Virus record (IMG/VR): IMGVR_UViG_3300031469_000005
Location: 48,887-112,886 of that record
From: a virus
Direction: 5' to 3' (one strand)
DNA length: 64,000 nucleotides
Below are positions 1-64,000 of the stretch, piece after piece (positions within the stretch are counted from its first letter, which is position 1; each line of letters opens with the position of its first letter). The translations under genes and the position numbers were made by a program. The notes under the pieces are model-generated. The model was not told the DNA's origin. It did not search any database and was given only the letters and a program-made list of their open reading frames with translations.

Positions 1-162
1 GCAGGCGAGCTTGTTAGCTCTGCGTGCTGCTTTACGAGATCGGCGGACGTATTCTTTTCGAACGCGTTCCACGCCGTTGTGCCCCGCCTTGACGGTCCCG
101 AACGAGCAACACCCGTAGTAGCAGGACCGATTCTGGATTCGAGAATTTCCGTAGGCTTTCAT
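1..162 (-). CDS. Small basic Cys-containing protein, 3' end cut by window edge
   Basis: An open frame starts at ATG 162-160 and runs off the left edge without a stop (54 codons seen). It begins MKAYGNSRIQNRS, then has a CYYGCC cluster and a strongly basic tail ending KAARRANKLA. A consensus promoter (-35 GTGTTC, -10 TAGGTT) ends 6 nt before the ATG, which is the best evidence that it is a gene. It overlaps the 3' part of the upstream gene (32-376) by about 130 nt, so the last third of that gene may be spurious. Function unknown; the Cys cluster and basic tail could suit nucleic-acid binding, which is inference. Confidence 0.55.
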   Translation of the reverse strand, partial: MKAYGNSRIQNRSCYYGCCSFGTVKAGHNGVERVRKEYVRRSRKAARRANKLAC

Positions 163-376
163 GATCTAAACCTATCACTTTCGACAAGGAAGAACACTTA
201 TTCCGAGAAGTTTTTGCATCAAGCGCATCAACGAAACGCATGTCATGTTGATCGACCGTTTTGTCATTGGGATCGCGAGACGCGTTGTACGTTGCCCTTG
301 CATCTTTGATGCTCATGCCCGTGACATCGATACCGCAGTTCTTCCCGAGAGCAACAATGTTTGCGTTAACCTTCAT
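32..376 (-). CDS. Hypothetical protein, 114 aa
   Basis: Starts MKVNANIVALGKN directly after a consensus promoter. The first 80 residues look like normal coding sequence (VTGMSIKDARATYNA, HDMRFVDALDA). The last 30 residues are Arg-rich and low in complexity, and they overlap the promoter and coding frame of the next gene. Either the real C-terminus is frameshifted or the two genes truly overlap. No family recognised. Confidence 0.55.
   Translation of the reverse strand: MKVNANIVALGKNCGIDVTGMSIKDARATYNASRDPNDKTVDQHDMRFVDALDAKTSRNKCSSLSKVIGLDHESLRKFSNPESVLLLRVLLVRDRQGGAQRRGTRSKRIRPPIS
169..197 (-). promoter_or_regulatory. Extended -10 promoter, leaderless type
   Basis: Minus strand -35 GTGTTC (197-192), 17 nt spacer, TGATAGGTT (-10 at 174-169). 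The -10 ends 6 nt before ATG 162. Confidence 0.6.
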
Positions 377-382
377 GATCAG

Positions 383-410
383 ATCATATCATGTTCGGAA
401 ACGAAAACAC
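383..410 (-). promoter_or_regulatory. Extended -10 promoter, leaderless type
   Basis: -35 GTGTTT (410-405), 16 nt spacer, TGATATGAT (-10 at 388-383). The -10 ends 6 nt before ATG 376. Confidence 0.7.
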
Positions 411-631
411 TATGATGTGTAGTAGATCTGCTCGGGATCGAATCCGGCTTTTCTGCATGCCGTTTCGGCTTCCGGGGCACTCGAGAAATATCCGTGCCAT
501 CCGTGCTTTAGGTTACCATCTTTTCCGGCGGCACGGAACCATGTGAATCCTCCGGATCGGTCGTACACCAGCGTGGACTTAGCCTCCACCTGAGCGTCGG
601 TTGCGACCGGTTTATAAATCGCTTTATTCAT
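410..631 (-). CDS. Hypothetical protein, 73 aa
   Basis: The longer frame opens at 667, but a consensus promoter with -10 at 644-639 lies inside it and ends 7 nt before ATG 631, so the start is taken as MNKAIYKPVATD. Aromatic/Gly-rich middle (GGFTWFRAAGKDG, HGWHGYFSS) and a C-terminal helix with one Cys. It could be a small winged or beta domain. Function not recognised. Confidence 0.6.
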   Translation of the reverse strand: MNKAIYKPVATDAQVEAKSTLVYDRSGGFTWFRAAGKDGNLKHGWHGYFSSAPEAETACRKAGFDPEQIYYTS

Positions 632-638
632 AGAGAGA

Positions 639-667
639 ATCATATCATGTTCGGAGACGAAAAACAC
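639..667 (-). promoter_or_regulatory. Extended -10 promoter, leaderless type
   Basis: -35 GTGTTT (667-662), 17 nt spacer, TGATATGAT (-10 at 644-639). It overlaps the stop codon of the upstream gene and sets the start at 631. Confidence 0.7.
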
Positions 668-972
668 TATTTGTTTGGTTCAAATCGAACGGATTCTTCG
701 TTGAAGTACAAGCAACCGAGAGCATGACGATTCTTCCGTCGATCCTGTGTGTAAAGGATGACGGAACCACGATCAATCGCGACCTGATCAAGAACGCCGC
801 GACCCGTTTGTGTCAAATTGATGCTTGAACACATGCTTCCAAGCTTTGTCAAGAATTCGCGATTCGGATCGATCGGAGAGATCTTTATCGTGATTCGATC
901 CGCGGCGATCGTTATCTTGCTGTGACTTCCTCCGTCACGAGTTGGAACGATCTCAATTTTTTTGCCTGACAT
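667..972 (-). CDS. Hypothetical protein, 101 aa
   Basis: Begins MSGKKIEIVPTRDGGSH with an AGGAG Shine-Dalgarno 8 nt upstream, so it is probably a downstream cistron of the 982-1652 genes. Alternating beta-like segments (KITIAADRITIKI, GSVILYTQD, GCLYFNEESVRF) suggest a small beta-rich domain. No catalytic motif visible. Confidence 0.65.
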   Translation of the reverse strand: MSGKKIEIVPTRDGGSHSKITIAADRITIKISPIDPNREFLTKLGSMCSSINLTQTGRGVLDQVAIDRGSVILYTQDRRKNRHALGCLYFNEESVRFEPNK

Positions 973-981
973 TGTGTTCTC

Positions 982-1311
982 CTAAAGTTTGAACAGCGAA
1001 TCATCGTTTCGTGAATCGAGGATCGCATTCTCGATCTTGTACCGTCTCACGTTGAATTCGTGAATCCTAAGATCGTTGAGCAACGCTAACATTCTTGTCT
1101 TGAGATCATCGAACGAATTCCCCCTACCCGTGCAAAACGCATCGTTGTTGCTGATCTCGAATTCCTTGCTTTTTCGTTTCTCCATGAGAAGCTTTGCAAC
1201 GTGAAACGATCTTTCCTTGCAAAGTTGCTTGAAAAGATCGAGTCGTTCATCGAACACGGGATCGATGGTAACGTGAGATTCGTAGTAGAGGGAAAATGTA
1301 TCGAGGTTCAT
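982..1311 (-). CDS. Hypothetical alpha-helical protein, 109 aa
   Basis: The open frame begins at 1350, but ATG 1311 overlaps the stop of the upstream gene (ATGA), so MNLDTFSLYYESH is the preferred start. Mostly helical, with one Cys-Thr-Gly-Arg-Gly turn. The N-terminal part (HVTIDPVF, LFKQLCKERSFHVAKLLM) resembles ligand-binding folds in outline only. Translationally coupled with 1308-1652. Function unknown. Confidence 0.6.
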   Translation of the reverse strand: MNLDTFSLYYESHVTIDPVFDERLDLFKQLCKERSFHVAKLLMEKRKSKEFEISNNDAFCTGRGNSFDDLKTRMLALLNDLRIHEFNVRRYKIENAILDSRNDDSLFKL

Positions 1312-1652
1312 TCGGTTCTTTTTGATCGCTGTAACTTCGCTTCGATGCATTCGAGCGCCGTCTGAAATTCTGCTCGATCGTCACGTTCCGCGGCATCGAT
1401 CGCGTCCTCGAGAAGATCTGTGACGTCGTTCACCGCCGCGGCCTTATCGGCGTTCGATGAATTGTTGTCGTAGTTCGCCAGGAATTGTCGAGGAGTCACA
1501 CCATTGATCGACATCGAGTGGGAGAGAGTCCTGAGAACGTTCACGCTCGTCGATGCTTGTCCGAATTGATCAACGAACGGGGGCTTCTCGACCTCGGCTT
1601 TTCGCACGTACTTGATCTTGAGCTTGCTGTTCGATTCGGGTTTTTGAGGCAT
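1308..1652 (-). CDS. Hypothetical protein, 114 aa
   Basis: Begins MPQKPESNSKLKIKYVRK (basic, probably flexible) and continues with two acidic helices (AAAVNDVTDLLEDAIDAAE, FQTALECIEAKLQ). Its stop overlaps the start of the following gene, which indicates a coupled pair. No known family recognised. Confidence 0.6.
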   Translation of the reverse strand: MPQKPESNSKLKIKYVRKAEVEKPPFVDQFGQASTSVNVLRTLSHSMSINGVTPRQFLANYDNNSSNADKAAAVNDVTDLLEDAIDAAERDDRAEFQTALECIEAKLQRSKRTE

Positions 1653-1671
1653 ATTTCATTGTATCATCGTT

Positions 1672-1980
1672 TCAAACAAATGACACGATCCAATCGGCTC
1701 GATGCAATTCTTGGTTGACGTGGTACGTGTGATGCCTCAATTTTTGATTTGAGTTGATCGTCGTGATCTGAACGAAGACGTCATCACTCGGCTTTACGCT
1801 GACTCCAACCGATTCAAGGATACCCGTACACGATACAACTGATATGACGAGCTCCACCGGATATCGAGCCCAAAAATTTGTCGTTCCCGCCGTTCTGGTG
1901 ATGAACATTTTCTTGTTGAGAAGCATTGTTCCCGGCTTGATGTCGAGCCAGTGAATGCGTGTGTCAAGACTTTGCGACAT
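1672..1980 (-). CDS. PGD-motif family protein, 102 aa
   Basis: Start taken as MSQSLDTRIHW (1980), overlapping the 3' end of the ligase gene by 17 nt. It has the family N-terminus WLDIKPGTMLL followed by beta-type segments (MFITRTAG, VELVISVVSCTG, DVFVQITTI). The motif has GT instead of GD. Lies directly downstream of the DNA ligase on the same strand. Function unknown. Confidence 0.65.
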   Translation of the reverse strand: MSQSLDTRIHWLDIKPGTMLLNKKMFITRTAGTTNFWARYPVELVISVVSCTGILESVGVSVKPSDDVFVQITTINSNQKLRHHTYHVNQELHRADWIVSFV

Positions 1981-3343
1981 GAGCTTCGTATGCACGGACA
2001 ACTTGCGGATCTACATCACATTCTTCCCGCCACCTTTTAAAAACGGGAAATCTTACTTTGAGATCGGGTGTCAAAAATTGACCCTTAATTTCCATGATCT
2101 TCCCATAATATGTCTCGGGGCCAACGAGCTGAAATTCAGCACGTTGAGCATCCTTCCAACCACCACCGCATCTCGTGGTCACACCGTCCTTCGAGAGGCC
2201 GATGAAGCCCCCGAATTGACCTTCGCGCTTCGTGTTGGTATGTCCTTGGTACCAACCGACGACCACCAACTCGTGAGTGGTCACGGGCTTGAACTTTCGA
2301 ATTGCCTTCGAACGTTCGAACACGTACGGAGAATAGAGATCCTTGAGCATGACACCCTCGAATCCCGCTTCGAGACTTTCGAAGAAGAACTCAAGCAGCT
2401 CGGGCTCGTTCGAGATGATCTTACCTTCAACGGCCACGATGTTGGGGTGATTCAAGGCGGCGACGATTGTTTTCACGTTCGAGATGCGTTCACCGAACCA
2501 CGTTCCACAGAGTTGACTCGACCATTCGGTGATCGTCATCGTGTCGAACACGTTGATCTTGATCTGGCTGTCATCCTTCAGATTCTTGCTCGAAAGCAGA
2601 ACGCTTGCAGACATCTCCCAGTTATCGCACATTGCTTCGCAATCGAGGACGAAGTTATCGAACTTCGACGCTTCAAGAACCTTCTTGATCGTGGGGAGGG
2701 TATCGAATTGCTTCCCGTTGCGGGAGAACATTTCAACGACACCATCTTTCTTGATGACGACGCACCGGAAGCCGTCGATCTTACGGTCAGCGTAGACGGG
2801 GTACGAGATTCGCTCGTTGATCTTCACATCGTAGCCGCGTGGGCTGTCGTGATTCTCCACGACCTTCGCCTCGAGAGGTTCCGCGAGAGATACCGCGAAC
2901 TTCTTCACCAGACCCGGCCAGAACTTCTCGACAAGGTTGTCCGAAACGCCGCAGCGCATGTTCCTGAGCAGGATTCGGTGACACCATTTTTGTTCGAGTT
3001 CGAGCATTTCAGCGAAACTGTTCACGACTGCATCCTTCGCAGCATTCCCCGAAAGTTCTCGAACGTTGAGACGATCCAGCAAGTCAATGAACTTTGAAAT
3101 TTCGCGATCCGATTCCTGCGAAAGATACGCATCGACATCATCAATACCGTCGCAGTAACGTGATGCAGAACCCGGAGCGGAGGGCATCTTGAACTTCACC
3201 ACACCGAAGTTCGCAAACGGGTCGCCCACGATCTGGAAGATCCGCTTCAGAAGCTCGTTGTTCGCGTGTTGCTCGAGAATTGCTTCCTTCGCAAGACGCG
3301 AGTTGTCAGCTTCGAGGGCTTCGAGAATGTCTACTACGTTCAT
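1964..3343 (-). CDS. ATP-dependent DNA ligase, T4 gp30-like
   Basis: 459 aa, close to the 487 aa of T4 ligase. Seals 3'-OH/5'-phosphate nicks through an AMP-lysine intermediate. The adenylation motif I is ADRKIDGFR (nucleophile Lys in KxDG, about residue 187). Downstream are motif III-like DNFVLDCEA, motif IV-like GFEGVMLKD and motif V-like RKFKPV, then a C-terminal OB-type segment. The N-terminal helical part (about 1-165) matches the T4-type N-domain. It would serve phage replication and repair. A second, smaller ATP ligase lies at 18516-19394 beside Ku. A leaderless-type promoter sits immediately upstream. Confidence 0.93.
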   Translation of the reverse strand: MNVVDILEALEADNSRLAKEAILEQHANNELLKRIFQIVGDPFANFGVVKFKMPSAPGSASRYCDGIDDVDAYLSQESDREISKFIDLLDRLNVRELSGNAAKDAVVNSFAEMLELEQKWCHRILLRNMRCGVSDNLVEKFWPGLVKKFAVSLAEPLEAKVVENHDSPRGYDVKINERISYPVYADRKIDGFRCVVIKKDGVVEMFSRNGKQFDTLPTIKKVLEASKFDNFVLDCEAMCDNWEMSASVLLSSKNLKDDSQIKINVFDTMTITEWSSQLCGTWFGERISNVKTIVAALNHPNIVAVEGKIISNEPELLEFFFESLEAGFEGVMLKDLYSPYVFERSKAIRKFKPVTTHELVVVGWYQGHTNTKREGQFGGFIGLSKDGVTTRCGGGWKDAQRAEFQLVGPETYYGKIMEIKGQFLTPDLKVRFPVFKRWREECDVDPQVVRAYEAHVAKS

Positions 3344-3349
3344 GTGTTG

Positions 3350-3378
3350 ATCCTATCATCTTTCGTTGAAGAGAACAC
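3350..3378 (-). promoter_or_regulatory. Extended -10 promoter of the DNA ligase gene
   Basis: -35 GTGTTC (3378-3373), 17 nt spacer, TGATAGGAT (-10 at 3355-3350). The -10 ends 6 nt before ATG 3343. Confidence 0.75.
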
Positions 3379-3618
3379 CTAAAATCTCAACGAGTTCGCA
3401 CGTAATCGATCGCGTACCAGTCGATCGTCGATGATCGTGATCGCTGCGGGATTAAGAGTTTTAATGTGGTACATTGCGATCGGATTTTCTGAACCCCCAC
3501 CCCAAAGAACGCAGATCGTTTGACCGTCATTTGCAATGACGAGACCCGACACGACGTGTATGTTCTTCTTAGTTGGACCGTTGTAAGGTACAGATCGTGG
3601 ACCGCGATTGTCGAACAA
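3379..3618 (-). CDS. Small beta-rich hypothetical protein, 79 aa
   Basis: TTG start (3618) with a GGGGAA-type ribosome site about 8 nt upstream. Residues HVVSGLVIANDGQTICVLW resemble strands in the PGD-motif family (for example GLGLIVCIDN...FNVLW in the 34139-34375 protein), but the PGD signature itself is missing. Probably a diverged relative. Function unknown. Confidence 0.5.
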   Translation of the reverse strand: MFDNRGPRSVPYNGPTKKNIHVVSGLVIANDGQTICVLWGGGSENPIAMYHIKTLNPAAITIIDDRLVRDRLRANSLRF

Positions 3619-3668
3619 TAGCGAAGTTCCCCGGCAAAAGGTTCTTAGTGGTTAGTGGTTTGACGTTG

Positions 3669-4001
3669 TCAATCATCGTTCATTTTCGATTCTGAACATG
3701 CGATTTTAACGATCTGTTTTTCGTCAAGTTTCTTTTGGTTGATCACGAAGTCGCAATTGATGTGTCCGACGGCCATGAAAACGATGATCTCCCAATTCGC
3801 TGGAACCGTCTTAACAACCCAAGATTCCAAAGCGAAATGAAAGGCACTTCTCGGGTGACCGATCGTTGACCAGGTCTTGCCTTTCTTTGACCACCTTGGT
3901 GAACCAATACCATCATTCAGAAAAAGGCCCGTGGACCGATCTCGAACCTTGAACGAACACGCAAATTTAGGTGGTTGTTCTTGCCGTGACATTGAATTCA
4001 T
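3669..4001 (-). CDS. Hypothetical protein, 110 aa
   Basis: Begins MNSMSRQEQPPKFAC (ATG 3992 is an alternative) and overlaps the 3' end of the next upstream gene. The segment RSTGLFLNDGIGSPRWSKKGKTW, followed by HPRSAFHFALESW, looks like a small phage domain that often reads 'sxkGKxWss'. Function not known. Confidence 0.55.
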   Translation of the reverse strand: MNSMSRQEQPPKFACSFKVRDRSTGLFLNDGIGSPRWSKKGKTWSTIGHPRSAFHFALESWVVKTVPANWEIIVFMAVGHINCDFVINQKKLDEKQIVKIACSESKMNDD

Positions 4002-4209
4002 TACGATTCTTGTAAATTTGTTTCTCGATGAGACCGTTCGAGATCGTGGTAGCGAGAACTGCTTGTCGATTGGCTGAACACCTGACGATGCTAATGATCA
4101 TTCTAATCTTTGGAACCACGGTATCATCACCGTAATTGACGGGTGCACGATAGACATGATCTACGATCATATCACCCGGTCGAAGCTCATGAAATGATAT
4201 CAGATTCAT
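3967..4209 (-). CDS. PGD-motif family protein, 80 aa
   Basis: Begins MNLISFHELRPGDMIVDHVY, a textbook family N-terminus, then IRMIISIVRCSANRQAVLA as beta strands. Overlaps the gene downstream by about 35 nt. Function unknown. Confidence 0.7.
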   Translation of the reverse strand: MNLISFHELRPGDMIVDHVYRAPVNYGDDTVVPKIRMIISIVRCSANRQAVLATTISNGLIEKQIYKNRNEFNVTARTTT

Positions 4210-4274
4210 ACATGACTTCGGGGCGATTGCTCGCCCCGAACCACCAACCTAAACGACTCTCAACAACTTATGAA

Positions 4275-5450
4275 CTAAGATTGGTTAGTAAAAATACTCG
4301 GGATGTTCGGTACAACCCCGATCCCAGCCTCCCCGGCGGGGACGCCGAAGACATCCAGGACCAATTCTGCGCACCACTTGTGGACCGCAACCGAAAGGGA
4401 GAGGTTATCGATTCCCTTCGCGGTCATCTCGGTCCAGAACTTGATCCGAAGCTCATGAGGAAGATCCTTCATGAACGCCTGGATGTTCTTTCCCTGCTTC
4501 TCGGTGAGATCGGTCATTCCCGTGGTGTTGCTGTGGGCAACAACCTTGTCGATGAGCTCGTTCCAGAGATCCTGGGTGGTACCGTTTCCCGTGTTGTTCA
4601 ACTTCTTCTGAACCTTCTTCAAGGTATAGGAATTCAACACATCCTCGGCCGAGATCTGGCGGTCGATCGTCTTGACGTAGCTGCGGAACTTCAGCGCGGC
4701 CTCCATGCCGAGGTAACCGATGCAGGTGTTCAGGAATCTGCTATCATCGGGATCCTCGATCAGGCCGTTCTTCTTGAAGGCCAGGTCGACGAACTCCCAG
4801 GATCGACGTGAGGGTGCGACATCCGAGGGATTTGCCTTGTCCTTGGGGGTGTCGAGCCACACCTCATTCGTGCGGATGAAGTCCACGATGTTGGCGTGGA
4901 TTCGTTGCTTCCCCGTCTTCTCGTCCGTTGCCTGTGCCCAATCCATCCAGTCGGAAACGGAGGGGGTCAGATCGACCACGAAGAAGCGATCCAGAAGGGC
5001 GGGATCCATTTCGTTCACCGTGTACTGCGCCGAGGTGTTCACCGCCGCGACCACCATCGTCTCGGGGTGCAACTTTCGACCGGCAAGTTCTCGATCCAGA
5101 ACGATCTGGAAAGCAGCCTGCATGATCTCGGTGTTCGCCCGGTTCATCTCGTCGAGGAACAACAGGCAAGGGGATTCGCATGCCTTGTTGAACCATTCCA
5201 TGGGATTCCACCGGGTGACGTTTCCGTCCGTCGAGGGAAGACCCAGCATGTCACCGTCGGTCATCTGCGATAGACGTTGATCGATTACTTCACGTTCGAT
5301 ACCATCGATCTTCTGACGAAGCTTTGCAAGCAATCGTACGACCTGGCTCTTTCCCATACCGTGGTCCGCCCGAAGCAACAGGCTGGTCTCCACTGGCAGC
5401 GAGGTCGCAACCTCGAGAAACGACTTGATGTTCATTGCTGCGTTAGACAT
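4275..5450 (-). CDS. MoxR-like AAA+ ATPase
   Basis: 391 aa. ATP-driven remodelling ATPase of the MoxR/AAA_5 group. Walker A is DHGMGKSQV (about residue 30). Walker B is CLLFLDEMNRA, followed by sensor-1 AAVNTS and an arginine-finger region MDPALLDRFF. The C-terminal 150 residues are helical. MoxR proteins typically act with a VWA-domain partner; such a partner, fused to an HExxH domain, lies at 7919-9241 on the other strand. The gene has its own promoter with a roughly 50-nt leader and an AAAGGA ribosome site, unlike the leaderless genes around it. The target is unknown. Confidence 0.88.
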   Translation of the reverse strand: MSNAAMNIKSFLEVATSLPVETSLLLRADHGMGKSQVVRLLAKLRQKIDGIEREVIDQRLSQMTDGDMLGLPSTDGNVTRWNPMEWFNKACESPCLLFLDEMNRANTEIMQAAFQIVLDRELAGRKLHPETMVVAAVNTSAQYTVNEMDPALLDRFFVVDLTPSVSDWMDWAQATDEKTGKQRIHANIVDFIRTNEVWLDTPKDKANPSDVAPSRRSWEFVDLAFKKNGLIEDPDDSRFLNTCIGYLGMEAALKFRSYVKTIDRQISAEDVLNSYTLKKVQKKLNNTGNGTTQDLWNELIDKVVAHSNTTGMTDLTEKQGKNIQAFMKDLPHELRIKFWTEMTAKGIDNLSLSVAVHKWCAELVLDVFGVPAGEAGIGVVPNIPSIFTNQS

Positions 5451-5503
5451 TTACGATATTTTTCCTTTGTGAGAGTTGCAGATTTCTGCGGGTTGGTTTG
5501 TTA

Positions 5504-5532
5504 AGTTTATCATGTTCCTCGAAAAGGAACAC
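5504..5532 (-). promoter_or_regulatory. Promoter of the MoxR-like gene with palindrome over the spacer
   Basis: -35 GTGTTC (5532-5527), 17 nt spacer, TGATAAACT (-10 at 5509-5504). The spacer and -35 contain the inverted repeat GTTCCT-CGAAA-AGGAAC (5514-5530), a candidate operator or hairpin. The 5' leader holds a second small inverted repeat, GCAGA-TT-TCTGC (5478-5489). A ribosome site AAAGGA precedes ATG 5450. Confidence 0.6.
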
Positions 5533-5864
5533 TAGATTTTTGGAGTTGGATCACCAAACGCTTCGAGAACGAATGGTGCAAGTGCGTCATGGATTCGTTT
5601 GATTCTTGTGAAGTCTGAACAATCACGAGTCACGAACGTCCAAACATCAAGTCGATCATCGTAGTTCAATGACGCAAATTTTTTGCGAATATTACTAAGA
5701 TCCTCCGTCGAAAGTTCTTCGTTCAAAGCGCAATGAAAGAACTGAAACGTTTCATTGTTCGCGTATTTCGCAATATGTTCATCGTTCGTGAGCATGTTGT
5801 CATTGTGCTCACGAGTGAGCTTACAGTCAAGAGTCCCGCATGAATGAGCCATTTGTTTTATCAT
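5532..5864 (-). CDS. Hypothetical protein, 110 aa
   Basis: Start ATG 5864 lies 7 nt after a consensus -10. Sequence has Cys/His near the N-terminus (HSCGTLDCKLTREH) and helical segments (FQFFHCALNEEL, ADLSN...FASL), with a Pro-rich C-terminus. Function not recognised. Confidence 0.6.
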   Translation of the reverse strand: MIKQMAHSCGTLDCKLTREHNDNMLTNDEHIAKYANNETFQFFHCALNEELSTEDLSNIRKKFASLNYDDRLDVWTFVTRDCSDFTRIKRIHDALAPFVLEAFGDPTPKI

Positions 5865-5871
5865 TTGTTTG

Positions 5872-5900
5872 ATCCTATCATTTCATTGAAGAAAGAACAC
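5872..5900 (-). promoter_or_regulatory. Extended -10 promoter, leaderless type
   Basis: -35 GTGTTC (5900-5895), 17 nt spacer, TGATAGGAT (-10 at 5877-5872), 7 nt before ATG 5864. Confidence 0.75.
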
Positions 5901-5905
5901 GATTG

Positions 5906-6361
5906 TTATCCACAACAATCTTCGCAACGATATTCTTGCAATTTTGTTTTGCGTGTAACCGTACAATTGTTGTCATTATATTTGCAACCATGAGTTACAC
6001 AACAATGTCGAGTGTGAACATCGCTTTTCAATTCAGAAAGAACTTCGATTTCATCATCATGGTGAACCATTTTACGTGCATTTTCATCACGCTCAGCGTA
6101 ATTCTCGAAACGCCAATTCGTCATTCCGTCCTCGGATTCAAGTTCTGGACCGTTAACACAAATTGCCTTGATCTCGCCGAAATCAGCGAGATGGGATTCA
6201 TCGAGCAACACAATGTAACCGAACACGACGTGCACAAACGAAACACCGACGACGGTTCCGTAATGTCGTTTTCCGAGGTACGAGTCTGGAATCTTCACGC
6301 GAGTGTTCATTGGAACAGGCTTGTGCATTGTGGGCGTGGGAGTTTTGTACGTAGTTGTCAT
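5906..6361 (-). CDS. Hypothetical protein with N-terminal SH3-like segment and C-terminal Cys cluster
   Basis: 151 aa. Residues about 20-60 (VKIPDSYLGKRHYGTVVGV, FGYIVLLDE) look like an SH3/KOW-type barrel. The last 40 residues hold two paired cysteine groups (HCCVTHGCKYNDNNC and YRCEDCC), a likely zinc-binding knuckle. Promoter about 10 nt upstream of ATG 6361. Specific function unknown. Confidence 0.6.
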   Translation of the reverse strand: MTTTYKTPTPTMHKPVPMNTRVKIPDSYLGKRHYGTVVGVSFVHVVFGYIVLLDESHLADFGEIKAICVNGPELESEDGMTNWRFENYAERDENARKMVHHDDEIEVLSELKSDVHTRHCCVTHGCKYNDNNCTVTRKTKLQEYRCEDCCG

Positions 6362-6371
6362 GATTTGTTTT

Positions 6372-6400
6372 ATTCTATCACTTCAAAGAAGAAAGAACAC
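6372..6400 (-). promoter_or_regulatory. Extended -10 promoter
   Basis: -35 GTGTTC (6400-6395), 17 nt spacer, TGATAGAAT (-10 at 6377-6372), 10 nt before ATG 6361. Confidence 0.75.
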
Positions 6401-6408
6401 GAAAATGT

Positions 6409-6681
6409 TCATCGGCTCGACTGATACCCATTCTGTACAATTTCATGTCGCTTAAAATGACTAGTTCGTAGTAAAAATTCAAACGAAAATCAGAATCCAG
6501 CGTCTTGCTTGAAAGCACAATGAAAGATTGAATTCTTCTTGAAGAACGTATCATCGCTACCCAAACGGCCAGGCCGTTTGTGATCTTTGTACTTTTGTCC
6601 CCAGTGGCCCATACCGCCCACCAACACGATATCACCTATCGTGGGAAAACGAGGGCCATTCTCAGACGGTACGAGTTCCAT
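6409..6681 (-). pseudogene. PGD-motif family gene interrupted by in-frame TGA
   Basis: From ATG 6681 the frame reads MELVPSENGPRFPTIGDIVLV (family-like GDIV motif) to a TGA at 6492-6490. It then stays open in the same frame for 26 more codons ending HEIVQNGYQSSR before the next TGA. Those last residues match the family's C-terminal IxRxGKxI motif, and the total of 89 sense codons suits the family. A single nonsense change is the simplest reading; readthrough or a sequencing error remain possible. Confidence 0.5.
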
Positions 6682-6690
6682 CTTCGAATC

Positions 6691-7467
6691 TTATACGAAT
6701 TGACCCTTTTTGAAGAGACCGGTTTCCTCGAGACCGAGGACGAACGTCTTACCGCTGCACCCGAACCGATTCTTCCTGTTCGAGAAGATCCTCTCACCCC
6801 AGGTCTCGGAACGCTTGTCGAGATCGATGTAGAGGTGAAGGTGCATGTCAAGCATGTGCTTCACAGAATTCTTCCCCGCGAACTCCCCGCCCTTAGTAAC
6901 CTGACCGACGAACAAGGCAATGACGTTCGTACGTTGCTTCACGAACTCGGTGATCTGCTTCGCAACCCTGACGTGGGTGTTCCCATTCATTCCACCGTCA
7001 GCGTACTTCCCATCGTTCATGCATTGCAAGGAATCGATGAGCATGAACACCTTCTTGTTCGGATTCTTATCCGAAAGTGCCGCAGTGTACTCGATGAGCT
7101 TGGGTGTCAAGGGTTCCTGTCCCACCATGAAACCGCTCTTCAACTTGAGGCGTTCACGAGTTAAACCGACCTGGTACAGCGATTCCTCAACCGTGTTGAA
7201 GAGGGCAATGTGACCCGTGCTAGTGATTGAATCAGCCAGTTGCAACATGAAGGTGGTTTTACCACCGCCCGGAGAACCCGTGATCATCCCGCAGGTGGTC
7301 GGAGTGAAACCAAATCCGCCGACGCATTCATCGACCCACGGGATTCCGCACGACACCTTTTCCTTGATATGCGTAGGAACGTTGATGTCGAGAACGTTGG
7401 AACCTAGCTCGAACTCCTGAATCGGCTCAAAATCGACGAAATTATCATTCTTGGATGACCTTGCCAT
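6691..7467 (-). CDS. RadA/Sms-like RecA-superfamily ATPase
   Basis: 258 aa from ATG 7467, chosen for a GAGGA ribosome site 6 nt upstream. The core has Walker A TGSPGGGKTTFML, Walker B KVFMLIDSLQ, a VGQVTKGGEFAGK segment and the RadA signature KNRFG near the C-terminus. Compared with bacterial RadA (about 460 aa) it lacks the N-terminal zinc finger and the C-terminal Lon-like domain. RadA promotes branch migration in homologous recombination. A phage DnaB/UvsX-like role is possible, but KNRFG favours RadA. Confidence 0.82.
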   Translation of the reverse strand: MARSSKNDNFVDFEPIQEFELGSNVLDINVPTHIKEKVSCGIPWVDECVGGFGFTPTTCGMITGSPGGGKTTFMLQLADSITSTGHIALFNTVEESLYQVGLTRERLKLKSGFMVGQEPLTPKLIEYTAALSDKNPNKKVFMLIDSLQCMNDGKYADGGMNGNTHVRVAKQITEFVKQRTNVIALFVGQVTKGGEFAGKNSVKHMLDMHLHLYIDLDKRSETWGERIFSNRKNRFGCSGKTFVLGLEETGLFKKGQFV

Positions 7468-7489
7468 TGAATTCCTCGGGTGAAAGAGA

Positions 7490-7518
7490 ATCTTATCACA
7501 GTTTCCCAGAATGAACAA
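7490..7518 (-). promoter_or_regulatory. Extended -10 promoter of the RadA-like gene
   Basis: -35 TTGTTC (7518-7513), 17 nt spacer, TGATAAGAT (-10 at 7495-7490). About 16 nt of leader follow, with a GAGGA ribosome site. Confidence 0.7.
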
Positions 7519-7562
7519 CAAAAAGGAAAATAGCAAAGGATTTCGTGGATGATGGTGTTTTG

Positions 7563-7591
7563 TTGTTCATTTGTGTTTCGTATGATATGAT
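7563..7591 (+). promoter_or_regulatory. Extended -10 promoter, leaderless type
   Basis: -35 TTGTTC (7563-7568), 17 nt spacer, TGATATGAT (-10 at 7586-7591), 5 nt before ATG 7597. Divergent from the RadA promoter 45 nt away. Confidence 0.75.
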
Positions 7592-7596
7592 TGATC

Positions 7597-7842
7597 ATGA
7601 ATGACAAAACGTTGGTTGCAGCGCAAGAAATTGTGAACGTTCTGTACAGCGATTCCCGCATTATTCTCGACGTGAACGAGGTCGCTGAGATACTTCAGGG
7701 TGACGTCAACATTAACGAGGTTGAACTCCCGACGAGCGATGAGATCAGCATATTGGTGTGCGGTGACGAAGATGGTGTCATTTCAGATGATCTGAAGATG
7801 CGGTACCCCGACACCTACAATTTTCTTGCAGAACAATTTTGA
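7597..7842 (+). CDS. Hypothetical acidic protein, 81 aa
   Basis: First gene of the rightward block. Starts MNDKTLVAAQEIVNVL and is acidic (Asp/Glu-rich) throughout. A helical N-terminal half is followed by EISILVCGDEDGVIS. Start set by the -10 spacing. Function not recognised. Confidence 0.6.
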   Translation: MNDKTLVAAQEIVNVLYSDSRIILDVNEVAEILQGDVNINEVELPTSDEISILVCGDEDGVISDDLKMRYPDTYNFLAEQF

Positions 7843-7872
7843 TTGTTTTCTGTTCGCTGTTTGTGATACGAT
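7843..7872 (+). promoter_or_regulatory. Promoter with leader upstream of the VWA/metallopeptidase gene
   Basis: -35 TTGTTT (7843-7848), 18 nt spacer, TGATACGAT (-10 at 7867-7872). A 46-nt leader precedes ATG 7919; a TAGGAC sequence 3-8 nt upstream of the ATG may serve as ribosome site. Confidence 0.6.
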
Positions 7873-7918
7873 GAATTCTCACTCAGCAATGCGATCACCG
7901 CATTGTGTTAGGACGTAA

Positions 7919-9241
7919 ATGTTCACCTCAGTTCAATCGACATACAACATCCAAAAGCACACGATTCATCTCATGAGCGATGTTCCGTTCTATGCGGAAA
8001 TCTCGAGGCACGTTGCAAAGATGCCGACCGATCAGATTCCGACGATGGCTGTCGCCTACGATCCTCGAACTGAGGATCTTTGCATGGGTTACAATCCCAA
8101 ATTCTGTGAAAAGTTGACCGACTGGCAAGTGAGGAACGTGCTCATCCATGAGTTCCTCCATCTTATCTTCGGACATCTCTCCGCTCGTCGTAAGACTCCA
8201 CCGAAGTTGTGGAACGTTGCAACCGATTGCGCAATCAACTCGCTGATCATTGATGATGCTCAAAAGTTCAAGAGCGGTTACGCAAACGTTGATCGCAATC
8301 GCCCGCTTCCTCCGGGTTGTTTGATTCCCGGTGAGTGGCCCACGATGCCCGATGGTCGTGAATTGAACGAGGAAGAAAAGAAGGGTGCAACCCTGGGTCA
8401 CATCCTTTCGAAGCTGCCTCCGATGAAATCGTCCGAGTTCTACTACTTCAAGATCCTCGAAGAGGCCGAGAAGATGGGCAAGGGGGCCGAGACGGGCGAG
8501 GGTGGTGAGGGATTCGACTTTGATTCCTTCGATGATCACGGTTTCTGGGATTCGGTACCCGATGACAAGAAAGATCTCGTTGAATCGAAGATCAAGGACA
8601 TGCTGGGAAAGGCGGTCAAGAACGCCGATACTTCCGACGGTTGGGGAAACATCTCGGCCGAGCTTCGGGACGACATTCGTCGATCGGTCACCAGGATCGT
8701 TGACTGGAAAGCGGTCCTTCGGCAATTCACGGGTTCCTTGATTCGAGGCAAGAAGCGAACCTCCATCAAGAGGATCAACCGAAGGTTCCCGTACATTCAT
8801 GCGGGTCAAACGAAGGGTTACACCGCACGGTTGTTGGTTTGCATTGATCAATCGGGATCGGTTGATGATGGGATGCTTCAGATGTTCTTCTCCGAACTGA
8901 GAAGCCTCAACAAGAATGTCGAGATCGATTACCTTCCCTTCGATTGCGAGGCTTACGACAAGGACATCGTCACCTGGAATCGAGGTCGGTGTCCCGATGC
9001 GAAAAGGACTCGGGCCGGTGGTACAGACTTTTCGGCTCCTACCAGAGTAGCAAATGATCCGAAGAATCGTGGACGTTGGGATGGGGTTCTGATCTTTACT
9101 GATGGTGAATGTTCGCAACCGATTCCAAGCCGACTGAAACGGGGATGGATTATTGGGCAGGGGCAAAAGTTGCTCTTCAACACAACGGAAACTGTAATCT
9201 CTCTCAACGATGGAAAAATCAATACCGGAGCTTGGCGCTGA
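7919..9241 (+). CDS. VWA-domain protein with N-terminal HExxH metallopeptidase-like domain
   Basis: 440 aa. The N-terminal part carries the zinc-binding signature VLIHEFLHLIFGHL (about residue 75), typical of the DUF2201 metallopeptidase-like domain. The C-terminal half is a von Willebrand A-like domain with MIDAS-type LVCIDQSGSVDD, then GGTDFSAP and DGVLIFTDGEC. An acidic, Gly-rich linker (EGGEGFDFDSFDD) sits between them. Proteins of this build normally pair with a MoxR-type AAA+ ATPase, here at 4275-5450. Known bacterial pairs act in metal insertion or complex assembly; the phage target is not known. Confidence 0.85.
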   Translation: MFTSVQSTYNIQKHTIHLMSDVPFYAEISRHVAKMPTDQIPTMAVAYDPRTEDLCMGYNPKFCEKLTDWQVRNVLIHEFLHLIFGHLSARRKTPPKLWNVATDCAINSLIIDDAQKFKSGYANVDRNRPLPPGCLIPGEWPTMPDGRELNEEEKKGATLGHILSKLPPMKSSEFYYFKILEEAEKMGKGAETGEGGEGFDFDSFDDHGFWDSVPDDKKDLVESKIKDMLGKAVKNADTSDGWGNISAELRDDIRRSVTRIVDWKAVLRQFTGSLIRGKKRTSIKRINRRFPYIHAGQTKGYTARLLVCIDQSGSVDDGMLQMFFSELRSLNKNVEIDYLPFDCEAYDKDIVTWNRGRCPDAKRTRAGGTDFSAPTRVANDPKNRGRWDGVLIFTDGECSQPIPSRLKRGWIIGQGQKLLFNTTETVISLNDGKINTGAWR

Positions 9242-9308
9242 AGATTGCCTTCTAGGGGGAAATGCTAACTTATTGATCATTCGTGACGGCAAACAAATTT
9301 ATCCCTAA
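9210..9308 (+). pseudogene. Possible remnant of a PGD-motif family gene (C-terminal motif only)
   Basis: A 32-codon frame from ATG 9210 overlaps the end of the VWA gene and ends LLIIRDGKQIYP. This is the family's C-terminal motif, nearly identical to CVIRKGKQI of the 43240-43467 protein. The N-terminal PGD half is absent. Probably the tail of a lost family member; it could also be a chance match. Confidence 0.35.
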
Positions 9309-9311
9309 CGA

Positions 9312-9340
9312 GTGTTTCTTTTCTGAATTGGTGATATGAT
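9312..9340 (+). promoter_or_regulatory. Extended -10 promoter, leaderless type
   Basis: -35 GTGTTT (9312-9317), 17 nt spacer, TGATATGAT (-10 at 9335-9340), 5 nt before ATG 9346. Confidence 0.78.
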
Positions 9341-9345
9341 CAATC

Positions 9346-9642
9346 ATGCACAAGATTCACATGTTCCTGCAATACGTCTCGGCAACAACCGGTTACGCGG
9401 GAATCATCAAGTTCATCTACCCGGGCAACGTCCGCGTCTGTGCAACGCTTTCTGCGAACATCAACGAATGCTTGATCGCAATTCCTCGTGATAACGGTCT
9501 CAACATGGTGGGGGACAGCGTCATCGATCATCTCGATTCGCTCGATCGGGAAACGACGTTCAGCCTACCAGCGAGCATCATGAACGAAGCAAAGGTACGA
9601 GCATGTGTCTCGATGAAATACCGTTGCGTCAACGTGGGATAA
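9346..9642 (+). CDS. Hypothetical protein, 98 aa
   Basis: Begins MHKIHMFLQYVSATTGY. Beta-rich first half (IIKFIYPGNVRVCATLSA) and helical second half. The stop TAA overlaps the ATG of the next gene (TAATG), so the pair is coupled. Function unknown. Confidence 0.6.
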   Translation: MHKIHMFLQYVSATTGYAGIIKFIYPGNVRVCATLSANINECLIAIPRDNGLNMVGDSVIDHLDSLDRETTFSLPASIMNEAKVRACVSMKYRCVNVG

Positions 9643-9905
9643 TGACCAAGATCTTGGGAGAAGTTCCTCGGAAGAGTCTTGCTGGCTCAACGAGGTTCAT
9701 TGAGAACTTCCAACCGGGATTTCTTATTTCCGATAGAATGGACAAGAAGGTTCTGTTGGTCATCGCGGTCGATAACATGTGCAAGAAAACCTTTCACGTT
9801 GATGGGTACAGCACGACGTTAACATTTCACGATTTGACTCAACTGGATTTTGCGAATGGTACGAGTGAATTTCACGCACAATTGTACGTTGTTGGCATCT
9901 TGTGA
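9642..9905 (+). CDS. PGD-motif family protein (divergent), 87 aa
   Basis: Starts at ATG 9642, overlapping the previous stop. The segment RFIENFQPGFLISDRMDKKVLLVIAVDN fits the family pattern (xxPGxL then hydrophobic strands), with Phe in place of Asp. Function unknown. Confidence 0.6.
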   Translation: MTKILGEVPRKSLAGSTRFIENFQPGFLISDRMDKKVLLVIAVDNMCKKTFHVDGYSTTLTFHDLTQLDFANGTSEFHAQLYVVGIL

Positions 9906-9934
9906 GTGTTCGTTAATGTTCAACGTGTTAGGAT
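9906..9934 (+). promoter_or_regulatory. Extended -10 promoter, leaderless type
   Basis: -35 GTGTTC (9906-9911), 17 nt spacer, TGTTAGGAT (-10 at 9929-9934), 5 nt before ATG 9940. Confidence 0.8.
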
Positions 9935-9939
9935 AGATC

Positions 9940-10155
9940 ATGACTGATTCTCACGCTTCGATGGCTCAGGCCTGGCTCGATATTGAAGAAGAGGTTCTTC
10001 AAGGCGGGGTTCCCGAGCTCGAGAACGAGTACTTTCGAATGGTTCGTAACCAGCGTCTCATCAACAGCCAACAGGAACTTGACGAGATCAACGAGGACCC
10101 CGAAATCAACGCTCTTTACGAGCTCGATGCACTCGAGAGGAGCTCGTTTCGATGA
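9940..10155 (+). CDS. Hypothetical acidic helical protein, 71 aa
   Basis: MTDSHASMAQAWLDIEEEV and a strongly acidic helical body (QELDEINEDPEINALYEL). The stop overlaps the start of a small membrane protein. Could be a DNA-mimic or adaptor by charge alone, which is speculation. Confidence 0.6.
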   Translation: MTDSHASMAQAWLDIEEEVLQGGVPELENEYFRMVRNQRLINSQQELDEINEDPEINALYELDALERSSFR

Positions 10156-10235
10156 CAATCTTCGCTTACTTCGCTGCTCTCGCAATCATCATCTTCATTG
10201 ATGATTCGTACCACAACTGGGAAGCGAATCAATAA
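10152..10235 (+). CDS. Small membrane protein, 27 aa
   Basis: ATGA overlap with the upstream stop. MTIFAYFAALAIIIFIDD forms one transmembrane segment, followed by a short polar tail. Coupling to the upstream gene and the clear hydrophobic helix support it as real despite its size. Confidence 0.5.
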   Translation: MTIFAYFAALAIIIFIDDSYHNWEANQ

Positions 10236-10328
10236 ATCAACGACGCAAGATAGATCCGCGAACTGGCACCTCAGCAGGCGTTCTGGGGTTTCGTTGTATC
10301 AACCGCTATTAACATTCATTAACACATC

Positions 10329-10763
10329 ATGCCAGGGAAGATAATTTTTGGGACGTACTTTACGAAGGACATGATCGAATCGTCGGTCAACATCAGCCAC
10401 ATGCTTGGAAAGTACCGTGCGTGGTTGTTCACCGAATTGATGTTCGTGAAATGTCCTTACTTGGATCTTGCCTACGTGGGTAAATGCGTGTGCAACATCG
10501 AAAGCGTTGACGACATCAGCAGCGCGTACTCTCAGGATCGATTATCGTTGGATGATCGCTTGAATTCGTTAGTGATGGTCAAGCGAATTCCCTGTGAGTT
10601 GCGAGAAGTCCTGCCACTTGCTGATCTCTACGTCGTCGGGTGTTCGCTGGTGTCGGATCGTCCTCGACCGAAGAATCTCGTTGAAAATGCGAATTATCGC
10701 AAAATTGGTTATTTACACGACTCTGATGTCGTAGATGTGTACACAGACACATTAAAGTTGTAG
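10329..10763 (+). CDS. Hypothetical protein, 144 aa
   Basis: MPGKIIFGTYFTKDMIESS and several hydrophobic strands (AWLFTELMFVKC, DLAYVGKCVCNIE, DLYVVGCSLV). Four Cys residues. The preceding 93 nt (10236-10328) hold no gene that I can support. Function unknown. Confidence 0.6.
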   Translation: MPGKIIFGTYFTKDMIESSVNISHMLGKYRAWLFTELMFVKCPYLDLAYVGKCVCNIESVDDISSAYSQDRLSLDDRLNSLVMVKRIPCELREVLPLADLYVVGCSLVSDRPRPKNLVENANYRKIGYLHDSDVVDVYTDTLKL

Positions 10764-10775
10764 GATCAAGTTCAC

Positions 10776-11111
10776 ATGGCATGGAATGTCGTGATCACGC
10801 AAGTTGATCCAAATGGTGACGGTCACGGATTCGTTGCAACTGATTCAGCCTCTGGCGAGGTGATTCGCGGAACGGTCGGGAGGTATCCGCCTCACTTGAG
10901 GGTGATGCCGAAAGCATTCTTCAATGCTATCGCGATCGCTGTTTCAAACGTCAAACGTGATGAATCGTTCGACGATCAGACACAACCGATCGAGCCTTCT
11001 AGAATGATCGAAATTGTTCAAGAATCTTCTCATCGTGCTGAAACGGTGATAAACGCCCCCTTAGCAAAATGGAACGGATGGAAAACCTTCCAGAAACCAC
11101 GATACAAGTAA
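10776..11111 (+). CDS. Hypothetical protein, 111 aa
   Basis: MAWNVVITQVDPNGDGHGFV begins a beta-rich domain with TDSASGEVIRGTVGRYP. A -10-like TAGGAT lies 9 nt before the ATG. The stop overlaps the next start (TAATG). Not recognised. Confidence 0.6.
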   Translation: MAWNVVITQVDPNGDGHGFVATDSASGEVIRGTVGRYPPHLRVMPKAFFNAIAIAVSNVKRDESFDDQTQPIEPSRMIEIVQESSHRAETVINAPLAKWNGWKTFQKPRYK

Positions 11112-11299
11112 TGTTTAAACGAATCAAGAATGGAATTGAAAAGGTTACGAACGTTGTCGATGCACGAGCAATCGTGAAATCAATGTCGTCGCCTAAGGTC
11201 GTCGCTGTTGCAAAGGTGTTCATCGCCACCGTCGCGCTTTTTCAGGCGCTGGACGCTTTGACTGATTCTAGCAGGAAGATTGGATTCAAGACGAAATGA
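11111..11299 (+). CDS. Hypothetical protein with hydrophobic C-terminal helix, 62 aa
   Basis: Start ATG 11111 overlaps the previous TAA. Basic N-terminus (MFKRIKNGIEKV) and a hydrophobic helix VVAVAKVFIATVALFQAL that may insert in the membrane. The stop overlaps the PEPCK start, so the two genes are translationally coupled. Confidence 0.55.
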   Translation: MFKRIKNGIEKVTNVVDARAIVKSMSSPKVVAVAKVFIATVALFQALDALTDSSRKIGFKTK

Positions 11300-12867
11300 A
11301 GTACAATTTGTCTCCTTCGGAACTCTTTGAAGAAGCCATCATCAACGGCGAAGGTTACGTTGGTGAGAACGGGCAACTATGCGTTGCTACCGGAGAACAC
11401 ACGGGGCGAGCAGCGAACGACAAGTACATCGTCAAGAATGATGCATTGACTGATGTTTCCTACGGAAAGGCTGGAACGCCGCTGGAACCGTCAACGTTCA
11501 CGCAACTAGGGGACCTAACGGTAGGTTACCTTAAGGCGAAGGCAACGACGGGATGCTACATTGTTGATTTTTATGCAGCGGGAAAAAAGTGTCGTCTCAT
11601 TGCGGAAAAAGCATGGCATGCATTGTTCGTCACTCGAATGTTCGAACAATCTGAACATTCGCAAGTGACTGCGGAAACGTTGCTTGACCCCTCGATCGAG
11701 CTTGACCACTCGATCGATCTGACGATCATCGATGTGCCAGATCTTCAAGTGAAACTGCCCGAATTGCGCAGTTCAACCTTCATTGCATGCGATTTCATCA
11801 ATGGGTTCGTCTTGATCGGTGGAACTAACTACGCCGGAGAAATCAAAAAGAGCGTGTTCTCATTCCTGGCATACAAGTTTCCAGAAGAAAACATCCTTCC
11901 GATGCATTCGAGCGTGACAGCTTCGAGCAACGGGAACGATTCATGCAATTGCGAAGGTCATTGTAATTGTGCTGGCAAGAACGTGACAGTATTCTTCGGT
12001 CTATCCGGTACGGGTAAAACGACCCTGAGTGCAAACAAGGGAAGTCGATTGCTCGGTGACGATGAACATGGTTGGTCTGGTGACGGCGTCTTCAACTTTG
12101 AAACGGGTTGCTACGCAAAGGTGATCGATCTTTCCGAAAAGAATGAGCCCGCTATCTGGAACGCGTGTAACCAACACTTGACCGTCCTTGAAAACGTCAG
12201 GATGACTGACAACAGAAGGATCGATTTCATGGATCGAACGTTGACAGAGAACACACGTGCTGCATATCAACTGAATCGTATTCAAGGTGCCTTACCAAAC
12301 AATCTCGTGGTAACTCACCCACGAAACATCATCATGTTGACATGCGATGCATTCGGTGTTCTTCCCGCCGTGGCAAAGCTCAATAAATTCTCCGCGGCAT
12401 ATCACTTCGTGATGGGTTACACGGCGAAGGTTGCCGGAACTGAAAAGGGAACGACGGAACCGACAGCGACGTTCAGTTGCTGTTTTGGTGCACCTTTCAT
12501 GCTGAAGAACGTCATGGTGTACGCCGATCTCCTCATGAAGAGAATTGATGAGCACCAACCAGACATCTTTTTAGTGAATACGGGCTGGTTTGGCGGCGGA
12601 TATGGCGTTGGAAATCGAATTTCAATTCAAGAAACGCGAAAAATTATTGACAATATCGTTTCGGGACAATATAAAAATGCGCCTTGTAAACTTAACAAGA
12701 CGTTTAATTTGAACGTCATCGAAGGTTCATTCAATGAAGATCCTCGTTCATCGTGGAATGATAAAAAGTCATACGATGATATGGCCAAAGAATTAGTTGA
12801 AAAATTTCGAGAAAATGCGAAGACATATCAAATGTCGGATGAAATTTTAAATGCCGGAATTTTCTAA
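11296..12867 (+). CDS. pckA: Phosphoenolpyruvate carboxykinase (ATP type)
   Basis: 523 aa, against about 540 for bacterial enzymes. Catalyses oxaloacetate + ATP to PEP + ADP + CO2, the first committed step of gluconeogenesis. Visible motifs are substrate-binding TGRAANDKYIV, PEPCK-specific GGTNYAGEIKKSVFS with the metal-binding Lys, the MHSS histidine region, kinase-1a GLSGTGKTTLSA, kinase-2 LGDDEHGW and the nucleotide-site Arg in ENTRAAYQL. All key residues seem present. Between the MHSS motif and the P-loop there is an insertion with four cysteines and a histidine (CNCEGHCNC), absent from the usual short MHCSAN-to-P-loop linker. Starts by ATGA overlap with the previous gene. A viral PEPCK is very unusual; FBPase at 25770-26675 completes a gluconeogenic pair. 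Confidence 0.95.
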   Translation: MKYNLSPSELFEEAIINGEGYVGENGQLCVATGEHTGRAANDKYIVKNDALTDVSYGKAGTPLEPSTFTQLGDLTVGYLKAKATTGCYIVDFYAAGKKCRLIAEKAWHALFVTRMFEQSEHSQVTAETLLDPSIELDHSIDLTIIDVPDLQVKLPELRSSTFIACDFINGFVLIGGTNYAGEIKKSVFSFLAYKFPEENILPMHSSVTASSNGNDSCNCEGHCNCAGKNVTVFFGLSGTGKTTLSANKGSRLLGDDEHGWSGDGVFNFETGCYAKVIDLSEKNEPAIWNACNQHLTVLENVRMTDNRRIDFMDRTLTENTRAAYQLNRIQGALPNNLVVTHPRNIIMLTCDAFGVLPAVAKLNKFSAAYHFVMGYTAKVAGTEKGTTEPTATFSCCFGAPFMLKNVMVYADLLMKRIDEHQPDIFLVNTGWFGGGYGVGNRISIQETRKIIDNIVSGQYKNAPCKLNKTFNLNVIEGSFNEDPRSSWNDKKSYDDMAKELVEKFRENAKTYQMSDEILNAGIF

Positions 12868-12896
12868 AACTCTTAACAATTCTTCGTCGCCCGGTC

Positions 12897-13121
12897 GTGC
12901 ACGATTATGTTCTAATCGCCATTTCGCTCGTTGTTTTAGTTGAGCGTTGCTGTTGTTTTTATTTTGATAAGGATGCATACGATGCGACCGCAACAAAGCT
13001 CGTTGGAATGTTCAACGAAAATGCGAAGCAATTCCTGCTCGATTTGACTGTCTATCAAGCGGGAATGCCGACGTTGGTAACCGCAAGCGAACAACACACA
13101 ATCTTCAAGAAGAATTCATGA
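12897..13121 (+). CDS. Hypothetical protein with N-terminal membrane anchor, 74 aa
   Basis: GTG start. YVLIAISLVVLVERCCCFYF is a hydrophobic anchor followed by a soluble helical domain. Three adjacent Cys end the anchor. The stop overlaps the next ATG. Function unknown. Confidence 0.5.
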   Translation: MHDYVLIAISLVVLVERCCCFYFDKDAYDATATKLVGMFNENAKQFLLDLTVYQAGMPTLVTASEQHTIFKKNS

Positions 13122-13381
13122 ACACATTACCATACAAAGTCATCAACATTGCAACGAAGTTCGTGCAACACGAAGGTCGAATCGGATTCGACGCCGCGGC
13201 CCTGTTGACCCCCAAAAGCATACTGAGCATTCCTTGTGGGCGGTTCATTGTTGTGAACACTGAACTTGATCTCAATGGAAGCGAAGCAAGCTTGATCGTC
13301 TTTGTCAATGTCAACAAGTCCGTACTGCTTGAGGCATCGACCGCCTACGTAAGCTCCAGTCATAATACGATCTTAGCATAA
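13118..13381 (+). CDS. Hypothetical protein, 87 aa
   Basis: ATGA overlap with the previous gene. Beta-type segments (GRFIVVNTELD, ASLIVFVNVNKSVLL). Function unknown. Confidence 0.6.
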   Translation: MNTLPYKVINIATKFVQHEGRIGFDAAALLTPKSILSIPCGRFIVVNTELDLNGSEASLIVFVNVNKSVLLEASTAYVSSSHNTILA

Positions 13382-13402
13382 ACATCTCGTTCACGTAGCT
13401 TA

Positions 13403-14200
13403 ATGAGTTCCTCATACACAAACGTGAGTCGGATAAAGTTCCTCTCAAAAGGAGGCGTTGCAGGTGAGATTCCTGTCGTGAACGAGAAGTTTGATATTCC
13501 CATTCAAGAGATCCGTATCGGCGATTTGATCATTGATCACAACAACCATATTTTCTTATTGATCGCAAGTCAACTTGAATTCGACGGATCGATGCTGATG
13601 ACGTTTGCATACAATTCTTCCAGATGGAATCGTGATTCACAACTTGAATCGAAACGATTCTTGGTATTTACTTTACCGTTTTTTCAACTTTTTACGGAGC
13701 TAAATTCTGGTCAAGGGACGAACAACATGTTTGATTTTGTGTGTGTAGGATTCTTTTTGGGCATCGCAGTGACGTACTTCTCAATTCGCTACGCTCCCCG
13801 ATTGAGGTCGGGCGGTCATTCGTGTGGAACATGTAGGGTTGACAAGACGCTTTCAAAGGTTTCCTATTCAATCTGTGCAACGTTCAGAGATGGTAACAAG
13901 CAAATTTACCACAACGTTGGAGCACATGAATTTCTTGTTCAACGGAACGGCGGAAGATCGGATTTCGTATCAAAAAACGTCTCAGGCGTCTATGATACGA
14001 ATGGAAAGCTCGTAGTTAAAGTTCCGTTCAATTTCATCAAAGAATGGTGGTTCTTGAGCCAAAAAGATCACTTTTCGAAGCTTGAAACGGAAGATGTGAA
14101 TCGAATTCTTGATTTCATCGTCACTGATGCGATCTGTTGGATCAATGCTCCGCCCGACTTGAAGTTGTTGATTGCAAAACTCAAAGAAGACAAAAAATGA
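13403..14200 (+). CDS. PGD-like N-terminal domain fused to a membrane protein, 265 aa
   Basis: Residues about 30-60 (IQEIRIGDLIIDHNNHIFLLIAS) resemble the PGD-motif family, with GD but no Pro. From residue about 110 a second part starts MFDFVCVGFFLGIAVTYFSIRY, a transmembrane helix, then GGHSCGTCRVDK and a soluble domain. The internal Met and the change in character suggest two formerly separate genes joined by loss of a stop. The function of neither part is known. Confidence 0.6.
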   Translation: MSSSYTNVSRIKFLSKGGVAGEIPVVNEKFDIPIQEIRIGDLIIDHNNHIFLLIASQLEFDGSMLMTFAYNSSRWNRDSQLESKRFLVFTLPFFQLFTELNSGQGTNNMFDFVCVGFFLGIAVTYFSIRYAPRLRSGGHSCGTCRVDKTLSKVSYSICATFRDGNKQIYHNVGAHEFLVQRNGGRSDFVSKNVSGVYDTNGKLVVKVPFNFIKEWWFLSQKDHFSKLETEDVNRILDFIVTDAICWINAPPDLKLLIAKLKEDKK

Positions 14201-14379
14201 AACGAAACATCTTAGCTTTACTTTTTATCACATCATGCGTTTCTTCATCGCTTCCTTCCCCCGATCGATTTCGAAAGGATGATCTGTACTGTTGGATCAA
14301 AACCTCTCAAGGCGAATGGGTTGCACGTGGAATCCCAGAATCGTGTCCAGAAGGTACGTCAACGCTTGACGTTGAATGA
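14197..14379 (+). CDS. Small predicted lipoprotein, 60 aa
   Basis: ATGA overlap with the previous gene. MKRNILALLFITSCVSS has a basic start, a hydrophobic core and a lipobox-like ITSC, so the mature protein would be a lipid-anchored peptide of about 46 aa with two more Cys. Small phage lipoproteins include outer spanins and superinfection-exclusion proteins. No inner-spanin partner is seen beside it, so the role is open. Confidence 0.6.
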   Translation: MKRNILALLFITSCVSSSLPSPDRFRKDDLYCWIKTSQGEWVARGIPESCPEGTSTLDVE

Positions 14380-14387
14380 AAATTGAT

Positions 14388-14416
14388 TTGAACGTTGCTT
14401 CAATGATGATTATGGT
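14388..14416 (+). promoter_or_regulatory. Promoter, leaderless type
   Basis: -35 TTGAAC (14388-14393), 17 nt spacer, -10 TATGGT (14411-14416), 5 nt before ATG 14422. Lacks the TGN extension at the usual position, so it is a weaker match. Confidence 0.45.
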
Positions 14417-14421
14417 ATCTC

Positions 14422-14541
14422 ATGATCGGTGACCACGCTCGGTGGCGAGGCCGAATTGTTCGCATAACTGACGAGTATTGGGGCGTTGTGATGTTCACGC
14501 TAAAAGGCAAGCATTACGAAGCGATGATTTCAGAGCTCTAA
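14422..14541 (+). CDS. Small protein, 39 aa
   Basis: MIGDHARWRGRIVRITDEYW, then GVVMFTLKGKHYEAMI: a compact beta-rich sequence placed 5 nt after a -10 box. Function unknown. The next 98 nt up to the sigma gene are A/T-rich with no recognisable gene. Confidence 0.45.
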   Translation: MIGDHARWRGRIVRITDEYWGVVMFTLKGKHYEAMISEL

Positions 14542-14639
14542 CCGATTCACTTACGAATCTTAAGGTAAAATGACGACAGAATCTTTCAGAAATAAAGTTA
14601 ACAATTTACATTTAGAAAAGTCGAAAAAAAATTAGTCTA

Positions 14640-15422
14640 TTGAACACGGGTGACAGGATCGTTTCGACGTACCTCAACGAACTTCGTAAGTACCCACAGC
14701 TTGAACATGAAGAAGTTGTTGAGCTCTTTAAGAAGATCGAAAACAAGGCAATCGACTGTAACGCAGCAAGAAAGAGGTTGATCGAATGCAACCTCCGTCT
14801 CGTCGTCTCGATTGCAAAGAAGTACAAGAACTACAATCTCCCAATCGAAGATCTGATTCAAGAGGGCAACCTGGGTCTGATCAAGGGCATCGAGCGTTTC
14901 GACTGGTCGAAGGGATTCAAGTTCAGCACGTACGCATCTTGGTGGATTCAACAAGCCATCGGGCAACACGTGTTAAAGCGTCGTAGGACGATCAGGTTGC
15001 CTGGACATGCTGCCACAGCCCAAAGCAAGATCATGAATGTTTCAGAGGTATATCGGTTGAAGTTCAACATGAGTCCCTCAATTGAGGAGATCGTTGCGGC
15101 GACAGGAATTTCTGAGACGATCGTGAAGGCTACGCTTCAATCAACTCGCAACACGATATCGTTTTCCGATCGACCGAATGCAAACAGTTCGGAAACATTC
15201 GGAGACAAGATCGTGGATGACACTAACGATTCTGACCCCTACTTGAACCTCTCAAAGAAAGAGTTGCTGGGTATCGTTGGAAAGGTGATCAAAACGCTTT
15301 CAAAGAAGGAGGCAATCATACTTCGACTGAGATTTGGTCTCATAGACGATGTCGATTGCACAGATTACACAGTTTCCCAGGGCGAGGTTGAATCTATCAT
15401 GGCTGGAAAAGGACTTGAATGA
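14640..15422 (+). CDS. Sigma-70-family RNA polymerase sigma factor, region 4.2 missing
   Basis: 260 aa from a TTG start. Residues about 8-30 look like region 1.2 ([13 protein letters not shown]). Region 2 is clear: [34 protein letters not shown] and the DNA-melting [16 protein letters not shown] region 3 helix-turn-helix ([18 protein letters not shown]) and region 4.1-like [15 protein letters not shown] follow. The usual region 4.2 helix-turn-helix that reads the -35 box is absent; the protein ends about 20 residues after 4.1. The next gene, overlapping by ATGA, carries an HTH-like segment. It may direct the phage promoter set described in the findings. Confidence 0.9.
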
Positions 15423-15724
15423 GCGACGTTGAAAAAATTGACAGTGAAGTTAAAGAGGATGCGTCTGGATCGAACGACGAAGGTGTCAACTACAGGGACA
15501 TTGCTCAATTGATGACCGAAAGTGGGTACAAGATGAACCACTCTTCGGTGAGGAACTACGTGATTCGTATCATGAAAAAGTTCGTCAGTGCCTATGTATC
15601 ACGGAACGATATTAACTTGACGGATGAAAGGATCGATGAGATCGCTAAATCGTCATCATTTCAGAAGGTGATGGCGAACATCCTTCACATGCACTCAATA
15701 AAGGATAAGAATGTCAAACGTTGA
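15419..15724 (+). CDS. Small HTH-like protein, possible detached sigma region 4.2
   Basis: 101 aa, ATGA overlap with the sigma gene. After an acidic N-terminus it reads [20 protein letters not shown], continuing [13 protein letters not shown], which has the shape of a helix-turn-helix and resembles sigma region 4.2 (EIA...SxxxVRxxxxRxxxKF). T4 separates a region-2 sigma (gp55) from a region-4-like co-activator (gp33), so a two-subunit factor is plausible. No sequence link to gp33 is claimed. Confidence 0.55.
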
Positions 15725-16097
15725 ACTCAAGAACGTGCCCAGCATGAAGCTCGAAAGCGTGCTTCGTCGCAGGAAGACAACATTGAAAAAATTCATTGCA
15801 GATGCGGGCGTACAATCGTACGCCGGTTTGCAATCACTGTGTCAAAGATTTGGTGTAACACCGCCCGATGAGAAAACATTCAATGATGAGATCAATCCAC
15901 CTCTCGTCACTAGTCAGCAGGACGGGATCGTTGTCGTAACATCGTACGAATCGCCAGTCATTGAACAAAACGTTGTTCAACCTCCCGTTGAAAAGAAACG
16001 TTACAAGAAATGGTCAGAAGCGAAGGAAGATCGTAAGAATCGACAAATGGAAAATGTTGTCAGTTCGGACTCGAACAAAGGTTCAAAAGATGAGTGA
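15711..16097 (+). CDS. Hypothetical protein, 128 aa
   Basis: Overlaps the previous gene by 14 nt. N-terminal domain (LESVLRRRKTTLKKFIADAG, SYAGLQSLCQRFGVTPP) could bind nucleic acid. The C-terminus is basic and low in complexity (KKRYKKWSEAKEDRKNRQ). Function unknown. Confidence 0.6.
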   Translation: MSNVELKNVPSMKLESVLRRRKTTLKKFIADAGVQSYAGLQSLCQRFGVTPPDEKTFNDEINPPLVTSQQDGIVVVTSYESPVIEQNVVQPPVEKKRYKKWSEAKEDRKNRQMENVVSSDSNKGSKDE

Positions 16098-16443
16098 GGC
16101 TCGTAAAATGAGCAATTTAAACCTCGTTGTTCAAGATGTTCGTCACTTGAACGTTCGGCGTCGCAATCGAAATAAGAAAAACAGGCAGACGCATCTCGAT
16201 GAGAACGGGTTCAGCCTTCCGATGGAAATTCGTCCCGTCATCGACGTTATAATGGCATATGGTAAGAAGACGAATTCGCTTGGTACACTCGGAGCCGCAA
16301 AGATATTGACGGACATTGCTGAGTCGTTGAAAAAGTTAAATTTGCATTCGACGAATGTTGCCATTAAAGAATTGATTGACAACGCTGAGAAGCAAGCAGA
16401 GAATCTTAGATTTCAAGTTGAAGCATCATACGATGAAACGTAA
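16090..16443 (+). CDS. Hypothetical protein, 117 aa
   Basis: Start ATG 16090 (MSEARKMSNLNL) overlaps the previous gene. A very basic patch (NVRRRNRNKKNRQ) is followed by helices (EIRPVIDVIMAYGKK, KILTDIAESLKKL, IKELIDNAEKQAENL). Function unknown. Confidence 0.55.
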   Translation: MSEARKMSNLNLVVQDVRHLNVRRRNRNKKNRQTHLDENGFSLPMEIRPVIDVIMAYGKKTNSLGTLGAAKILTDIAESLKKLNLHSTNVAIKELIDNAEKQAENLRFQVEASYDET

Positions 16444-16463
16444 AAGACACCATAGTTACTTGG

Positions 16464-16850
16464 GTGGGAATCATAGACTCGTACTTTGAGCAAAAACTTG
16501 TAAAGTTACCCTGTGATGATGCGGTGAAAGCTTACGTGCAAAGCGTGTTCAAGCAATTTGCTGTATCATCAACAAGCGATCTGAGCGGCGAATCAATCGT
16601 ATTGCTTCACATCGTCGCTAAACGTAAGATGGACTTTTCGATGTTTCAATCGATCGGAGATTTCTCGTTGTGGTCGTCAGTGTTCCGTCCTCGAGCGTTC
16701 GATGAACACGAAGTCGTTTACAAGACGATTGCAAGTGATTCGTATCGAATGTGTCACATGATGTTGAACAAACAATGGCCCTTGTTCGAAATGCTCGCAG
16801 ATGATTTTCCGAGGATAGCGCGAATCTCAAGAAAGATTGTCATTGACTGA
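16464..16850 (+). CDS. Hypothetical protein, 128 aa
   Basis: GTG start, MGIIDSYFEQKLVKLPCDD. Helical throughout (DAVKAYVQSVFKQF, MCHMMLNKQWPLFEML). Function unknown. Confidence 0.55.
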   Translation: MGIIDSYFEQKLVKLPCDDAVKAYVQSVFKQFAVSSTSDLSGESIVLLHIVAKRKMDFSMFQSIGDFSLWSSVFRPRAFDEHEVVYKTIASDSYRMCHMMLNKQWPLFEMLADDFPRIARISRKIVID

Positions 16851-16866
16851 ACAACCGTGTTACAAT
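16837..16866 (+). promoter_or_regulatory. Extended -10 promoter, leaderless type
   Basis: -35 TTGTCA (16837-16842), 18 nt spacer, TGTTACAAT (-10 at 16861-16866), 5 nt before ATG 16872. Confidence 0.65.
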
Positions 16867-16871
16867 GAAGG

Positions 16872-17060
16872 ATGATTGAATTCGACGCGGATCATGAATT
16901 CTTGAAGAAGATTCGAGCTCATTTCAAGAAGGAATCGAAAAGTTACGTTCTCGAAACACAAGACGAGATTGACATGGCGAAGATCTTCGTCAAGCGGGGA
17001 TTCTTGTACTATTCTGGGGGCACTGAGAGGGTCGCTCCCTTCGATTGCGTGATGAGATGA
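16872..17060 (+). CDS. Hypothetical protein, 62 aa
   Basis: MIEFDADHEFLKKIRAHFKK, then QDEIDMAKIFVKRGFLYYSGG. Starts 5 nt after a -10. Its TGA is followed in the same frame by the 17106-17366 ORF with no intervening stop. Function unknown. Confidence 0.55.
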   Translation: MIEFDADHEFLKKIRAHFKKESKSYVLETQDEIDMAKIFVKRGFLYYSGGTERVAPFDCVMR

Positions 17061-17105
17061 ATTCCGACCGGGACAGATGCTTCTTGTCATAAGACCGTTC
17101 CATGG

Positions 17106-17366
17106 TTGGATTGCGTCGAAAATGTTTCCGCAATTACCTCAAAACGAATTTCTCATTTTAAAAATGACATTGTGTTCATCGTGGGAATACAAACCGTCTT
17201 TTATCGCAAAGACTTTAACGATGAAATCCCGGCGCGAGACAAGGTTGACATTCGAATTTCAATGGTCCATAAAGGAACACTCAGGGTGGGTGATCACTCA
17301 CAGATTGACAGGTTGTGGTACGAAACAAAGTTCATGGATGATGTGTTCAAACCAGTTTGTCCATGA
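17106..17366 (+). CDS. Uncertain ORF, 86 aa, in frame with the preceding gene
   Basis: The frame is open directly after the TGA at 17058-17060. The only plausible start is TTG 17106, with no ribosome site. The body (NDIVFIVGIQTVFYRKDF, RDKVDIRISMVHKG) has codon use like its neighbours. A second frame over the same DNA begins DEFRPGQM just after 17053, resembling the PGD signature, so the locus may be a decayed family member. Which frame is used is not resolved. Confidence 0.35.
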   Translation: MDCVENVSAITSKRISHFKNDIVFIVGIQTVFYRKDFNDEIPARDKVDIRISMVHKGTLRVGDHSQIDRLWYETKFMDDVFKPVCP

Positions 17367-17372
17367 TACAAT
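17343..17372 (+). promoter_or_regulatory. Extended -10 promoter of the Ku gene, with leader
   Basis: -35 GTGTTC (17343-17348), 18 nt spacer, TGATACAAT (-10 at 17367-17372). A 26-nt leader contains the ribosome site AGGAG (17385-17389) before ATG 17399. Confidence 0.7.
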
Positions 17373-17398
17373 GAACTCTCACTCAGGAGATTATCAAA

Positions 17399-18175
17399 AT
17401 GGCAAGACGAGCAAGTTGTTCCGCGGTAATTAGTTTCGGTTTGGTTTCGATTCCGGTGAAGTTCTACATCGCAGCAAAGACTGAGAACGTGTCTTTCTGC
17501 CTGTTGTCACCGAAGGGTGATCGAGTCGAGCAACTCTATCGTGAAAAGAGCACGGGCAAGGAGGTAGCTCGCAACGAGATGCTCCGTGGTTACGAGGTCG
17601 GAAAGAACCAGATCGTTCAATTCACAAGCGATGAGATCAAAGCTCTAGAGGAGAAGAACAACGGTGAGATCGAGATCAAGGAGTTCGTTCCTGCATCTTC
17701 GGTGGATCTGCTTCACGTTGAAACCAGCCACCATCTTTCTCCCGGCAAGGGTGGTGATAAGGCATACACTCTCCTCGCTAAGGCCCTTCTGAAGACTGAG
17801 CAGTACGCGGTGGCACAGTACACAGCTCGTGGCAAGCAACACGTTGTGGTCATTCGTCCTTATCAGGACGGTCTCGTCATTCATCAAATGTTCCTGGCGA
17901 ACGAGGTTCGGGAATTCGAGAGCGATGTCGCCAAGGTTACCGTGAAGGACACTGAGGTCGACATGGCATGCATGTTGATCGCTTCCTTGAAGAAGGACAA
18001 GTACGATGTTTCTTCCTACGTTGACACCTACAAGGAACGCGTTGAGAAGGCCGTCGAGGCGAAGTTGGCCGGTACGAAGGCACCCGAGGAACCCGAAGCA
18101 AAGCCCGAGCCAATCAATGACCTCTTCGCGGCTCTTCAGGCGAGTCTCGCAGCTCAAGCCAAGAAGACTGCGTGA
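17399..18175 (+). CDS. ku: Ku-family DNA end-binding protein
   Basis: 258 aa, typical of bacterial Ku homodimers (about 250-330 aa). Opens ARRASCSAVISFGLVSIPVK, nearly the canonical Ku N-terminus (ISFGLVxIPVKxY). It continues with CLLSPKGDRVEQLYREKSTG, YEVGKNQIVQFTSDE and the bridge-region segment EQYAVAQYTARGKQHVVVI. The C-terminus is a Glu/Lys/Pro-rich linker and a short helix (NDLFAALQASLAAQ). Ku threads onto double-strand ends and recruits ligase for non-homologous end joining. An ATP ligase lies 340 nt downstream. Phage Ku is known from mycobacteriophages Omega and Corndog, where it aids genome circularisation. Confidence 0.95.
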   Translation: MARRASCSAVISFGLVSIPVKFYIAAKTENVSFCLLSPKGDRVEQLYREKSTGKEVARNEMLRGYEVGKNQIVQFTSDEIKALEEKNNGEIEIKEFVPASSVDLLHVETSHHLSPGKGGDKAYTLLAKALLKTEQYAVAQYTARGKQHVVVIRPYQDGLVIHQMFLANEVREFESDVAKVTVKDTEVDMACMLIASLKKDKYDVSSYVDTYKERVEKAVEAKLAGTKAPEEPEAKPEPINDLFAALQASLAAQAKKTA

Positions 18176-18184
18176 ACAACTTGA

Positions 18185-18241
18185 GATTGACCGAGATTTA
18201 ATCATTAATTTTTATTGGTGGAAAAATAATCTCGGTCAATC
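18185..18241 (+). repeat. 14-bp perfect inverted repeat with nested A/T stem
   Basis: Left arm 18185-18198 (GATTGACCGAGATT) and right arm 18228-18241 (AATCTCGGTCAATC) are perfect complements around a 29-nt loop. The loop holds a further short stem (ATTTTT...AAAAAT). It lies 9 nt after the Ku stop. There is no T-run after the right arm, so it is not a standard intrinsic terminator. It may be a processing or protective hairpin, a protein site, or a bidirectional terminator. Confidence 0.7.
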
Positions 18242-18270
18242 GAGTGTTCTCAAGTAAACGTCGAAACATC

Positions 18271-18504
18271 ATGATGTATTCAGAATTGCTCCCGGGCGAT
18301 CTTTTAATTCTTTCTACGAAAGAACATCATAACTCGTGGTTCGTAATTTCAAAACATGTCAATGACGTTCGAAAAGATACGATGAAACTCAATGTCTTGT
18401 CATCAAGATCGAAATTGATCGTTTGGAACGCAGTTTTTGCTCGTATTGATGATACGGTACGTATTTTTCGTGAAGGAAAGTGTGTTTTCGACCCTGAGAA
18501 GTGA
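18271..18504 (+). CDS. PGD-motif family protein, 77 aa
   Basis: MMYSELLPGDLLILSTKEHH at the N-terminus and RIFREGKCVF at the C-terminus show both family motifs. WFVISKH and KLNVLSSRSKLIVW are the middle strands. It sits between Ku and the ligase. Start ATG 18271 or 18274. Confidence 0.75.
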   Translation: MMYSELLPGDLLILSTKEHHNSWFVISKHVNDVRKDTMKLNVLSSRSKLIVWNAVFARIDDTVRIFREGKCVFDPEK

Positions 18505-18510
18505 TAGGAT
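18482..18510 (+). promoter_or_regulatory. Extended -10 promoter of the second ligase, leaderless type
   Basis: -35 GTGTTT (18482-18487), 17 nt spacer, TGATAGGAT (-10 at 18505-18510), 5 nt before ATG 18516. Confidence 0.8.
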
Positions 18511-18515
18511 AAATC

Positions 18516-19394
18516 ATGCACATCAAGAGTTACTCTGGCCCAAAGGTTCAGATTCAGCCCGAGGAGCTCGCTGCGTACGATAACGGTCGATGGTCGTGCG
18601 AAGAAAAGCATGACGGCCATTTCTGCGAGATAACGACCGACGATCAGGGGACGATCGTATCGTTGATCGGCAGATCCGGGAAGACGTTCACGAATTCGAA
18701 CGTTCAAGAATTTACGAACTTGAACATCGGAATTCCCAACTCCGTATTCGTCAGCGAGCTCGAAGCGGGTACCGAAGCATCTCGTAGGAAGAACGATGCT
18801 CTCGGCCATTCTCGATTGATCGTGTTTGACGTTGTGAGGCTTTTGGGTCAGTCAACCGTTGACCTACCTAACTCACAACGTCGAGCGCTTCTCGAGCTTG
18901 CATTCACGAAGGAGAATAAGTTCGTGAAGCTCGTTAAGAGAATCACCACGGGTTTCAAGGATTTCTACGAAACGCTAATGAGTGAAGGTGCTGAAGGTAT
19001 CGTGCTCAAGCGAAATGATGCACGATACCTTCATGGCAAGACGGACAACATGATCCGGTGCAAGAAACACCGTTACGTTGATTACGTCGTCATGTCGATT
19101 GCAAAAAGCAAAGGTGGGAGTCCCAACTTTCAGGTAGGACTTTTCATCGAGGGAAAGTTGCAGCGAGTCGCAACGATAAAGAACCTTCCCAATGATTACA
19201 TTCGCCGTTACCTTGAGCTCGATTTCGGTCAAGATTGGATGACGGAAGATCTGCAAGTATTCGTTGGAAAGGTCGTCGAATGCAAGGGAGCAGAGGTTCA
19301 TGATTCAGGAGCTCTTCGTCATGGACATCTCGAACGAGTTCGAGATGACAAGACGGTCGATGAATGCACTCTTGAGGCAGCGTTGAACTCATGA
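18516..19394 (+). CDS. ATP-dependent DNA ligase, LigD/minimal type
   Basis: 292 aa, the size of a ligase core (nucleotidyltransferase plus OB fold) without extra domains. Motif I is CEEKHDGHF (Lys nucleophile, about residue 31). Motif Ia-like is SLIGRSGKTF, then motif III-like RLIVFDVVRL, motif IV EGAEGIVLKR and motif V-like NMIRCKKH. The OB-fold part ends with VVECKGAEVHDSG and GHLERVRDDK. The core resembles the ligase domain of bacterial NHEJ LigD. Its place after Ku makes an NHEJ role likely. Polymerase and phosphoesterase modules of LigD are not seen in the window. Confidence 0.9.
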   Translation: MHIKSYSGPKVQIQPEELAAYDNGRWSCEEKHDGHFCEITTDDQGTIVSLIGRSGKTFTNSNVQEFTNLNIGIPNSVFVSELEAGTEASRRKNDALGHSRLIVFDVVRLLGQSTVDLPNSQRRALLELAFTKENKFVKLVKRITTGFKDFYETLMSEGAEGIVLKRNDARYLHGKTDNMIRCKKHRYVDYVVMSIAKSKGGSPNFQVGLFIEGKLQRVATIKNLPNDYIRRYLELDFGQDWMTEDLQVFVGKVVECKGAEVHDSGALRHGHLERVRDDKTVDECTLEAALNS

Positions 19395-19699
19395 ATGCCA
19401 TCGGATGGGGAATCGAATGGAAGAACGTCCTCGTTCAAAAGGACGGCCACCCAGCACGATCCTGGATCTACGTCGAAGCTCGCGTACTGAAGCCAGGGGA
19501 CATGATCGGTCTAAATCGTGATGAGAAATTGAACTTCCACATGATCGTTTCGGTTGAACAAGATGGAATTAAACACGGTTCTGTCGTTTTAGACGCACGA
19601 ATCAAACTTACGTTCTTGAATCCCTCGATGGGACTAACAATACTGTATCAGGCACCTTTCCACAACGTTAAAAGATTACAAACGAATTCCAACATATGA
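19391..19699 (+). CDS. PGD-motif family protein, 102 aa
   Basis: ATGA overlap with the ligase. After a 30-residue extension it reads EARVLKPGDMIGLNRDEKL, then FHMIVSVEQDG and GSVVLDARIKLTFL. Coupled with the next gene by ATGA. Function unknown. Confidence 0.7.
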   Translation: MNAIGWGIEWKNVLVQKDGHPARSWIYVEARVLKPGDMIGLNRDEKLNFHMIVSVEQDGIKHGSVVLDARIKLTFLNPSMGLTILYQAPFHNVKRLQTNSNI

Positions 19700-19965
19700 A
19701 AAAATTCATTGATACTTCCTTGAATCCGTTCATTGATGCTAGAACCGACGAATTCTTCGCACCTCCTTTCTTCATCCGACAAACCGAATTCATGTCAGTT
19801 TCTCGAAACGCTTACATGAGCGTTTCGGGCATCGTCCTTTCGAACACTGGCGGAGAATGGTTTTGCTACGTTGAATATGCGTCAGCGAACGCTGCGACGG
19901 CAGAGTTAGCATTGCTGATCGCTTTAGCAAAGAATCATACCGCGATCAGTCAAATGTTGACATGA
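19696..19965 (+). CDS. Hypothetical protein, 89 aa
   Basis: ATGA overlap. MKKFIDTSLNPFIDARTDEFFAPPFF, then SVSGIVLSNTGGEWFCYVEY and an Ala-rich helix. No family recognised. Confidence 0.6.
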   Translation: MKKFIDTSLNPFIDARTDEFFAPPFFIRQTEFMSVSRNAYMSVSGIVLSNTGGEWFCYVEYASANAATAELALLIALAKNHTAISQMLT

Positions 19966-19975
19966 TATGGAACTT

Positions 19976-20004
19976 GTGTTCAATCGATGTTTTTGTGTTA
20001 CATT
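19976..20004 (+). promoter_or_regulatory. Extended -10 promoter
   Basis: -35 GTGTTC (19976-19981), 17 nt spacer, TGTTACATT (-10 at 19999-20004), 17 nt before ATG 20022. Confidence 0.7.
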
Positions 20005-20021
20005 CAAAATAGGTATTGTTC

Positions 20022-20288
20022 ATGGCAATTGAACATATCATTGATCAGGTTGACAAGGAAACGACGATGCTTTCAAAAGAAACAAAAGCGGTGCCACGAA
20101 AATGTTCTAAGTTAACCGTGGGAGATATAATCTTGACCACGCGGCCTGGTGACACAGCGAGAGTGTTCAACGTTCATGTTGAAGGTGATTACACACACAT
20201 CACCTACGGGTCGGAGGAATCGAAGCTTTCCGACAAATTTCTAAATGATTTCAAGATTCTTTACGTGGAAAAAAACACGTTGAATTGA
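20022..20288 (+). CDS. PGD-motif family protein, 88 aa
   Basis: After an N-terminal extension (MAIEHIIDQVDKETTML) it reads KCSKLTVGDIILTTRPGDTARVFN. Two GD turns are present; the first fits the family position. Beta strands follow. Function unknown. Confidence 0.6.
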   Translation: MAIEHIIDQVDKETTMLSKETKAVPRKCSKLTVGDIILTTRPGDTARVFNVHVEGDYTHITYGSEESKLSDKFLNDFKILYVEKNTLN

Positions 20289-20305
20289 CGGGCGAAAATA
20301 GACCA

Positions 20306-20548
20306 ATGGCAATCAATCAGAAAAACAGCAGTAACTTAAACGATGACGATTACTTTTTCTTCGTGAATTGTGATCGGTGCGACAAGGCGGCGAAGAAGTG
20401 TGCGAAGGATCATGGTGCCGCCGCAGACAACGCTAGGGCGGAGGGGTTCATTACAATCCCGGGAGCAAAGAGCACCTCTCCACGATCGTGGTTATGCATG
20501 ACATGCAAATCACCTCAAACGGCGATCAACCACGACCCTAGAATTTGA
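20306..20548 (+). CDS. Small putative zinc-binding protein, 80 aa
   Basis: ATG 20306 is chosen; TTG 20285, overlapping the previous stop, is possible. Two cysteine pairs, CDRCDKAAKKC and WLCMTC, are spaced as in a zinc ribbon. Function unknown. Confidence 0.55.
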   Translation: MAINQKNSSNLNDDDYFFFVNCDRCDKAAKKCAKDHGAAADNARAEGFITIPGAKSTSPRSWLCMTCKSPQTAINHDPRI

Positions 20549-20551
20549 ACG

Positions 20552-21088
20552 ATGGCGATCAACGTCATCTTTGGTAAAGGCGGAGGACGGATCGATAAAA
20601 ATCGCATCAACGATATCGATCTTGCTTTAGACCTACATAATCGAGCGTTCGAGCTTGAAAAGGATCCTCGAACGTTGCACATTGCGAAGCAACTTTACGA
20701 GGAATCAATCAGGATAAATCCGTACCTGTACGAATCGTTGTATAATCTCGCAATCTACGAGCACAAGGAGGGGAACGATGCTCGGGCGGAAGAACTTTGG
20801 CGACGATGTTTTGACTCCCACTTAGGTTCACTTGCGGCTGCGAGTCTGGGACTGATGAATCTGAACAACAAGAATTGGGATGAAGCGGTAATCAACCTAT
20901 CGCTGGCAATCAAATTAAATCCAACAGCAATTGAAGCTTACCATAACCTCGCATTCGTGTACAGCAACGTGGGTTTGGTCATGTCAGAGAAGAGGTGCTG
21001 GCAACGGGTCCTTGAACTTGATCCACAAAACAAGCACTCAAAGATGATCCAAGACCGCCTGAAGTACATCAACAAACATGCAATGTGA
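20552..21088 (+). CDS. Tetratricopeptide-repeat protein, 178 aa
   Basis: At least three TPR-like helical repeats are visible: ESLYNLAIYEHKEGNDARAEELWRRC, ASLGLMNLNNKNWDEAVINL with AIKLNP, and EAYHNLAFVYSNVG ending LELDPQN. TPR proteins are protein-protein scaffolds; the partner here is unknown. Phage TPR proteins are uncommon. Confidence 0.8.
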   Translation: MAINVIFGKGGGRIDKNRINDIDLALDLHNRAFELEKDPRTLHIAKQLYEESIRINPYLYESLYNLAIYEHKEGNDARAEELWRRCFDSHLGSLAAASLGLMNLNNKNWDEAVINLSLAIKLNPTAIEAYHNLAFVYSNVGLVMSEKRCWQRVLELDPQNKHSKMIQDRLKYINKHAM

Positions 21089-21093
21089 ACGTC

Positions 21094-21252
21094 ATGAAAA
21101 AGAAGAACGTCAAACCTCGAAATCACGAGCTCGCGGTCGTCCTAAAGAATGATCCTGCGCGGCTCAAGATTCGTACGGTTGAAAGCGAGCAAAAGAAGCT
21201 CATCAAGTCACGTTCAAGACGAAAATCATTGAATCAAGACATTGAGGAATAA
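21094..21252 (+). CDS. Small basic protein, 52 aa
   Basis: MKKKNVKPRNHELAVVLKND and a Lys/Arg-rich C-terminus (KKLIKSRSRRKSLNQ). GTG 21085, overlapping the previous stop, is an alternative start. Charge suggests nucleic-acid binding, which is inference. Confidence 0.5.
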   Translation: MKKKNVKPRNHELAVVLKNDPARLKIRTVESEQKKLIKSRSRRKSLNQDIEE

Positions 21253-21255
21253 TGA

Positions 21256-21284
21256 GTGTTTTCGTCCGTAAACTATGTTAAGAT
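21256..21284 (+). promoter_or_regulatory. Extended -10 promoter
   Basis: -35 GTGTTT (21256-21261), 17 nt spacer, TGTTAAGAT (-10 at 21279-21284), 10 nt before ATG 21295. Confidence 0.7.
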
Positions 21285-21294
21285 TGATCTACAC

Positions 21295-21582
21295 ATGATG
21301 AATTCCGCCCCTCCCTCGAAAAAGAAAAGCATGGGCATCGTCCTGGGAGATCACCTTTCCGATGCTGAGGAAATGCTTCCCACAAGGCGTGATACGTTGC
21401 CAAGCGTTCTCGATGGCGTTGAAGGTTCAGCGACGGTAATCGATCTCGATTCGATCCAGTTCAACGATCCCGTCAAATACGCAGAGGTTTCTCGAATCGT
21501 TCATGAGCTCGCGAACGTGCTTGATGGTCGGATCATCTTGAAACACAAGGGTTCAATCGTTCGAGAAATTGGTTCTCGATGA
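21295..21582 (+). CDS. Hypothetical protein, 95 aa
   Basis: MMNSAPPSKKKSMGIVLGDH, then a helical segment VKYAEVSRIVHELANVLDGR and RIILKHKGSIVREIG. The promoter-based start excludes the longer frame from 21256. ATGA overlap with the next gene. Function unknown. Confidence 0.6.
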   Translation: MMNSAPPSKKKSMGIVLGDHLSDAEEMLPTRRDTLPSVLDGVEGSATVIDLDSIQFNDPVKYAEVSRIVHELANVLDGRIILKHKGSIVREIGSR

Positions 21583-21845
21583 AATTGAATCCCGGCGACC
21601 TCGTAAAGACGAGCCTTGTCGCAACGCACATGTCACGTAACACAATTCAATTGACGAATGTTCCGTCATTGCAGATCAAAAATGGACCAAGAACGCCGGG
21701 TACAGCGTTAGTTGTCACGGGTTTATTGGGTCAAAATGACACCGCTATCGTCATTTCAACGACCAACGATTCGCGTTACGCCTTCATCGTTTGTCCGGGT
21801 GGCGTGGGATACGTGTACGGTGCAATGTTGACGTTGGTCGGTTAA
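21579..21845 (+). CDS. PGD-motif family protein, 88 aa
   Basis: ATGA overlap. The motif lies at the very N-terminus, MKLNPGDLVKTSLVA, followed by TALVVTGLLGQNDTAIVIS and YAFIVCPGG strands. Function unknown. Confidence 0.7.
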   Translation: MKLNPGDLVKTSLVATHMSRNTIQLTNVPSLQIKNGPRTPGTALVVTGLLGQNDTAIVISTTNDSRYAFIVCPGGVGYVYGAMLTLVG

Positions 21846-21851
21846 AAAATT

Positions 21852-21880
21852 TTGTTCTTTCCTCACGAAAGTGTTAGGAT
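21852..21880 (+). promoter_or_regulatory. Extended -10 promoter, leaderless type
   Basis: -35 TTGTTC (21852-21857), 17 nt spacer, TGTTAGGAT (-10 at 21875-21880), 5 nt before ATG 21886. Confidence 0.8.
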
Positions 21881-21885
21881 CAATC

Positions 21886-22314
21886 ATGCACAACGATACC
21901 AAGTCAAAGTTCAATAAGTTCGTCAAGGAACTTTTCGGTGTTCACTCCACTCGAGACAACACGGTCGAAGAAACTTGGACGATGGGGGGTCTGACGGGAG
22001 GAAGTTGTTGGAGCGCCGACGACGGAGCCGATACACCCGTCGACCCCGATCCGGAACCCGAGCTCGGAGGACTTGACAAGCTGCTCGAAATCTTTTATCC
22101 CAACATCACGTACTTGCAGTACAAGAAGCTCGTAGCTGAGATCGTTCAACGTGAGACGTACCGTCAGTCTGAGTACTACGGCAACTGCTACGTCAAAGGT
22201 GTCAAGAAATTCAACATCGACGTGCTCTGTGACTACCTCGATGATGCTTGTCCCAATTTCACTGAAACTCTCGACAATGTCATCGCGAAGGTCGAAGCGG
22301 GCGAAGAGGTATGA
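21886..22314 (+). CDS. Hypothetical protein, 142 aa
   Basis: The frame opens at GTG 21871 but the promoter fixes ATG 21886. MHNDTKSKFNKFVKELFG, an acidic Pro-rich linker (DTPVDPDPEPELGG), then a helical C-terminal domain. First of four coupled genes (ATGA junctions) that include a P-loop kinase and a NADAR protein. Confidence 0.6.
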   Translation: MHNDTKSKFNKFVKELFGVHSTRDNTVEETWTMGGLTGGSCWSADDGADTPVDPDPEPELGGLDKLLEIFYPNITYLQYKKLVAEIVQRETYRQSEYYGNCYVKGVKKFNIDVLCDYLDDACPNFTETLDNVIAKVEAGEEV

Positions 22315-22691
22315 AAAAGATCACCGCGATCGTGGGCCTTCCCGGCTCAGGAAAGACTGAGTACGCGAAAAGCTTGAACGATCAGGCGATCCTGATCGAC
22401 GATCCCAAGCTCTTCGAAAACGACGTTGAGCCTTTCTTGAATGGTGATAAAGACATCGTCATCACCGACCCGTGGTTTTGTCTAACGGTGGTTCGAGCGG
22501 CGGCGGAAATTCACTTCAAAAACTACGGGTTCGAAGTGACATGGGTTTTCTTTGAGAACGATGTCAAAGCTTGCACAGAAAACTACAAACGACGGCATCC
22601 CACGAAGAACGTGTCACACGACATCAAGTGGTTTTCGTCCAAGTACTCAATTCCCGAAAATACGGTGACGGTTCCCGTCTGGAAGCCATGA
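22311..22691 (+). CDS. P-loop NTPase, small kinase-like
   Basis: 126 aa. Walker A IVGLPGSGKTEYAK at the N-terminus, then AILIDDP and KDIVITDPWFC as a Walker-B-like strand, WVFFENDVKACTENYKRR and a basic lid. The build resembles the AAA_33/polynucleotide-kinase group without the phosphatase half. The substrate is unknown. Coupled to the NADAR gene. Confidence 0.7.
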   Translation: MKKITAIVGLPGSGKTEYAKSLNDQAILIDDPKLFENDVEPFLNGDKDIVITDPWFCLTVVRAAAEIHFKNYGFEVTWVFFENDVKACTENYKRRHPTKNVSHDIKWFSSKYSIPENTVTVPVWKP

Positions 22692-23110
22692 CAATGAAAG
22701 AGATCAATTCATTTTCGAACGAATTTGCATTCCTTTCAAATTTCTACACGAGCGAAGTGGTGCTTGATGGTTCGTCGTACCCGACCGTCGAACACGCGTA
22801 CCAAGCTGCGAAAACGTTTGATTCGGTTCAAAGAAACGAAATTCGTTCTGCAAAAACGCCCGGAATCGCAAAGAAACTTGGCCGAAAGGTCACGCTTCGT
22901 GATGATTGGGAACAAGAGAAGATCTCAGTGATGAGAAATCTTCTCGAACAAAAGTTTTCACAGCCCGATCTTTTGCTCGCGTTGCAATCAACGAAGGGTT
23001 TCGATCTCGTCGAAGGTAATTGGTGGGGTGATGTGTTCTGGGGTGTGTGTCGCGGCGTTGGACAAAACTGGCTCGGAATTCTCTTGATGGAAATTCGAGA
23101 CATGAAATGA
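22688..23110 (+). CDS. NADAR-family protein (YbiA-like)
   Basis: 140 aa from ATG 22688 (ATGA overlap). It has the NADAR signatures FAFLSNFYTSEVVLDG, YPTVEHAYQAAKTFD and GDVFWGVCRGVGQN followed by LGILLMEIR. NADAR proteins cleave N-glycosidic bonds in ADP-ribose-linked compounds and riboflavin intermediates, and some remove ADP-ribose from guanine in DNA, counteracting DarT-type toxins. In a phage it may defend against ADP-ribosylating host immunity or recycle NAD products; this is inference. Confidence 0.88.
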   Translation: MTMKEINSFSNEFAFLSNFYTSEVVLDGSSYPTVEHAYQAAKTFDSVQRNEIRSAKTPGIAKKLGRKVTLRDDWEQEKISVMRNLLEQKFSQPDLLLALQSTKGFDLVEGNWWGDVFWGVCRGVGQNWLGILLMEIRDMK

Positions 23111-23313
23111 AACAGATCAAAATCAAAAATCTTTTTCCTGGTGATTTGATATTGTCGTCGTCGGCACCTGAAACACGCTGCGTGGTAATTGCAAATCTTC
23201 GTCATATACGAAAAGGTGAAGAAATTTCGGATCAAAGGAAGATAATCTATCTTCAAAATTTCGAGGTGAAACAATTCATTGCTCATGTAGGATCACTTGC
23301 AGATATCGCGTAA
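23107..23313 (+). CDS. PGD-motif family protein, 68 aa
   Basis: ATGA overlap with the NADAR gene. MKQIKIKNLFPGDLILSSSA, then RCVVIANLRH and KIIYLQNFE strands. Function unknown. Confidence 0.7.
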   Translation: MKQIKIKNLFPGDLILSSSAPETRCVVIANLRHIRKGEEISDQRKIIYLQNFEVKQFIAHVGSLADIA

Positions 23314-23343
23314 CAAGCATGTCAAAAGTTTGTAGAATTTTAC

Positions 23344-24048
23344 ATGTTTTCACTTAAACAAATCCGTCCCAAAGTTTTCCACCTTGAATTCGATTCCTGG
23401 ATGGAATTGTCAATGACGTTCGTTCGTTACCAGGAATTTTACGAGTCGAAGTACGATCACATTCGTGATAGTCGTTTCACCCTTGTTGAACACATGGGAG
23501 CATACCGTAGAGAGTATCTGGAGAACAATGACGAGCTTTGGTGTTATCCAACCGACTGGGCGGGATATAATCTACCCGCGAGTGTCATCAAGCAAGTTCA
23601 CGATCTCGGAATTCCTGATCCGAATCATTACGATTCATTGATGCTGGGAATCTACGGAATGATCATGTGCGAGACGATGGGCAAAGCCGCGTACATCATC
23701 GGAACCTACGTTCACGAAGGCGAAGACGAGAATGCGGGTGCTTTGACCATGAAGCATGAACTCACCCATGCGTTGTTTGCAACCAATGATGAGTACCGCG
23801 AAAAGGTGCTAGAGATCATTAACTCGGTTTCTGTGGAGCTTCGAGAGAAGCTAATAGGAATCCTTGCAAAGAACAATTATCCTCGTAAGACCGCCCTGGA
23901 TGAGATTAATGCCTATCTAACGACGGGTGGAGGAGGTTACTTTGATCACGTTGAAGATGAACTTCCCGAGTTCGATGATCTCAAAGCAAGTTTGAAAAAG
24001 TTGCACAAGATTTATTACACGAAGTTCATGGAAGATGATGAGGAATAA
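23344..24048 (+). CDS. Putative zinc metallopeptidase-like protein, 234 aa
   Basis: Contains LTMKHELTHALFATN, an HExxH motif at about residue 140, with downstream acidic residues. The N-terminal half (PKVFHLEFDSWMELSMTFVR, DWAGYNLPASVI) matches in style a conserved phage protein often annotated only as hypothetical. Cleavage activity is not shown. Its stop abuts the TTG start of the next gene. Confidence 0.6.
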   Translation: MFSLKQIRPKVFHLEFDSWMELSMTFVRYQEFYESKYDHIRDSRFTLVEHMGAYRREYLENNDELWCYPTDWAGYNLPASVIKQVHDLGIPDPNHYDSLMLGIYGMIMCETMGKAAYIIGTYVHEGEDENAGALTMKHELTHALFATNDEYREKVLEIINSVSVELREKLIGILAKNNYPRKTALDEINAYLTTGGGGYFDHVEDELPEFDDLKASLKKLHKIYYTKFMEDDEE

Positions 24049-25023
24049 TTGAAAACAGTTCTGATCACGGGCTCAGCGGGATTTATCGGGAGCAATCTCG
24101 TGTCGCGTTTCTTGAATTTGGGTTGGAGGGTTTTGGGAATTGATGATTTCTCATCATCTTCAATGATCTCAAGACACCACGTTGAACTCTTGAAGAATGA
24201 GAACTACATGTTCAACAAAATGAGCATCGATAACGATACGTTCTACGGCACGTACAAGTACGAGATCGGAAAGATAGATCTGATCCTCAATTTTGCATGT
24301 CCTGCTTCGCCGCCAAAGTACCAAGCTTTACCGTTGAAGACGATGGACACGTGTTACACAGGAACGAAGAACGTTCTTGAACTTGCAAAGACGCTGGGGT
24401 GTCGTGTCATTCATGCTTCGACATCGGAAGTTTACGGTGATCCAGTGTCGTCTCCTCAGGCTGAAAGTGACTGGGGAAACGTGAATTGTTTCGGTCCACG
24501 TTCATGTTACGATGAAGGTAAACGTGTCGCGGAAACGCTGGTCTTTGAATTCCAGAAACGTGACGTCGATGTGAGAATGATCAGGATCTTCAATACGTAC
24601 GGCACGAACATGGATCCCTTCGACGGAAGGGTCGTCACGAACTTCATTCGACAAGCGTTGAACGATGAAAACATTACGATGTACGGCGATGGTTCCCAAT
24701 CACGCAGTTTTTGCTACATCGATGATCTAGTGAACGGTATCGTTTCATTGAGCCAGATCGAGTCGGGTGACGTAAAGCGTCCAATCAACCTAGGCAATGC
24801 AACTGAATTCACGATGTACGAGTTAGCGAACTTAGTCCTGAAGCTCATTCCCGAATCGAAGTCCCAAATGGTGTTCGAATTGCTTCCGATCGATGATCCG
24901 CGACAACGTCGTCCCGATCTTTCAAAGGCGAAGCAATTGCTTGGGTACGAAACAAAATTTTCGCTTGAAGAAGGCTTGATTCGTACGATCGCGTACATTC
25001 GAAGCCTCAAGAGCGGTCTCTAA
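24049..25023 (+). CDS. UDP-glucuronate decarboxylase (UDP-xylose synthase), SDR family
   Basis: 324 aa from TTG. Extended short-chain dehydrogenase: NAD-binding ITGSAGFIGSNLV at the N-terminus, NFACPASPPKYQ, ASTSEVYGDP, catalytic YxxxK in CYDEGKR, and FNTYGTNMDPFDGRVV then GDGSQSRSFCYIDDLV. These blocks (especially the ACPASPxxYQ and GPRSCYDEGKR types) are diagnostic of UXS-type enzymes that turn UDP-glucuronate into UDP-xylose with internal NAD recycling. With the glycosyltransferase at 39705-40481 it could supply a sugar for virion, DNA or surface decoration. Confidence 0.88.
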   Translation: MKTVLITGSAGFIGSNLVSRFLNLGWRVLGIDDFSSSSMISRHHVELLKNENYMFNKMSIDNDTFYGTYKYEIGKIDLILNFACPASPPKYQALPLKTMDTCYTGTKNVLELAKTLGCRVIHASTSEVYGDPVSSPQAESDWGNVNCFGPRSCYDEGKRVAETLVFEFQKRDVDVRMIRIFNTYGTNMDPFDGRVVTNFIRQALNDENITMYGDGSQSRSFCYIDDLVNGIVSLSQIESGDVKRPINLGNATEFTMYELANLVLKLIPESKSQMVFELLPIDDPRQRRPDLSKAKQLLGYETKFSLEEGLIRTIAYIRSLKSGL

Positions 25024-25040
25024 AGAATTTCTGAATCCTT

Positions 25041-25058
25041 AATTGGGTTTCCCCAATT
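25041..25058 (+). promoter_or_regulatory. Short hairpin just before a start codon
   Basis: AATTGGG (25041-25047) pairs with CCCAATT (25052-25058) around a 4-nt loop, ending 2 nt before ATG 25061. It could mask initiation of the following gene or end the upstream transcript; there is no T-run. Confidence 0.45.
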
Positions 25059-25060
25059 CA

Positions 25061-25315
25061 ATGAAGCGAATTAATTCTACGACAACGTCGGTAAAGGTGG
25101 CTGATTTGTTACCGGGTGACAATGTTTATTACAGAACTTATTTATCTGTGATAAGTTTTCTTGTCATTAGCTGCGGCGAGAAAGTTCTAATCCTTCAGAA
25201 AAAGGATAACAAATCACCCGAATTCGCAGAAATAGCCATGAGCAACGAAGGTATAATTCGTACTGATGCGTACATCGTACGAAACGGTGAACTCATTTTC
25301 AAAGGCAGATCGTGA
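25061..25315 (+). CDS. PGD-motif family protein, 84 aa
   Basis: VKVADLLPGDNVYYRTYLSV at the N-terminus and YIVRNGELIF at the C-terminus show both motifs. It is followed by a second member whose GTG overlaps this stop, a tandem pair. Confidence 0.72.
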   Translation: MKRINSTTTSVKVADLLPGDNVYYRTYLSVISFLVISCGEKVLILQKKDNKSPEFAEIAMSNEGIIRTDAYIVRNGELIFKGRS

Positions 25316-25557
25316 AGTACGGTCAACTTCGTCCGGGTGATATGTTTGTTTACGAAACATCCGGACCAGGTCGACAACTACGATCAGTTCTCGTGATTGG
25401 TAATCACGATGATGATCATCACGAAGTTTTGATGGTGAGATCACCCGGTTGCGTATGTAGCGTCATTCGATGGATACTATCGTTCGATAGATTGATCACG
25501 TCAGACGTTAAGGTGATCCACCTTACCAAAGGTCACGAACGAATGGGTCAGTCATGA
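25312..25557 (+). CDS. PGD-motif family protein, 81 aa
   Basis: GTG start overlapping the previous stop (GTGA). MKYGQLRPGDMFVYETSG, then RSVLVIGNHDDD and EVLMVRSPG strands. Last gene of the rightward block; its end overlaps a leftward gene by 35 nt. Confidence 0.72.
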   Translation: MKYGQLRPGDMFVYETSGPGRQLRSVLVIGNHDDDHHEVLMVRSPGCVCSVIRWILSFDRLITSDVKVIHLTKGHERMGQS

Positions 25558-25729
25558 CGTACGGATCGTTCTCGCTCGATGGCGGCACGGGGCCGTAATC
25601 ATTTTCCCAGGTCGTTGATGCGTCCTCGAGATGAGCTGATAGATCCTCGTCATCAGACGTGTCAAGAGCGCCGGTCCCGATGATCATTGCTTCAATGAAT
25701 TTTCGTAAGAGTGCGTGATCGTTCTTCAC
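25523..25729 (-). CDS. Hypothetical acidic protein, 68 aa
   Basis: MKNDHALLRKFIEAMIIGTG, then an Asp/Glu-rich tail (DTSDDEDLSAHLED). Last gene of the leftward block that begins at 30349. Function unknown. Confidence 0.5.
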   Translation of the reverse strand: MKNDHALLRKFIEAMIIGTGALDTSDDEDLSAHLEDASTTWENDYGPVPPSSENDPYVMTDPFVRDLW

Positions 25730-25769
25730 GAATCTAACTATTCGTTGCTAGACACTTGCTTTCATCACA

Positions 25770-26675
25770 TCAACTGTCAAAGTAAGCCTTAACGTTCCTT
25801 TGGCTTCCAATGATGATCGAACTTCGATCATGGATCGTTTCAGGATGCTTTGAAATGATCGATTCGTTGTTCGTGTCCTTCGCAGTACCCATTGCGGTCT
25901 CGAAAATGAACGCGAACGGGATCGCTTCGTACAACAATCGCAATTTGCCTTGAGGCGTCCTCGAATTCTCAGGATACATGAAAATGCCTCCCTTGAAAAG
26001 AATCCTGTGAAGATCGGCAACCATGCAACCGTAGTTACGCGTGTTGTGTCCAGCCTTCTTCGCATTTTGCACGTAGGAGTTCGTGAGATCATCTTTCGTT
26101 AACCAAATATGTTGGTACGCTTCGTTGATCGAGTAGAACTTTGCATATGCAGGACATTTGATGCTTGAATGCGTGAGGGTGTACTCTTCGCTTTTGAAGA
26201 AACTTCCCGTTTTCTTCAATGCAAAACCTCGAACGATCCCACCTTTTGCGAGGATGAGAAGCGTCGAAGCTCCATAAAGAACGTAGCCCGCTGCAACAAC
26301 GTTATCATGAGAATCCCTGATCGCGAATATCGTTCCCGTTGAAAGGTTCAAATCAACGTTTGAAGAACCATCGAGAGGATCAAGCAACACATGGTAATTC
26401 GCCAGGCGATTCGAGATGACGGGCCGCTCGTTCTCTTCAGAGAGAATCTTTGTGCATAGTTTGCTGTCATCCAGCATCGTTAGGAAGACACTATTGACAT
26501 GAGAATCCAACGTGTTCACATCGTCGCCGTACACGTTCTTTTTTTCGTCGTATATCGTGCCATTCACGACGGCGTCATTGATTGCTTTGCTTGCTTTGAT
26601 CGAAGCATTCGCAATCACGCCAATGATACGATCAACATCCGAACCGTCCAGAAAAATCGACAGTGAAGAATTCAT
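25770..26675 (-). CDS. fbp: Fructose-1,6-bisphosphatase, class I
   Basis: 301 aa, somewhat shorter than E. coli Fbp (332). Hydrolyses fructose-1,6-bisphosphate to fructose-6-phosphate. Metal and substrate motifs are visible: ILSEENERP (metal-binding Glu), the signature LLDPLDGSSNVD, GTIFAIRD, and sugar-phosphate-binding GKLRLLYEAIPFAFIFE. The C-terminal HPETIHDRSSIIIGS matches the family's IPxxxHxRxxxxxGS. With PEPCK it covers two irreversible steps of gluconeogenesis. IF-1 lies 15 nt upstream in the same direction. AMP-allosteric sites cannot be judged by eye. Confidence 0.93.
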   Translation of the reverse strand: MNSSLSIFLDGSDVDRIIGVIANASIKASKAINDAVVNGTIYDEKKNVYGDDVNTLDSHVNSVFLTMLDDSKLCTKILSEENERPVISNRLANYHVLLDPLDGSSNVDLNLSTGTIFAIRDSHDNVVAAGYVLYGASTLLILAKGGIVRGFALKKTGSFFKSEEYTLTHSSIKCPAYAKFYSINEAYQHIWLTKDDLTNSYVQNAKKAGHNTRNYGCMVADLHRILFKGGIFMYPENSRTPQGKLRLLYEAIPFAFIFETAMGTAKDTNNESIISKHPETIHDRSSIIIGSQRNVKAYFDS

Positions 26676-26690
26676 AATGTTTTCAGTTTT

Positions 26691-26945
26691 TTATGATTTG
26701 CGCCAGGTGATACGGCCTCTCGAGAGATCGTAAGGACTAACTTCGCACTTGACTTGATCACCAACAAGAATTCGAATCTTGTTTTGTCGTAGACGACCGG
26801 CGAGACCCGCTAGAATCTGTGTTCCACCGGGAATTTCAACCTTGAACAAGGTTCCGGGAAGTGATTCGACGATCTCACCTTCGAACTCAATTCGATCTTC
26901 GCGTTCGCTTTTTGAGACAGTCTTGTCCTGCTTAGACTTCTTCAT
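26691..26945 (-). CDS. infA: Translation initiation factor IF-1
   Basis: 84 aa (bacterial IF-1 is about 72), an S1-type OB fold that binds the ribosomal A site. Key segments are EFEGEIVESLPGTLFKVEIP, LAGRLRQNKIRILVGDQVKCEVSPYDL and SRGRITWR, all in the IF-1 order. The N-terminus carries a basic 15-residue extension (MKKSKQDKTVSKSE). Start ATG 26945 is preferred to 26981; a TATATT -10-like box lies 6 nt upstream. Phage-encoded IF-1 is rare. It may be linked with the many leaderless mRNAs predicted here. Confidence 0.9.
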   Translation of the reverse strand: MKKSKQDKTVSKSEREDRIEFEGEIVESLPGTLFKVEIPGGTQILAGLAGRLRQNKIRILVGDQVKCEVSPYDLSRGRITWRKS

Positions 26946-26965
26946 TTCTAGAATATATTCTCTCG

Positions 26966-27193
26966 TTAGACGAATGTGCAATATTTTGAATGAATGAATG
27001 TGAGCTCGTTAGAGAACAACGGGCCCTGAATAGTCCTGCCGAAAAAGACGTAAAAAACATCGAGTGGCGAATTGCTTGTATTCTTTGAAACGTACGAGTT
27101 TGCTGGAACGACGCTGATGACAACACCCACGTTCTTTGTTTTTTTCAGTTGTACTAAATCCCCAATTGAATTCATATGGGATATGTAGCTCAT
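26966..27193 (-). CDS. Small SH3-like protein related to the PGD-motif family, 75 aa
   Basis: Start overlaps the GroEL stop (TAATG). MSYISHMNSIGDLVQLKKTK, then VGVVISVVPANSY and FYVFFGRTIQGPL: the GD turn and strand order fit the family, but Pro is lacking. Function unknown. Confidence 0.6.
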   Translation of the reverse strand: MSYISHMNSIGDLVQLKKTKNVGVVISVVPANSYVSKNTSNSPLDVFYVFFGRTIQGPLFSNELTFIHSKYCTFV

Positions 27194-28812
27194 TACTCAA
27201 CTTCGCGTGAATCTACGTTTTCGGAGTGTACGACAGCGTCCATTGAAAGGTACGTGATTGCCACGGAGGACGCATGCTCAAGAGCGAACCGTGTCACCTT
27301 AACGGGATCAATGATTCCATTTTCAAGCATGTTCACGAACGTTTCATTCCTAGCGTCGTATCCAAAATGTTCATGAGGGGGAATCTTTTCCTTCAACGAT
27401 TCGAAGCTCTTCCCCGCGTTTTCAATGATTCGTTTGAAGGGAGCTTCACATGCATTCTTGACGATCTTTAGCCCCGCTGTGAATGCATCGACATCACGTT
27501 CGCCTGCCCGAGGTGAAAGCGTCATCACGTCCTGAGATGCCTTGTACAAAGCCATACCACCACCCGGTACGATACCCTCTTCAATCGCTGCTCGTGTAGC
27601 ATTCAACGCATCCTCGACCCTGTCCCTTCGTTCGTGCATCTCAAGCTCGGTTGAACCACCAACACGAATTATGGCAACACCGTTGACAAGGGAAGCAATC
27701 CTCGAACGAATGATTGATAGACGTTCGTACGATAATGACACATCACTGATTTGTACCTTGAGTTCCGTGATATGATCGCTTAACGAGTTAGATGAACCAC
27801 CAATCAGCGTCGTTGATGATTTCGAAACAAGAATTTTTTTGCATGTTCCTAACTGGTCACGTTTGACGGATTTCAACGATGTACCATTGAACCTACCGAT
27901 CAACGTCGCTCCAATAAGCGCACAAATGTCAGATAAAAGTTCATTCCTATTGTCACCGAAACCCGGAGCTTTGATTGCAACAACGGGGAGATTTGCCTTC
28001 GAACGATTCAACACGAGCGTTTGCATCGCTGTTTCATTCACATCGTCAGCAATTATCAGCAAGCTTTCCTTGCTTGCGATCATTGCATTCAACAGGTCAA
28101 TGATGTCGCTGAGATCCGAGATTTTTTCGTTCGTAACAAGAACACGACAATTATCGTATTCAACGATCATCTTTTCTTTGTTGTTAATGAAGTATGATGA
28201 AAGGTAACCCCTATTGAGTTGCATTCCGTCGACAATATCGACGGTCGTGTCAATACCTTTACCGTCCTCAATGGTGATAATACCATCGTTCGAGACCTTC
28301 GAGATCGCCAAGGCGATCAATTCACCTATTTGTGTAGAACCATTCGCGCTAATCGTTGCAACGTTCTTCACATCGATGTTCGATGTCACATCGTTCTTGA
28401 TAACTTTCAACCTTGCTAGAACGTGAGCAACGCCCGTAGTGATGCCGTTCTTCATCGAAAACGATGAATTACCAGCAATCGTGAACTTGTCACAATCGTT
28501 CACCAGCGACTGTGTCAGGATTGTTGCTGTCGTGGTGCCATCGCCAGCGAGCTCGTTCGTACGTTGAGCTGATTCTTGAATCAACCTCGAACCCATTTGC
28601 TCGAGAGGATCGCTGAAGTTGATCGATTTGCTAACGGTGACCCCATCCTTCGTGACGATCATTGAACCGTCAGGTTGTTGAATCAACACCGTTTTACCCC
28701 GCGGTCCAAGCGTGCACCCGACCGCATTCGCAGTCGCATTAAGCCCCTTTAACAGTTTTTTTCTAGCGTCACGAATGAACGTTACGTTCGTGAAAGGTTT
28801 TTCAATTGTCAC
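27193..28812 (-). CDS. groEL: GroEL-type chaperonin (Hsp60)
   Basis: 539 aa from a GTG start (E. coli GroEL is 548). ATP-dependent double-ring foldase. Motifs: nucleotide-binding CTLGPRGKTVLIQ, DGVTVSKSI, the catalytic AGDGTTTATILTQ, KAPGFGDNRNELL in the apical domain and the C-terminal EEGIVPGGGMAL signature. The usual Gly-Met-rich tail is missing. No GroES gene is seen in the window, so it would use the host co-chaperonin or one encoded elsewhere. Phage chaperonins are known from several jumbo phages, probably for folding large virion proteins. Confidence 0.97.
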   Translation of the reverse strand: MTIEKPFTNVTFIRDARKKLLKGLNATANAVGCTLGPRGKTVLIQQPDGSMIVTKDGVTVSKSINFSDPLEQMGSRLIQESAQRTNELAGDGTTTATILTQSLVNDCDKFTIAGNSSFSMKNGITTGVAHVLARLKVIKNDVTSNIDVKNVATISANGSTQIGELIALAISKVSNDGIITIEDGKGIDTTVDIVDGMQLNRGYLSSYFINNKEKMIVEYDNCRVLVTNEKISDLSDIIDLLNAMIASKESLLIIADDVNETAMQTLVLNRSKANLPVVAIKAPGFGDNRNELLSDICALIGATLIGRFNGTSLKSVKRDQLGTCKKILVSKSSTTLIGGSSNSLSDHITELKVQISDVSLSYERLSIIRSRIASLVNGVAIIRVGGSTELEMHERRDRVEDALNATRAAIEEGIVPGGGMALYKASQDVMTLSPRAGERDVDAFTAGLKIVKNACEAPFKRIIENAGKSFESLKEKIPPHEHFGYDARNETFVNMLENGIIDPVKVTRFALEHASSVAITYLSMDAVVHSENVDSREVE

Positions 28813-28826
28813 GTTGAAATTCTAAT

Positions 28827-29093
28827 TCAATCCTTGACAATGTATATGAAAAGCGCCCTCCCGCGACGCCAGGCGACGGCAACCGATCCCGATAGGTACT
28901 TTTCCAACATGTCACTCATATGAAACGTGTAGTTCGTTTTCAACGAATGTCGAATCTTTCGTTCTGAAAAATCGATCGTATTCAAGCCCCTAAATGAACG
29001 GACGTTGTTACAATGAATTTGAAATTCAGTCGTACCGCTTGAAGGTTCGATTGAGGCTGAGCTGGTGTTTCTTGTGACCCTTGTGAGGTTCAT
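28827..29093 (-). CDS. Hypothetical protein, 88 aa
   Basis: MNLTRVTRNTSSASIEPSSG, then a helical section and AVAWRRGRALFIYIVKD. A TATAGT box lies 7 nt before the ATG, but no matching -35 was found. Function unknown. Confidence 0.5.
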   Translation of the reverse strand: MNLTRVTRNTSSASIEPSSGTTEFQIHCNNVRSFRGLNTIDFSERKIRHSLKTNYTFHMSDMLEKYLSGSVAVAWRRGRALFIYIVKD

Positions 29094-29128
29094 GATCGTA
29101 ACTATACGATCAACCTCCGATCGAGCAT

Positions 29129-30349
29129 TTAGTTCGAAAAATCGCCGATACCACCGGGTGACGTATGATCAAAATCATCAACCTGCATTTGTGACGTAGC
29201 ATTAACGCTGGTTTCTTCTTCGTAGTCACCTTCAAGTTGACCAACACGAAAGCTTAATTGCTTCATCGTTTCGACCATTTCTTCCGGTGAGTTAACGCGG
29301 CGGCTGTTCTTTGCTTCATTAATGAATGAGATCGGCCATGTTTTCACCTGTTCGAACATATCCATGTTCGATTCACCCAAAAGTTGTTTGATAACGTTCT
29401 CATCCAAGAAATTGATGCAATCGATCTCATCGAATCGTTCGGGTCTGAGCATCGCTTGATCGAACCTATCGAGGTTGTTCGCTGTAACAATAACGATCTT
29501 GAACTGATCATGAAACATTTCAATCGCAGCCAACAACTCATCCTGCCTGTTTGCACGATCAATGTCGTCAATGATCAAAGCTTCGGGTTTAAAGATCTTG
29601 ATAGCATCGTCGACGAGCGTTCCACAAATGTTTCTGTTCAGATCCTGAAGATTGATCCTGAACGAGCGCAAGCCCAATGTACGAATGATCGTCTTTGCGA
29701 TCGTTGATTTTCCGGTACCAGGTTTTCCGTACAACAAAACTGATCGTGGGAGGTTGACATCAATGCATTTTTTTAGGTGGGCAATCTTCCGTGTCGCAAA
29801 TTCTGAATCGAGGTTCTTGATTGATTCGTCAACACGAAAAACGACTCGTTCGGAATTGACTTTTCTTGTTAAGACAACGTGTTTTCCGCCGAACAAGCTC
29901 CAAATTTCGTTACAGATCAATGCTTTCACCGTCTCTAGTTCGCCTTCTTTGACATAGACGGTCGAGCAATCATCTCTGTGCCTATCGGCGTACTTGAGAT
30001 ATCCGATCTTGTACCCTTTCAACGTATGAATTCGAGCAACGCATTCTGAATCGACACCTTTAATGTCGTCGTGTGGGTATTTTTCAATGATCGTTCTAAC
30101 GAGGTCAGAGAGCTCCGAGTCAAACAATTCCGTCCAACCAAAATCGAAGTAGTCCCAAGACGATGCCATGAAATTCTCGTTCAACTTGAGAAGGTTGCTT
30201 GACGCGACCTTCAACACGTTCAACGTACCAAGGTTCGAATGAACGGCTATCATGGTTTCACTGATTCCATTGACAAGGCCCATGCAAACTTTGAACTTTT
30301 TGTCGTTCAACAGATTCATGACAATGATTTTTGCCCTTCGAATGTTCAT
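29129..30349 (-). CDS. AAA+ ATPase, BCS1-like core
   Basis: 406 aa. Walker A LLYGKPGTGKSTIAK (about residue 205), Walker B EALIIDDIDRA, sensor-1 IVIVTANNLDRF and an arginine-finger LRPERFDEI. The N-terminal 190 residues are not recognised and may bind substrate; the C-terminus is acidic. BCS1- and FtsH-like AAA proteins unfold or translocate proteins. Immediately downstream of it in the leftward run is the groEL region, so a protein-quality role is possible. Confidence 0.82.
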   Translation of the reverse strand: MNIRRAKIIVMNLLNDKKFKVCMGLVNGISETMIAVHSNLGTLNVLKVASSNLLKLNENFMASSWDYFDFGWTELFDSELSDLVRTIIEKYPHDDIKGVDSECVARIHTLKGYKIGYLKYADRHRDDCSTVYVKEGELETVKALICNEIWSLFGGKHVVLTRKVNSERVVFRVDESIKNLDSEFATRKIAHLKKCIDVNLPRSVLLYGKPGTGKSTIAKTIIRTLGLRSFRINLQDLNRNICGTLVDDAIKIFKPEALIIDDIDRANRQDELLAAIEMFHDQFKIVIVTANNLDRFDQAMLRPERFDEIDCINFLDENVIKQLLGESNMDMFEQVKTWPISFINEAKNSRRVNSPEEMVETMKQLSFRVGQLEGDYEEETSVNATSQMQVDDFDHTSPGGIGDFSN

Positions 30350-30402
30350 ATGATCACATCATACAATGAAAACTTGATCCATACAATTGAATACCATTGA
30401 AC

Positions 30403-31125
30403 ATGATGCTAAAATTGTTCAGCAATATCATTGCGATCGCTTTTTTGACTCAAGGATGCAACTCAGGGCCTGTAAACGATTCATGTCAAGCAATTGGAAC
30501 GATCTCATCCACAAATGCCGCTCATGTCATACGGGCAAATGAAGTCGCGCTGATTGAGAAAGAAACCATAGTTTGTGGTGGAACTTTTGTAGCGCATGAT
30601 CGGATCCTAACGGCGGCACATTGCATCGAATTCAACGATCTGATCTTCAACTACGCAACGATAAATGATTTTGATACCGAAACGCAAAGAAAATTGCAAT
30701 CCGTTCATGCTAGTCATCTAGTTGCATACGACACGAGCATCGATCTTGCGATGCTAAAAACGGATGAAGATAATTCATCGTTCGCCGTTATTTCACAACG
30801 AACGATCAATCCAGGTGATGAAGTTCAAGTTGTCTGGCACATCAGTGATTCAACCTGGTCGTACAATCAAGGTTTTGTTTCGAATTTAAGGATCGAAAGA
30901 GAACAAAGCGAGCTTCCCGCTGGAGGAATTCGCTTGGAACCCGATCAATCTCTGCAAATCGTGGAATTCAGCATCCTTGCCCATGCCGGAAATTCTGGAT
31001 CGGGCATCTTTGACAAGGATGCGCGGCTCATGGGGGTGACAAGTTGGCTTTCAACCGTCACGCATCTAACGAGCGCGATTCATCGCGACGAGATCTTGAA
31101 ATTCATTGATGATAATTCAATGTAA
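30403..31125 (+). CDS. Exported trypsin-like serine protease
   Basis: 240 aa. Signal-type N-terminus (KLFSNIIAIAFLTQGCNSG) with a Cys after Gly, so possibly a lipoprotein. The S1-family catalytic triad is visible: His in LTAAHC, Asp in TSIDLAML and Ser in GNSGSGIF; IVCGGTFVAHDRI precedes the His. It would act in the periplasm or on the cell surface. It is the only rightward gene between two leftward blocks, like a morphologically separate 'moron' cargo gene. TTG 30397 is an alternative start. Target unknown. Confidence 0.88.
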   Translation: MMLKLFSNIIAIAFLTQGCNSGPVNDSCQAIGTISSTNAAHVIRANEVALIEKETIVCGGTFVAHDRILTAAHCIEFNDLIFNYATINDFDTETQRKLQSVHASHLVAYDTSIDLAMLKTDEDNSSFAVISQRTINPGDEVQVVWHISDSTWSYNQGFVSNLRIEREQSELPAGGIRLEPDQSLQIVEFSILAHAGNSGSGIFDKDARLMGVTSWLSTVTHLTSAIHRDEILKFIDDNSM

Positions 31126-31422
31126 CTTACGAATGTTCATCGGGTTCTTGATGCTGAACGTCACGACCTGACCCAACGTTAGGTTGTAGAGGAACAGATC
31201 ACCCGATTCAGTGATCGACGTTACCGTGCACAGGTACAATTTCTTGTCATTGAGATGATCCTTTCGAAGGATCACTTCATCACCCGGTTCACATGTCAAA
31301 ATGCCGTCAACGACTGCAGGACTCAACAGATCAAAGTTCACGCGAGGTGGCTTACGTACAGGAATGATGCCGGGGAGGTTGACATGAATCGTTTTTGCGT
31401 TCTTTGGCTCGTGTTTACGCAT
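31117..31422 (-). CDS. PGD-motif family protein, 101 aa
   Basis: N-terminal basic extension (MRKHEPKNAK), then GILTCEPGDEVILRKDH, YLCTVTSITESGDLFLYNL and VVTFSIKNP. The motif and strands fit the family, with the motif in mid-protein. Function unknown. Confidence 0.65.
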   Translation of the reverse strand: MRKHEPKNAKTIHVNLPGIIPVRKPPRVNFDLLSPAVVDGILTCEPGDEVILRKDHLNDKKLYLCTVTSITESGDLFLYNLTLGQVVTFSIKNPMNIRKLH

Positions 31423-31753
31423 TTATGATAAAATATCATGATTCATGCCATTGAACACTTTAAATGAATGGTAGTTTTCGAAGAAAATGGCTTCCTTTAA
31501 ATTACCATGCGGAGAACGAACGTTTAATGGACCCGTTCTTAGAAATTGAAGTGATGTTCCACCGTTCACTTGTTTTTGTGAAACAACTAATCGATACAAT
31601 GTATCACCCCGCTCCCCAGTAAAGAACGATGACATCTCCCGGAACGATCCCGTCAGCACGTTTGTAATACCATTGGGGGTACACTTGATTCGTGTTCTTG
31701 TCAAGGCGCTTGAACACGTTTTCTCCACGTCCAGTAAAGCATGAGAGCACCAT
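31423..31753 (-). pseudogene. PGD-motif family gene with a single-base frameshift
   Basis: The frame from ATG 31753 reaches the motif RADGIVPGDVIVLYWGAG and then stops at TGA near 31604. The adjacent frame continues without interruption as DTLYRLVVSQKQVNGG, then SLQFLRTGP and EAIFFENYHSFKVFNG to 31423. Removing one G from the GGGG run at about 31606-31609 restores one protein of about 110 aa. Overlaps the glycosylase gene end by 53 nt. Confidence 0.55.
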
Positions 31754-32138
31754 CGCGTGGTGGATCACCACCGAGATTTCCTTCCACAAAGATCTCCCAA
31801 GCTCTAGATGCGTACTCACCGACCCCAGGGAGCTCGACGATGTTCTTCCACTCGTCTTTCATGTATTCCATTGCAAGGTTACGAAGTGTCTTCGTTCGTC
31901 GGTTCTTGAACCCGAGCGGAGCGATCATTTCACGAAGAAAGCTTTCATCACCCTCGATCAAGGCTTCGGGTGTAGGAAATGTTCTCATGAAACTTGGAAA
32001 CACTTTCTCAACCTGCTTTCGACGTGTACAATTCAACATGACGCATGACACGAGAATGAACCATCGATCCGGCCACAAAGATTCCTGAATAAGCCCGTAA
32101 GGGCTCATCAATGGTTGTTCAGTGGATTCTGTTCCCAT
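31701..32138 (-). CDS. HhH-GPD DNA glycosylase, MBD4/EndoIII-like
   Basis: 145 aa, only the glycosylase core. Matches the MBD4-type order: WFILVSCVMLNCTRRKQVE, FPTPEALIEGDESFL, MIAPLGFKNRRTKTLRN, helix-hairpin-helix VELPGVGEYASRAW and a catalytic Asp in PPRDGALML. It lacks the iron-sulphur Cys cluster of EndoIII. Such enzymes remove T or U from mismatches or damaged bases. The protein would act in phage base-excision repair; substrate unproven. Confidence 0.8.
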   Translation of the reverse strand: MGTESTEQPLMSPYGLIQESLWPDRWFILVSCVMLNCTRRKQVEKVFPSFMRTFPTPEALIEGDESFLREMIAPLGFKNRRTKTLRNLAMEYMKDEWKNIVELPGVGEYASRAWEIFVEGNLGGDPPRDGALMLYWTWRKRVQAP

Positions 32139-32415
32139 TTCGAAAGATCCTGTAAGAACGAGCGATCGACTTGTTGTATTTTCGTACCTCGTGAGGTGAG
32201 ATTCTTGAATATTGAAAGTCTCCAGGTTCGAATATCTCGTCTAGAATGAATGACCACAAGTAAATTCTACTTGCGAATAAGCACAGGAATGATTGATCGA
32301 CGGGTGATTCATTCGTGAGGTAGAGAAATTGAAAATCTCCCGAATGGTATGAAGAAGGTGCCTTGTACGACACAAGATCGCCGGGTTGAACCTCATCCCA
32401 TCGTTTGATCTTCAT
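32119..32415 (-). CDS. PGD-motif family protein, 98 aa
   Basis: MKIKRWDEVQPGDLVSYKAP at the N-terminus and YRIFRNGNRIH at the C-terminus: both motifs. FQFLYLTNES and IYLWSFILDEIF lie between. Overlaps the glycosylase gene by 20 nt. Confidence 0.75.
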   Translation of the reverse strand: MKIKRWDEVQPGDLVSYKAPSSYHSGDFQFLYLTNESPVDQSFLCLFASRIYLWSFILDEIFEPGDFQYSRISPHEVRKYNKSIARSYRIFRNGNRIH

Positions 32416-32646
32416 TCATGCCTTCATTTTGACGTAGATCTGTCGAGCTTCATTGCCATACAGGTTTACAACCCGTGTACGACCCATCAACCCAGCGCGG
32501 TTCAAAACGTCTGAGACGTTCTCTCGAATCCAATCGAGCTCAGCGCCATCGGCCTGGATCTCAACAACGTCCTGAACGTTCAGTTCGGGAACCGTGCTTC
32601 CAACATGCCAAGTTTTTTCAAGGACGTTCGTGACGACGTAAAGCAT
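32416..32646 (-). CDS. Hypothetical protein, 76 aa
   Basis: MLYVVTNVLEKTWHVGSTVP, DVVEIQADGAELDWIRENV and RTRVVNLYGNEARQIYVKM. Compact alpha/beta. First gene of its operon, with a leaderless-type promoter. Function unknown. Confidence 0.6.
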   Translation of the reverse strand: MLYVVTNVLEKTWHVGSTVPELNVQDVVEIQADGAELDWIRENVSDVLNRAGLMGRTRVVNLYGNEARQIYVKMKA

Positions 32647-32652
32647 TGGTTC

Positions 32653-32681
32653 AATCTACCACGTTCTTTAATGAATGACAC
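32653..32681 (-). promoter_or_regulatory. Extended -10 promoter, leaderless type
   Basis: -35 GTGTCA (32681-32676), 17 nt spacer, TGGTAGATT (-10 at 32658-32653), 6 nt before ATG 32646. Confidence 0.65.
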
Positions 32682-32764
32682 CTAATTTTTTGAAAATTCT
32701 TATCTGGTTCAAGTTTAATGAAGATTAATTCGAGCATTGTTTATAAGGTGATTCACCGCTATAA

Positions 32765-33187
32765 TCAAACGATTTTGAACAATTCTTGATTGTAATCAGC
32801 GAATGGAGAAATTTGAGGATTTAACAACATTTTTCTTGTAACCCATTGAATTTTACCTTCTTCATCTGAGTGAATCGTTCCCGTGATTGAACCTACAAAA
32901 GTAGTTGTTTCATACCCCTGTTTATCAACTCTTGAAAAGATTTTTTGAAGATTTGTTGCAACAAGACCCGTTTCTTCAAACAATTCTCTTTTTGCTGCTT
33001 GAGAAGCAGTTTCTGGAAAATCCACTTTTCCGCCCGGGAGTCCGATCTTAGACGCGTCATCCTTGCGAGAAACCGAAAGGACCAAACCTTTTTCGTTCTG
33101 GATGAAGACGATCGCAGCCTTCTTCTGCTGAACTACCTCTGATAGCAACGAAACGTACGTTCTGATGAATTCTTTTAGAGATGACAT
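32765..33187 (-). CDS. Nudix hydrolase
   Basis: 140 aa. Complete Nudix box GGKVDFPETASQAAKRELFE followed by ETGL, at about residues 52-75. Cleaves nucleoside diphosphates linked to another moiety; the substrate cannot be told from sequence. N-terminal coil (MSSLKEFIRTYVSLLSEV) resembles the LRxxIxEE-type helix found on other proteins here. NAD- or ADP-ribose-related substrates would fit the NADAR and NMNAT-like genes. Confidence 0.92.
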   Translation of the reverse strand: MSSLKEFIRTYVSLLSEVVQQKKAAIVFIQNEKGLVLSVSRKDDASKIGLPGGKVDFPETASQAAKRELFEETGLVATNLQKIFSRVDKQGYETTTFVGSITGTIHSDEEGKIQWVTRKMLLNPQISPFADYNQELFKIV

Positions 33188-33211
33188 GCACGATTACGTA
33201 TCATGATGATT

Positions 33212-34042
33212 TTAAAACAAAGGATCGAATGTATCGACGAACTTTGTCCACGACTTGTCGTTGACGATTGACTGAAACCCGCAAGCCGTGAAAAAGTTCT
33301 TTGCGAGATCCCAATCTCGCTTACCGACCTTCGTCATGACGTTGATCGTCTCTTCCTCGGTGAAATCATGGAATCTGATCTGTTGAACGTTACGTTCGAG
33401 CTGTGCCTTGTTTTCGGGATCTCCTAACAAGGCTTCTAGCAAACCAACATTATTCAAGTACTTCTCGGCGGTCTTGTCACCAACTCCTTTGATCCCCTTA
33501 ATATTATCCGTTCCGTCACCACGAAGAGCTTTCCAGGTCACGTAGGGGTACGAAGGAGCGGTGATGTGCTTCTTTTGAACTGGATTGTAGAGCTTCACGT
33601 TCTCGAGCTCGAGAAGTTGAATGAAGTCCGTATCTGAGCTAACGACCGTTATCGGTACGGCTCGGGTTGAACGTTTGACAACGTTGTAGATCAGATCATC
33701 ACCTTCAAAGTCTGAATGTTGCATCAGATTCAAAGGAAAGCAGGTGACGAGAAGATCAATGATCATCTTCTTTTGCTTATGAAATGAATTCAACGAATCG
33801 ATCTTCTTGGGATCCGTTTCTTCAACACGACGATTGGCCTTGTATTCGGGGTCGAGAACGAACTGACGTTTCGGTTCACCTTCAAGCACGAAGATGACAC
33901 GAGTGGGATCGTGTTTCTCGATCTCAGATCGTATCGAACGAAAGAAGTTGAAGACGACGTTGAATTCACCGAGCTTGAATCCGCTTCGAGCTCGATGCAA
34001 CATATTGTAACCATCAAAAACAAGAGTATGAGGTTGTTTCAT
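33212..34042 (-). CDS. 5'-3' exonuclease / flap endonuclease (FEN family)
   Basis: 276 aa from ATG 34042. Resembles the N-terminal 5' nuclease domain of DNA polymerase I and T4 RNase H: LVFDGYNMLHRA (metal Asp), EGEPKRQFVLDPEYKANR, FEGDDLIYNVV, VVSSDTDFIQLLE and the helix-hairpin-helix region GDGTDNIKGIKGVGDKTAEK. Acidic residues of both metal sites are present. It would remove RNA primers and flaps in phage replication. TTG 34069 is a longer alternative start. Confidence 0.93.
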   Translation of the reverse strand: MKQPHTLVFDGYNMLHRARSGFKLGEFNVVFNFFRSIRSEIEKHDPTRVIFVLEGEPKRQFVLDPEYKANRRVEETDPKKIDSLNSFHKQKKMIIDLLVTCFPLNLMQHSDFEGDDLIYNVVKRSTRAVPITVVSSDTDFIQLLELENVKLYNPVQKKHITAPSYPYVTWKALRGDGTDNIKGIKGVGDKTAEKYLNNVGLLEALLGDPENKAQLERNVQQIRFHDFTEEETINVMTKVGKRDWDLAKNFFTACGFQSIVNDKSWTKFVDTFDPLF

Positions 34043-34043
34043 G

Positions 34044-34142
34044 TCAAAAATTTCCGTTATTGTTTCCAACGTCGTTCAAACGTGAAACGAGTTCATGAAT
34101 GATGTTCATGTACGCTTCGCATTCATCGTAGTGATCAATCAA
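34044..34142 (-). CDS. Possible small ORF, 32 aa
   Basis: TTG start overlapping the previous stop. LIDHYDECEAYMNIIHELVS is a helical peptide ending just before the exonuclease ATG. Supported only by position and overlap. Confidence 0.3.
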   Translation of the reverse strand: MIDHYDECEAYMNIIHELVSRLNDVGNNNGNF

Positions 34143-34375
34143 ACAACGCTTAACAGTCGCTTGATCACTTCGAACAACACAGCTTCATTCGCTCGATCTT
34201 GCTTGATAAGTTCAAAATCATAGCAATCAGTTCGAGAACTATCAGGCCACAAAACATTGAATTTCCCCGTCGTATTGTCAATACAGACGATCAAACCAAG
34301 ACCATCACGAAAAGATGAATGAAGATATCGTTTAGGATCAAACTTAACGATATCACCTGGTAACAATGAATTCAT
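34139..34375 (-). CDS. PGD-motif family protein, 78 aa
   Basis: The frame opens at 34411 but a consensus promoter inside it ends 7 nt before ATG 34375, giving MNSLLPGDIVKFDPKRYL. GLGLIVCIDN and KFNVLWPDSS are the middle strands. The promoter lets the motif sit at the N-terminus as in other members. Confidence 0.75.
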   Translation of the reverse strand: MNSLLPGDIVKFDPKRYLHSSFRDGLGLIVCIDNTTGKFNVLWPDSSRTDCYDFELIKQDRANEAVLFEVIKRLLSVV

Positions 34376-34382
34376 ATCATGA

Positions 34383-34411
34383 ATCGTATCATGCATTTCA
34401 ATGATAAACAC
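34383..34411 (-). promoter_or_regulatory. Extended -10 promoter, leaderless type
   Basis: -35 GTGTTT (34411-34406), 17 nt spacer, TGATACGAT (-10 at 34388-34383), 7 nt before ATG 34375. The -35 overlaps the upstream stop codon. Confidence 0.75.
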
Positions 34412-34563
34412 TAAAACGTTGGACGATTAACCGTGAAAATCGTTTTAGCGAGACACGATGGACACGTGTGCTCGTACACTCCATTTTCAAGAACGATGTG
34501 TGATGGAGGAACGTGTTCAGGACTGAGACATGATTTCGGAATATCCGCGATCTTTCTTATCAT
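34411..34563 (-). CDS. Small zinc-ribbon-like protein, 50 aa
   Basis: MIRKIADIPKSCLSPEHVPP, then LENGVYEHTCPSC and TIFTVNRPTF. Start overlaps the previous stop. The pattern CLxPEHxPP...GxYEHxCPSC is a recurrent small bacterial/phage zinc-binding peptide of unknown function. Confidence 0.7.
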   Translation of the reverse strand: MIRKIADIPKSCLSPEHVPPSHIVLENGVYEHTCPSCLAKTIFTVNRPTF

Positions 34564-35024
34564 AAGTTCACCTTCACTCGACGAACTTTTCCATCGATTT
34601 CCACGTTCATGTAGCCATTTTCATCGATCTCCGTCGAAACTTCGTCAAGAGAACGATTTAACTCCTGCCGAACCCCCTCAGAGGTTTCAAGCGTTTCCAC
34701 GTTACCCTCTGAATTGAAATCAAGCTTCGCTTTTTCGACGGCATTCGCAACGATTTGAACCATCGATGCGGAGACACGAGCAATGAGAACCTTCTTCAAC
34801 TTCTCGGGTGAGGTGAAAATTTCTCCTTTGACCTTTGAAAGGTCAACCAGCGAACTTTCACCCTTAGAATTCACGTGTTTCACGATGTACGTTACCTCAT
34901 TCCCGTTCATCGTCTTCTTTGTAACTTCTTCGGCAACTTGAACCGGAGCGATCTTTGCAGAATCATTTTGCAGGATGAAAAGAACCTGAGAAATTTTGTA
35001 CGTCATCTCGTCACCGTTTTGCAT
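34560..35024 (-). CDS. Hypothetical protein, 154 aa
   Basis: MQNGDEMTYKISQVLFILQN, VTYIVKHVNSKGE and a C-terminal acidic domain (GYMNVEIDGKVRRVKVNL). Probably beta-rich first half, helical middle. Function unknown. Confidence 0.6.
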   Translation of the reverse strand: MQNGDEMTYKISQVLFILQNDSAKIAPVQVAEEVTKKTMNGNEVTYIVKHVNSKGESSLVDLSKVKGEIFTSPEKLKKVLIARVSASMVQIVANAVEKAKLDFNSEGNVETLETSEGVRQELNRSLDEVSTEIDENGYMNVEIDGKVRRVKVNL

Positions 35025-35226
35025 TGCTTCGTCTTATCCGATTAGTGATTGAATTCTTTTCGTACCAGCCAGCATCCCGATAAAAACATGTCTCAGTATT
35101 ATAGCCTGTGTACGATGGAGCTTCCCAACGACCCGTACCACAGCACAGGTTGCATGGTTGCCAGAATGGTTTACCCCACGCATCATCAATGCGTTTCTTT
35201 TGAACGAGATAAAAGTACCCGAACAT
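35011..35226 (-). CDS. Small protein with CxxCxGxG knuckle, 71 aa
   Basis: Ribosome site AAGGA before ATG 35226. MFGYFYLVQKKRIDD, then PCNLCCGTGRWEAP, half of a DnaJ-type zinc finger, and an aromatic C-terminus. May bind zinc with the extra Cys. Function unknown. Confidence 0.55.
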   Translation of the reverse strand: MFGYFYLVQKKRIDDAWGKPFWQPCNLCCGTGRWEAPSYTGYNTETCFYRDAGWYEKNSITNRIRRSNAKR

Positions 35227-35233
35227 GAATTCC

Positions 35234-35539
35234 TTATGAATTGGTGAGATTGTTGACGAAGTCGTCCTTCAGAACCTCAACGAACGAATCGTAATTTCCT
35301 TTGAAAGCGACGGTCGACTCAATCTGAAGAACCTTCATTGCAGTAGCGAGCGTTTTTACGTCTAACTTTTCAGAAAATTCTTCATACAAAGCTTTACGAT
35401 CTTCTTTCAATCCTGCAATTTCATTGTCAAGATTTTCAAGACGTGAAAGAAATTCCTTAACCACGATCTTGAGTTCACCGAGCTCAGATGGTTGTAGGGT
35501 TGCAACATCAACTTGAGGTGTCTTAACTTGCTTTTTCAT
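35234..35539 (-). CDS. DUF2312/GapR-like coiled-coil protein, 101 aa
   Basis: The frame opens at 35560; ATG 35539 lies 7 nt after a TACAAT box and is preferred. The body LKIVVKEFLSRLENLDNEIAG (first part) and LKEDRKALYEEFSEKLDVKTLATAM matches the GapR layout (helical ruler plus DVKxL). GapR-type proteins bind overtwisted DNA. The match is by pattern only. Confidence 0.5.
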   Translation of the reverse strand: MKKQVKTPQVDVATLQPSELGELKIVVKEFLSRLENLDNEIAGLKEDRKALYEEFSEKLDVKTLATAMKVLQIESTVAFKGNYDSFVEVLKDDFVNNLTNS

Positions 35540-35572
35540 GTGAATCATTGTATGACCCAAATGATGTGATGT

Positions 35573-35926
35573 TCAAAATACCTTGATCGATTTTACGTTG
35601 CCAATCACCTCATCAACGTTGATGTGCAATTTCCGTGTGAATTTAGCATTCCACTCTTTTTCGAATCTAACCGCGAGATCCCACGCATGTAGTAAAAGGT
35701 CGTACGATCTATCAACGGGCACGACCATTAGGTCGACGTCTGATGAATTGTCACCATTTCTATCAGGCATTCGTCGAGAATCTTGATTCGCCCACGATCC
35801 GACAACAAACGCTCCTGAGAACACATCACGATGATCTTTGAACCAGTCTCGAATGAACGAAATCTCATCATCGATCGATGTTGATTCCGTAAGAACTGAT
35901 TTCACGAATTCTCGAAGCAGTTTCAT
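35573..35926 (-). CDS. Minimal nucleotidyltransferase domain protein
   Basis: 117 aa. GAFVVGSWANQDSRRM followed by SSDVDLMVVPVD gives the GS...DxD signature of the polymerase-beta-like nucleotidyltransferase fold; a later acidic residue lies in INVDEVIG. The N-terminus MKLLREFVKSVLTES resembles the helix found on several virion-type proteins here. Stop/start overlap with 35923-36906. Substrate unknown. Confidence 0.7.
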   Translation of the reverse strand: MKLLREFVKSVLTESTSIDDEISFIRDWFKDHRDVFSGAFVVGSWANQDSRRMPDRNGDNSSDVDLMVVPVDRSYDLLLHAWDLAVRFEKEWNAKFTRKLHINVDEVIGNVKSIKVF

Positions 35927-36906
35927 ATTGCCTTGATCTTTTGCATCGCTTGGTGATAATCATCGATCATGACGTGTTCGCGAGGAACACCGGATTCGAA
36001 CGCAGACTTGATCTGATCATTCAACTTCTTCACGTAGAAGTTCTTCATCGCCGCCTTGACAGCTTCCACGACCTTCGATTCTACCTGAGATCTTTCGGGA
36101 TCCTTGAGTTTCTTCACTGCGTTCAATTGTGGAATGTTCTTACCGACAACCTTCATCAGATCGTCGACGGTCTGCGCTTTTCCGATCACGTTCACAGCAT
36201 CGAACATCTTTTCAAGCGAGCTTCTCACGATCTTTCGAGCGTCATCCTTCATGCTTTGAATCTTTGGATTGTCCTTAATCATGTCTGCGACACGAGAATC
36301 AATTTCAGAAGATTCTCCGATGATGCGAGATTCATGTTTCTTAACACTTGAGAACAATGCAGATAGTTGAGAAAAATCGAAATCGTTCTTTTTTGAATTC
36401 TTTTTCTTCAATTTTTCAACGTAATTGTTGAGTTTTCCGCCCGTTAACGTGTTCAACAGACCAACGACGACCTTTGGTGATTCCTTTGCGATCTTTGATG
36501 TGATGAGGCTCGTAGGATCATATGCGAACGCTCCGGCAAGTATATCGTTGTCCTTAACGGCTTTCCAAGTACGGTCATAAACGTCACGATATTTGTCCTT
36601 TAGCTTAGAAAGTTGTTCCTTTTCGTCTTTGAAAATTTTGTCATAATCAGAAGACATCCCGGGAAGAATTGTCGTTCCTATGGCTTCGAATGCGACCTTT
36701 CCGACGGTCTGAAGCCGGTTCGAAAGTTTTTCAACACCGTGTTTCGCGGTCGAAAATACGTCAGCGAATGGCTGAAGAAACACATTATAAAGTTTCTTGG
36801 GATCTCCGCCAGTGAAATCGATACCCATGTCAGATGATGAATCAAATCCACCATAGTCCTCTCGAAGAACACGACGCACATACTCTCTCAATAAAACATC
36901 GTTCAC
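35923..36906 (-). CDS. Virion-like helical protein, 327 aa
   Basis: GTG 36906 is preferred to GTG 36930 because an ATACTTAT motif ends 4 nt before it. It starts MNDVLLREYVRRVLREDYGG, the shared LRxxVxxxLxE helix, then a long Lys-rich helical body (EKLSNRLQTVGKVAFEAIG, VEKLKKKNSKKNDFDFS, KAAMKNFYVKKLNDQIKSAF). Could be an internal head or scaffold protein; inference only. Confidence 0.55.
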   Translation of the reverse strand: MNDVLLREYVRRVLREDYGGFDSSSDMGIDFTGGDPKKLYNVFLQPFADVFSTAKHGVEKLSNRLQTVGKVAFEAIGTTILPGMSSDYDKIFKDEKEQLSKLKDKYRDVYDRTWKAVKDNDILAGAFAYDPTSLITSKIAKESPKVVVGLLNTLTGGKLNNYVEKLKKKNSKKNDFDFSQLSALFSSVKKHESRIIGESSEIDSRVADMIKDNPKIQSMKDDARKIVRSSLEKMFDAVNVIGKAQTVDDLMKVVGKNIPQLNAVKKLKDPERSQVESKVVEAVKAAMKNFYVKKLNDQIKSAFESGVPREHVMIDDYHQAMQKIKAI

Positions 36907-36910
36907 GTCA

Positions 36911-36918
36911 ATAAGTAT
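36911..36918 (-). promoter_or_regulatory. ATACTTAT motif, candidate late promoter
   Basis: Minus strand ATACTTAT, 4 nt before GTG 36906. Same motif class as at 40497, 47691, 51572 and 57191. Confidence 0.45.
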
Positions 36919-36921
36919 AAT

Positions 36922-37731
36922 TTGATACACGCAGTGGACTATTTAACCGCCTATAATCGAATCATCTATGATCCTCGAAATCACCTCTTGAAAAAAGGTG
37001 AATACGACGTTCATCACATCGTTCCGCGCTCGATGGGAGGAAGTGATGATCATGAAAATTTGATGAAACTTTCTCATCGTGCACATTTCATTGCTCACCA
37101 CCTTTTATGGTTGATGAGTGAAGGCAAAGACAAGATCAAGATGAGAACTGCGTTCTATTTAATGTCACATTTTCACGGTAACAAACTTAATTCATCTCGA
37201 AACTTTGCAAAACTCAAAATTGACGTCAAAACAAATACATCAAAATGTCTTTCTGAGTGGAATAATCTTCGTGTTAGAAATGGTACCCATCCGGGAAGTG
37301 GCGAAAAGGGTTCAAAACATTTCAGCAAAATATGGGCAAATATGTCAAAAGAAGAACACACGCGACGATGTAGAATGATTTCCGAATCACGGAAACGAGA
37401 TTGGCAAAATCTATCAACACAAGAACGTTCACTCATTAACTCAGAACGAAATAAAAAACGTTACTCAAACCCAGAAGAGCGTAAAAAAACTTCTGATTTG
37501 AATAAGAAGATCTTTCAAAATCCTGAACTGAGAAAAAAAATTTCTGAATCTGGAAAAGGCAAATTAAAACCTGGAACCTCACATTCGATGAAAAAGCTTT
37601 GGGCAAATATGTCGACCGAAGATCGAATTAGTAGAGGTAAATCATTTTCAGAAAAAATGTGTAAACGTTGGGCCAAATGGCGACGTGATAACAACCGTCC
37701 TCCGAAACCGGGGGACGAGAATTACTTATAA
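36922..37731 (+). CDS. HNH homing endonuclease with NUMOD3-type repeats
   Basis: 269 aa. TTG 36922 or GTG 36934 start. The HNH domain reads YDVHHIVPRSMGGSDDHENL followed by HRAHFIAHHLL. The C-terminal half has repeated Lys/Asn-rich segments (SNPEERKKTSDLNKK, QNPELRKKISESGKG) like NUMOD3 DNA-binding modules. Free-standing phage homing endonucleases cut intron-less or rival alleles and copy themselves. A frameshifted paralogue lies 1 kb downstream. Confidence 0.88.
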   Translation: MIHAVDYLTAYNRIIYDPRNHLLKKGEYDVHHIVPRSMGGSDDHENLMKLSHRAHFIAHHLLWLMSEGKDKIKMRTAFYLMSHFHGNKLNSSRNFAKLKIDVKTNTSKCLSEWNNLRVRNGTHPGSGEKGSKHFSKIWANMSKEEHTRRCRMISESRKRDWQNLSTQERSLINSERNKKRYSNPEERKKTSDLNKKIFQNPELRKKISESGKGKLKPGTSHSMKKLWANMSTEDRISRGKSFSEKMCKRWAKWRRDNNRPPKPGDENYL

Positions 37732-37793
37732 TTGACACGTGTAGTAGGGGCACGAGTTGTCAAAAAGAACGATTGAAAACGATACTTCATCTG

Positions 37794-38060
37794 ATGCCTG
37801 AAATTCCCTCTGAAGAATGGGGACATCCAAACTTGAACAGAAGGTTGGTTCCTAGCGATCTCGTATTCTACAATGGATTCGCGTGGTTGGTCATCGCTGT
37901 CGAAAACATCTACATGACGGATTTCCACCCAAATGACAGCTACACGATCAAGGTCATTTTTGATGGTGTGATAGATGAACACATTGTGAGCTCAATGTTC
38001 TTTCACATCAAAGATGGTATCATCCATATGTTGGCGACGAATCGAACAAAGCTATGGTGA
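37794..38060 (+). CDS. PGD-motif-like protein, 88 aa
   Basis: RRLVPSDLVFYNGFAWLVIA shows the motif with Ser for Gly, then TIKVIFDGVID and a C-terminal FFHIKDGIIHML resembling the IxRxGKxI end. Sits between two HNH genes and overlaps the second. TTG 37773 is an alternative start. Confidence 0.6.
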   Translation: MPEIPSEEWGHPNLNRRLVPSDLVFYNGFAWLVIAVENIYMTDFHPNDSYTIKVIFDGVIDEHIVSSMFFHIKDGIIHMLATNRTKLW

Positions 38061-38852
38061 AATCGAAATTTCAAGCTTGGTGCAAAAACGTTTACGATCG
38101 AATCGTTTATGATCCTCGAAACAATCTAATTGAAGACAATTATGAAATTCACCACATTGTACCCCGCTCGATTGGGGGTACAAATGACACGAGTAATCTT
38201 GTTAGATTGACATATCGTCAACATTTCATTTGTCATTGGTTGTTGTGGAAAATGTTTTCGGGACTTAAACAACGAAAAATGTGTCATGCATTTCATATGA
38301 TGTCTCACCAACCTCGATTTATCAATCGAGGGCAAAGATTAAACTCAGTTTCATATGCAAGTTTGAAAAAAAATGTTTTGTGAAAATCAGAGTGAAAAAT
38401 CGATTTTCACGGATAAAAATTTTCAATCTAAAATGTCAAAACGATTTTGGAAAAAAATAACGTTAGAACAACGACAATCTAGAAGTGAAAAAATATCAAA
38501 AGCGGTGAAGCTTTTTCAGTCTCAACTTGTTACCAACAATGAACATCATTTTCAGGGTGAACGGGGAAGAATTCACGTTGCCAAGCAAGTCAAAGAAGGA
38601 AGACATCCTTGGTCTTCAGATTCTAAAAAGAATTGGTGGAAAATGGCATTTACAGATGAGGAACGATCTATTGAGATGAGTAAACGAGGTAAAAAACGAT
38701 ATTCGTCATCGATTGCTAAGTCGAAAACTGGAGAAAAAAGTAGGAGTGATTGGGCAAAATACACACCCGAACAACGACAAAATCGTATTCAAAAAATGAA
38801 AGACGGACAAAAAGCTTATTACGCGAAATTGAAATTAGAAGGTGCTAAATGA
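38054..38852 (+). pseudogene. HNH homing endonuclease, frameshifted at poly-A
   Basis: The first frame (38054-38383) holds the HNH domain YEIHHIVPRSIGGTNDTSNL and HFICHWLLWKM, nearly the same as the 36922-37731 protein, then stops. The second frame (38373-38852) carries the matching C-terminal repeats (DKNFQSKMSKRFWKK, TPEQRQNRIQKMKDG). The break lies at the run of eight A at about 38366-38373. A one-base change restores a protein of about 265 aa. Real decay, slippage or a sequencing error are all possible. Confidence 0.75.
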
Positions 38853-39463
38853 ATTTTCGTGTAGGAATTATCGCACTGAGCGCGAAGCCACCCCATGCAG
38901 GTCACTGGTCATTGATCAACATCGCGGCGAAAGAATGCGATGAGGTCATGTTGTTCGTTTCTCTGAATGATCGTAAACGACCTAACGAGGTCGAGATCTA
39001 CGGAAACGACATGGAAACGATCTGGAAGGACTACATGGAACCTTCGTTACCAAAGAACGTTGAAGTGATTTACGTCTCCAACGAAACACCTGTTCGAAAG
39101 GTCTACGAGTTCCTGGGACTCAAAAAAGAAAATGGGACCGACGACACGTTCGTGATCTACTCCGATCCAGCGGATCTGAACAAATCATTCTCAACTCAAC
39201 AACTCGAAAAGTACCTGAACGATCTGTACGTAAGCGGTAAAATTTCTCTCGAACCAGTGAGTCGTTCAGAAACAGTCGACATCAGCGGAACGAAGATGAG
39301 AAAGTTCCTTGAAACGGGAGCGAAGGAAGAATTCATTGAGAACTTGCCGGATATCATCCAATCGCGCGGCGAGAGCATTTGGAATCAGTTGCAAATTAGC
39401 ATCGCTACGAAGTCAAAATCGATCGTTCCCAAGAAGAACAAGGTGTTTCGTGTCAAACGGTGA
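38849..39463 (+). CDS. Nucleotidylyltransferase, NMNAT/cytidylyltransferase-like
   Basis: 204 aa. ATP-binding motif SAKPPHAGHWSLI (HxGH type) near the N-terminus and the distal SGTKMRKFL (ISGTxxR type). Rossmann-type alpha/beta in between (VEVIYVSNET, TFVIYSDPADL). Such enzymes adenylate nicotinamide mononucleotide or cytidylate sugar-alcohol phosphates; NAD supply is the likely option but unproven. C-terminus is basic (SIVPKKNKVFRVKR). Confidence 0.8.
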   Translation: MNFRVGIIALSAKPPHAGHWSLINIAAKECDEVMLFVSLNDRKRPNEVEIYGNDMETIWKDYMEPSLPKNVEVIYVSNETPVRKVYEFLGLKKENGTDDTFVIYSDPADLNKSFSTQQLEKYLNDLYVSGKISLEPVSRSETVDISGTKMRKFLETGAKEEFIENLPDIIQSRGESIWNQLQISIATKSKSIVPKKNKVFRVKR

Positions 39464-39689
39464 CAAATTTTATGGTACAACGATATTTCCGGGCGATCTT
39501 GTAATTCTTGAAGATGACAGTATGGACGGGAAATGTCTTCGTTTTGTCATAACAAATGATATCTCAGCAAGGTACGTCACTGTCATGAATTTCAATACAA
39601 ATCACATGTACCAGATTTGGTACGAATCGCATTCAATTCGTGACATAGAACGAATCATTCCAGTAAAGTGTACTTCGTCAAACTTCTGA
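39450..39689 (+). CDS. PGD-motif family protein, 79 aa
   Basis: GTG 39450, overlapping the previous gene by 14 nt. FYGTTIFPGDLVILEDDSMD, then RFVITNDISARYVTVMNF and YQIWYESHSI. Function unknown. Confidence 0.7.
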   Translation: MSNGDKFYGTTIFPGDLVILEDDSMDGKCLRFVITNDISARYVTVMNFNTNHMYQIWYESHSIRDIERIIPVKCTSSNF

Positions 39690-39704
39690 AGTATATTTAC
39701 GTTC

Positions 39705-40481
39705 ATGTCAAAGATTACGTACGGCATCAAGTGTTGCATTCGGTATGAGGATCGCCTGAATGCCTGTTTGGAGACTTGGGCGAAGGACGAAGACGTTCTT
39801 TTGTCGACGGATCTTGTTGAACAGGATTTGGTCGAGAAGTACGACAGCCTGACGAGGAAAACGAAGCGTTTGTTTGCGACGACGACGTTCACCCCCGGTA
39901 ACTGGTTCATGTACGCAGATGACGACACGTACGTTAACACAGATGCCCTTGGATTGTTTTGTGAACATCTCGATTCCAGCAAGATCACCGTCATCGGTAA
40001 GGGTTGTATGCCGTGTCCTGCGAAGACGAAGAAGTTCGTGAGCAGCGAAGCCAATGCGATTAAGATGAAGAACGTTCCGAAACACACCCTTTTCCAGGGT
40101 GGAGCAGGTACCTTGTTGTCGTATTCTGCATGCATCATGATTCAAACAATGATCTGGGCGGGGCGAGCCCCCGAGACCGATCTTTACCTCGCCGAGGACC
40201 AATGGCTCACCGCGACAATAGGTTCGTATACCCATCTCATGTCAACGTACTTGGGAAACAAGAAGACCGTTCAATGGGGAGGTCGAGGCTTGATCATGAA
40301 TCCTGGTGAGCTTCCGATCGAGGAACGTTTTCAAACGACGCAAAAGAACAACAAAGGCTGGGAACAAGCGATCGAGAACGTTGCGACTGGCAAAGCGTAC
40401 ACGTTGCATCACGTGCTACCGGATGACATGCGTTTGATTCACGCTCGCTATAATGCTTTTTGTATGGGTAACCCGGATTGA
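39705..40481 (+). CDS. Fringe/GT31-like glycosyltransferase
   Basis: 258 aa. MYADDDTYVNTDALGLF holds the DDD metal/nucleotide-sugar motif in the context typical of Fringe and core-1 galactosyltransferases. TFTPGNWF precedes it, and QGGAGTLLSYSAC matches the acceptor-loop GGAGxxLS. The acidic EDQWLTATIG likely carries the catalytic base. No signal or membrane anchor, unlike eukaryotic members. Together with UDP-xylose synthase it suggests sugar transfer to a phage or host target. Donor and acceptor unknown. Confidence 0.75.
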   Translation: MSKITYGIKCCIRYEDRLNACLETWAKDEDVLLSTDLVEQDLVEKYDSLTRKTKRLFATTTFTPGNWFMYADDDTYVNTDALGLFCEHLDSSKITVIGKGCMPCPAKTKKFVSSEANAIKMKNVPKHTLFQGGAGTLLSYSACIMIQTMIWAGRAPETDLYLAEDQWLTATIGSYTHLMSTYLGNKKTVQWGGRGLIMNPGELPIEERFQTTQKNNKGWEQAIENVATGKAYTLHHVLPDDMRLIHARYNAFCMGNPD

Positions 40482-40496
40482 TGACAAAGATCGCTC

Positions 40497-40504
40497 ATAC
40501 TTAT
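40497..40504 (+). promoter_or_regulatory. ATACTTAT motif, candidate late promoter
   Basis: ATACTTAT lies 5 nt before ATG 40510, as at other genes with this motif. Confidence 0.4.
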
Positions 40505-40509
40505 GAGTG

Positions 40510-41034
40510 ATGAGATGCTTTGATCGTTCAGTCTGGTTCGAAAAGGCCCTGATTCACAAGAATAGGTACTCTGATCCTCAAGAGGCTCAGAAAGCTTACG
40601 AGCTCGACATCAAAGCAATCGACGGAATTGAAACGCTCGTAAAGTGGTGTGAATCCGAGGAACTGAACGTCATTTTTTCAAAGCAAAGTGACGCTGAATA
40701 CGATTCTGCGAAGAAATCAATCGAGATCAACTTCAACACGTCGAACTTCAATCAATTGACGATGATCTCTCATGAGATCGGTCATTACTTGATCCGCAAG
40801 GAAGGCATTTCTGGGTTGAAATGGTCGAGCTCAGGATACGCGAAGGGGAAGTTTGAGAAGGATCGATCGTTGCACTACAAGATCGATGTTCTCGAGGAAG
40901 AATACCTCGCATGGGACAAAGGTCTCGCAAAAACAAAAGAGTTGGGTGTTGAACTTGACATGTCTCGATTCAACGAGTACAAGGTCAGTTGCATCAAGGG
41001 TTACGTCCTCTGGGCGGCGGGTTGCATCAAATAA
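40510..41034 (+). CDS. Putative zinc metalloprotein, ImmA/IrrE-like
   Basis: 174 aa. QLTMISHEIGHYLIR is an HEIGH motif at about residue 90, with EEEYLAWDKG downstream as a possible third ligand. This arrangement resembles ImmA/IrrE-type peptidases, although the start and C-terminus are not typical. GTG 40507 is an alternative start. Role unknown. Confidence 0.6.
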   Translation: MRCFDRSVWFEKALIHKNRYSDPQEAQKAYELDIKAIDGIETLVKWCESEELNVIFSKQSDAEYDSAKKSIEINFNTSNFNQLTMISHEIGHYLIRKEGISGLKWSSSGYAKGKFEKDRSLHYKIDVLEEEYLAWDKGLAKTKELGVELDMSRFNEYKVSCIKGYVLWAAGCIK

Positions 41035-41035
41035 G

Positions 41036-41064
41036 TTGTTTTGTTCGCCACACAGTGTTACAAT
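41036..41064 (+). promoter_or_regulatory. Extended -10 promoter, leaderless type
   Basis: -35 TTGTTT (41036-41041), 17 nt spacer, TGTTACAAT (-10 at 41059-41064), 6 nt before GTG 41071. Confidence 0.75.
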
Positions 41065-41070
41065 GAATTC

Positions 41071-41355
41071 GTGAAACTCTCACAAGAGGAACAAGAACGC
41101 TTAGGCGATGAAATGAAGGCTGAGTTCAAACGAATTCTCAAGAAGATTGAAGAGGAATCGAAAATCTACGATGAGGCATCCGAGAAACGCGCCCTTGAAA
41201 AACGTGATGCATTGCGATCGGCGATACAAATCGAAGAAGAAAAACCTTCGTTACTCTTGGTCGCTCGGGATATCGTCCTTGTCTCGCTTGCGGGAAGCTT
41301 TTGCGTCATCTTGATATTCATGATCGTTTATGGAATCATAGGTCTCATCAAATGA
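41071..41355 (+). CDS. Coiled-coil protein with C-terminal membrane helix, 94 aa
   Basis: GTG 41071 set by the promoter. MKLSQEEQERLGDEMKAEF and a charged coiled coil up to residue about 60, then a transmembrane helix VLVSLAGSFCVILIFMIVYG. Tail-anchored topology, coil in the cytoplasm. The next gene starts by ATGA overlap. Function unknown. Confidence 0.65.
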   Translation: MKLSQEEQERLGDEMKAEFKRILKKIEEESKIYDEASEKRALEKRDALRSAIQIEEEKPSLLLVARDIVLVSLAGSFCVILIFMIVYGIIGLIK

Positions 41356-41705
41356 AACACTGCGTCTATCTTGATGATGAAAGAGCCACGCCCGCGGATA
41401 CAGATGACACGACGTGGCATCGTGTGTACACTGCGAAGCAATGCATAAATTACCTTAAGAAGGTTAATGAAGAACCTTCTGAGACCGTTGTCGTTGACCT
41501 GCTGTCTCTCGATCATGACTTGGGAGAGCCCGAGCACGTCGTGGGGACGGGTTACGGTGTTGTTTGCTGGCTCGAGGAAGCGTATCATACAGATCCAACA
41601 TTTCGCATGCCTCTCAAGATCGTTGTTCACAGTGCGAATCCCGTGGGAAGAAAAAGGATGCAGATCGTCATAGATCGTTTGAGTGTTCTTTCCGGAAAAG
41701 CGTGA
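41352..41705 (+). CDS. cREC receiver-like domain protein (cyclic-phosphate processing)
   Basis: 117 aa. VYLDDERATPADTDD, LLSLDHDLGEPEHVVGTGYG, CWLEEA and IVVHSANPVGRKRMQ match the cREC (cyclic-phosphate processing receiver) domain family, whose members keep the receiver acid pocket but are predicted to act on cyclic phosphates rather than relay phosphate. Such domains occur near RNA-repair and nucleotide-signalling systems. In a phage it may help to degrade or sense cyclic nucleotides or repair RNA; function unproven. Confidence 0.75.
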   Translation: MKHCVYLDDERATPADTDDTTWHRVYTAKQCINYLKKVNEEPSETVVVDLLSLDHDLGEPEHVVGTGYGVVCWLEEAYHTDPTFRMPLKIVVHSANPVGRKRMQIVIDRLSVLSGKA

Positions 41706-41711
41706 TACGAT
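41683..41711 (+). promoter_or_regulatory. Extended -10 promoter, leaderless type
   Basis: -35 GTGTTC (41683-41688), 17 nt spacer, TGATACGAT (-10 at 41706-41711), 6 nt before ATG 41718. Confidence 0.8.
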
Positions 41712-41717
41712 TGATCT

Positions 41718-42347
41718 ATGAAACCGAAGGTTGAATGGAACGTTTGCAAGGAACTCCAATCGACAAAACCCAAGCGTATCCCCAAGAGCAAACGCAGGAA
41801 GCCTGAGCCGGGAATCATAGAACAGAACGGTTCCATCGTCAAACCCGTGAAGGCGAAATTGCAGCTCAATAGCGGTCAAACGCTTGCAAAGAGAACGTAC
41901 GTTGCGCCGCAGCCCGTTGCTGCGAATCCGCTTGTTCCCTTGAGCAAGTGGAAGTTGATGCCACAACACGTCAAAAACCTCGATCATACACGGCTCGCGC
42001 CGGGTCTTTACGTTGCACAATGCTTCTTTGCAAACGAGAGCACAAGTCACGCATTCAAGAATTTCCCGTATCCCTACCACAAGGCCTGGACGGGAATCAA
42101 CTCTTCAACGCACGATCCCGGGTTCAGCAGGGGAACGATACTCACCTTCATCAAGTACATTGATGTCGAGGAAATTGATGCGAGCGCGGTGGATTTTTCG
42201 TACCACCAAAATGAACCCCCCAAGATCATTCAATGCAAACGAGCAGTATTTCTATATGCGGGACGTTTGATCATTATTGGTGACACCCAGTACGTTACTG
42301 TGATAGGATCAACTAATGACAAGTCCCGAATCGAAGTCGCTTGCTGA
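41718..42347 (+). CDS. Basic protein with PGD-like C-terminal domain, 209 aa
   Basis: The N-terminal 75 residues are Lys/Pro-rich (STKPKRIPKSKRRKPEPG). From residue about 90, LDHTRLAPGLYVAQCFFANE resembles the PGD motif, with TILTFIKYIDV and RAVFLYAGRLIIIGD as strands. Its last 32 nt overlap the next gene and the promoter of that gene lies inside its coding sequence. Confidence 0.6.
   Translation: MKPKVEWNVCKELQSTKPKRIPKSKRRKPEPGIIEQNGSIVKPVKAKLQLNSGQTLAKRTYVAPQPVAANPLVPLSKWKLMPQHVKNLDHTRLAPGLYVAQCFFANESTSHAFKNFPYPYHKAWTGINSSTHDPGFSRGTILTFIKYIDVEEIDASAVDFSYHQNEPPKIIQCKRAVFLYAGRLIIIGDTQYVTVIGSTNDKSRIEVAC
42280..42309 (+). promoter_or_regulatory. Extended -10 promoter, leaderless type
   Basis: -35 GTGACA (42280-42285), 18 nt spacer, TGATAGGAT (-10 at 42304-42309), 6 nt before ATG 42316. 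Confidence 0.7.
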
Positions 42348-43035
42348 AATTCTGTTGCGTGATTCGAACTCGATGCTCGAAAGCAAGAGCGACGACGATG
42401 ATGATGTTGAAAACTTTCTCAAACTCGTAGAGAAAGAAAAAGCGAGAACGTCGAAGCAACCGCAGATCGACAAGCTCGATGATGCGATCGTCCTCGACAA
42501 GGACGGGAACCCTCAATTCCTGCTCAAGTTGGGTGACTCGATCATCATCGAACGTTACACTGACTACGGTTCTCAACCTCGTTGGTTCGACACGAAGGTT
42601 TACGAGATCAAGAACATTGACACATTGACAGGCGCTGTTCGCCTGTTCGATCTCGAGAACAAGAACTACGCTGCCACGAACTACATCACTGGGTTCACCA
42701 ACAACTTGCATCGATTCAAGATCGCCCCTTCGAAGGCGAACAAGTTGAAGAGGCGGGGGAACAAGAAGGTTCAGCAAAAGTACGTTGCTGATGAACCTGT
42801 CAAAACAACAGCTTCTTCATCGAAGAAACCGCGTAAGATGGCGAACGGATTACGAAGGGTTTACGATTCTCGAGGAACCATCCATACGCGAATTACGGGA
42901 GTTGCATACGGCCCTTCGGGATCGACGAAAGCGAAGGACGGTGATCGCCTCACGATGGTTCTTGAAGTGAACGTTTTGAAAGTGACAGATACAGCGTCGG
43001 GTTGGACTGAATCATGGAAAGAAATAAACCTCTGA
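42316..43035 (+). CDS. Two-part beta-rich protein with a GD-type motif, 239 aa
   Basis: Acidic N-terminus (SKSDDDDDVENFLKLVEKE). NPQFLLKLGDSIIIERYTD, then TKVYEIKNIDTL and GAVRLFDLENK, resembles the PGD-motif body. A basic linker and a second beta-rich domain (RTIHTRITGVAYGPS-type, RLTMVLEVNVLKV) follow. Function unknown. Confidence 0.6.
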   Translation: MTSPESKSLAEILLRDSNSMLESKSDDDDDVENFLKLVEKEKARTSKQPQIDKLDDAIVLDKDGNPQFLLKLGDSIIIERYTDYGSQPRWFDTKVYEIKNIDTLTGAVRLFDLENKNYAATNYITGFTNNLHRFKIAPSKANKLKRRGNKKVQQKYVADEPVKTTASSSKKPRKMANGLRRVYDSRGTIHTRITGVAYGPSGSTKAKDGDRLTMVLEVNVLKVTDTASGWTESWKEINL

Positions 43036-43230
43036 GGTGGAATGATCTTCGTCCCGGTGATGTTTATTAACAATTCATACAGTGACAACTACTTTTGGTT
43101 AGCATTGAACGATGACGGTGTCATCGTGGATGATTCCATTCACGTTGAATTTGATTGTAAGATAAGTCGACACTCTCATTCGATAATTCGAACTCATTCG
43201 ATAATTCGAAACGGGAAAATGATATGGTGA
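43014..43230 (+). pseudogene. PGD-motif family gene with +1 frameshift
   Basis: ATG 43014 (overlapping the previous gene) reads MERNKPLRWNDLRPGDVY and meets TAA at 43068-43070. The +1 frame then runs on as NNSYSDNYFWLALNDDGVIV, with DCKISRHSH and SIIRNGKMIW to 43230. The pieces supply the N-terminal and the C-terminal family motifs respectively, so one gene of about 71 aa is broken by one extra T. Programmed slippage at TAT-TAA cannot be excluded. Confidence 0.6.
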
Positions 43231-43239
43231 TGATGAATG

Positions 43240-43467
43240 ATGAAATGGTCAGAGTTGTTACCGGGCGACATTTACATTGACAAGGATGTTCGTAACAACA
43301 CTCGATTCGTCATCACCAATCCTACTCGAGATGATTCGATGCATGGATTCATTTGGCTGACATGGGATCAAACGTTCAAAAACGTCGTACACGATACCGT
43401 TTATGATGATTTAATGATCAACCACTATACGTACTGTGTAATTAGAAAAGGAAAGCAAATACTATGA
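43240..43467 (+). CDS. PGD-motif family protein, 75 aa
   Basis: MKWSELLPGDIYIDKDVRNN and the C-terminal YCVIRKGKQIL show both motifs complete, with RFVITNPTRDD and GFIWLTWDQTF strands. Best reference member of the family. ATG 43237 is an alternative. ATGA-type overlap with the next gene. Confidence 0.78.
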   Translation: MKWSELLPGDIYIDKDVRNNTRFVITNPTRDDSMHGFIWLTWDQTFKNVVHDTVYDDLMINHYTYCVIRKGKQIL

Positions 43468-43769
43468 ATAACGACTCAGGAAAGGCAACATTGCTCGCAA
43501 GGTCCCTCACACACACGAAGGCGAATGAACTGAGGTCGTTGTTGATGCGCTCAGTGAGAAACGTTTGGGTGATGGTGATGTCCACCAAGGACAGGGATAA
43601 GTTCGATGTTTACATTGCGAACGAATGGGGAGGTTCTCCGACTGAATTGCAATCAAGCTTGTCAATGACGCTAGCGACGGGCCTCGATGCATTGGGTGAT
43701 GATGAAGAGATCACGAAGGATCAGATCATCGAATTGCATGACGATGACATCTTGCCGTTGAGCGAGTAA
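43464..43769 (+). CDS. Hypothetical protein, 101 aa
   Basis: MNNDSGKATLLARSLTHTKA, VRNVWVMVMSTKDRDKFDVYI and an acidic C-terminus. Compact alpha/beta. Function unknown. Confidence 0.6.
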   Translation: MNNDSGKATLLARSLTHTKANELRSLLMRSVRNVWVMVMSTKDRDKFDVYIANEWGGSPTELQSSLSMTLATGLDALGDDEEITKDQIIELHDDDILPLSE

Positions 43770-43778
43770 GAAAAATCA

Positions 43779-43901
43779 ATGCCTTTCCATTTCTGCATGG
43801 ATGAACTTTTGATGATCATGGCTGCGATCCCGTTCGTAGGGGCGGGATTTCGTAAGCTACACGATTGGTGGCACGTGAAATTCAAGCACAAGAAGCATTG
43901 A
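43779..43901 (+). CDS. Small membrane protein, 40 aa
   Basis: MPFHFCMDELLMIMAAIPFV continuing GAGFRKLHDWWHVKF gives one hydrophobic helix and a basic, aromatic tail. Overlaps a convergent gene by 20 nt. Role unknown. Confidence 0.5.
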   Translation: MPFHFCMDELLMIMAAIPFVGAGFRKLHDWWHVKFKHKKH

Positions 43902-45024
43902 TTCGATCAAGCAGGATTTTGATGCCGAATTCTTTGAATTCAATGTCAGTGATTCGAATAAGTTTTAACTTGTGTTGATCAAAGAATTCGTCTTGTTTTC
44001 GATCAAAGAACCATTTATTGTAGATTGATCTGTCACGAGGATTTTTGAATTCTTTGATCAAGTCTAAAGATCGATCTAAACCGTGCCAATAAACACCGTC
44101 AAGTTGAACATATGTGTCGATCGATTTGATGTAAAAATCAATAGGCCATGATTGATTGATAACACATTGACGTTCAACATCATTTTCTCCGAAATATTCT
44201 ACCAAAACAAGAAACATTGATTCTTCGATCTTTGAAATCTTGTAAGAATCATTTCGCTTCATTGTTTGGTGGCGTTTATTCCACGCTTGTTTTGATTTAG
44301 CTTTTAGTTTTACGCTCTCAACATTTAAGTTGGATTGAAATCCAATCAGTTTTAGATTTGTTTCTTTCTTTTTTAGCTTGACACTTTCATCCTTTGATAC
44401 GTTGTCAACCCCTCGAGACAACCGCACAGAATCCCGAGACTTTTTACGAATTTCCGCACTTTGTTGGGGAAATTTCACACCAAAATTTCGCATGCAAGTT
44501 TCTTGAGATTTTAATTTACTTGATTCGAGTTGTGATGGATTCGTAACGCCTTTACTGAGCCAAACTTGTTTACATTTTTCTTGAATTTCTTTTTTACAAA
44601 ACCCGTAAGTTCCAATTCTTCGATCTAAAATTCGTTGAGGGTGTGATTTACCACAACAAACGTAACGAACGATTTCATTGAATTCCCCATGTTGAGAATC
44701 AATGAACATTGCTATTTTTAAGAATTTTGTAAACGTTGATTCAATAATTCGAACTGTCGAACCGTGTTTTTCTTGAATACGTTTTTTGACTTCGTCAAGA
44801 TCGATTGAAATTTTTTGTTTAGCATTTCTTCGTCCCCGTTGAGGATGACCATGACCATTAAAAATGTTTCCGGGTGATGCGATCCATTCGCCAAATTCAA
44901 CATCAACGAATGAACATTTCGTATTTGCGTCAACAAATGTAGAATCAACTAATTTTAGTTGTTCACCGTGCTTTTCTAAAATACGTTTTTTAGCTTCTTC
45001 GAGAATGACTTTTTTCCATGTCAT
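43882..45024 (-). CDS. VSR-fold homing endonuclease with repeated DNA-binding modules
   Basis: 380 aa from ATG 45024. The C-terminal 100 residues (VERQCVINQSWPIDFYIKSI, YVQLDGVYWHGLDRS, RDRSIYNKWFFDRK) match the EDxHD/Vsr-like endonuclease domain of phage homing enzymes such as I-Bth0305I. The N-terminal part has degenerate repeats with Lys/Ser-rich helices (GVTNPSQLESSKLKSQ, GVDNVSKDESVKLKKK), likely DNA-binding. A paralogue lies at 60636-61748. The ATG is inside a 12-bp hairpin, typical of translation-controlled homing genes. Confidence 0.82.
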   Translation of the reverse strand: MTWKKVILEEAKKRILEKHGEQLKLVDSTFVDANTKCSFVDVEFGEWIASPGNIFNGHGHPQRGRRNAKQKISIDLDEVKKRIQEKHGSTVRIIESTFTKFLKIAMFIDSQHGEFNEIVRYVCCGKSHPQRILDRRIGTYGFCKKEIQEKCKQVWLSKGVTNPSQLESSKLKSQETCMRNFGVKFPQQSAEIRKKSRDSVRLSRGVDNVSKDESVKLKKKETNLKLIGFQSNLNVESVKLKAKSKQAWNKRHQTMKRNDSYKISKIEESMFLVLVEYFGENDVERQCVINQSWPIDFYIKSIDTYVQLDGVYWHGLDRSLDLIKEFKNPRDRSIYNKWFFDRKQDEFFDQHKLKLIRITDIEFKEFGIKILLDRINASCA

Positions 45025-45031
45025 TCTCGAA
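44998..45031 (-). promoter_or_regulatory. 12-bp hairpin over a homing-endonuclease start codon
   Basis: TTCGAGAATGAC (44998-45009) and GTCATTCTCGAA (45020-45031) are perfect complements with a 10-nt loop. The minus-strand ATG 45024-45022 lies inside the stem, so initiation would be blocked in a long transcript. T4 homing endonucleases such as I-TevI have similar translation-blocking hairpins. Confidence 0.7.
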
Positions 45032-45050
45032 TTGTACAAAATTATTCGTA

Positions 45051-45302
45051 CTATAGGTTATCTGGATCGAGTTCGAGGTGAGCGTTGTGTGCTTCTTCAG
45101 GTTCGTAACTATGGTCGTACGAACAGATCCCGCACTGCTCGTAATCACAACCTTCAGCTTCATGACCTTCTGAATCAAGACCACACATTGGACAAGTATC
45201 CGTCAATTCGTCATCAACCCCTAACCATGGACCACTTTCAACGATGATAGGTTTTGCGAATCGTTGAGCTTCCTCGTTTATGAGATTTTGAAGCTCTTTC
45301 AT
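45051..45302 (-). CDS. Protein with LxxLIxEE helix and two CxxC pairs, 83 aa
   Basis: MKELQNLINEEAQRF is the shared N-terminal helix of this block. It is followed by DTCPMCGLDSEGHEAEGC and YEQCGICSYDHSYEP, which suggest a zinc-binding domain. ATG 45323 is a longer alternative. Function unknown; virion-associated by context. Confidence 0.6.
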   Translation of the reverse strand: MKELQNLINEEAQRFAKPIIVESGPWLGVDDELTDTCPMCGLDSEGHEAEGCDYEQCGICSYDHSYEPEEAHNAHLELDPDNL

Positions 45303-45312
45303 GCTAAAAGAT

Positions 45313-45621
45313 TTATGGTTCATTGTAGTCGTCCATGATTGAATCAATAACGTTGTCAAGTTCATCGAGTACCTTCATTAAACGTTGAGAATTTTTCAAT
45401 CGTTCCCCCTTTGGGGGCCCCCAAGAGTTCGCGTTGAGTGCAATATCCATATCACTCATTCCCATCGTATCATCGAATGCGATTTGGAAGTTCATGATAT
45501 CGTTTCTTAGCGCGTCAAGTGCTTGGATCGTATCAGGTGACCAAACACCGACACGACCAGGCATGTGCGCAGCCTCTTCTTTGATCAATTGCTTGAGTTC
45601 TTTGATCGTGATCTTCATCAT
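45313..45621 (-). CDS. Protein with KELKQLIKEE helix, 102 aa
   Basis: MMKITIKELKQLIKEEAAHM is the shared helix. The rest is helical (TIQALDALRNDIMNFQIAF, SQRLMKVLDELDNVIDSIM). Overlaps the genes on both sides. Function unknown. Confidence 0.65.
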   Translation of the reverse strand: MMKITIKELKQLIKEEAAHMPGRVGVWSPDTIQALDALRNDIMNFQIAFDDTMGMSDMDIALNANSWGPPKGERLKNSQRLMKVLDELDNVIDSIMDDYNEP

Positions 45622-46805
45622 TCTTCCTTCGGTGATTCGTTGAAAGCCCTAAGGTAATCGCTTTCCTTGTAGGCGTTTCCGTAGTACGATGAGGGTTCAA
45701 CCTCGAGCTCGCCCGTCTCGTTGTAACGAGGATCGACGATCATGACGTCGCCGTGAACGAACGGGAACCTGCTGTTCAGGAACGAGTCTCCGTAGAATTC
45801 GACCGGATCGCAATCATTTCCGTTCAAATCGACCAACGGGTTCGTCACGTGGCTTCCTTCGTGATCGAATCCCCATTCACCCGGTGGATGGAATCCCGTG
45901 TTCGTTTCTTGTTTCGACGTCGGTTCGACAGAAACTTGTCGTTCGGTATAGGATAACATTTCATCCAACACGTCAAAGACCTTCGTGTTGTTACGTCGTG
46001 CAAACGATTCGAGATTCTCGTAGATCGTTTCGAGCTCAGTCTTCTTATGAGATTCATTCAGGTGCATTTCACTGACCTTCGAAAAGTCACGTGAAAGTAT
46101 GACCGTTACGCGGCCTTTTGAGGTGATCACGGTGTAGTAAGGATTCGATTCTAAGTTTCCGTTTCCGTCCTCACACTTGCTGTCCTCGTAATGGACTTCC
46201 TTGACCTTGCCGTACTTCTTTTGAATTTGCGACTTGATCTCGTTGCTGAGGTCGTACTTGCTTTCGTTCAACTTTCTTTCAAGCAAACCTTTTGCTGCAC
46301 GATCAACGAACGTATGAACGTCTCCCAAGGTTAGACCGTACTTCTTTCCTAGAACGGACGACACGATTCTGTCTTCGGGGGTTCCACCGTTTACGAGATC
46401 CGCGACCTTCTTCATGACATCGTTCGTGATTTGCTTTGATTCACTTTGAACGCTGTGAACAACTGAAACATCGCTCTGAACGGGATTCGCCTTACGTTGA
46501 CGTGCCCACTCAGCGAACGCGAGTTCGATGATCCTCCAATCGGGATGGTTCTTTGACTTGAGGCTGTGACGAAACGCCTTGAGGTTACCCGAGAACTTTT
46601 GATCAGCACGATCGCCCGCATTGAGCGATTTGATCATCGTCTTCAAAAGTGAAAGCATCAGCTTTTCATCGCCACTTGCAGCCTTGATGTCGCGATGGAA
46701 GTTTGAGCCTTGTTCGAGAGGAACAAGCACCGCAGCTTCGTTCAACATCGAACGAACTTGTTGGCGTATCGTTTTCTCTGCTAATTCATGAACGTTGATC
46801 GTCAT
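45618..46805 (-). CDS. Virion-block protein, 395 aa
   Basis: Begins MTINVHELAEKTIRQQVRSM with LNEA, another version of the N-terminal helix. A helical first half (KLMLSLLKTMIKSLNAG) and a second half with mixed strands (SNPYYTVITSKGRVTVILSRD, VNPLVDLNGND). A TAGGAT box lies 3 nt before the ATG. It may be an internal head protein or core component; not recognised. Confidence 0.6.
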   Translation of the reverse strand: MTINVHELAEKTIRQQVRSMLNEAAVLVPLEQGSNFHRDIKAASGDEKLMLSLLKTMIKSLNAGDRADQKFSGNLKAFRHSLKSKNHPDWRIIELAFAEWARQRKANPVQSDVSVVHSVQSESKQITNDVMKKVADLVNGGTPEDRIVSSVLGKKYGLTLGDVHTFVDRAAKGLLERKLNESKYDLSNEIKSQIQKKYGKVKEVHYEDSKCEDGNGNLESNPYYTVITSKGRVTVILSRDFSKVSEMHLNESHKKTELETIYENLESFARRNNTKVFDVLDEMLSYTERQVSVEPTSKQETNTGFHPPGEWGFDHEGSHVTNPLVDLNGNDCDPVEFYGDSFLNSRFPFVHGDVMIVDPRYNETGELEVEPSSYYGNAYKESDYLRAFNESPKEE

Positions 46806-47074
46806 TAGATCCTAACTAGAGTTGTTGCCGGTTGTTTATTCGCGGGATCTCTGAGACCCAGCGTTACTTCAGTACCTCGTGAATCCATGAACGTGACAGT
46901 TCCATCATTGTTTTTTCGAATGCTTTTCACGACAGTGTCGCGTCCGCCAGACGTAGAGACAAGAACGTCTCCCACTTGAATTTCTGAAACCTTTTTGCTG
47001 GAAGAATTCGATTCTCGTAGATGTTGAATTTCTTCCTTGATGACCTGTTTGAGTTGTCTTAGAGAGATTTTCAT
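46805..47074 (-). CDS. LRQLKxxIKEE helix plus PGD-like domain, 89 aa
   Basis: MKISLRQLKQVIKEEIQHLR, then SEIQVGDVLVSTSGGRDTVV and GTVTFMDSRGTEVTLGL. It joins the shared N-terminal helix to a GD-motif beta domain, linking two families in this window. ATG 47074 is preferred to 47104. Confidence 0.65.
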   Translation of the reverse strand: MKISLRQLKQVIKEEIQHLRESNSSSKKVSEIQVGDVLVSTSGGRDTVVKSIRKNNDGTVTFMDSRGTEVTLGLRDPANKQPATTLVRI

Positions 47075-47078
47075 TTTC

Positions 47079-47669
47079 TTACCCGTGCTTTCCAACAGTT
47101 GCAATCACGTCATCAACTGCAGATTCCGCCACAGACAATGATTGTAGGACATCTTTCCATTCAGGATGCTTCTTTTTAATCGCTGTCGTAGCATCAGAGA
47201 AAAAGTTCGCTGTATCCTGCAATGTCTTACGAATTTGCTGTGCGAGTTGATCGAATCCCGCACGTTCGTGGAGAAGCGAGAGATCAAGTTGCTTCACCGT
47301 TGATTCACCGAAGCGGTCTTTACCACCCATGTTCGAATCATCCCATTCACGTTCATCGCTTCCGTACATACCTTCACTTTGATCGTAAGATCCGTCGCAC
47401 TCGGGACATCCCAAACATTCCACCCCCAGGCATTCACCCGCGGCGGAGGTTGGTCCGGCGTCGGGTTCAAGATCATCATTGTAAAGATCGAACAATGGAT
47501 CTTCGTGCTCATCAAGAACATCATCAGATTCGTGCATTCCGTGTTCAATGTCGCTGTCGACACCACCCGAATGCATTCCAGCTTCGATATCCCATTCAGT
47601 TTCCTTCAATGGAACTCGATCCATTTCTTCCTTGACGAGCTTCTTCAATTGATTGATGTTAATCTTCAT
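47079..47669 (-). CDS. Protein with LKKLVKEE helix and acidic Cys-rich middle, 196 aa
   Basis: MKININQLKKLVKEEMDRVP opens with the shared helix. An acidic region (DSDIEHGMHESDDVLDEHED) precedes CLGVECLGCPECDG, a Cys cluster, then a helical C-terminus. ATACTTAA lies 21 nt upstream of the ATG, with AAAGGA as ribosome site. Likely virion-associated. Confidence 0.6.
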   Translation of the reverse strand: MKININQLKKLVKEEMDRVPLKETEWDIEAGMHSGGVDSDIEHGMHESDDVLDEHEDPLFDLYNDDLEPDAGPTSAAGECLGVECLGCPECDGSYDQSEGMYGSDEREWDDSNMGGKDRFGESTVKQLDLSLLHERAGFDQLAQQIRKTLQDTANFFSDATTAIKKKHPEWKDVLQSLSVAESAVDDVIATVGKHG

Positions 47670-47690
47670 TTTGATTCCTTTGAACTGAGC

Positions 47691-47698
47691 TTAAGTAT
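47691..47698 (-). promoter_or_regulatory. ATACTTAA motif, candidate late promoter
   Basis: Minus strand ATACTTAA, 21 nt before ATG 47669. It overlaps the stop codon of the GIY-YIG gene. Confidence 0.5.
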
Positions 47699-48494
47699 TC
47701 TTGATCCAAGCATTGATATCGTCGTGTTCATACAACCAGATGTGATTTCTATGAATTTTATTTTTTTGATCACGAGTACGTCTGCTCACTTGTAATCCGG
47801 AAAATCCATCCTCTGAAACGCCTCCAGTAAAATCGTATCGTTTTACGAAATTTCCGTCAAGAGAATACGAACAAACAGGTTTTCGAATTGCCTTTAATTG
47901 TGCAATCTTGCATTTTTGAGGAATTCCCTGGCCAAGTAATTTTTTTGTTTGACTGACCTTTTTTCCCATCTCGGGGTCGCGTTTTTTCCCACGAAAAGGT
48001 GATGGCTTACCAAAATTAGGATTTCTCTCTCCCGATCGTGATTTACTCATTTGAACGATTGATTCTAGTTTGTGTTTTCTTCCAACCATTGAAAATCGAA
48101 ATTTATCCAAATTTTGAGGGTTTTCGATCTGGTATTTTTTAACTGATTCGCTGATTTGTTTTCTCACGGACGACGGAATTGTTTGATTGTTTCCACCCAA
48201 CATGATGTTATATCCCCAATTTTCATCCGTTGAATTTGCGTCACGTATTAATGAAATTTCAGCTTCATTTAAAATTCGTAAAAGTTCGTGTTTGTCATTT
48301 GATCTTACTGTATACAAAACGGAGAAATCAAAATTTTCAATTCCGTGCTTTTGCATTGAGTGACACAAATGACGATTATGTCCTCCTAGCCTTTTTATGT
48401 GTTCATGCCAACGTTGTTCGACAGAACGAGATGTTTGTCCGATGTAAACCTTGTCATTGACAAGATTTTTGATTTGATAAACATGACCTAACAT
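47691..48494 (-). CDS. GIY-YIG homing endonuclease
   Basis: 267 aa. The GIY-YIG core reads HVYQIKNLVNDKVYIGQT, followed by the catalytic Arg in RWHEHIKRL, the NAEISLI Glu region and WGYNIMLGGN. Downstream are NUMOD3-like and NUMOD1-like modules (RKHKLESIVQMSKS, KPVCSYSLDGNFVKRYD) that bind DNA. It starts at the stop of the sheath gene (TAATG), directly downstream, like a free-standing homing gene inserted in a virion operon. A truncated GIY-YIG copy lies at 52562-52762. Confidence 0.9.
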   Translation of the reverse strand: MLGHVYQIKNLVNDKVYIGQTSRSVEQRWHEHIKRLGGHNRHLCHSMQKHGIENFDFSVLYTVRSNDKHELLRILNEAEISLIRDANSTDENWGYNIMLGGNNQTIPSSVRKQISESVKKYQIENPQNLDKFRFSMVGRKHKLESIVQMSKSRSGERNPNFGKPSPFRGKKRDPEMGKKVSQTKKLLGQGIPQKCKIAQLKAIRKPVCSYSLDGNFVKRYDFTGGVSEDGFSGLQVSRRTRDQKNKIHRNHIWLYEHDDINAWIKNT

Positions 48495-51400
48495 TACTCA
48501 GCCGTGACGTTGTTTGTCACGACGAAATCCAGGGAGATGAATTCCATCGTGCGAGTGGGTTGAACGAATATCATACCCCTGATTACACCATTCAAAATAT
48601 CTTGTTGCGTCGTCGTGCTTGAATCGATCACGACCTTGAATGATTCAAGACCAGCAAGGGCTTGAACACGTTGCAATTTTGGGGTGACGGCAGATGAGAA
48701 CCTTGCCAATGTGACCTGGCGGTTCGGTTCGAACACCATCGTCCGAGCGATCGCTCTCACATCTCGACGTAGATCGATCAGCAACCTACGAACGTTAACC
48801 CGATCAAGGGCGGAAGCAGCAACCTGGAGAGTTTTCTGACCCCAGACCACAACACCACCCTTTGCATTCGTACCGGCACTTGCGTTGCCCGGGAATGCAA
48901 CGAGAGGATTAACGTCAACATCGTAAAGGGAATCCATGTTCTCCTTTGAAAGACCCACTCGAGCCTCTTGGACGGTTGGAAGGGCGCCTCGTGTGAACCC
49001 TGCCGCTGCGAACCATGGATGACCGACCGAGTCGTTGAGAGCGAACGCTCCAAGAACCGCGACGGAAGGAGGACAAACGACGTTCGTCTTCGTGGTTGGA
49101 TCTTGCATGACAACGTCCGGGAAGTACGCCGCTGCAAAGCTGGAATCCATCGAACGATTTGCGAATCGATCCACGGTCTTGCTGACGTCGGGCAGCTGAG
49201 AATCAGCTGTGACAATGTCGGAGTTCGTATCAAGCTGCTCGATGTCCATGATGTACATGGCATCTCGACGATCATCGCTTTCCATCGCTTCGACGGCGGA
49301 GTTAGAGATGATGGGGTGGCGAATTCCGGGAATTGCGAGAAGTTGAATGTCAACCTCAGTAGCATTCTTGATCAGATCAAGAGCCTTGAGGTACGTACGA
49401 ACGTTCGGTCCGTTCGACGTTCCACGGTTCGAGTTGTTCATGTCAGCGGTCACCGCAGTGTTATTTAATTCAGCCTCATCGCGATCGAATAGATTGGTAC
49501 CATTGAATCCACCCTGAATGAAGGTGGTGAATTTCAAAAAGCTTCGATTCGATTGATTGAAGTCTTCAAGTGCAAGTCTTCGAGTCTTTGTTGAATCACT
49601 CGTGACAATGTTTCCATCACGAACGTAGACAGCATCGTCCCATTCTTGAGCATCAGCAAGAAGGTTTGATCCGGTTACTACCTTGATGTTGTCAAGCGAG
49701 AAGGCACCGAGGTTGAAGCGATCAGCATCGAGGATACCGTTCGCAGTCGTATCAGATGTGCCTTCGTTTCCACCAGCAACAACGTTCTGAGTCGATGTCA
49801 TGAAATCGGGATAGTACTTCGCATGTGAAGCAAGAGCCTTATTCACGAGAGTTGAACCGTTCGGAGTTGTGGGTGAGGTTACATGCTCGAATTGAACGCC
49901 CCAGTAAAGGAGGGGATTCACTGCACGTTTCTGTCCGGTTCCCGTTGAAATGTTCTGACGGAATGGAACGGGTGGCGTGACAACGTTCTTCATCGGCGTT
50001 ACGCTGATCAATTGCGTTGAAACAACCGGTGAAAGTGGTGCCGAACCCGAGGTCACAAGGTGAGCATGTCCTCTGAAACCAAGAGGAAGTGCGGTTGCAT
50101 CAACTGTTTGATTGTCAACGTCGCTCGACATTTCAACTCGAATCAGGTTAGAATTCGCTGGGAATTGTCCCTGAATCGCAATCTTTTGCGATGCTTCCGA
50201 TTTATCAAAGTCAAAGTAAACGTTCGCATCGCCGATGATCTTTGCAATGTAACGATCCGAAGAAGGATTAAGATCGAGTCCGCGCCAGGCTTCTAAAGGC
50301 TTCAGATCCGTATCACGATCGAACCAATCACGAACAACCAGATCGAACGTACCGTAACGATTCGCAGGATCACTTGAAGGGGAGATGTTTTCGATCGACA
50401 ACTTGTAGCTCGTTGAAATTCCCGAACCATCATCCAAGGCATGAACCTTGAATAGGTTCGTTCGATTTCCACCGAAACGTTGCGAGGTGAACCACGGCGA
50501 AGCAGCATGACGGAAACGATCCTCAAAGTTCTCGAAGTTGGGAACCGTCGAAGAACCAACGTTACGAGCCAAAGAACCCGTCAGCAGGAATGCTGCAGAT
50601 TCAGTTCCCGACTTTTGATTCGTACTAGCACCCGAACCGCTCAACGTGCTGATGATACCTGAACCCGTGACAGTCGCCGTGGAAGGGTGAACGTCCCAGT
50701 ATGAATAAAGGTAATGACCAGCTTGTTGCAGGCTGTACGGGTCCTTGTTCAAAACGTTACCAAAGTAGTTCGGTGACGTCAGGTCGAATGAAGCGGTGAT
50801 CACGTTCGGATACGCAACGTTAGTTCCCTTGTGACCGTTCAACAAGAGGACGAAATCTTGCTTAGCAACACCGTTCGCAAGAAGCACAACCGAACCTTGC
50901 GCTGTACCTTGACCGCTCGTGTCACTTGCAATCGCAGTCGAGGTTGGAGCGACGCTCGTGCCTTCAAACGAAGACGATAGACGAAGAACCACGCCAGAAG
51001 CCGCCATCAACACTCCACGAAGAATCGGCAGCGCGGTGTTACCTGATTGCAAAGACGCCGAACTGAAAACACCTGAACCAGCGGATTCCGACATCAAGCA
51101 ACCTAGCATGTACGTACGTCCAGGAATGCCATTTGCATTCGCGTAGGGATTCGTAGCCAAGATACCGTCGGCATTGTTATCAGGTTGCTGTTCACCAACA
51201 ACGAACCCCGCGGAGGTTACTGAACCCGCAGTGTTGCCAGTTAGGTTACGCCTCTTACCATCACCAACGCCGAGAACCTTCACGAAGGTAGCAGCACCAG
51301 CGTTTCTGAGCCATTCAGTCACCGCCAGCGGACCGAATTTCTTGCCGTCGGTGTTACCGAACTTTGCGTAGAAATCATTGATTAGACCGACAGTTACGGG

Positions 51401-51538
51401 AACGAATGCGGGGCCTCGCGTCGATGTTCCAATGACACCAGCAGGAACACCCGTGGGGGTCGCATTGACCGCACCCGAAAGGTCGATCTCTCTAGCGGTA
51501 ACGCCCGCACTTCCAAATTTAACGTTAGCGTTTGACAA
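48494..51538 (-). CDS. Tail sheath protein (first paralogue)
   Basis: 1014 aa, against 659 for T4 gp18, so it has a large insertion in the middle. TTG start with the ribosome site GGAGA. N-terminus has the sheath pattern GVTAREIDLS, VPAGVIGTSTRGPAFVPVTV. The C-terminal 120 residues match the T4 sheath: VNPLVAFPGNAS, VVVWGQKTLQ, ALDRVNVRRLLIDL and QPTRTMEFISLDFVVTNN. The sheath contracts to drive the tail tube through the host envelope. A second paralogue at 52794-55802 has about equal length. Confidence 0.93.
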   Translation of the reverse strand: MSNANVKFGSAGVTAREIDLSGAVNATPTGVPAGVIGTSTRGPAFVPVTVGLINDFYAKFGNTDGKKFGPLAVTEWLRNAGAATFVKVLGVGDGKRRNLTGNTAGSVTSAGFVVGEQQPDNNADGILATNPYANANGIPGRTYMLGCLMSESAGSGVFSSASLQSGNTALPILRGVLMAASGVVLRLSSSFEGTSVAPTSTAIASDTSGQGTAQGSVVLLANGVAKQDFVLLLNGHKGTNVAYPNVITASFDLTSPNYFGNVLNKDPYSLQQAGHYLYSYWDVHPSTATVTGSGIISTLSGSGASTNQKSGTESAAFLLTGSLARNVGSSTVPNFENFEDRFRHAASPWFTSQRFGGNRTNLFKVHALDDGSGISTSYKLSIENISPSSDPANRYGTFDLVVRDWFDRDTDLKPLEAWRGLDLNPSSDRYIAKIIGDANVYFDFDKSEASQKIAIQGQFPANSNLIRVEMSSDVDNQTVDATALPLGFRGHAHLVTSGSAPLSPVVSTQLISVTPMKNVVTPPVPFRQNISTGTGQKRAVNPLLYWGVQFEHVTSPTTPNGSTLVNKALASHAKYYPDFMTSTQNVVAGGNEGTSDTTANGILDADRFNLGAFSLDNIKVVTGSNLLADAQEWDDAVYVRDGNIVTSDSTKTRRLALEDFNQSNRSFLKFTTFIQGGFNGTNLFDRDEAELNNTAVTADMNNSNRGTSNGPNVRTYLKALDLIKNATEVDIQLLAIPGIRHPIISNSAVEAMESDDRRDAMYIMDIEQLDTNSDIVTADSQLPDVSKTVDRFANRSMDSSFAAAYFPDVVMQDPTTKTNVVCPPSVAVLGAFALNDSVGHPWFAAAGFTRGALPTVQEARVGLSKENMDSLYDVDVNPLVAFPGNASAGTNAKGGVVVWGQKTLQVAASALDRVNVRRLLIDLRRDVRAIARTMVFEPNRQVTLARFSSAVTPKLQRVQALAGLESFKVVIDSSTTTQQDILNGVIRGMIFVQPTRTMEFISLDFVVTNNVTAE

Positions 51539-51571
51539 TTTATATCTTCTCCGTGGGAAAAATTACCTAAC

Positions 51572-51579
51572 TTAAGTAT
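51572..51579 (-). promoter_or_regulatory. ATACTTAA motif, candidate late promoter
   Basis: Minus strand ATACTTAA, 33 nt before the TTG start of the sheath gene. Confidence 0.55.
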
Positions 51580-51648
51580 GAATTAGGTATGGCGACTTCA
51601 GGGGAAAATATCGTGAATGATTCTGATATCGTTCATAGATAATCACAT

Positions 51649-52419
51649 ATGATTCACGTTATTCGTTCGTACGTTAGAATTCTTCTTGAAAATTGGGAGA
51701 ATGAGGATGAATTGCCTGATTACAAGAAAGTAACTGGTAAGACTTCATGGGCAAATCTACATAATGCCGCTCATAGAATGAACGACGAGGTCGATCGAAT
51801 GATGATGTACGGCGGAGGCGTTTCAGAAGTTGATGCTGAGACTGCAAGAAAATTGCTAAACATGCATGGTGGTAACAGTCATCAACAAAAGCATGGAGAT
51901 GAAAAGATCATTGAACACGTTGACGCTGAAGACGGTGTTGGTAAAGCGCTTAAAAGATACATTGAATGGGAAACGAACAATTACCTTAAATGGAAAGCCA
52001 TGTTTGATAAGCGGCGCGAATTTCTCGATAATAAACTTGAAACGATGCGAAAGAAATGGGAAAACCCTCCGAACGAAAGTTATCGTGAATACGAATTGTT
52101 AGACATTGGATTCAATAATTTTTCTGAGGATCGAGAAGGTACGTTTCAGGACATTGTAGATTTTTACGAAAATCAATTTAATGAAGAAAATGAACCTCCG
52201 ACCGTTCATCGTAAAACGACAACGAACGACAACGAACGTAGGATCCTATCGTACACGACGGATTCACGAGGAGCTTGGACTGGAAACGGTGGAAGGATTC
52301 GTCCGAACAAAAGCATCACAATAGATGAATTACTCGCGAACGGTTATAAAATCCTTGGTGGTGTGGGCCGAATGATGGGGGCGCCAGGCGAAAGCGAAAT
52401 CACGTTTATTAAAATGTGA
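51649..52419 (+). CDS. Virion-block protein, 256 aa
   Basis: Only sizeable rightward gene between the sheath genes. MIHVIRSYVRILLENWENED is a version of the shared N-terminal helix. Next come a helical region with Trp/Lys (YIEWETNNYLKWKAMFDKR) and a C-terminal domain (KSITIDELLANGYKILGGVG). Function unknown; may be a protein that needs the N-terminal helix for packaging into the head. Confidence 0.55.
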   Translation: MIHVIRSYVRILLENWENEDELPDYKKVTGKTSWANLHNAAHRMNDEVDRMMMYGGGVSEVDAETARKLLNMHGGNSHQQKHGDEKIIEHVDAEDGVGKALKRYIEWETNNYLKWKAMFDKRREFLDNKLETMRKKWENPPNESYREYELLDIGFNNFSEDREGTFQDIVDFYENQFNEENEPPTVHRKTTTNDNERRILSYTTDSRGAWTGNGGRIRPNKSITIDELLANGYKILGGVGRMMGAPGESEITFIKM

Positions 52420-52447
52420 AGTTATTCACGTTCACGTATTTCCAAGC

Positions 52448-52561
52448 ATGTCCACCTTTTGTGGATTTTGTGATTCCGCGAGCACAATTGATGATGCTCA
52501 TCTTGCTGATTTCATGACACGAGATGCCTCACTGATTGATTCAAATGTTGAGATGATTTGA
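52448..52561 (+). CDS. Possible small CxxC protein, 37 aa
   Basis: MSTFCGFCDSASTIDDAHLA is a short frame with one CxxC, ending exactly where the convergent gene ends. No promoter or ribosome site noticed. Confidence 0.35.
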   Translation: MSTFCGFCDSASTIDDAHLADFMTRDASLIDSNVEMI

Positions 52562-52762
52562 TCATTCTGTAATTGGTGGACCGGTATTTAACGCTGAATA
52601 AAGGTGCAATTTCCAGCGTTCGCTCATCAGAATTTTTGACTTACAATCAATTTGTTCTTGATTCATTTCGTTTAACGGAACAAGGTCAATGGTGTCTCGA
52701 GGGGTGAATCCCACATAAACCTTGCCATTGACCTTGTTCGTATGCTTGTAAACGATGTACAC
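52562..52762 (-). pseudogene. Truncated GIY-YIG endonuclease
   Basis: 66 aa. It keeps the GIY-YIG strands (MYIVYKHTNKVNGKVYVGFT) and the Arg helix (ERWKLHLYSALN) but stops before the catalytic Glu region and any DNA-binding module. It lies just downstream of the second sheath gene, in the same position as the complete GIY-YIG gene beside the first sheath. Probably a remnant. Confidence 0.65.
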
Positions 52763-52793
52763 AGTTAATTGTACATCGTTTCGTCATTGAGAG

Positions 52794-55700
52794 TTAGACG
52801 AACTCGACACCGCTTTGAGTGACGATGAATGAGATCTCCACGAATTCTGCGACTCGAGTTGGAACCACAACGATTCGACCATTCATTCGATTCAGGTCAA
52901 GATCCGCTTTCGTATTATTACTCTCGTTACAAACGACCTGGAATCGTTCAATTCCTTGTTGAGCTTGAATGAGACCGAGTTGTAGAGTAACATCACCGAC
53001 AAACTTATTTCGAATGTTCGGAGTATTCTGTTCGAATGTTAGACCGTTAGCGATGTTGACAACGACTCGTTTTACCTCTAGAAGGGTTCTACGAACGTTG
53101 ACTCTGTCAAGACTGCTTTTCGCGATCTGCAGTGTTTTTTGACCGTAAATGACAAATCCTTGTCGAGGAAATGTTGCGATTGGATTAATTCTTGATTCAT
53201 AAAGCCTATCTCGTTCAGGTGATGATAACCTGACCTCAGCGTTTTTAACAAAATCCAATGCTGCGCGATTAAATCCTGCGGGCGCGAACCATGGATAAGA
53301 GATCCTGTCATTAAACCCTATCGCTCCGAGAGCGACGACCGAGCTCGGCACCTTCACTCGACGCTTGTTGAATTCGTCATCGATGAAGCAATCCGAATAG
53401 TAACAACCAGCGTAGTTGTTATCGATTGCACGTGAATCAAGGGCGGAGGCCGTCTTGTCAACATCCGGTGTGACCGTACCATCCTCAAACAAACGAACAG
53501 CGTTCTCATCGTACGACGGGATGTCCATGATGTAGAATGCGAACCCGTAATTCTTTGCACGTTGTGCGGCGAGATCGGTCAAGAATGGTTCACGAATTCC
53601 CGGCATTACGAGGAGGTTCGTGTTCATCGTTTGCTTGTCGGTCATGATCTTCAGTGCGGTATTGAAAGATACCACGCCGTTGTTCTGTTGACCGGTTCCA
53701 GCTGCGTTGACAAGCAATCCCGGCGAAACGTAGGATGAATTAGCACCACCACCCGTATCGAACGAAGTTGACTTATCGTTCAGCTTAGTAGCATCACGAT
53801 CGAGGAAGTTTGTTCCATCGTATCCACCTTGCATGAAGGTCACGAACTTGGAGAATCCAACGAATTTATTGAAGTTAGCAGGAGAATCCTTCGCAAGGAT
53901 CGTAGCAAGGGTGACTCGACGACCCAATACACCATCATCGATTCGGTAATCGGTTGAATCCGAGATACCGTTTCGTAGGTAAGCAACCTCCTTCATGTGA
54001 TCGTTGACGGATGCCGTCAACTGCGTGATGGAGGAGTTAGAGAATGCAACCCTTGAAAGTGAGAACTTGTTGTTGTTGAAAGTGTCGGCACCCGAGCCAG
54101 TGACAAGAACATCCAACTTCTCAATTCCCAGGAACTTTGTGTACGATGCTAGGAGCTCGTTCTTCTCAGAAACGATGTTCGCGTTCAGAGGATTCGTGTT
54201 CCTTTCGAACTTAACTCCCCAATACAATTGCTGGCTCGCAATCTCAGTCGGACCAGGTTGACCCGGCCAGAGAGGATTCGAAATTGTTCCCTTGGTTACC
54301 TTATACCTAAACGGTACGGGAGGAACGATCGAACCCGAGAGTACCTCTGCGACAGCTCCCTGCAACACTCCACCGATACGAGCCCCCGTTGACGTCGTGT
54401 CAGTCAATGTGTTGTTCGTCTTCAATGCATGCAGACCACGGAAACCAAAGGGAAGTGAATTCTGAGGAATCGTACCGTCATCGACGGCGGAATTCATCAC
54501 AATCCTGATTCGTTTGGAGACGTTATTGTATTTACCAAAAGTCACGATACGACGTTCGGTATCAACCGTGGCGTCAAAGTTGTAGGTGACATGGCGATCG
54601 CCGATCAACTTAGCAACGTAACTCTCATCGCTTGGATTCAAAGTGCAATTCGGAAACCGCTCAAGTACTTGTGGATTCACGTCGGTGTCGTTGTAATCAC
54701 GAACCTCGACAGTGAATGAACCGAATGGATTCGACTCATCAACCGATGCCTTGATGTTGCTGATCGCAATCTTGTAAAGTTGATTAGCGAATTCGCCATC
54801 GTCAAGCGCTTGGAAACTGAAAAGATCGTACTCAGCAGAACCGAAAGGTTGGGAGATGAACGACGTGGTCGAAGGCGTCTGGTAACGAGAATCGAATGCA
54901 CCGAACGCTTGACGCATTGTCGTGGTCGGTTCACCCGAATTCGCGGATGTTGCAGTCGTTCCTGATAGGACACCAACCGTCGTGGGGAATGCAATCTCGT
55001 CATCAACCGCAAAATCAGCAAGCAAGTAATGTTGATCCTGAACGAATCGATCTGGATCGCGGTTCATCACCTTGGCGAAGTAATCAACGTCGGAAGGATC
55101 GAACGAAGCAGTGAAGATCTTCACGCCCGAGGCTCCATCAACGTTTGAGAACGTATTTCCAAGCGTTGACGAGATGACGATCTTGATCTTGTCATTCACA
55201 ACGAGAGCGCTGTCATTCGGTCCCGCAGCAGTGAATGCACCGACCGCTGATTCATTACCATCAAGAACCATCAACCGTGAACCAGAAGCCATCATGACCA
55301 TACCACGAACAAGCGATACCGCTGATCCCTGGAATGAATCGTTATCTGTGAACATTGGCATTCCGAATGCTTCGTTCGCCTGCAACGTGTGACGTGCAAC
55401 TAAGAACTGTACAGCACCGTTATGACGACCGCGAGAATCGTGTGCAGCAACCGTACCTTCAATCTTGACACCAGCCGCGGCCGTTCGGCCTGTCAACGCA
55501 GTGGTAGAAATTTGTGCGTCAGTCTGATTAGCACCAGCCCCAAGAACACGAAGGTACGTCAGCGACGTTCGATGCTTGAGGAACTCATTGACCGCGTACG
55601 GACCCATCTTCTTTGGATCAAGATCCCCAAAGACTGCACGGAATTCGTCCATGCTTCCGATCGTCACGGGAACGAAGGCGGGACCGCGTTGAGCGGTACC

Positions 55701-55802
55701 AATGACGCCAGCGGGAGTGCCCACCGGATTCTGTGGGACGACCGTTGATCTGTCGATCTCACGATCGTATGCGTTTGGACTGCGAAAGGTTTCGTTTGAC
55801 AT
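52794..55802 (-). CDS. Tail sheath protein (second paralogue)
   Basis: 1002 aa. N-terminus YDREIDRSTVVPQNP, VGTPAGVIGTAQRGPAFVPV and C-terminus INPIATFPRQGFVIYGQKTL, DRVNVRRTLLEV, VPTRVAEFVEISFIV match the sheath family and the first paralogue. Ribosome site GGAGA before the ATG. Two different sheath subunits in one phage could form a mixed sheath or two alternative ones. The paralogues differ mainly in the middle. Confidence 0.93.
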   Translation of the reverse strand: MSNETFRSPNAYDREIDRSTVVPQNPVGTPAGVIGTAQRGPAFVPVTIGSMDEFRAVFGDLDPKKMGPYAVNEFLKHRTSLTYLRVLGAGANQTDAQISTTALTGRTAAAGVKIEGTVAAHDSRGRHNGAVQFLVARHTLQANEAFGMPMFTDNDSFQGSAVSLVRGMVMMASGSRLMVLDGNESAVGAFTAAGPNDSALVVNDKIKIVISSTLGNTFSNVDGASGVKIFTASFDPSDVDYFAKVMNRDPDRFVQDQHYLLADFAVDDEIAFPTTVGVLSGTTATSANSGEPTTTMRQAFGAFDSRYQTPSTTSFISQPFGSAEYDLFSFQALDDGEFANQLYKIAISNIKASVDESNPFGSFTVEVRDYNDTDVNPQVLERFPNCTLNPSDESYVAKLIGDRHVTYNFDATVDTERRIVTFGKYNNVSKRIRIVMNSAVDDGTIPQNSLPFGFRGLHALKTNNTLTDTTSTGARIGGVLQGAVAEVLSGSIVPPVPFRYKVTKGTISNPLWPGQPGPTEIASQQLYWGVKFERNTNPLNANIVSEKNELLASYTKFLGIEKLDVLVTGSGADTFNNNKFSLSRVAFSNSSITQLTASVNDHMKEVAYLRNGISDSTDYRIDDGVLGRRVTLATILAKDSPANFNKFVGFSKFVTFMQGGYDGTNFLDRDATKLNDKSTSFDTGGGANSSYVSPGLLVNAAGTGQQNNGVVSFNTALKIMTDKQTMNTNLLVMPGIREPFLTDLAAQRAKNYGFAFYIMDIPSYDENAVRLFEDGTVTPDVDKTASALDSRAIDNNYAGCYYSDCFIDDEFNKRRVKVPSSVVALGAIGFNDRISYPWFAPAGFNRAALDFVKNAEVRLSSPERDRLYESRINPIATFPRQGFVIYGQKTLQIAKSSLDRVNVRRTLLEVKRVVVNIANGLTFEQNTPNIRNKFVGDVTLQLGLIQAQQGIERFQVVCNESNNTKADLDLNRMNGRIVVVPTRVAEFVEISFIVTQSGVEFV

Positions 55803-55917
55803 TACAATGAATTCTCCATATGGACTATTGCGACTGAGCGAAAGTCCTTTGCTTCCAATAAATAGGTTATTGAAAGTCAGAAGTAAAAATCAACGTCAAA
55901 CGAGTGTCAAGAATGAA

Positions 55918-57186
55918 TCAATCTTCGATCGTCGTTATCGCAACACCATCAATTTCAGAAATGCTTGAATAGATTGTTTCTCCCGTCGCAGCATTCTGGT
56001 TCTTGATCTTTAGGTACCTCTTCGTTTTCTTACCATTTGAATCAACGCCCGTGAACGTTCGGTACCGTGTTGCGATCCTCTGTCGAGATTGCTTGATCGC
56101 GGGATCGTTTTCCCCCGTCTTGTAAAGCAACGTATCGTTCGTCTCCCTTTGATCGCGACGTTTCGATGCCTTCAACGATGACGGTATGGTTGGATCGTCG
56201 GCACCCAAGAAAACATCTTCGCCAGCAACTGCGTCGGGATCGTTGAAGGACGATATCGAGAACGAGATCGAAGGATTGCTGACGTACCGGCGAACCGCGA
56301 TCGGTTGACCGGGAGATTCCCCCGCAAGGATGTAGCTTGGAACCGTGATGTTGAACGTGTACTTGATCGTCCTTTCATCGTTCGCCATGTTATCGAAGTT
56401 GTTTTGGGGAGAATACGAATTCCCATCAACGGTTGCAATGACCCAATAACCCTTGTTCGAATCAATGCGCCAGGAATTTCCCTGTGGTAGGAACGAGGAG
56501 ATGATTGACGTGATGATCTCGTTCATTTGAGTGATGTACTGACACCACACAATGACCTCGTACGTTGCCGTGTAGAATTGTGGTTGAGGAAGTACGATCG
56601 TTTCCCATACCTCGTTTCCAAGATCAGGTAACAACAACCCGTTTTGTCTCACGGTTGGATCTTCCTTCATGTCACCGATTTCCGATGATGTTGAGATCTG
56701 ATCATCAAGCAATTCGTCATCATTGTTCAAAGCGACGTTCGATTGATTCTTCACGAGAAGACGATTGATCAAGCTTTGATGCGAACGATTTCGCCCGTTC
56801 AGACGACGCTTGATCTGCATCGATCCAGTGTTCTGGTTCATGCCCCTGCCGGTGACGTCGTTCTGAACGTTCTGTTCAATGCTTGTACGACCCATCACGA
56901 TTGCGGGGATGATCAGCGTTCCGTTCTTGTCACGAGGTGTAGCTTTACGTAGCAACGCCCACTTCTCACCAGATGTGAATATGACGGGAACACGTCTCAC
57001 GCCTTCACGTGTGTTGACCATCAACGGAAGCTCAGAATTGAAGAATTCAAACAACGCGCGGTCAGTGTCCTCTATTCCGAATGACGGAACGTGAAGATCG
57101 CCTGATGAGGAACTACCTTCGAATCCTGTTTCTAAAGGGGGAACTCCGAAACGTTGTTGCGATCGAGGATTGTAACGGGTAGGCAC
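55918..57186 (-). CDS. Neck/tail-completion-like virion protein, 422 aa
   Basis: GTG 57186 (MPTRYNPRSQQRFGVPPLETG) is preferred because an ATACTTAA motif ends 4 nt before it; the frame is open to 57243. The sequence shows FFNSELPLMVNTREGVRRVP, VPVIFTSGEKWALLRK and a beta-rich body. It has the style of a T4-type tail completion or connector protein, next to the sheath genes. Family not identified. Confidence 0.6.
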   Translation of the reverse strand: MPTRYNPRSQQRFGVPPLETGFEGSSSSGDLHVPSFGIEDTDRALFEFFNSELPLMVNTREGVRRVPVIFTSGEKWALLRKATPRDKNGTLIIPAIVMGRTSIEQNVQNDVTGRGMNQNTGSMQIKRRLNGRNRSHQSLINRLLVKNQSNVALNNDDELLDDQISTSSEIGDMKEDPTVRQNGLLLPDLGNEVWETIVLPQPQFYTATYEVIVWCQYITQMNEIITSIISSFLPQGNSWRIDSNKGYWVIATVDGNSYSPQNNFDNMANDERTIKYTFNITVPSYILAGESPGQPIAVRRYVSNPSISFSISSFNDPDAVAGEDVFLGADDPTIPSSLKASKRRDQRETNDTLLYKTGENDPAIKQSRQRIATRYRTFTGVDSNGKKTKRYLKIKNQNAATGETIYSSISEIDGVAITTIED

Positions 57187-57190
57187 ATAG

Positions 57191-57198
57191 TTAAGTAT
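57191..57198 (-). promoter_or_regulatory. ATACTTAA motif, candidate late promoter
   Basis: Minus strand ATACTTAA, 4 nt before GTG 57186, in the divergent gap to the 57237 gene. Confidence 0.5.
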
Positions 57199-57236
57199 GA
57201 TATGAATTTTCTTTACGAACTTGCGAGTGTGTTCTG

Positions 57237-57920
57237 ATGGCAAGGTTATTTCTGGGACCGAGAGAAATAGCGTTCGTGAACGATATTACCAAGGAACTTA
57301 TTTCCGACGTCAACGACCAAAATATTTTTCTGTATACAATTTCAGAAAAAATGACTCTCGCTCACGACGTTTACCATGAAAGTCAACACAAGGCATTCAA
57401 CAATCCCGTAAAACTTGCTTGTTTTGTTGACGCGATCCTACAGGAAGATACAAAGATCGATCAATTCGGTATTGATTCAACGTACAAGGTTGAATGCTAC
57501 GTTCAGTACAAGGATCTCGTTGATCGCGGCATCGAGATCAACGTTGGTGATTTCTTTTCTTTCAGCGACATATTTTTCGAGATCACGCAAATGAAGGCGA
57601 TCAAGAACATATGGGGTCAAGCTGAACACAAGAACGGTTTAGTTTTCGTTGGAACGAAGGCTCGTGATGATCAATTCAAAGCATTGCTACACGGACCAAC
57701 CGATATCAAGTACACCGATGAGGACGCGGTTCAAAAGAAGTTCGTGCAGGAGCGCGGAGAGAGCGAGAATTCCGAAGGTCTCACGGGAGATACAAGAGAA
57801 TTGCGTGAAGTCCTCGGAAAACCGATCACTGGACCGAAAGAAGTTTCAGAACGAGGTGCCGTACTGGATGATTCTCACTACAAGTCTAGTTTTTACGGCG
57901 ATTCTGACGACGATCAGTAG
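57237..57920 (+). CDS. Putative head-tail connector virion protein, 227 aa
   Basis: MARLFLGPREIAFVNDITKE, then a beta-rich body with YVQYKDLVDRGIEINVGD and FFSFSDIFFEITQMK. The N-terminal xxxLGxREIxFxNDxxKE style occurs in T4-type neck proteins as I recall it. Divergent from the neighbouring neck-like gene. Not certain. Confidence 0.5.
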   Translation: MARLFLGPREIAFVNDITKELISDVNDQNIFLYTISEKMTLAHDVYHESQHKAFNNPVKLACFVDAILQEDTKIDQFGIDSTYKVECYVQYKDLVDRGIEINVGDFFSFSDIFFEITQMKAIKNIWGQAEHKNGLVFVGTKARDDQFKALLHGPTDIKYTDEDAVQKKFVQERGESENSEGLTGDTRELREVLGKPITGPKEVSERGAVLDDSHYKSSFYGDSDDDQ

Positions 57921-58019
57921 TACACGTAACGCTTACAATTTTACAATTCAATTGAACCCTTTCCAATAAAAAGATACGTGTACATGTTCGCATGACAATG
58001 TCATCAGCATTAATCGTTT

Positions 58020-59009
58020 TCACGTACCACTTTCAATCAATGATGCACGAGTGACGTTCACGAATTCTGGATCGATCTTCAGATCCATCAAGTTATCAAC
58101 GCCTTGGTACGACATCCCACTTCTCACACCTTGCATCAGTTCATCGATCACCGACTCAGTCGAACCCTTGAATGGAACGAACTTGGAAACACCTTCAACG
58201 TGATGATTCTTCAAGGTTGATGAACCAGAGTACTGCTTGTACTTCTTTCCTTCGAATTCAATCACCTCTCCAGGCGATGAATCAGTTCCCGCTAAAATAC
58301 TTCCTAGCATCACAGCGTGAGAAAAACAGAGCGCCTTCACAATGTCTCCTGACGTTCGGAACCCGCCATCGGCTATGATCGTTGGTTTCTTGCCCGCTTT
58401 CGTTTCGAACGATGACCAGACATTATCTAATGCTGTCAATTGTGGAACTCCATTACCAGTCTTGATTCGAGTCGTGCACAACGATCCCGGACCAACACCG
58501 ATCTTGACCACATCCGCTCCCGCGTTGACAAGATCCCAGGCACCCTCGGGAGTACAAACATTTCCTGCAATCAACAGTATGTTCGGAAATTCCCCCGCTA
58601 TCATGTTCGTCATTTCTAAACATGCTTCCATGTGACCGTGTGCAACGTCAATGCAAACGATACGTGCGTTCGTCTCATTGAGCAAGAACCTCGATTCGAC
58701 AACATCGTTGACTCCGATCGAAATTCCAACATTGTTCGGATGAACCTTGGAAGCGTACTCGTAATCACGAACCTGTTGACTTGTACTCGTGAACCTATGC
58801 AATAAACCAAGACCTCCAAGTTTAGCGATGTTCATCGCCATATCAGGTCCCGTGACCGTTTTCATGTTAGATGAAACGAGAGGAACTGAAAGAAATATTC
58901 CTTTCCCCAGATCAACGTTTGTGTTAACGAGCGATCTGGATCTTATCGTGCTATGTTTTGGCACGAGCAAGACATCATCGAACGTGAATGCGGGTGAAAT
59001 TCGAATCAT
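58020..59009 (-). CDS. IMP dehydrogenase / GMP reductase family enzyme
   Basis: 329 aa, catalytic barrel only, without CBS domains. [25 protein letters not shown]-type [14 protein letters not shown], the phosphate-loop [14 protein letters not shown] with the catalytic Cys, [17 protein letters not shown] and [11 protein letters not shown]. These enzymes interconvert IMP, XMP and GMP. The size and the lack of CBS suit GMP reductase, but the two activities cannot be separated by eye. It would tune the purine pool for phage DNA synthesis. Coupled to the upstream gene by ATGA. Confidence 0.88.
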
Positions 59010-59221
59010 TCTATCGATTTTATCTCATGCATCAACCAATGTTCATCAATTTGATTATCATACAGTATAACGGGAAAAACACGGAGCGCGCTCGAGGTGC
59101 ATTCGTACGCTATTATTTTTTGATGACCGTCATTCGATACGATCAAGTACTGAACCTTTTTGTACTGGCTCAATTTGTTGCTGGTTAACAGAACACCCGG
59201 TTTGAGTTCGCTGAACTTCAT
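59006..59221 (-). CDS. PGD-motif family protein, 71 aa
   Basis: MKFSELKPGVLLTSNKLSQY with GV in place of GD, then VQYLIVSNDG and RVFPVILYDN strands. ATGA overlaps on both sides, so it is coupled with the IMPDH/GMPR gene. Confidence 0.68.
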   Translation of the reverse strand: MKFSELKPGVLLTSNKLSQYKKVQYLIVSNDGHQKIIAYECTSSALRVFPVILYDNQIDEHWLMHEIKSIE

Positions 59222-59652
59222 GGAGTTACTGAACGACGTTTCTCGTAATCTCTGCACCATACCTTTGCAGCCTGTTGAGCACGATTCGGAAATCGAACCT
59301 CTGTTTCAACACCGTTCACACCGTTCACAACGGTAACGGTAACAACTGGAAGGTTGATTGTAATGTTTTTCATGATCTCGTAAGTAACCTCAATCGCAGT
59401 GAACTTCTCGGGCAACGTGACAGTACGCCGTTCAAAGTTAGACACTTCCAAGCGACCCACTGCGATCTTACGTGCCATCTTTTTATCGAAATTTTCCCGT
59501 GAATTCACGACAGAGATTGCAAACAAAACCTGACGATCTTGTTCATCCTTGACACCGGTGACGTAGGATGCGATGCATCCAATCGGATCGCCACGATGTC
59601 CCGCGTTTGAATTCTTGACTCGAATGTACGTGATCTTGTAGTTGTTATTCAT
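59218..59652 (-). CDS. Hypothetical protein, 144 aa
   Basis: ATG 59652 (MNNNYKITYIRVKNSNAGHR) is preferred to 59679. QVLFAISVVNSRENFDKKMARKIA and VGRLEVSNF are conserved in style among phages; the C-terminal part has VTVVNGVNGVET. Function unknown. Confidence 0.6.
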   Translation of the reverse strand: MNNNYKITYIRVKNSNAGHRGDPIGCIASYVTGVKDEQDRQVLFAISVVNSRENFDKKMARKIAVGRLEVSNFERRTVTLPEKFTAIEVTYEIMKNITINLPVVTVTVVNGVNGVETEVRFPNRAQQAAKVWCRDYEKRRSVTP

Positions 59653-59731
59653 GTTTTCTCTTTCTTTTAAGGTTTCCACTTATGTTCTGTTAATTTTTGA
59701 CCTGCACGAAAAATGTCGAAATGGTTGTTGA

Positions 59732-59914
59732 TCAATCCCAGATTCCGATCGTACGATCGTTGTTTTTTGTTCTTGCCAAACGAAATATCGAATTTTCCCA
59801 AAAAAATGTCGTGATTTTATCATCGTCGACACATACAACGATTTCAATCGTTCTGTATATTCCGAACGTGCAAATCATATCACCCGGAATAATTTGGCTC
59901 CAGAATTGGATCAT
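59732..59914 (-). CDS. PGD-motif family protein, 60 aa
   Basis: MIQFWSQIIPGDMICTFGIY, then IEIVVCVDDDKITTFF. Smallest complete-looking member; the C-terminal IxRxGK motif is absent. Directly after a small membrane protein gene. Confidence 0.68.
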   Translation of the reverse strand: MIQFWSQIIPGDMICTFGIYRTIEIVVCVDDDKITTFFWENSIFRLARTKNNDRTIGIWD

Positions 59915-59917
59915 AAA

Positions 59918-60010
59918 TCACCGAAAAAAGAAACATACGATCTTTCCAATGAAGAATCCCAGAAAAAGACACAAGATCAAGAATCCGATTGTCAACATTG
60001 TCTCCTTCAT
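59918..60010 (-). CDS. Small membrane protein, 30 aa
   Basis: MKETMLTIGFLILCLFLGFF then IGKIVCFFFR, one transmembrane helix. ATG 60010 lies 5 nt after a -10; an internal ATG 59998 has an AAGGAG site in front and is an alternative. First gene of a two-gene unit with 59732-59914. Confidence 0.6.
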   Translation of the reverse strand: MKETMLTIGFLILCLFLGFFIGKIVCFFFR

Positions 60011-60015
60011 TTAAC

Positions 60016-60045
60016 ATGGTATCATGCTTCAATGAGAAAGAACAC
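60016..60045 (-). promoter_or_regulatory. Extended -10 promoter, leaderless type
   Basis: -35 GTGTTC (60045-60040), 18 nt spacer, TGATACCAT (-10 at 60021-60016), 5 nt before ATG 60010. Confidence 0.75.
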
Positions 60046-60141
60046 AACTTCAATGAACGGTCAAGATTGTTCTTCTTTGAATGATTAAGTTTCCATAATC
60101 AAAACTAAGAAAATTAAGTTAAGACCGATCTAGAAATCGTA

Positions 60142-60534
60142 TTATGCCTTACGGGCTGGTACGATGGAGAATGTGGGACCGAACATCTCGAATTGATCAT
60201 TTCCACCCGCACTCATACGAGAATCACCCACATAACAATCGTATCCCATGTAATAGAGAACCTCGTTCAAATTTGGATCCCTTGCTGAACCTCTGAGGTG
60301 TTCATTGTTGATCTTTTGAGGAGGTTTAATGAATTGCAATTTCAACGTAAAAAAGCGTAGCGTGATAGCGGGATTCGGTTTGCACGGTTCACTGTGGGTC
60401 TCAGTTCTCTCCAAGATCGTTACAAGAGAACCGCTAGACAGAAAGATCTCGCCCTCATTTCTTGAGTAATTGTGATTCGCAGAAACGTGCGCATCGAAAC
60501 GAACCGTGTTACACTCTGGTACGAAATTATTCAT
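60142..60534 (-). CDS. Hypothetical protein, 130 aa
   Basis: MNNFVPECNTVRFDAHVSAN, GEIFLSSGSLVTILERTE, ITLRFFTLKLQFIKP and GYDCYVGDS. Beta-rich. It has its own promoter and no close downstream partner. Function unknown. Confidence 0.6.
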   Translation of the reverse strand: MNNFVPECNTVRFDAHVSANHNYSRNEGEIFLSSGSLVTILERTETHSEPCKPNPAITLRFFTLKLQFIKPPQKINNEHLRGSARDPNLNEVLYYMGYDCYVGDSRMSAGGNDQFEMFGPTFSIVPARKA

Positions 60535-60539
60535 GACTC

Positions 60540-60569
60540 ATTCTAACAATTTCTTGAACGAAAGAACAC
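60540..60569 (-). promoter_or_regulatory. Extended -10 promoter, leaderless type
   Basis: -35 GTGTTC (60569-60564), 18 nt spacer, TGTTAGAAT (-10 at 60545-60540), 5 nt before ATG 60534. Confidence 0.8.
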
Positions 60570-60635
60570 CAATAAAACACGTCGTAGATGTTCTTCTTTT
60601 GGAGATTATGATTCCCCAATCAAAGCATCAAGAAT

Positions 60636-61748
60636 TCATTGAGATGAAACGTGAGTCAATCGAGATGCGATCAAATCATGTATCGATGCTTGTTTGATCG
60701 CTGTTTTTACCTCAGCATCGGTGAAACGGACTAAATTCAACGAATTATCTCTGAACCAAAAATCTTGTTCACGATCCGTTTCGTACTTTCGAAGTATGAC
60801 GACATCACGAGATGTCTTGAACTTTTTGATTTCATCGAGCGAACGATCAAGACCATGCCAGTAAACGCCGTCGAACTGAACGTAAGTGTTGATCGATTTG
60901 ACGTGAAAATCAATTGACCACTTTTTATTGATCATGATCTGACGTTCAACATCATGATCACCAAATTGAATTGTCAGGATTTTGAAGAATTCGTCCTCGG
61001 TTCGCGATTGACGATACGAACCGTTTCGTTTCATCGTTTGGTGTGCCTTTTCACTGAATTTCGGGTGCTCGAGTGGAGAATTAACTCCATAACGTTCGTT
61101 CAATGATTTTTTACGTTCGATTTTGAATTTAGTAGTTGTAACATACTCAGGTGTTCCATAGCGATCTTGAATTGTGGCATTTCTTTTAGCACGTACTTTT
61201 AGATTTTGTAGCGCGTTATCACATCCGTAAATTTCATTAATTGTTTGAATTTGTTTTTGACGAATCAATGGAACCTTTGACACATGATCAACACCATAAC
61301 GTTCAAGACATGTCATTTTCTTTGCATTCTTGGTGATCTCGCTAGAATGTGCCAAAGAAATTTTATCTCGTACTTCCTTCGATTGTGAAGGTCGTTCCGT
61401 TCCATACCTTTCAAGGGACGTTTTCTTGATTCGTTCTTGAACGTCAAGATTTTGTCCAGGACTATCGCAACCGTAGATTCGATTGTTCGTGTTTTTAATC
61501 TTATCTCTTACGTTTTTTGATTGTGCGGCGGGATGACCGTACCGCAGGATGTTTGTTGCTTTTCGCTGAAGTTTTACACGTTCTGGATGCGATTTATTGT
61601 ACTTTGAAACGTATTCACCATACTGAGAATCGAACATTCGAACCTTGTAGGTTGCGCGAACGTACGAAGTTTCATCCAGTTGAACCTGTTCACCATGAAT
61701 TTCGTGAATTCGTGATTTTATTTCTTCGACAGAAACCTTCAATGTCAT
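60636..61748 (-). CDS. VSR-fold homing endonuclease with repeated modules
   Basis: 370 aa, paralogue of 43882-45024. C-terminal HDVERQIMINKKWSIDFHVK, YVQFDGVYWHGLDRS and FTDAEVKTAI form the Vsr/EDxHD-type domain. The middle has about six repeats of the type 'RYGxxxPxQSxxVRxK' (LRYGHPAAQSKNVRDKIKN, ERYGTERPSQSKEVRDKI). The repeats should read long DNA sites. Inserted near the virion block. Confidence 0.85.
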   Translation of the reverse strand: MTLKVSVEEIKSRIHEIHGEQVQLDETSYVRATYKVRMFDSQYGEYVSKYNKSHPERVKLQRKATNILRYGHPAAQSKNVRDKIKNTNNRIYGCDSPGQNLDVQERIKKTSLERYGTERPSQSKEVRDKISLAHSSEITKNAKKMTCLERYGVDHVSKVPLIRQKQIQTINEIYGCDNALQNLKVRAKRNATIQDRYGTPEYVTTTKFKIERKKSLNERYGVNSPLEHPKFSEKAHQTMKRNGSYRQSRTEDEFFKILTIQFGDHDVERQIMINKKWSIDFHVKSINTYVQFDGVYWHGLDRSLDEIKKFKTSRDVVILRKYETDREQDFWFRDNSLNLVRFTDAEVKTAIKQASIHDLIASRLTHVSSQ

Positions 61749-61772
61749 AAAAGCTAATCATTTCAACAACTT

Positions 61773-62984
61773 TCACCCCACGGTGATGGCCTTTCCCAAT
61801 GGTACGACCATGTACTTAAGTTGTTTGTTCAGATTCTCTGCAATTGAGGCTTCACGTTCAACAATTTTATCGTACATTAACTCACCCAAGTATTCAAGAA
61901 GTTGATCAACCAGTTTTGACTGGTCTTCCCGACCTTGTTGAACTAGTTCAGCACCGTTCAAACGAACTTCGGCATTTGGAACGGGAATTGTATCGAATTT
62001 GGAACGAATTAGCCCCAAGAGTTCTTTACACAAAGCAAGAACGTATTGGCGGATCCATTGTCTGCCTGGCTGGGTGATTGTAGTGAAAGGAAGGACTCCG
62101 AATGGAATGTTGCTGGGTCCCGAGATACCGTAGATCGAATCGTCTTGATACGCGATACCGTTGAGAGCTCCATTACCAGATGCGGCTAGAGGATCGACGT
62201 ACGGAAAGACACGAACGAACAATTTTTGTCCAGGCATGAACGACGTTGGGATGGGATAGATTCGAATCTTGCTACCCGTTATTCGGTACGAGTAATTCGA
62301 TCTTCGTACTCGAAACGATGTTTCGAGCATTTGTCGTCTAAGGACATCTTCAAACACGGGATAGACGTAGAAAATTGAACTATTAATGTAACTTTCATAG
62401 TTGAAGTTCGTCGCGAGGAAATTCGTGATGTTACTAGAGTTCAACAGGTACCCCTGAGCCGCCAATGGTTCAAAGTGCATGATCTCGAGAACTGTCAACT
62501 TCCCCTTCGAGCCGGAAGGAATTGCATCAACAACAAGCGACCCGCTCATCGTCCCACTAAAGATTCGCAGCTCGGTGTAAAGATCGTAATCTTGTCTTCC
62601 CGCCTCTAGGTCAAAGTAACCCTCAATTGCGTTGAACGCACCACCGATGCCCGTGAACGAGGCGTACGGTTCAGCCATGCGATTCAGGAATTCAAACGTT
62701 CTGTGGGGGTAGAGGTTCGTGAGATCCAAAGTGCCAGTTGGAAGCCCCAGCACACCAACGAGCTCGTTCTTTGTACGTAGTTCGTGAATGTATCGAGCAT
62801 ACGTCAAACATGCCTGTTCGAACATTGCCCAAATTTGCTTCGAGGTCAGCTCGACGCTGAGAACATCATCGCCCAGGGCCCTCTTGACGAACAGAACCAT
62901 GTTGTCAGCTTCTGAGCGAAAAGATGCCTCGTTATCAAAAAATGAAAAAGGAGTTGGATGTATCGTCTGAGCGAAAGTTGTCAT
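61773..62984 (-). CDS. Neck-like virion protein, 403 aa
   Basis: ATG 62984 overlaps the stop of the J-domain gene (TAATG). MTTFAQTIHPTPFSFFDNEA, LTSKQIWAMFEQACLTYARY, ITGSKIRIYPIPTSF and ELLGLIRSKFDTIPVPNAEV; C-terminal coil (ASIAENLNKQLKYMV). The layout resembles large-phage neck/connector proteins, but no family could be fixed. Confidence 0.5.
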   Translation of the reverse strand: MTTFAQTIHPTPFSFFDNEASFRSEADNMVLFVKRALGDDVLSVELTSKQIWAMFEQACLTYARYIHELRTKNELVGVLGLPTGTLDLTNLYPHRTFEFLNRMAEPYASFTGIGGAFNAIEGYFDLEAGRQDYDLYTELRIFSGTMSGSLVVDAIPSGSKGKLTVLEIMHFEPLAAQGYLLNSSNITNFLATNFNYESYINSSIFYVYPVFEDVLRRQMLETSFRVRRSNYSYRITGSKIRIYPIPTSFMPGQKLFVRVFPYVDPLAASGNGALNGIAYQDDSIYGISGPSNIPFGVLPFTTITQPGRQWIRQYVLALCKELLGLIRSKFDTIPVPNAEVRLNGAELVQQGREDQSKLVDQLLEYLGELMYDKIVEREASIAENLNKQLKYMVVPLGKAITVG

Positions 62985-64000
62985 TACTTCTTTTCCCACT
63001 CCTGCGTGTGTCCGTCAGACGGTCGCGTGACCTTCAACTTATCACCGTCAAGCGCGACGTTCGCCTTCTCACCCGGCTTGAACTTTGAGTTATTCTTTCC
63101 GAATATATTGCTGTCGAATCCCGTGTGAACGTCGAACCCATATTTCTTACCGTAAACTTTACGAGATTTTGCGAATGCTGGATCAACTGGAGACGTTTTT
63201 TGAGCAGTTTCACCTGAATACGCTCCTACGCCCGGACTCTTTGGTTTTCGAGGCCCCATTCCGTCAGCATACGACGTATCGTACTTCTTTTGTGGGGGTT
63301 CCGGTCGCTTCATTTGCTCTTGGTAACCCTTGGCGAGCTTTTCGGAGATCTTTTTGTTAATGAATTCTTGTGCCTTTGCCTTTGACATGAATGGATAATC
63401 CGCATGTTGTCCTTGGGTTCCAATTCGTCCCCAATTCACACTAACATCGAACGCATCAGCTTCGATGTTCTTCGCAGGTTCCATCTTCACGCTCCAGAAC
63501 TTCGATGAATTACCTCCAATGAAGGTGAAACGACGTTCGGTGTACATGGGACTCTCGTAATCTTTCTTTGCTTGTGCCCATTCACGAGCCTCAGCCTCAG
63601 CTCTTGCATATGATCTGGCCGCTTTAGCTTCTTTTTCAGCTGCACGTCGTTTATCATCAGCGGCCGCCGCTGATTTATTACGTTCACGTTCACGTTTCGC
63701 TGCATCTCTGCGTGCTTGATCCTCCGCGGCGGTGGGATTACGTGCGGCATGTTGTTGCGTATGTTTGGACTTAAAGAAATCTTCCCAAGGATTTGCGTTG
63801 TGGGTTGAACTGCGTGTATTTGATGAGGTAGTAGATCCCAATTCCCTGTCGAGGTTCGCTCTTTTAGTGGGGTCACTGAGAATCGCTTTCGCCGCATTGA
63901 CACGTACCATATCGGTCGTCGCAGTGGGAGACTTGTTGACATCGGGATGCATTTCACGAGCCTTCTTTCTGTAGGCGATTTTAATCTCGTCTTCAGAGGC
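62984..64000 (-). CDS. J-domain protein with internal WGR domain (5' end cut by window)
   Basis: The frame is open to the right edge; 338 residues are seen. The first visible part EIKIAYRKKAREMHPDVNKS contains the HPD of a DnaJ J-domain, followed by RVNAAKAILSDPTKRANLD. A long Ala/Lys/Arg-rich coil comes next. A WGR domain then reads FWSVKMEPAKNIE, VSVNWGRIGTQGQ and KAQEFINKKISEKLAKGY. A C-terminal basic domain (KYGFDVHTGFDSN, GEKANVALDGDKLKV) ends it. J-domains recruit Hsp70; WGR domains occur in PARPs and bacterial DNA-binding proteins. This combination is new to me. Confidence 0.8.
   Translation of the reverse strand, partial: ASEDEIKIAYRKKAREMHPDVNKSPTATTDMVRVNAAKAILSDPTKRANLDRELGSTTSSNTRSSTHNANPWEDFFKSKHTQQHAARNPTAAEDQARRDAAKRERERNKSAAAADDKRRAAEKEAKAARSYARAEAEAREWAQAKKDYESPMYTERRFTFIGGNSSKFWSVKMEPAKNIEADAFDVSVNWGRIGTQGQHADYPFMSKAKAQEFINKKISEKLAKGYQEQMKRPEPPQKKYDTSYADGMGPRKPKSPGVGAYSGETAQKTSPVDPAFAKSRKVYGKKYGFDVHTGFDSNIFGKNNSKFKPGEKANVALDGDKLKVTRPSDGHTQEWEKK

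What the first reader, a model, noticed from the sequence alone, without database searches (positions are those of the whole stretch)
17399..19394. NHEJ-type pair, Ku plus compact ATP ligase, besides a T4-type ligase
Ku (17399-18175) and a 292-aa LigD-type ligase (18516-19394) are separated by one PGD-family gene. A T4-type ligase (1964-3343) is also present. Phage Ku is known from mycobacteriophages Omega and Corndog, where host LigD is recruited. Here the phage seems to bring its own ligase, making a self-contained end-joining system.
Basis: partly seen in the sequence, partly recalled or inferred. Interest (0 to 1): 0.7.

Follow-up and report, generated by a model that had tools for sequence, protein, structure and literature searches.

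The report
Phage-borne Ku with its own ligase
A large tailed phage carries, side by side, genes for a DNA-end-binding Ku protein and a small DNA-sealing enzyme, and unrelated giant phages keep the same two genes together, which suggests that some phages carry their own minimal break-joining kit instead of borrowing the host's.

Summary
17399-18175 is a full-length bacterial-type Ku (NCBIfam Ku_bact 223 bits, cut-off 150). 18516-19394 is a compact ATP-dependent ligase with its nucleotidyltransferase motifs intact. 1964-3343(-) is a separate T4-type ligase. The record is a 113-kb tailed-phage fragment.

'LigD-type' holds only for the ligase core: LigD's ligase domain is the nearer profile, but the score is far below the curated cut-off, and the protein forms its own phage-only family. 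No LigD polymerase or phosphoesterase domain is found, so the pair could seal clean ends but not process damaged ones.

The new evidence is recurrence. The same ligase family sits 0.2-4.3 kb from Ku in all four records found to hold it, including 321-kb and 459-kb phages whose neighbourhoods otherwise share nothing with the window. Of 37 Ku-bearing viral records, 12 have an ATP ligase; in 11 it lies within 5 kb of Ku (chance P about 1e-9). Among deposited phage genomes, Ku was found almost only in mycobacteriophages, none with this ligase.

Best reading: a two-gene phage end-joining module that reseals nuclease-cut ends. Ku-ligase interaction and activity are untested. New variant of a known kind.

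The parts
17399..18175 (+). Ku, 258 aa, bacterial-type DNA-end-binding protein with a short conserved C-terminal segment (IND-L-FAALQASL) and no long basic tail
   Evidence: families; model pLDDT 92.7; best PDB matches are M. tuberculosis and B. subtilis Ku; conserved columns; ribosome-binding site
18516..19394 (+). Compact ATP-dependent DNA ligase, 292 aa, nucleotidyltransferase plus OB domain; motif I K31-x-D-G, Ia R53, III E81, IIIa FD104-105, IV E160-G, V K183, VI RDDK 276-279
   Evidence: families; motifs conserved in four phage homologues; model pLDDT 89.5; ATP-ligase fold; placement
18244..18504 (+). Small ORF, 86 aa, with an L-PGD motif, between Ku and ligase; probably incidental
   Evidence: no family hit; about 18 small ORFs with the motif in the record; only 226 nt between Ku and ligase in L014
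18184..18242 (+). Stem-loop just downstream of the Ku stop codon (arms GATTGACCGAGATT / AATCTCGGTCAATC)
   Evidence: -32.2 kcal/mol, z -5.96, 0 of 200 shuffles fold as well; the two exact matches to the arm in the window are its own two arms
1964..3343 (-). T4-type ATP-dependent DNA ligase, 459 aa, presumed replication ligase; also kept in relative L014
   Evidence: PHROG 114, 338 bits; N-terminal domain matched in Pfam; 41% identical in L014

Best explanation
The two genes are a minimal, phage-encoded end-joining module. A Ku homodimer would thread onto and hold broken DNA ends (inferred from the family and fold), and the neighbouring compact ligase, a second ligase besides the phage's T4-type one, would seal them using ATP (inferred from the intact motifs). 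The T4-type ligase would serve replication. Because no LigD polymerase or phosphoesterase part was found, the module most likely rejoins clean 5'-phosphate/3'-hydroxyl ends, such as those left by restriction enzymes, Cas nucleases or homing endonucleases, rather than chemically damaged ends. Shown here: both proteins, their completeness, and their non-random linkage in several phage lineages. Inferred: physical partnership, activity, and which breaks it serves.
For: Complete Ku and ligase with intact motifs and confident folds. The same ligase family sits 226 nt, 231 nt, 341 nt and 4.3 kb from Ku in four records, in both gene orders; apart from the close relative L014, nothing else near Ku is shared. 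Of 37 Ku-bearing viral records searched whole, 12 have an ATP ligase and 11 of these have it within 5 kb of Ku, 9 within 1 kb (expected 1.8 and 0.6; P about 1e-9 and 1e-10). The Ku-side ligase is additional: the window and L014 also have a T4-type ligase, and the 321-kb record has an NAD ligase. No LigD POL or PE domain in any of the 37 records.
Against: No biochemical or interaction evidence. Five of the large viral records with related Ku (G002, G003, G004, G007, G008) have no such ligase, and three of them have an NAD ligase, so Ku can be kept without the compact ligase. A strong hairpin and one ORF separate the two genes here. The ligase lacks the LigD polymerase domain, and how it would be recruited by Ku is unknown. 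The window record is a fragment, so end-processing genes may lie outside it.
Confidence: 0.66

Rival explanations
1. Genome circularisation: as proposed for mycobacteriophages Omega and Corndog, Ku plus ligase joins the injected linear genome's own ends after infection, here with a phage ligase instead of host LigD.
For: It is the role proposed for phage Ku in Cluster J and Cluster O phages, whose genomes have 4-base 3' overhangs (PMC3706429, PMC4351075).
Against: The window phage has a T4-like contractile-tail module; from general knowledge, T4-like phages package terminally redundant genomes by headful and do not need end joining. The genome ends of this phage are unknown.
Confidence: 0.13
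2. The two genes are neighbours but work separately: Ku protects ends or acts with a host or replication ligase, and the compact ligase is a general nick-sealing spare.
For: Several related large phages keep Ku without the compact ligase, three of them with an NAD ligase. For phage Mu, Gam is reported to promote NHEJ with a host ligase (PMC8136500). A hairpin and another gene separate the pair here.
Against: Linkage is far above chance in several lineages and in both gene orders.
Confidence: 0.17
3. Chance carriage or contamination: a bacterial Ku-ligase fragment picked up recently, or an assembly artefact.
For: Ku is 52.5% G+C against 45.5% for the window, and its Ku lineage is related to bacterial Ku on the Myxococcota side.
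Against: Other phage genes are equally G+C-rich (sheath 50.8%, T4-type ligase 51.6%). A separate viral record (L014) has the same neighbourhood. Pattern scans of 84,980 prokaryote genomes found no relative of the ligase. Many of the bacterial loci nearest in Ku carry a multidomain LigD of about 850 aa instead.
Confidence: 0.02

Closest known systems
Mycobacteriophage Ku of Omega (Cluster J) and Corndog (Cluster O)
   Same: A tailed phage encodes a bacterial-type Ku; in Omega and Corndog it is implicated in NHEJ.
   Different: The window Ku is only about 26-29% identical and belongs to another Ku lineage. The mycobacteriophages use host LigD by report, and none of them matched the compact ligase.
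Bacterial Ku-LigD two-component NHEJ
   Same: Ku with an ATP-ligase core whose C-terminal motif VI region (LRH...RxRxDKxxxEC) resembles LigD; genes close together.
   Different: LigD in the bacterial loci is about 850 aa with further domains; here only the ligase core is present, POL and PE were not found, and the ligase is a separate phage family.
Archaeal Ku plus stand-alone ligase (Archaeoglobus; Methanocella paludicola)
   Same: Ku beside a stand-alone ligase of about 313 aa in Archaeoglobaceae loci (L168, L169; PMC1378119).
   Different: In M. paludicola separate polymerase and phosphoesterase genes accompany the ligase (PMC4797286); the window ligase does not group with the archaeal ones.
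Phage and prophage LigD-like ligases without Ku (phiLM21, StopSmel, Alicyclobacillus phage KKP_3916)
   Same: Phage-borne ATP ligases with similarity to the compact ligase (StopSmel, KKP_3916) or annotated as NHEJ ligase (phiLM21).
   Different: No Ku was found in the deposited phages of this kind. Identity to the window ligase is only about 26-31%.
Phage Mu Gam with host ligase
   Same: A phage end-binding protein reported to promote NHEJ (PMC8136500).
   Different: Gam uses the E. coli ligase; here the phage carries a ligase of its own beside Ku.

Membership tests
Bacterial-type Ku (NCBIfam TIGR02772) | Whole-protein match above the curated cut-off | tested here: met
   223 bits, cut-off 150
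Bacterial-type Ku (NCBIfam TIGR02772) | Ku core fold like solved bacterial Ku | tested here: met
   Model pLDDT 92.7; 9ig8, 9vnq and 9i91 are the best matches, TM-score (query) 0.76-0.83
Bacterial-type Ku (NCBIfam TIGR02772) | Homodimer that binds DNA ends | not testable with these tools
   Inferred from the family
DNA ligase D (LigD) | Match to the NHEJ ligase-domain model above its cut-off (TIGR02779) | tested here: not met
   Best-scoring model, but 72 bits against a cut-off of 228
DNA ligase D (LigD) | Ligase core nearer to LigD than to other ATP ligases | tested here: inconclusive
   Profile comparison favours LigD over T4-type (2.8e-26 against 5.6e-15), but the tree gives a separate phage family and the fold search mixes LigD with Lig1, Lig4 and archaeal ligases
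DNA ligase D (LigD) | Polymerase (POL) and/or phosphoesterase (PE) domain, in the protein or in the same record | tested here: not met
   PF21686 and PF13298 absent from the record and from 36 others; the record is a fragment
Two-component Ku-ligase end joining | Ku and ligase genes linked more often than chance | tested here: met
   11 of 12 records with an ATP ligase have it within 5 kb of Ku, P about 1e-9
Two-component Ku-ligase end joining | Ligase catalytic motifs intact | tested here: met
   Motifs I, Ia, III, IIIa, IV, V and VI present and conserved in four homologues
Two-component Ku-ligase end joining | Ku recruits and stimulates the ligase | not testable with these tools
   Needs protein work
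Omega/Corndog-type circularisation | Unique genome ends with very short 3' overhangs | not testable with these tools
   Record is a linear fragment without end repeats

The most novel reading that the evidence does not exclude
Large phages have repeatedly assembled their own host-independent, two-gene end-joining system (Ku plus a dedicated phage-only minimal ligase with no polymerase or phosphoesterase) that reseals genomes cut by host restriction or CRISPR nucleases, so that end joining acts as phage counter-defence and as a source of genome mosaicism.
Probability: 0.35. Interest if true: 0.82.

Novelty: new variant of a known kind. Interest (0 to 1): 0.62.

Why it matters
Phage NHEJ has been described as a phage Ku (or Gam) exploiting a host ligase, with few Ku-bearing phages known, mostly mycobacteriophages. 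A Ku paired with a phage-only ligase in several large-phage lineages would mean that some phages bring both parts. That makes phage end joining testable in hosts without NHEJ, such as E. coli, offers a possible answer to how such phages survive double-strand cuts, and would give a Ku-ligase pair smaller than Ku-LigD as a laboratory tool.

Tried and rejected
Single-sequence pattern scans of viral contigs with the window Ku and ligase found nothing; alignments were needed. MT838252, the best non-mycobacteriophage Ku hit in the phage collection, looks like a bacterial contig fragment (5.5 kb, no annotation, marked unverified, with what looks like a DNA-glycosylase ORF) and was set aside. Contamination was considered and largely rejected: shared neighbourhood in a separate viral record and no relative of the ligase found in prokaryote genomes. 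The 86-aa PGD gene was considered as a third component and rejected: one of about 18 similar small ORFs, and no room for it between the genes in L014. The post-Ku hairpin was considered as a repeated element and rejected: the two exact matches to its arm are its own arms. LigD POL/PE searches were negative. Terminase searches found none in the window record, consistent with a fragment; tail-sheath matches identify it as a tailed phage. The host was not identified: the Ku tree leans to Myxococcota, but a gene tree is not a host assignment.

Full report
What is there. The window is bases 48887-112886 of a 112,886-base virus record with no end repeats. It is a tailed phage: two tail-sheath genes and a T4-like tail sheath stabiliser. 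It also carries a sigma factor, GroEL, thymidine kinase and a DNA polymerase III alpha gene in pieces. At 17399-18175 lies a complete Ku and at 18516-19394 a 292-aa ATP ligase with its nucleotidyltransferase motifs. A second, larger T4-type ligase is at 1964-3343 on the other strand.

Ku. It passes the curated bacterial Ku model (223 bits, cut-off 150). Its predicted structure (pLDDT 92.7) matches solved M. tuberculosis and B. subtilis Ku best. It keeps a short conserved C-terminal segment seen across the alignments. A review reports that the minimal C-terminal region of B. [quoted passage not shown] that the conserved segment here corresponds to it is inference. In trees the window Ku sits with Ku from other large viral records, nested among bacterial Ku on the Myxococcota side and away from mycobacteriophage Ku, which lies near actinobacterial Ku. 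So at least two separate phage acquisitions are likely, although the support for all eight large-phage sequences as one clade is weak (68/14).

The ligase. It is a nucleotidyltransferase plus OB-domain enzyme without room for an N-terminal DNA-binding domain. The nearest NCBIfam model is the LigD ligase domain, far below its cut-off. Profile comparison favours LigD (E 2.8e-26) over T4-type ligases (5.6e-15), though the LigD profile is deeper. Structure search lists LigD's ligase domain among many ATP ligases. In the tree it forms a four-member phage family on a long branch, weakly next to other phage ligases and not inside LigD. Pattern scans of one genome for each of 84,980 prokaryote species found no relative. 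I call it a compact phage ligase with a LigD-like core, not LigD.

The linkage. L014 (a 40-kb viral record from another sample) shares the sigma factor, PEPCK, two small genes, Ku, the compact ligase 226 nt after Ku, and the T4-type ligase. A 321-kb record (L019) has the compact ligase 231 nt upstream of Ku, and a 459-kb record (L018) has it 4.3 kb downstream. By protein comparison, these two loci share nothing else with the window's. Both large records carry terminase and sheath matches. The 321-kb record also has an NAD ligase, so there too the Ku-side ligase is additional. Searching 37 Ku-bearing viral records whole, 12 have an ATP ligase. In 11 it is within 5 kb of Ku, in 9 within 1 kb, against 1.8 and 0.6 expected (P about 1e-9 and 1e-10). 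These 12 involve several ligase and Ku lineages and both gene orders, so the pairing appears to have arisen or been kept repeatedly. Caveats: the records are not fully independent; G001, G015, G016, G018 and G032 had no match to the terminase and sheath models tried; and the ligase-seeded scan used an alignment drawn from Ku loci, so its 'all with Ku' result is not an unbiased count.

What is missing. No LigD polymerase (PF21686) or phosphoesterase (PF13298) domain was found in any of the 37 records. In the known systems these fill gaps and restore 3'-hydroxyl ends (PMC8656161, PMC4797286). A Ku-ligase pair alone could seal only ends already carrying 5'-phosphate and 3'-hydroxyl. That fits nuclease-made breaks. 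The phage itself carries HNH and GIY-YIG homing-type endonuclease genes. This step is inference.

Comparison with the known. Published phage Ku cases use the host's LigD (Omega, Corndog) or, for Mu Gam, a host ligase. A 2025 survey listed 11 viral Ku sequences, all from mycobacteriophages or a Streptomyces phage (PMC11936186), and a 2021 study found Ku in 11 phages without discussing a phage ligase beside it in the passages read (PMC8136500). In 50,697 deposited phage records, Ku hits were in mycobacteriophages plus one doubtful contig, and the compact ligase's distant hits were in other phages. I found no paper describing a phage Ku with its own adjacent ligase, within an open-access library only. 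The closest architecture is the archaeal Ku plus stand-alone ligase.

Verdict. Observation confirmed; interpretation partly supported. The best reading is a minimal phage end-joining module, a new variant of a known kind. The mechanism is inferred from families and linkage and needs a joining assay.

Noticed in passing
window 11296-12867 (+) and 25770-26675 (-): ATP-type phosphoenolpyruvate carboxykinase (Pfam E 2.4e-157) and fructose-1,6-bisphosphatase (E 2.6e-33), two gluconeogenesis enzymes in one phage; the PEPCK is also in relative L014 (49% identical).
   Followed up: partly
G000 record 8278-24429 (L002 8278-12322; L003 1391-4429): DNA polymerase III alpha is in pieces: an ORF ends in intein-like N-terminal sequence (record 21391-22314), another begins with intein-like C-terminal sequence followed by polymerase (23389-24429), and an endonuclease-like ORF (weak Vsr match) lies in the gap. 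This looks like a fractured gene with split inteins.
   Followed up: partly
whole G000 record; in the window e.g. 18244-18504, 19391-19699, 20016-20288, 21579-21845, 25043-25557, 34139-34411: About 18 small ORFs (65-102 aa) carry an L-PGD-like motif near the N-terminus, scattered through 113 kb; the ones tested had no family hit.
   Followed up: partly
window 36922-37731, 38054-38383, 47691-48494, 43882-45039, 60636-61748: HNH and GIY-YIG/NUMOD3 endonuclease-like genes and two DUF7487 (PF24308) proteins; DUF7487 also matches the endonuclease-like ORF in the polymerase gap weakly, so DUF7487 may mark homing endonucleases.
   Followed up: no
L015, L017, L020 records (G002, G004, G007): Large viral records with Ku related to the window's and an NAD-dependent ligase but no ATP ligase: a possible Ku plus LigA arrangement.
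   Followed up: no
L034 and L038 (viral records): Two tandem, different Ku genes in one viral record, suggesting a possible heterodimeric viral Ku.
   Followed up: no
window 62984-63952 (-): WGR domain protein with a DnaJ-like N-terminus, at the end of the record.
   Followed up: no
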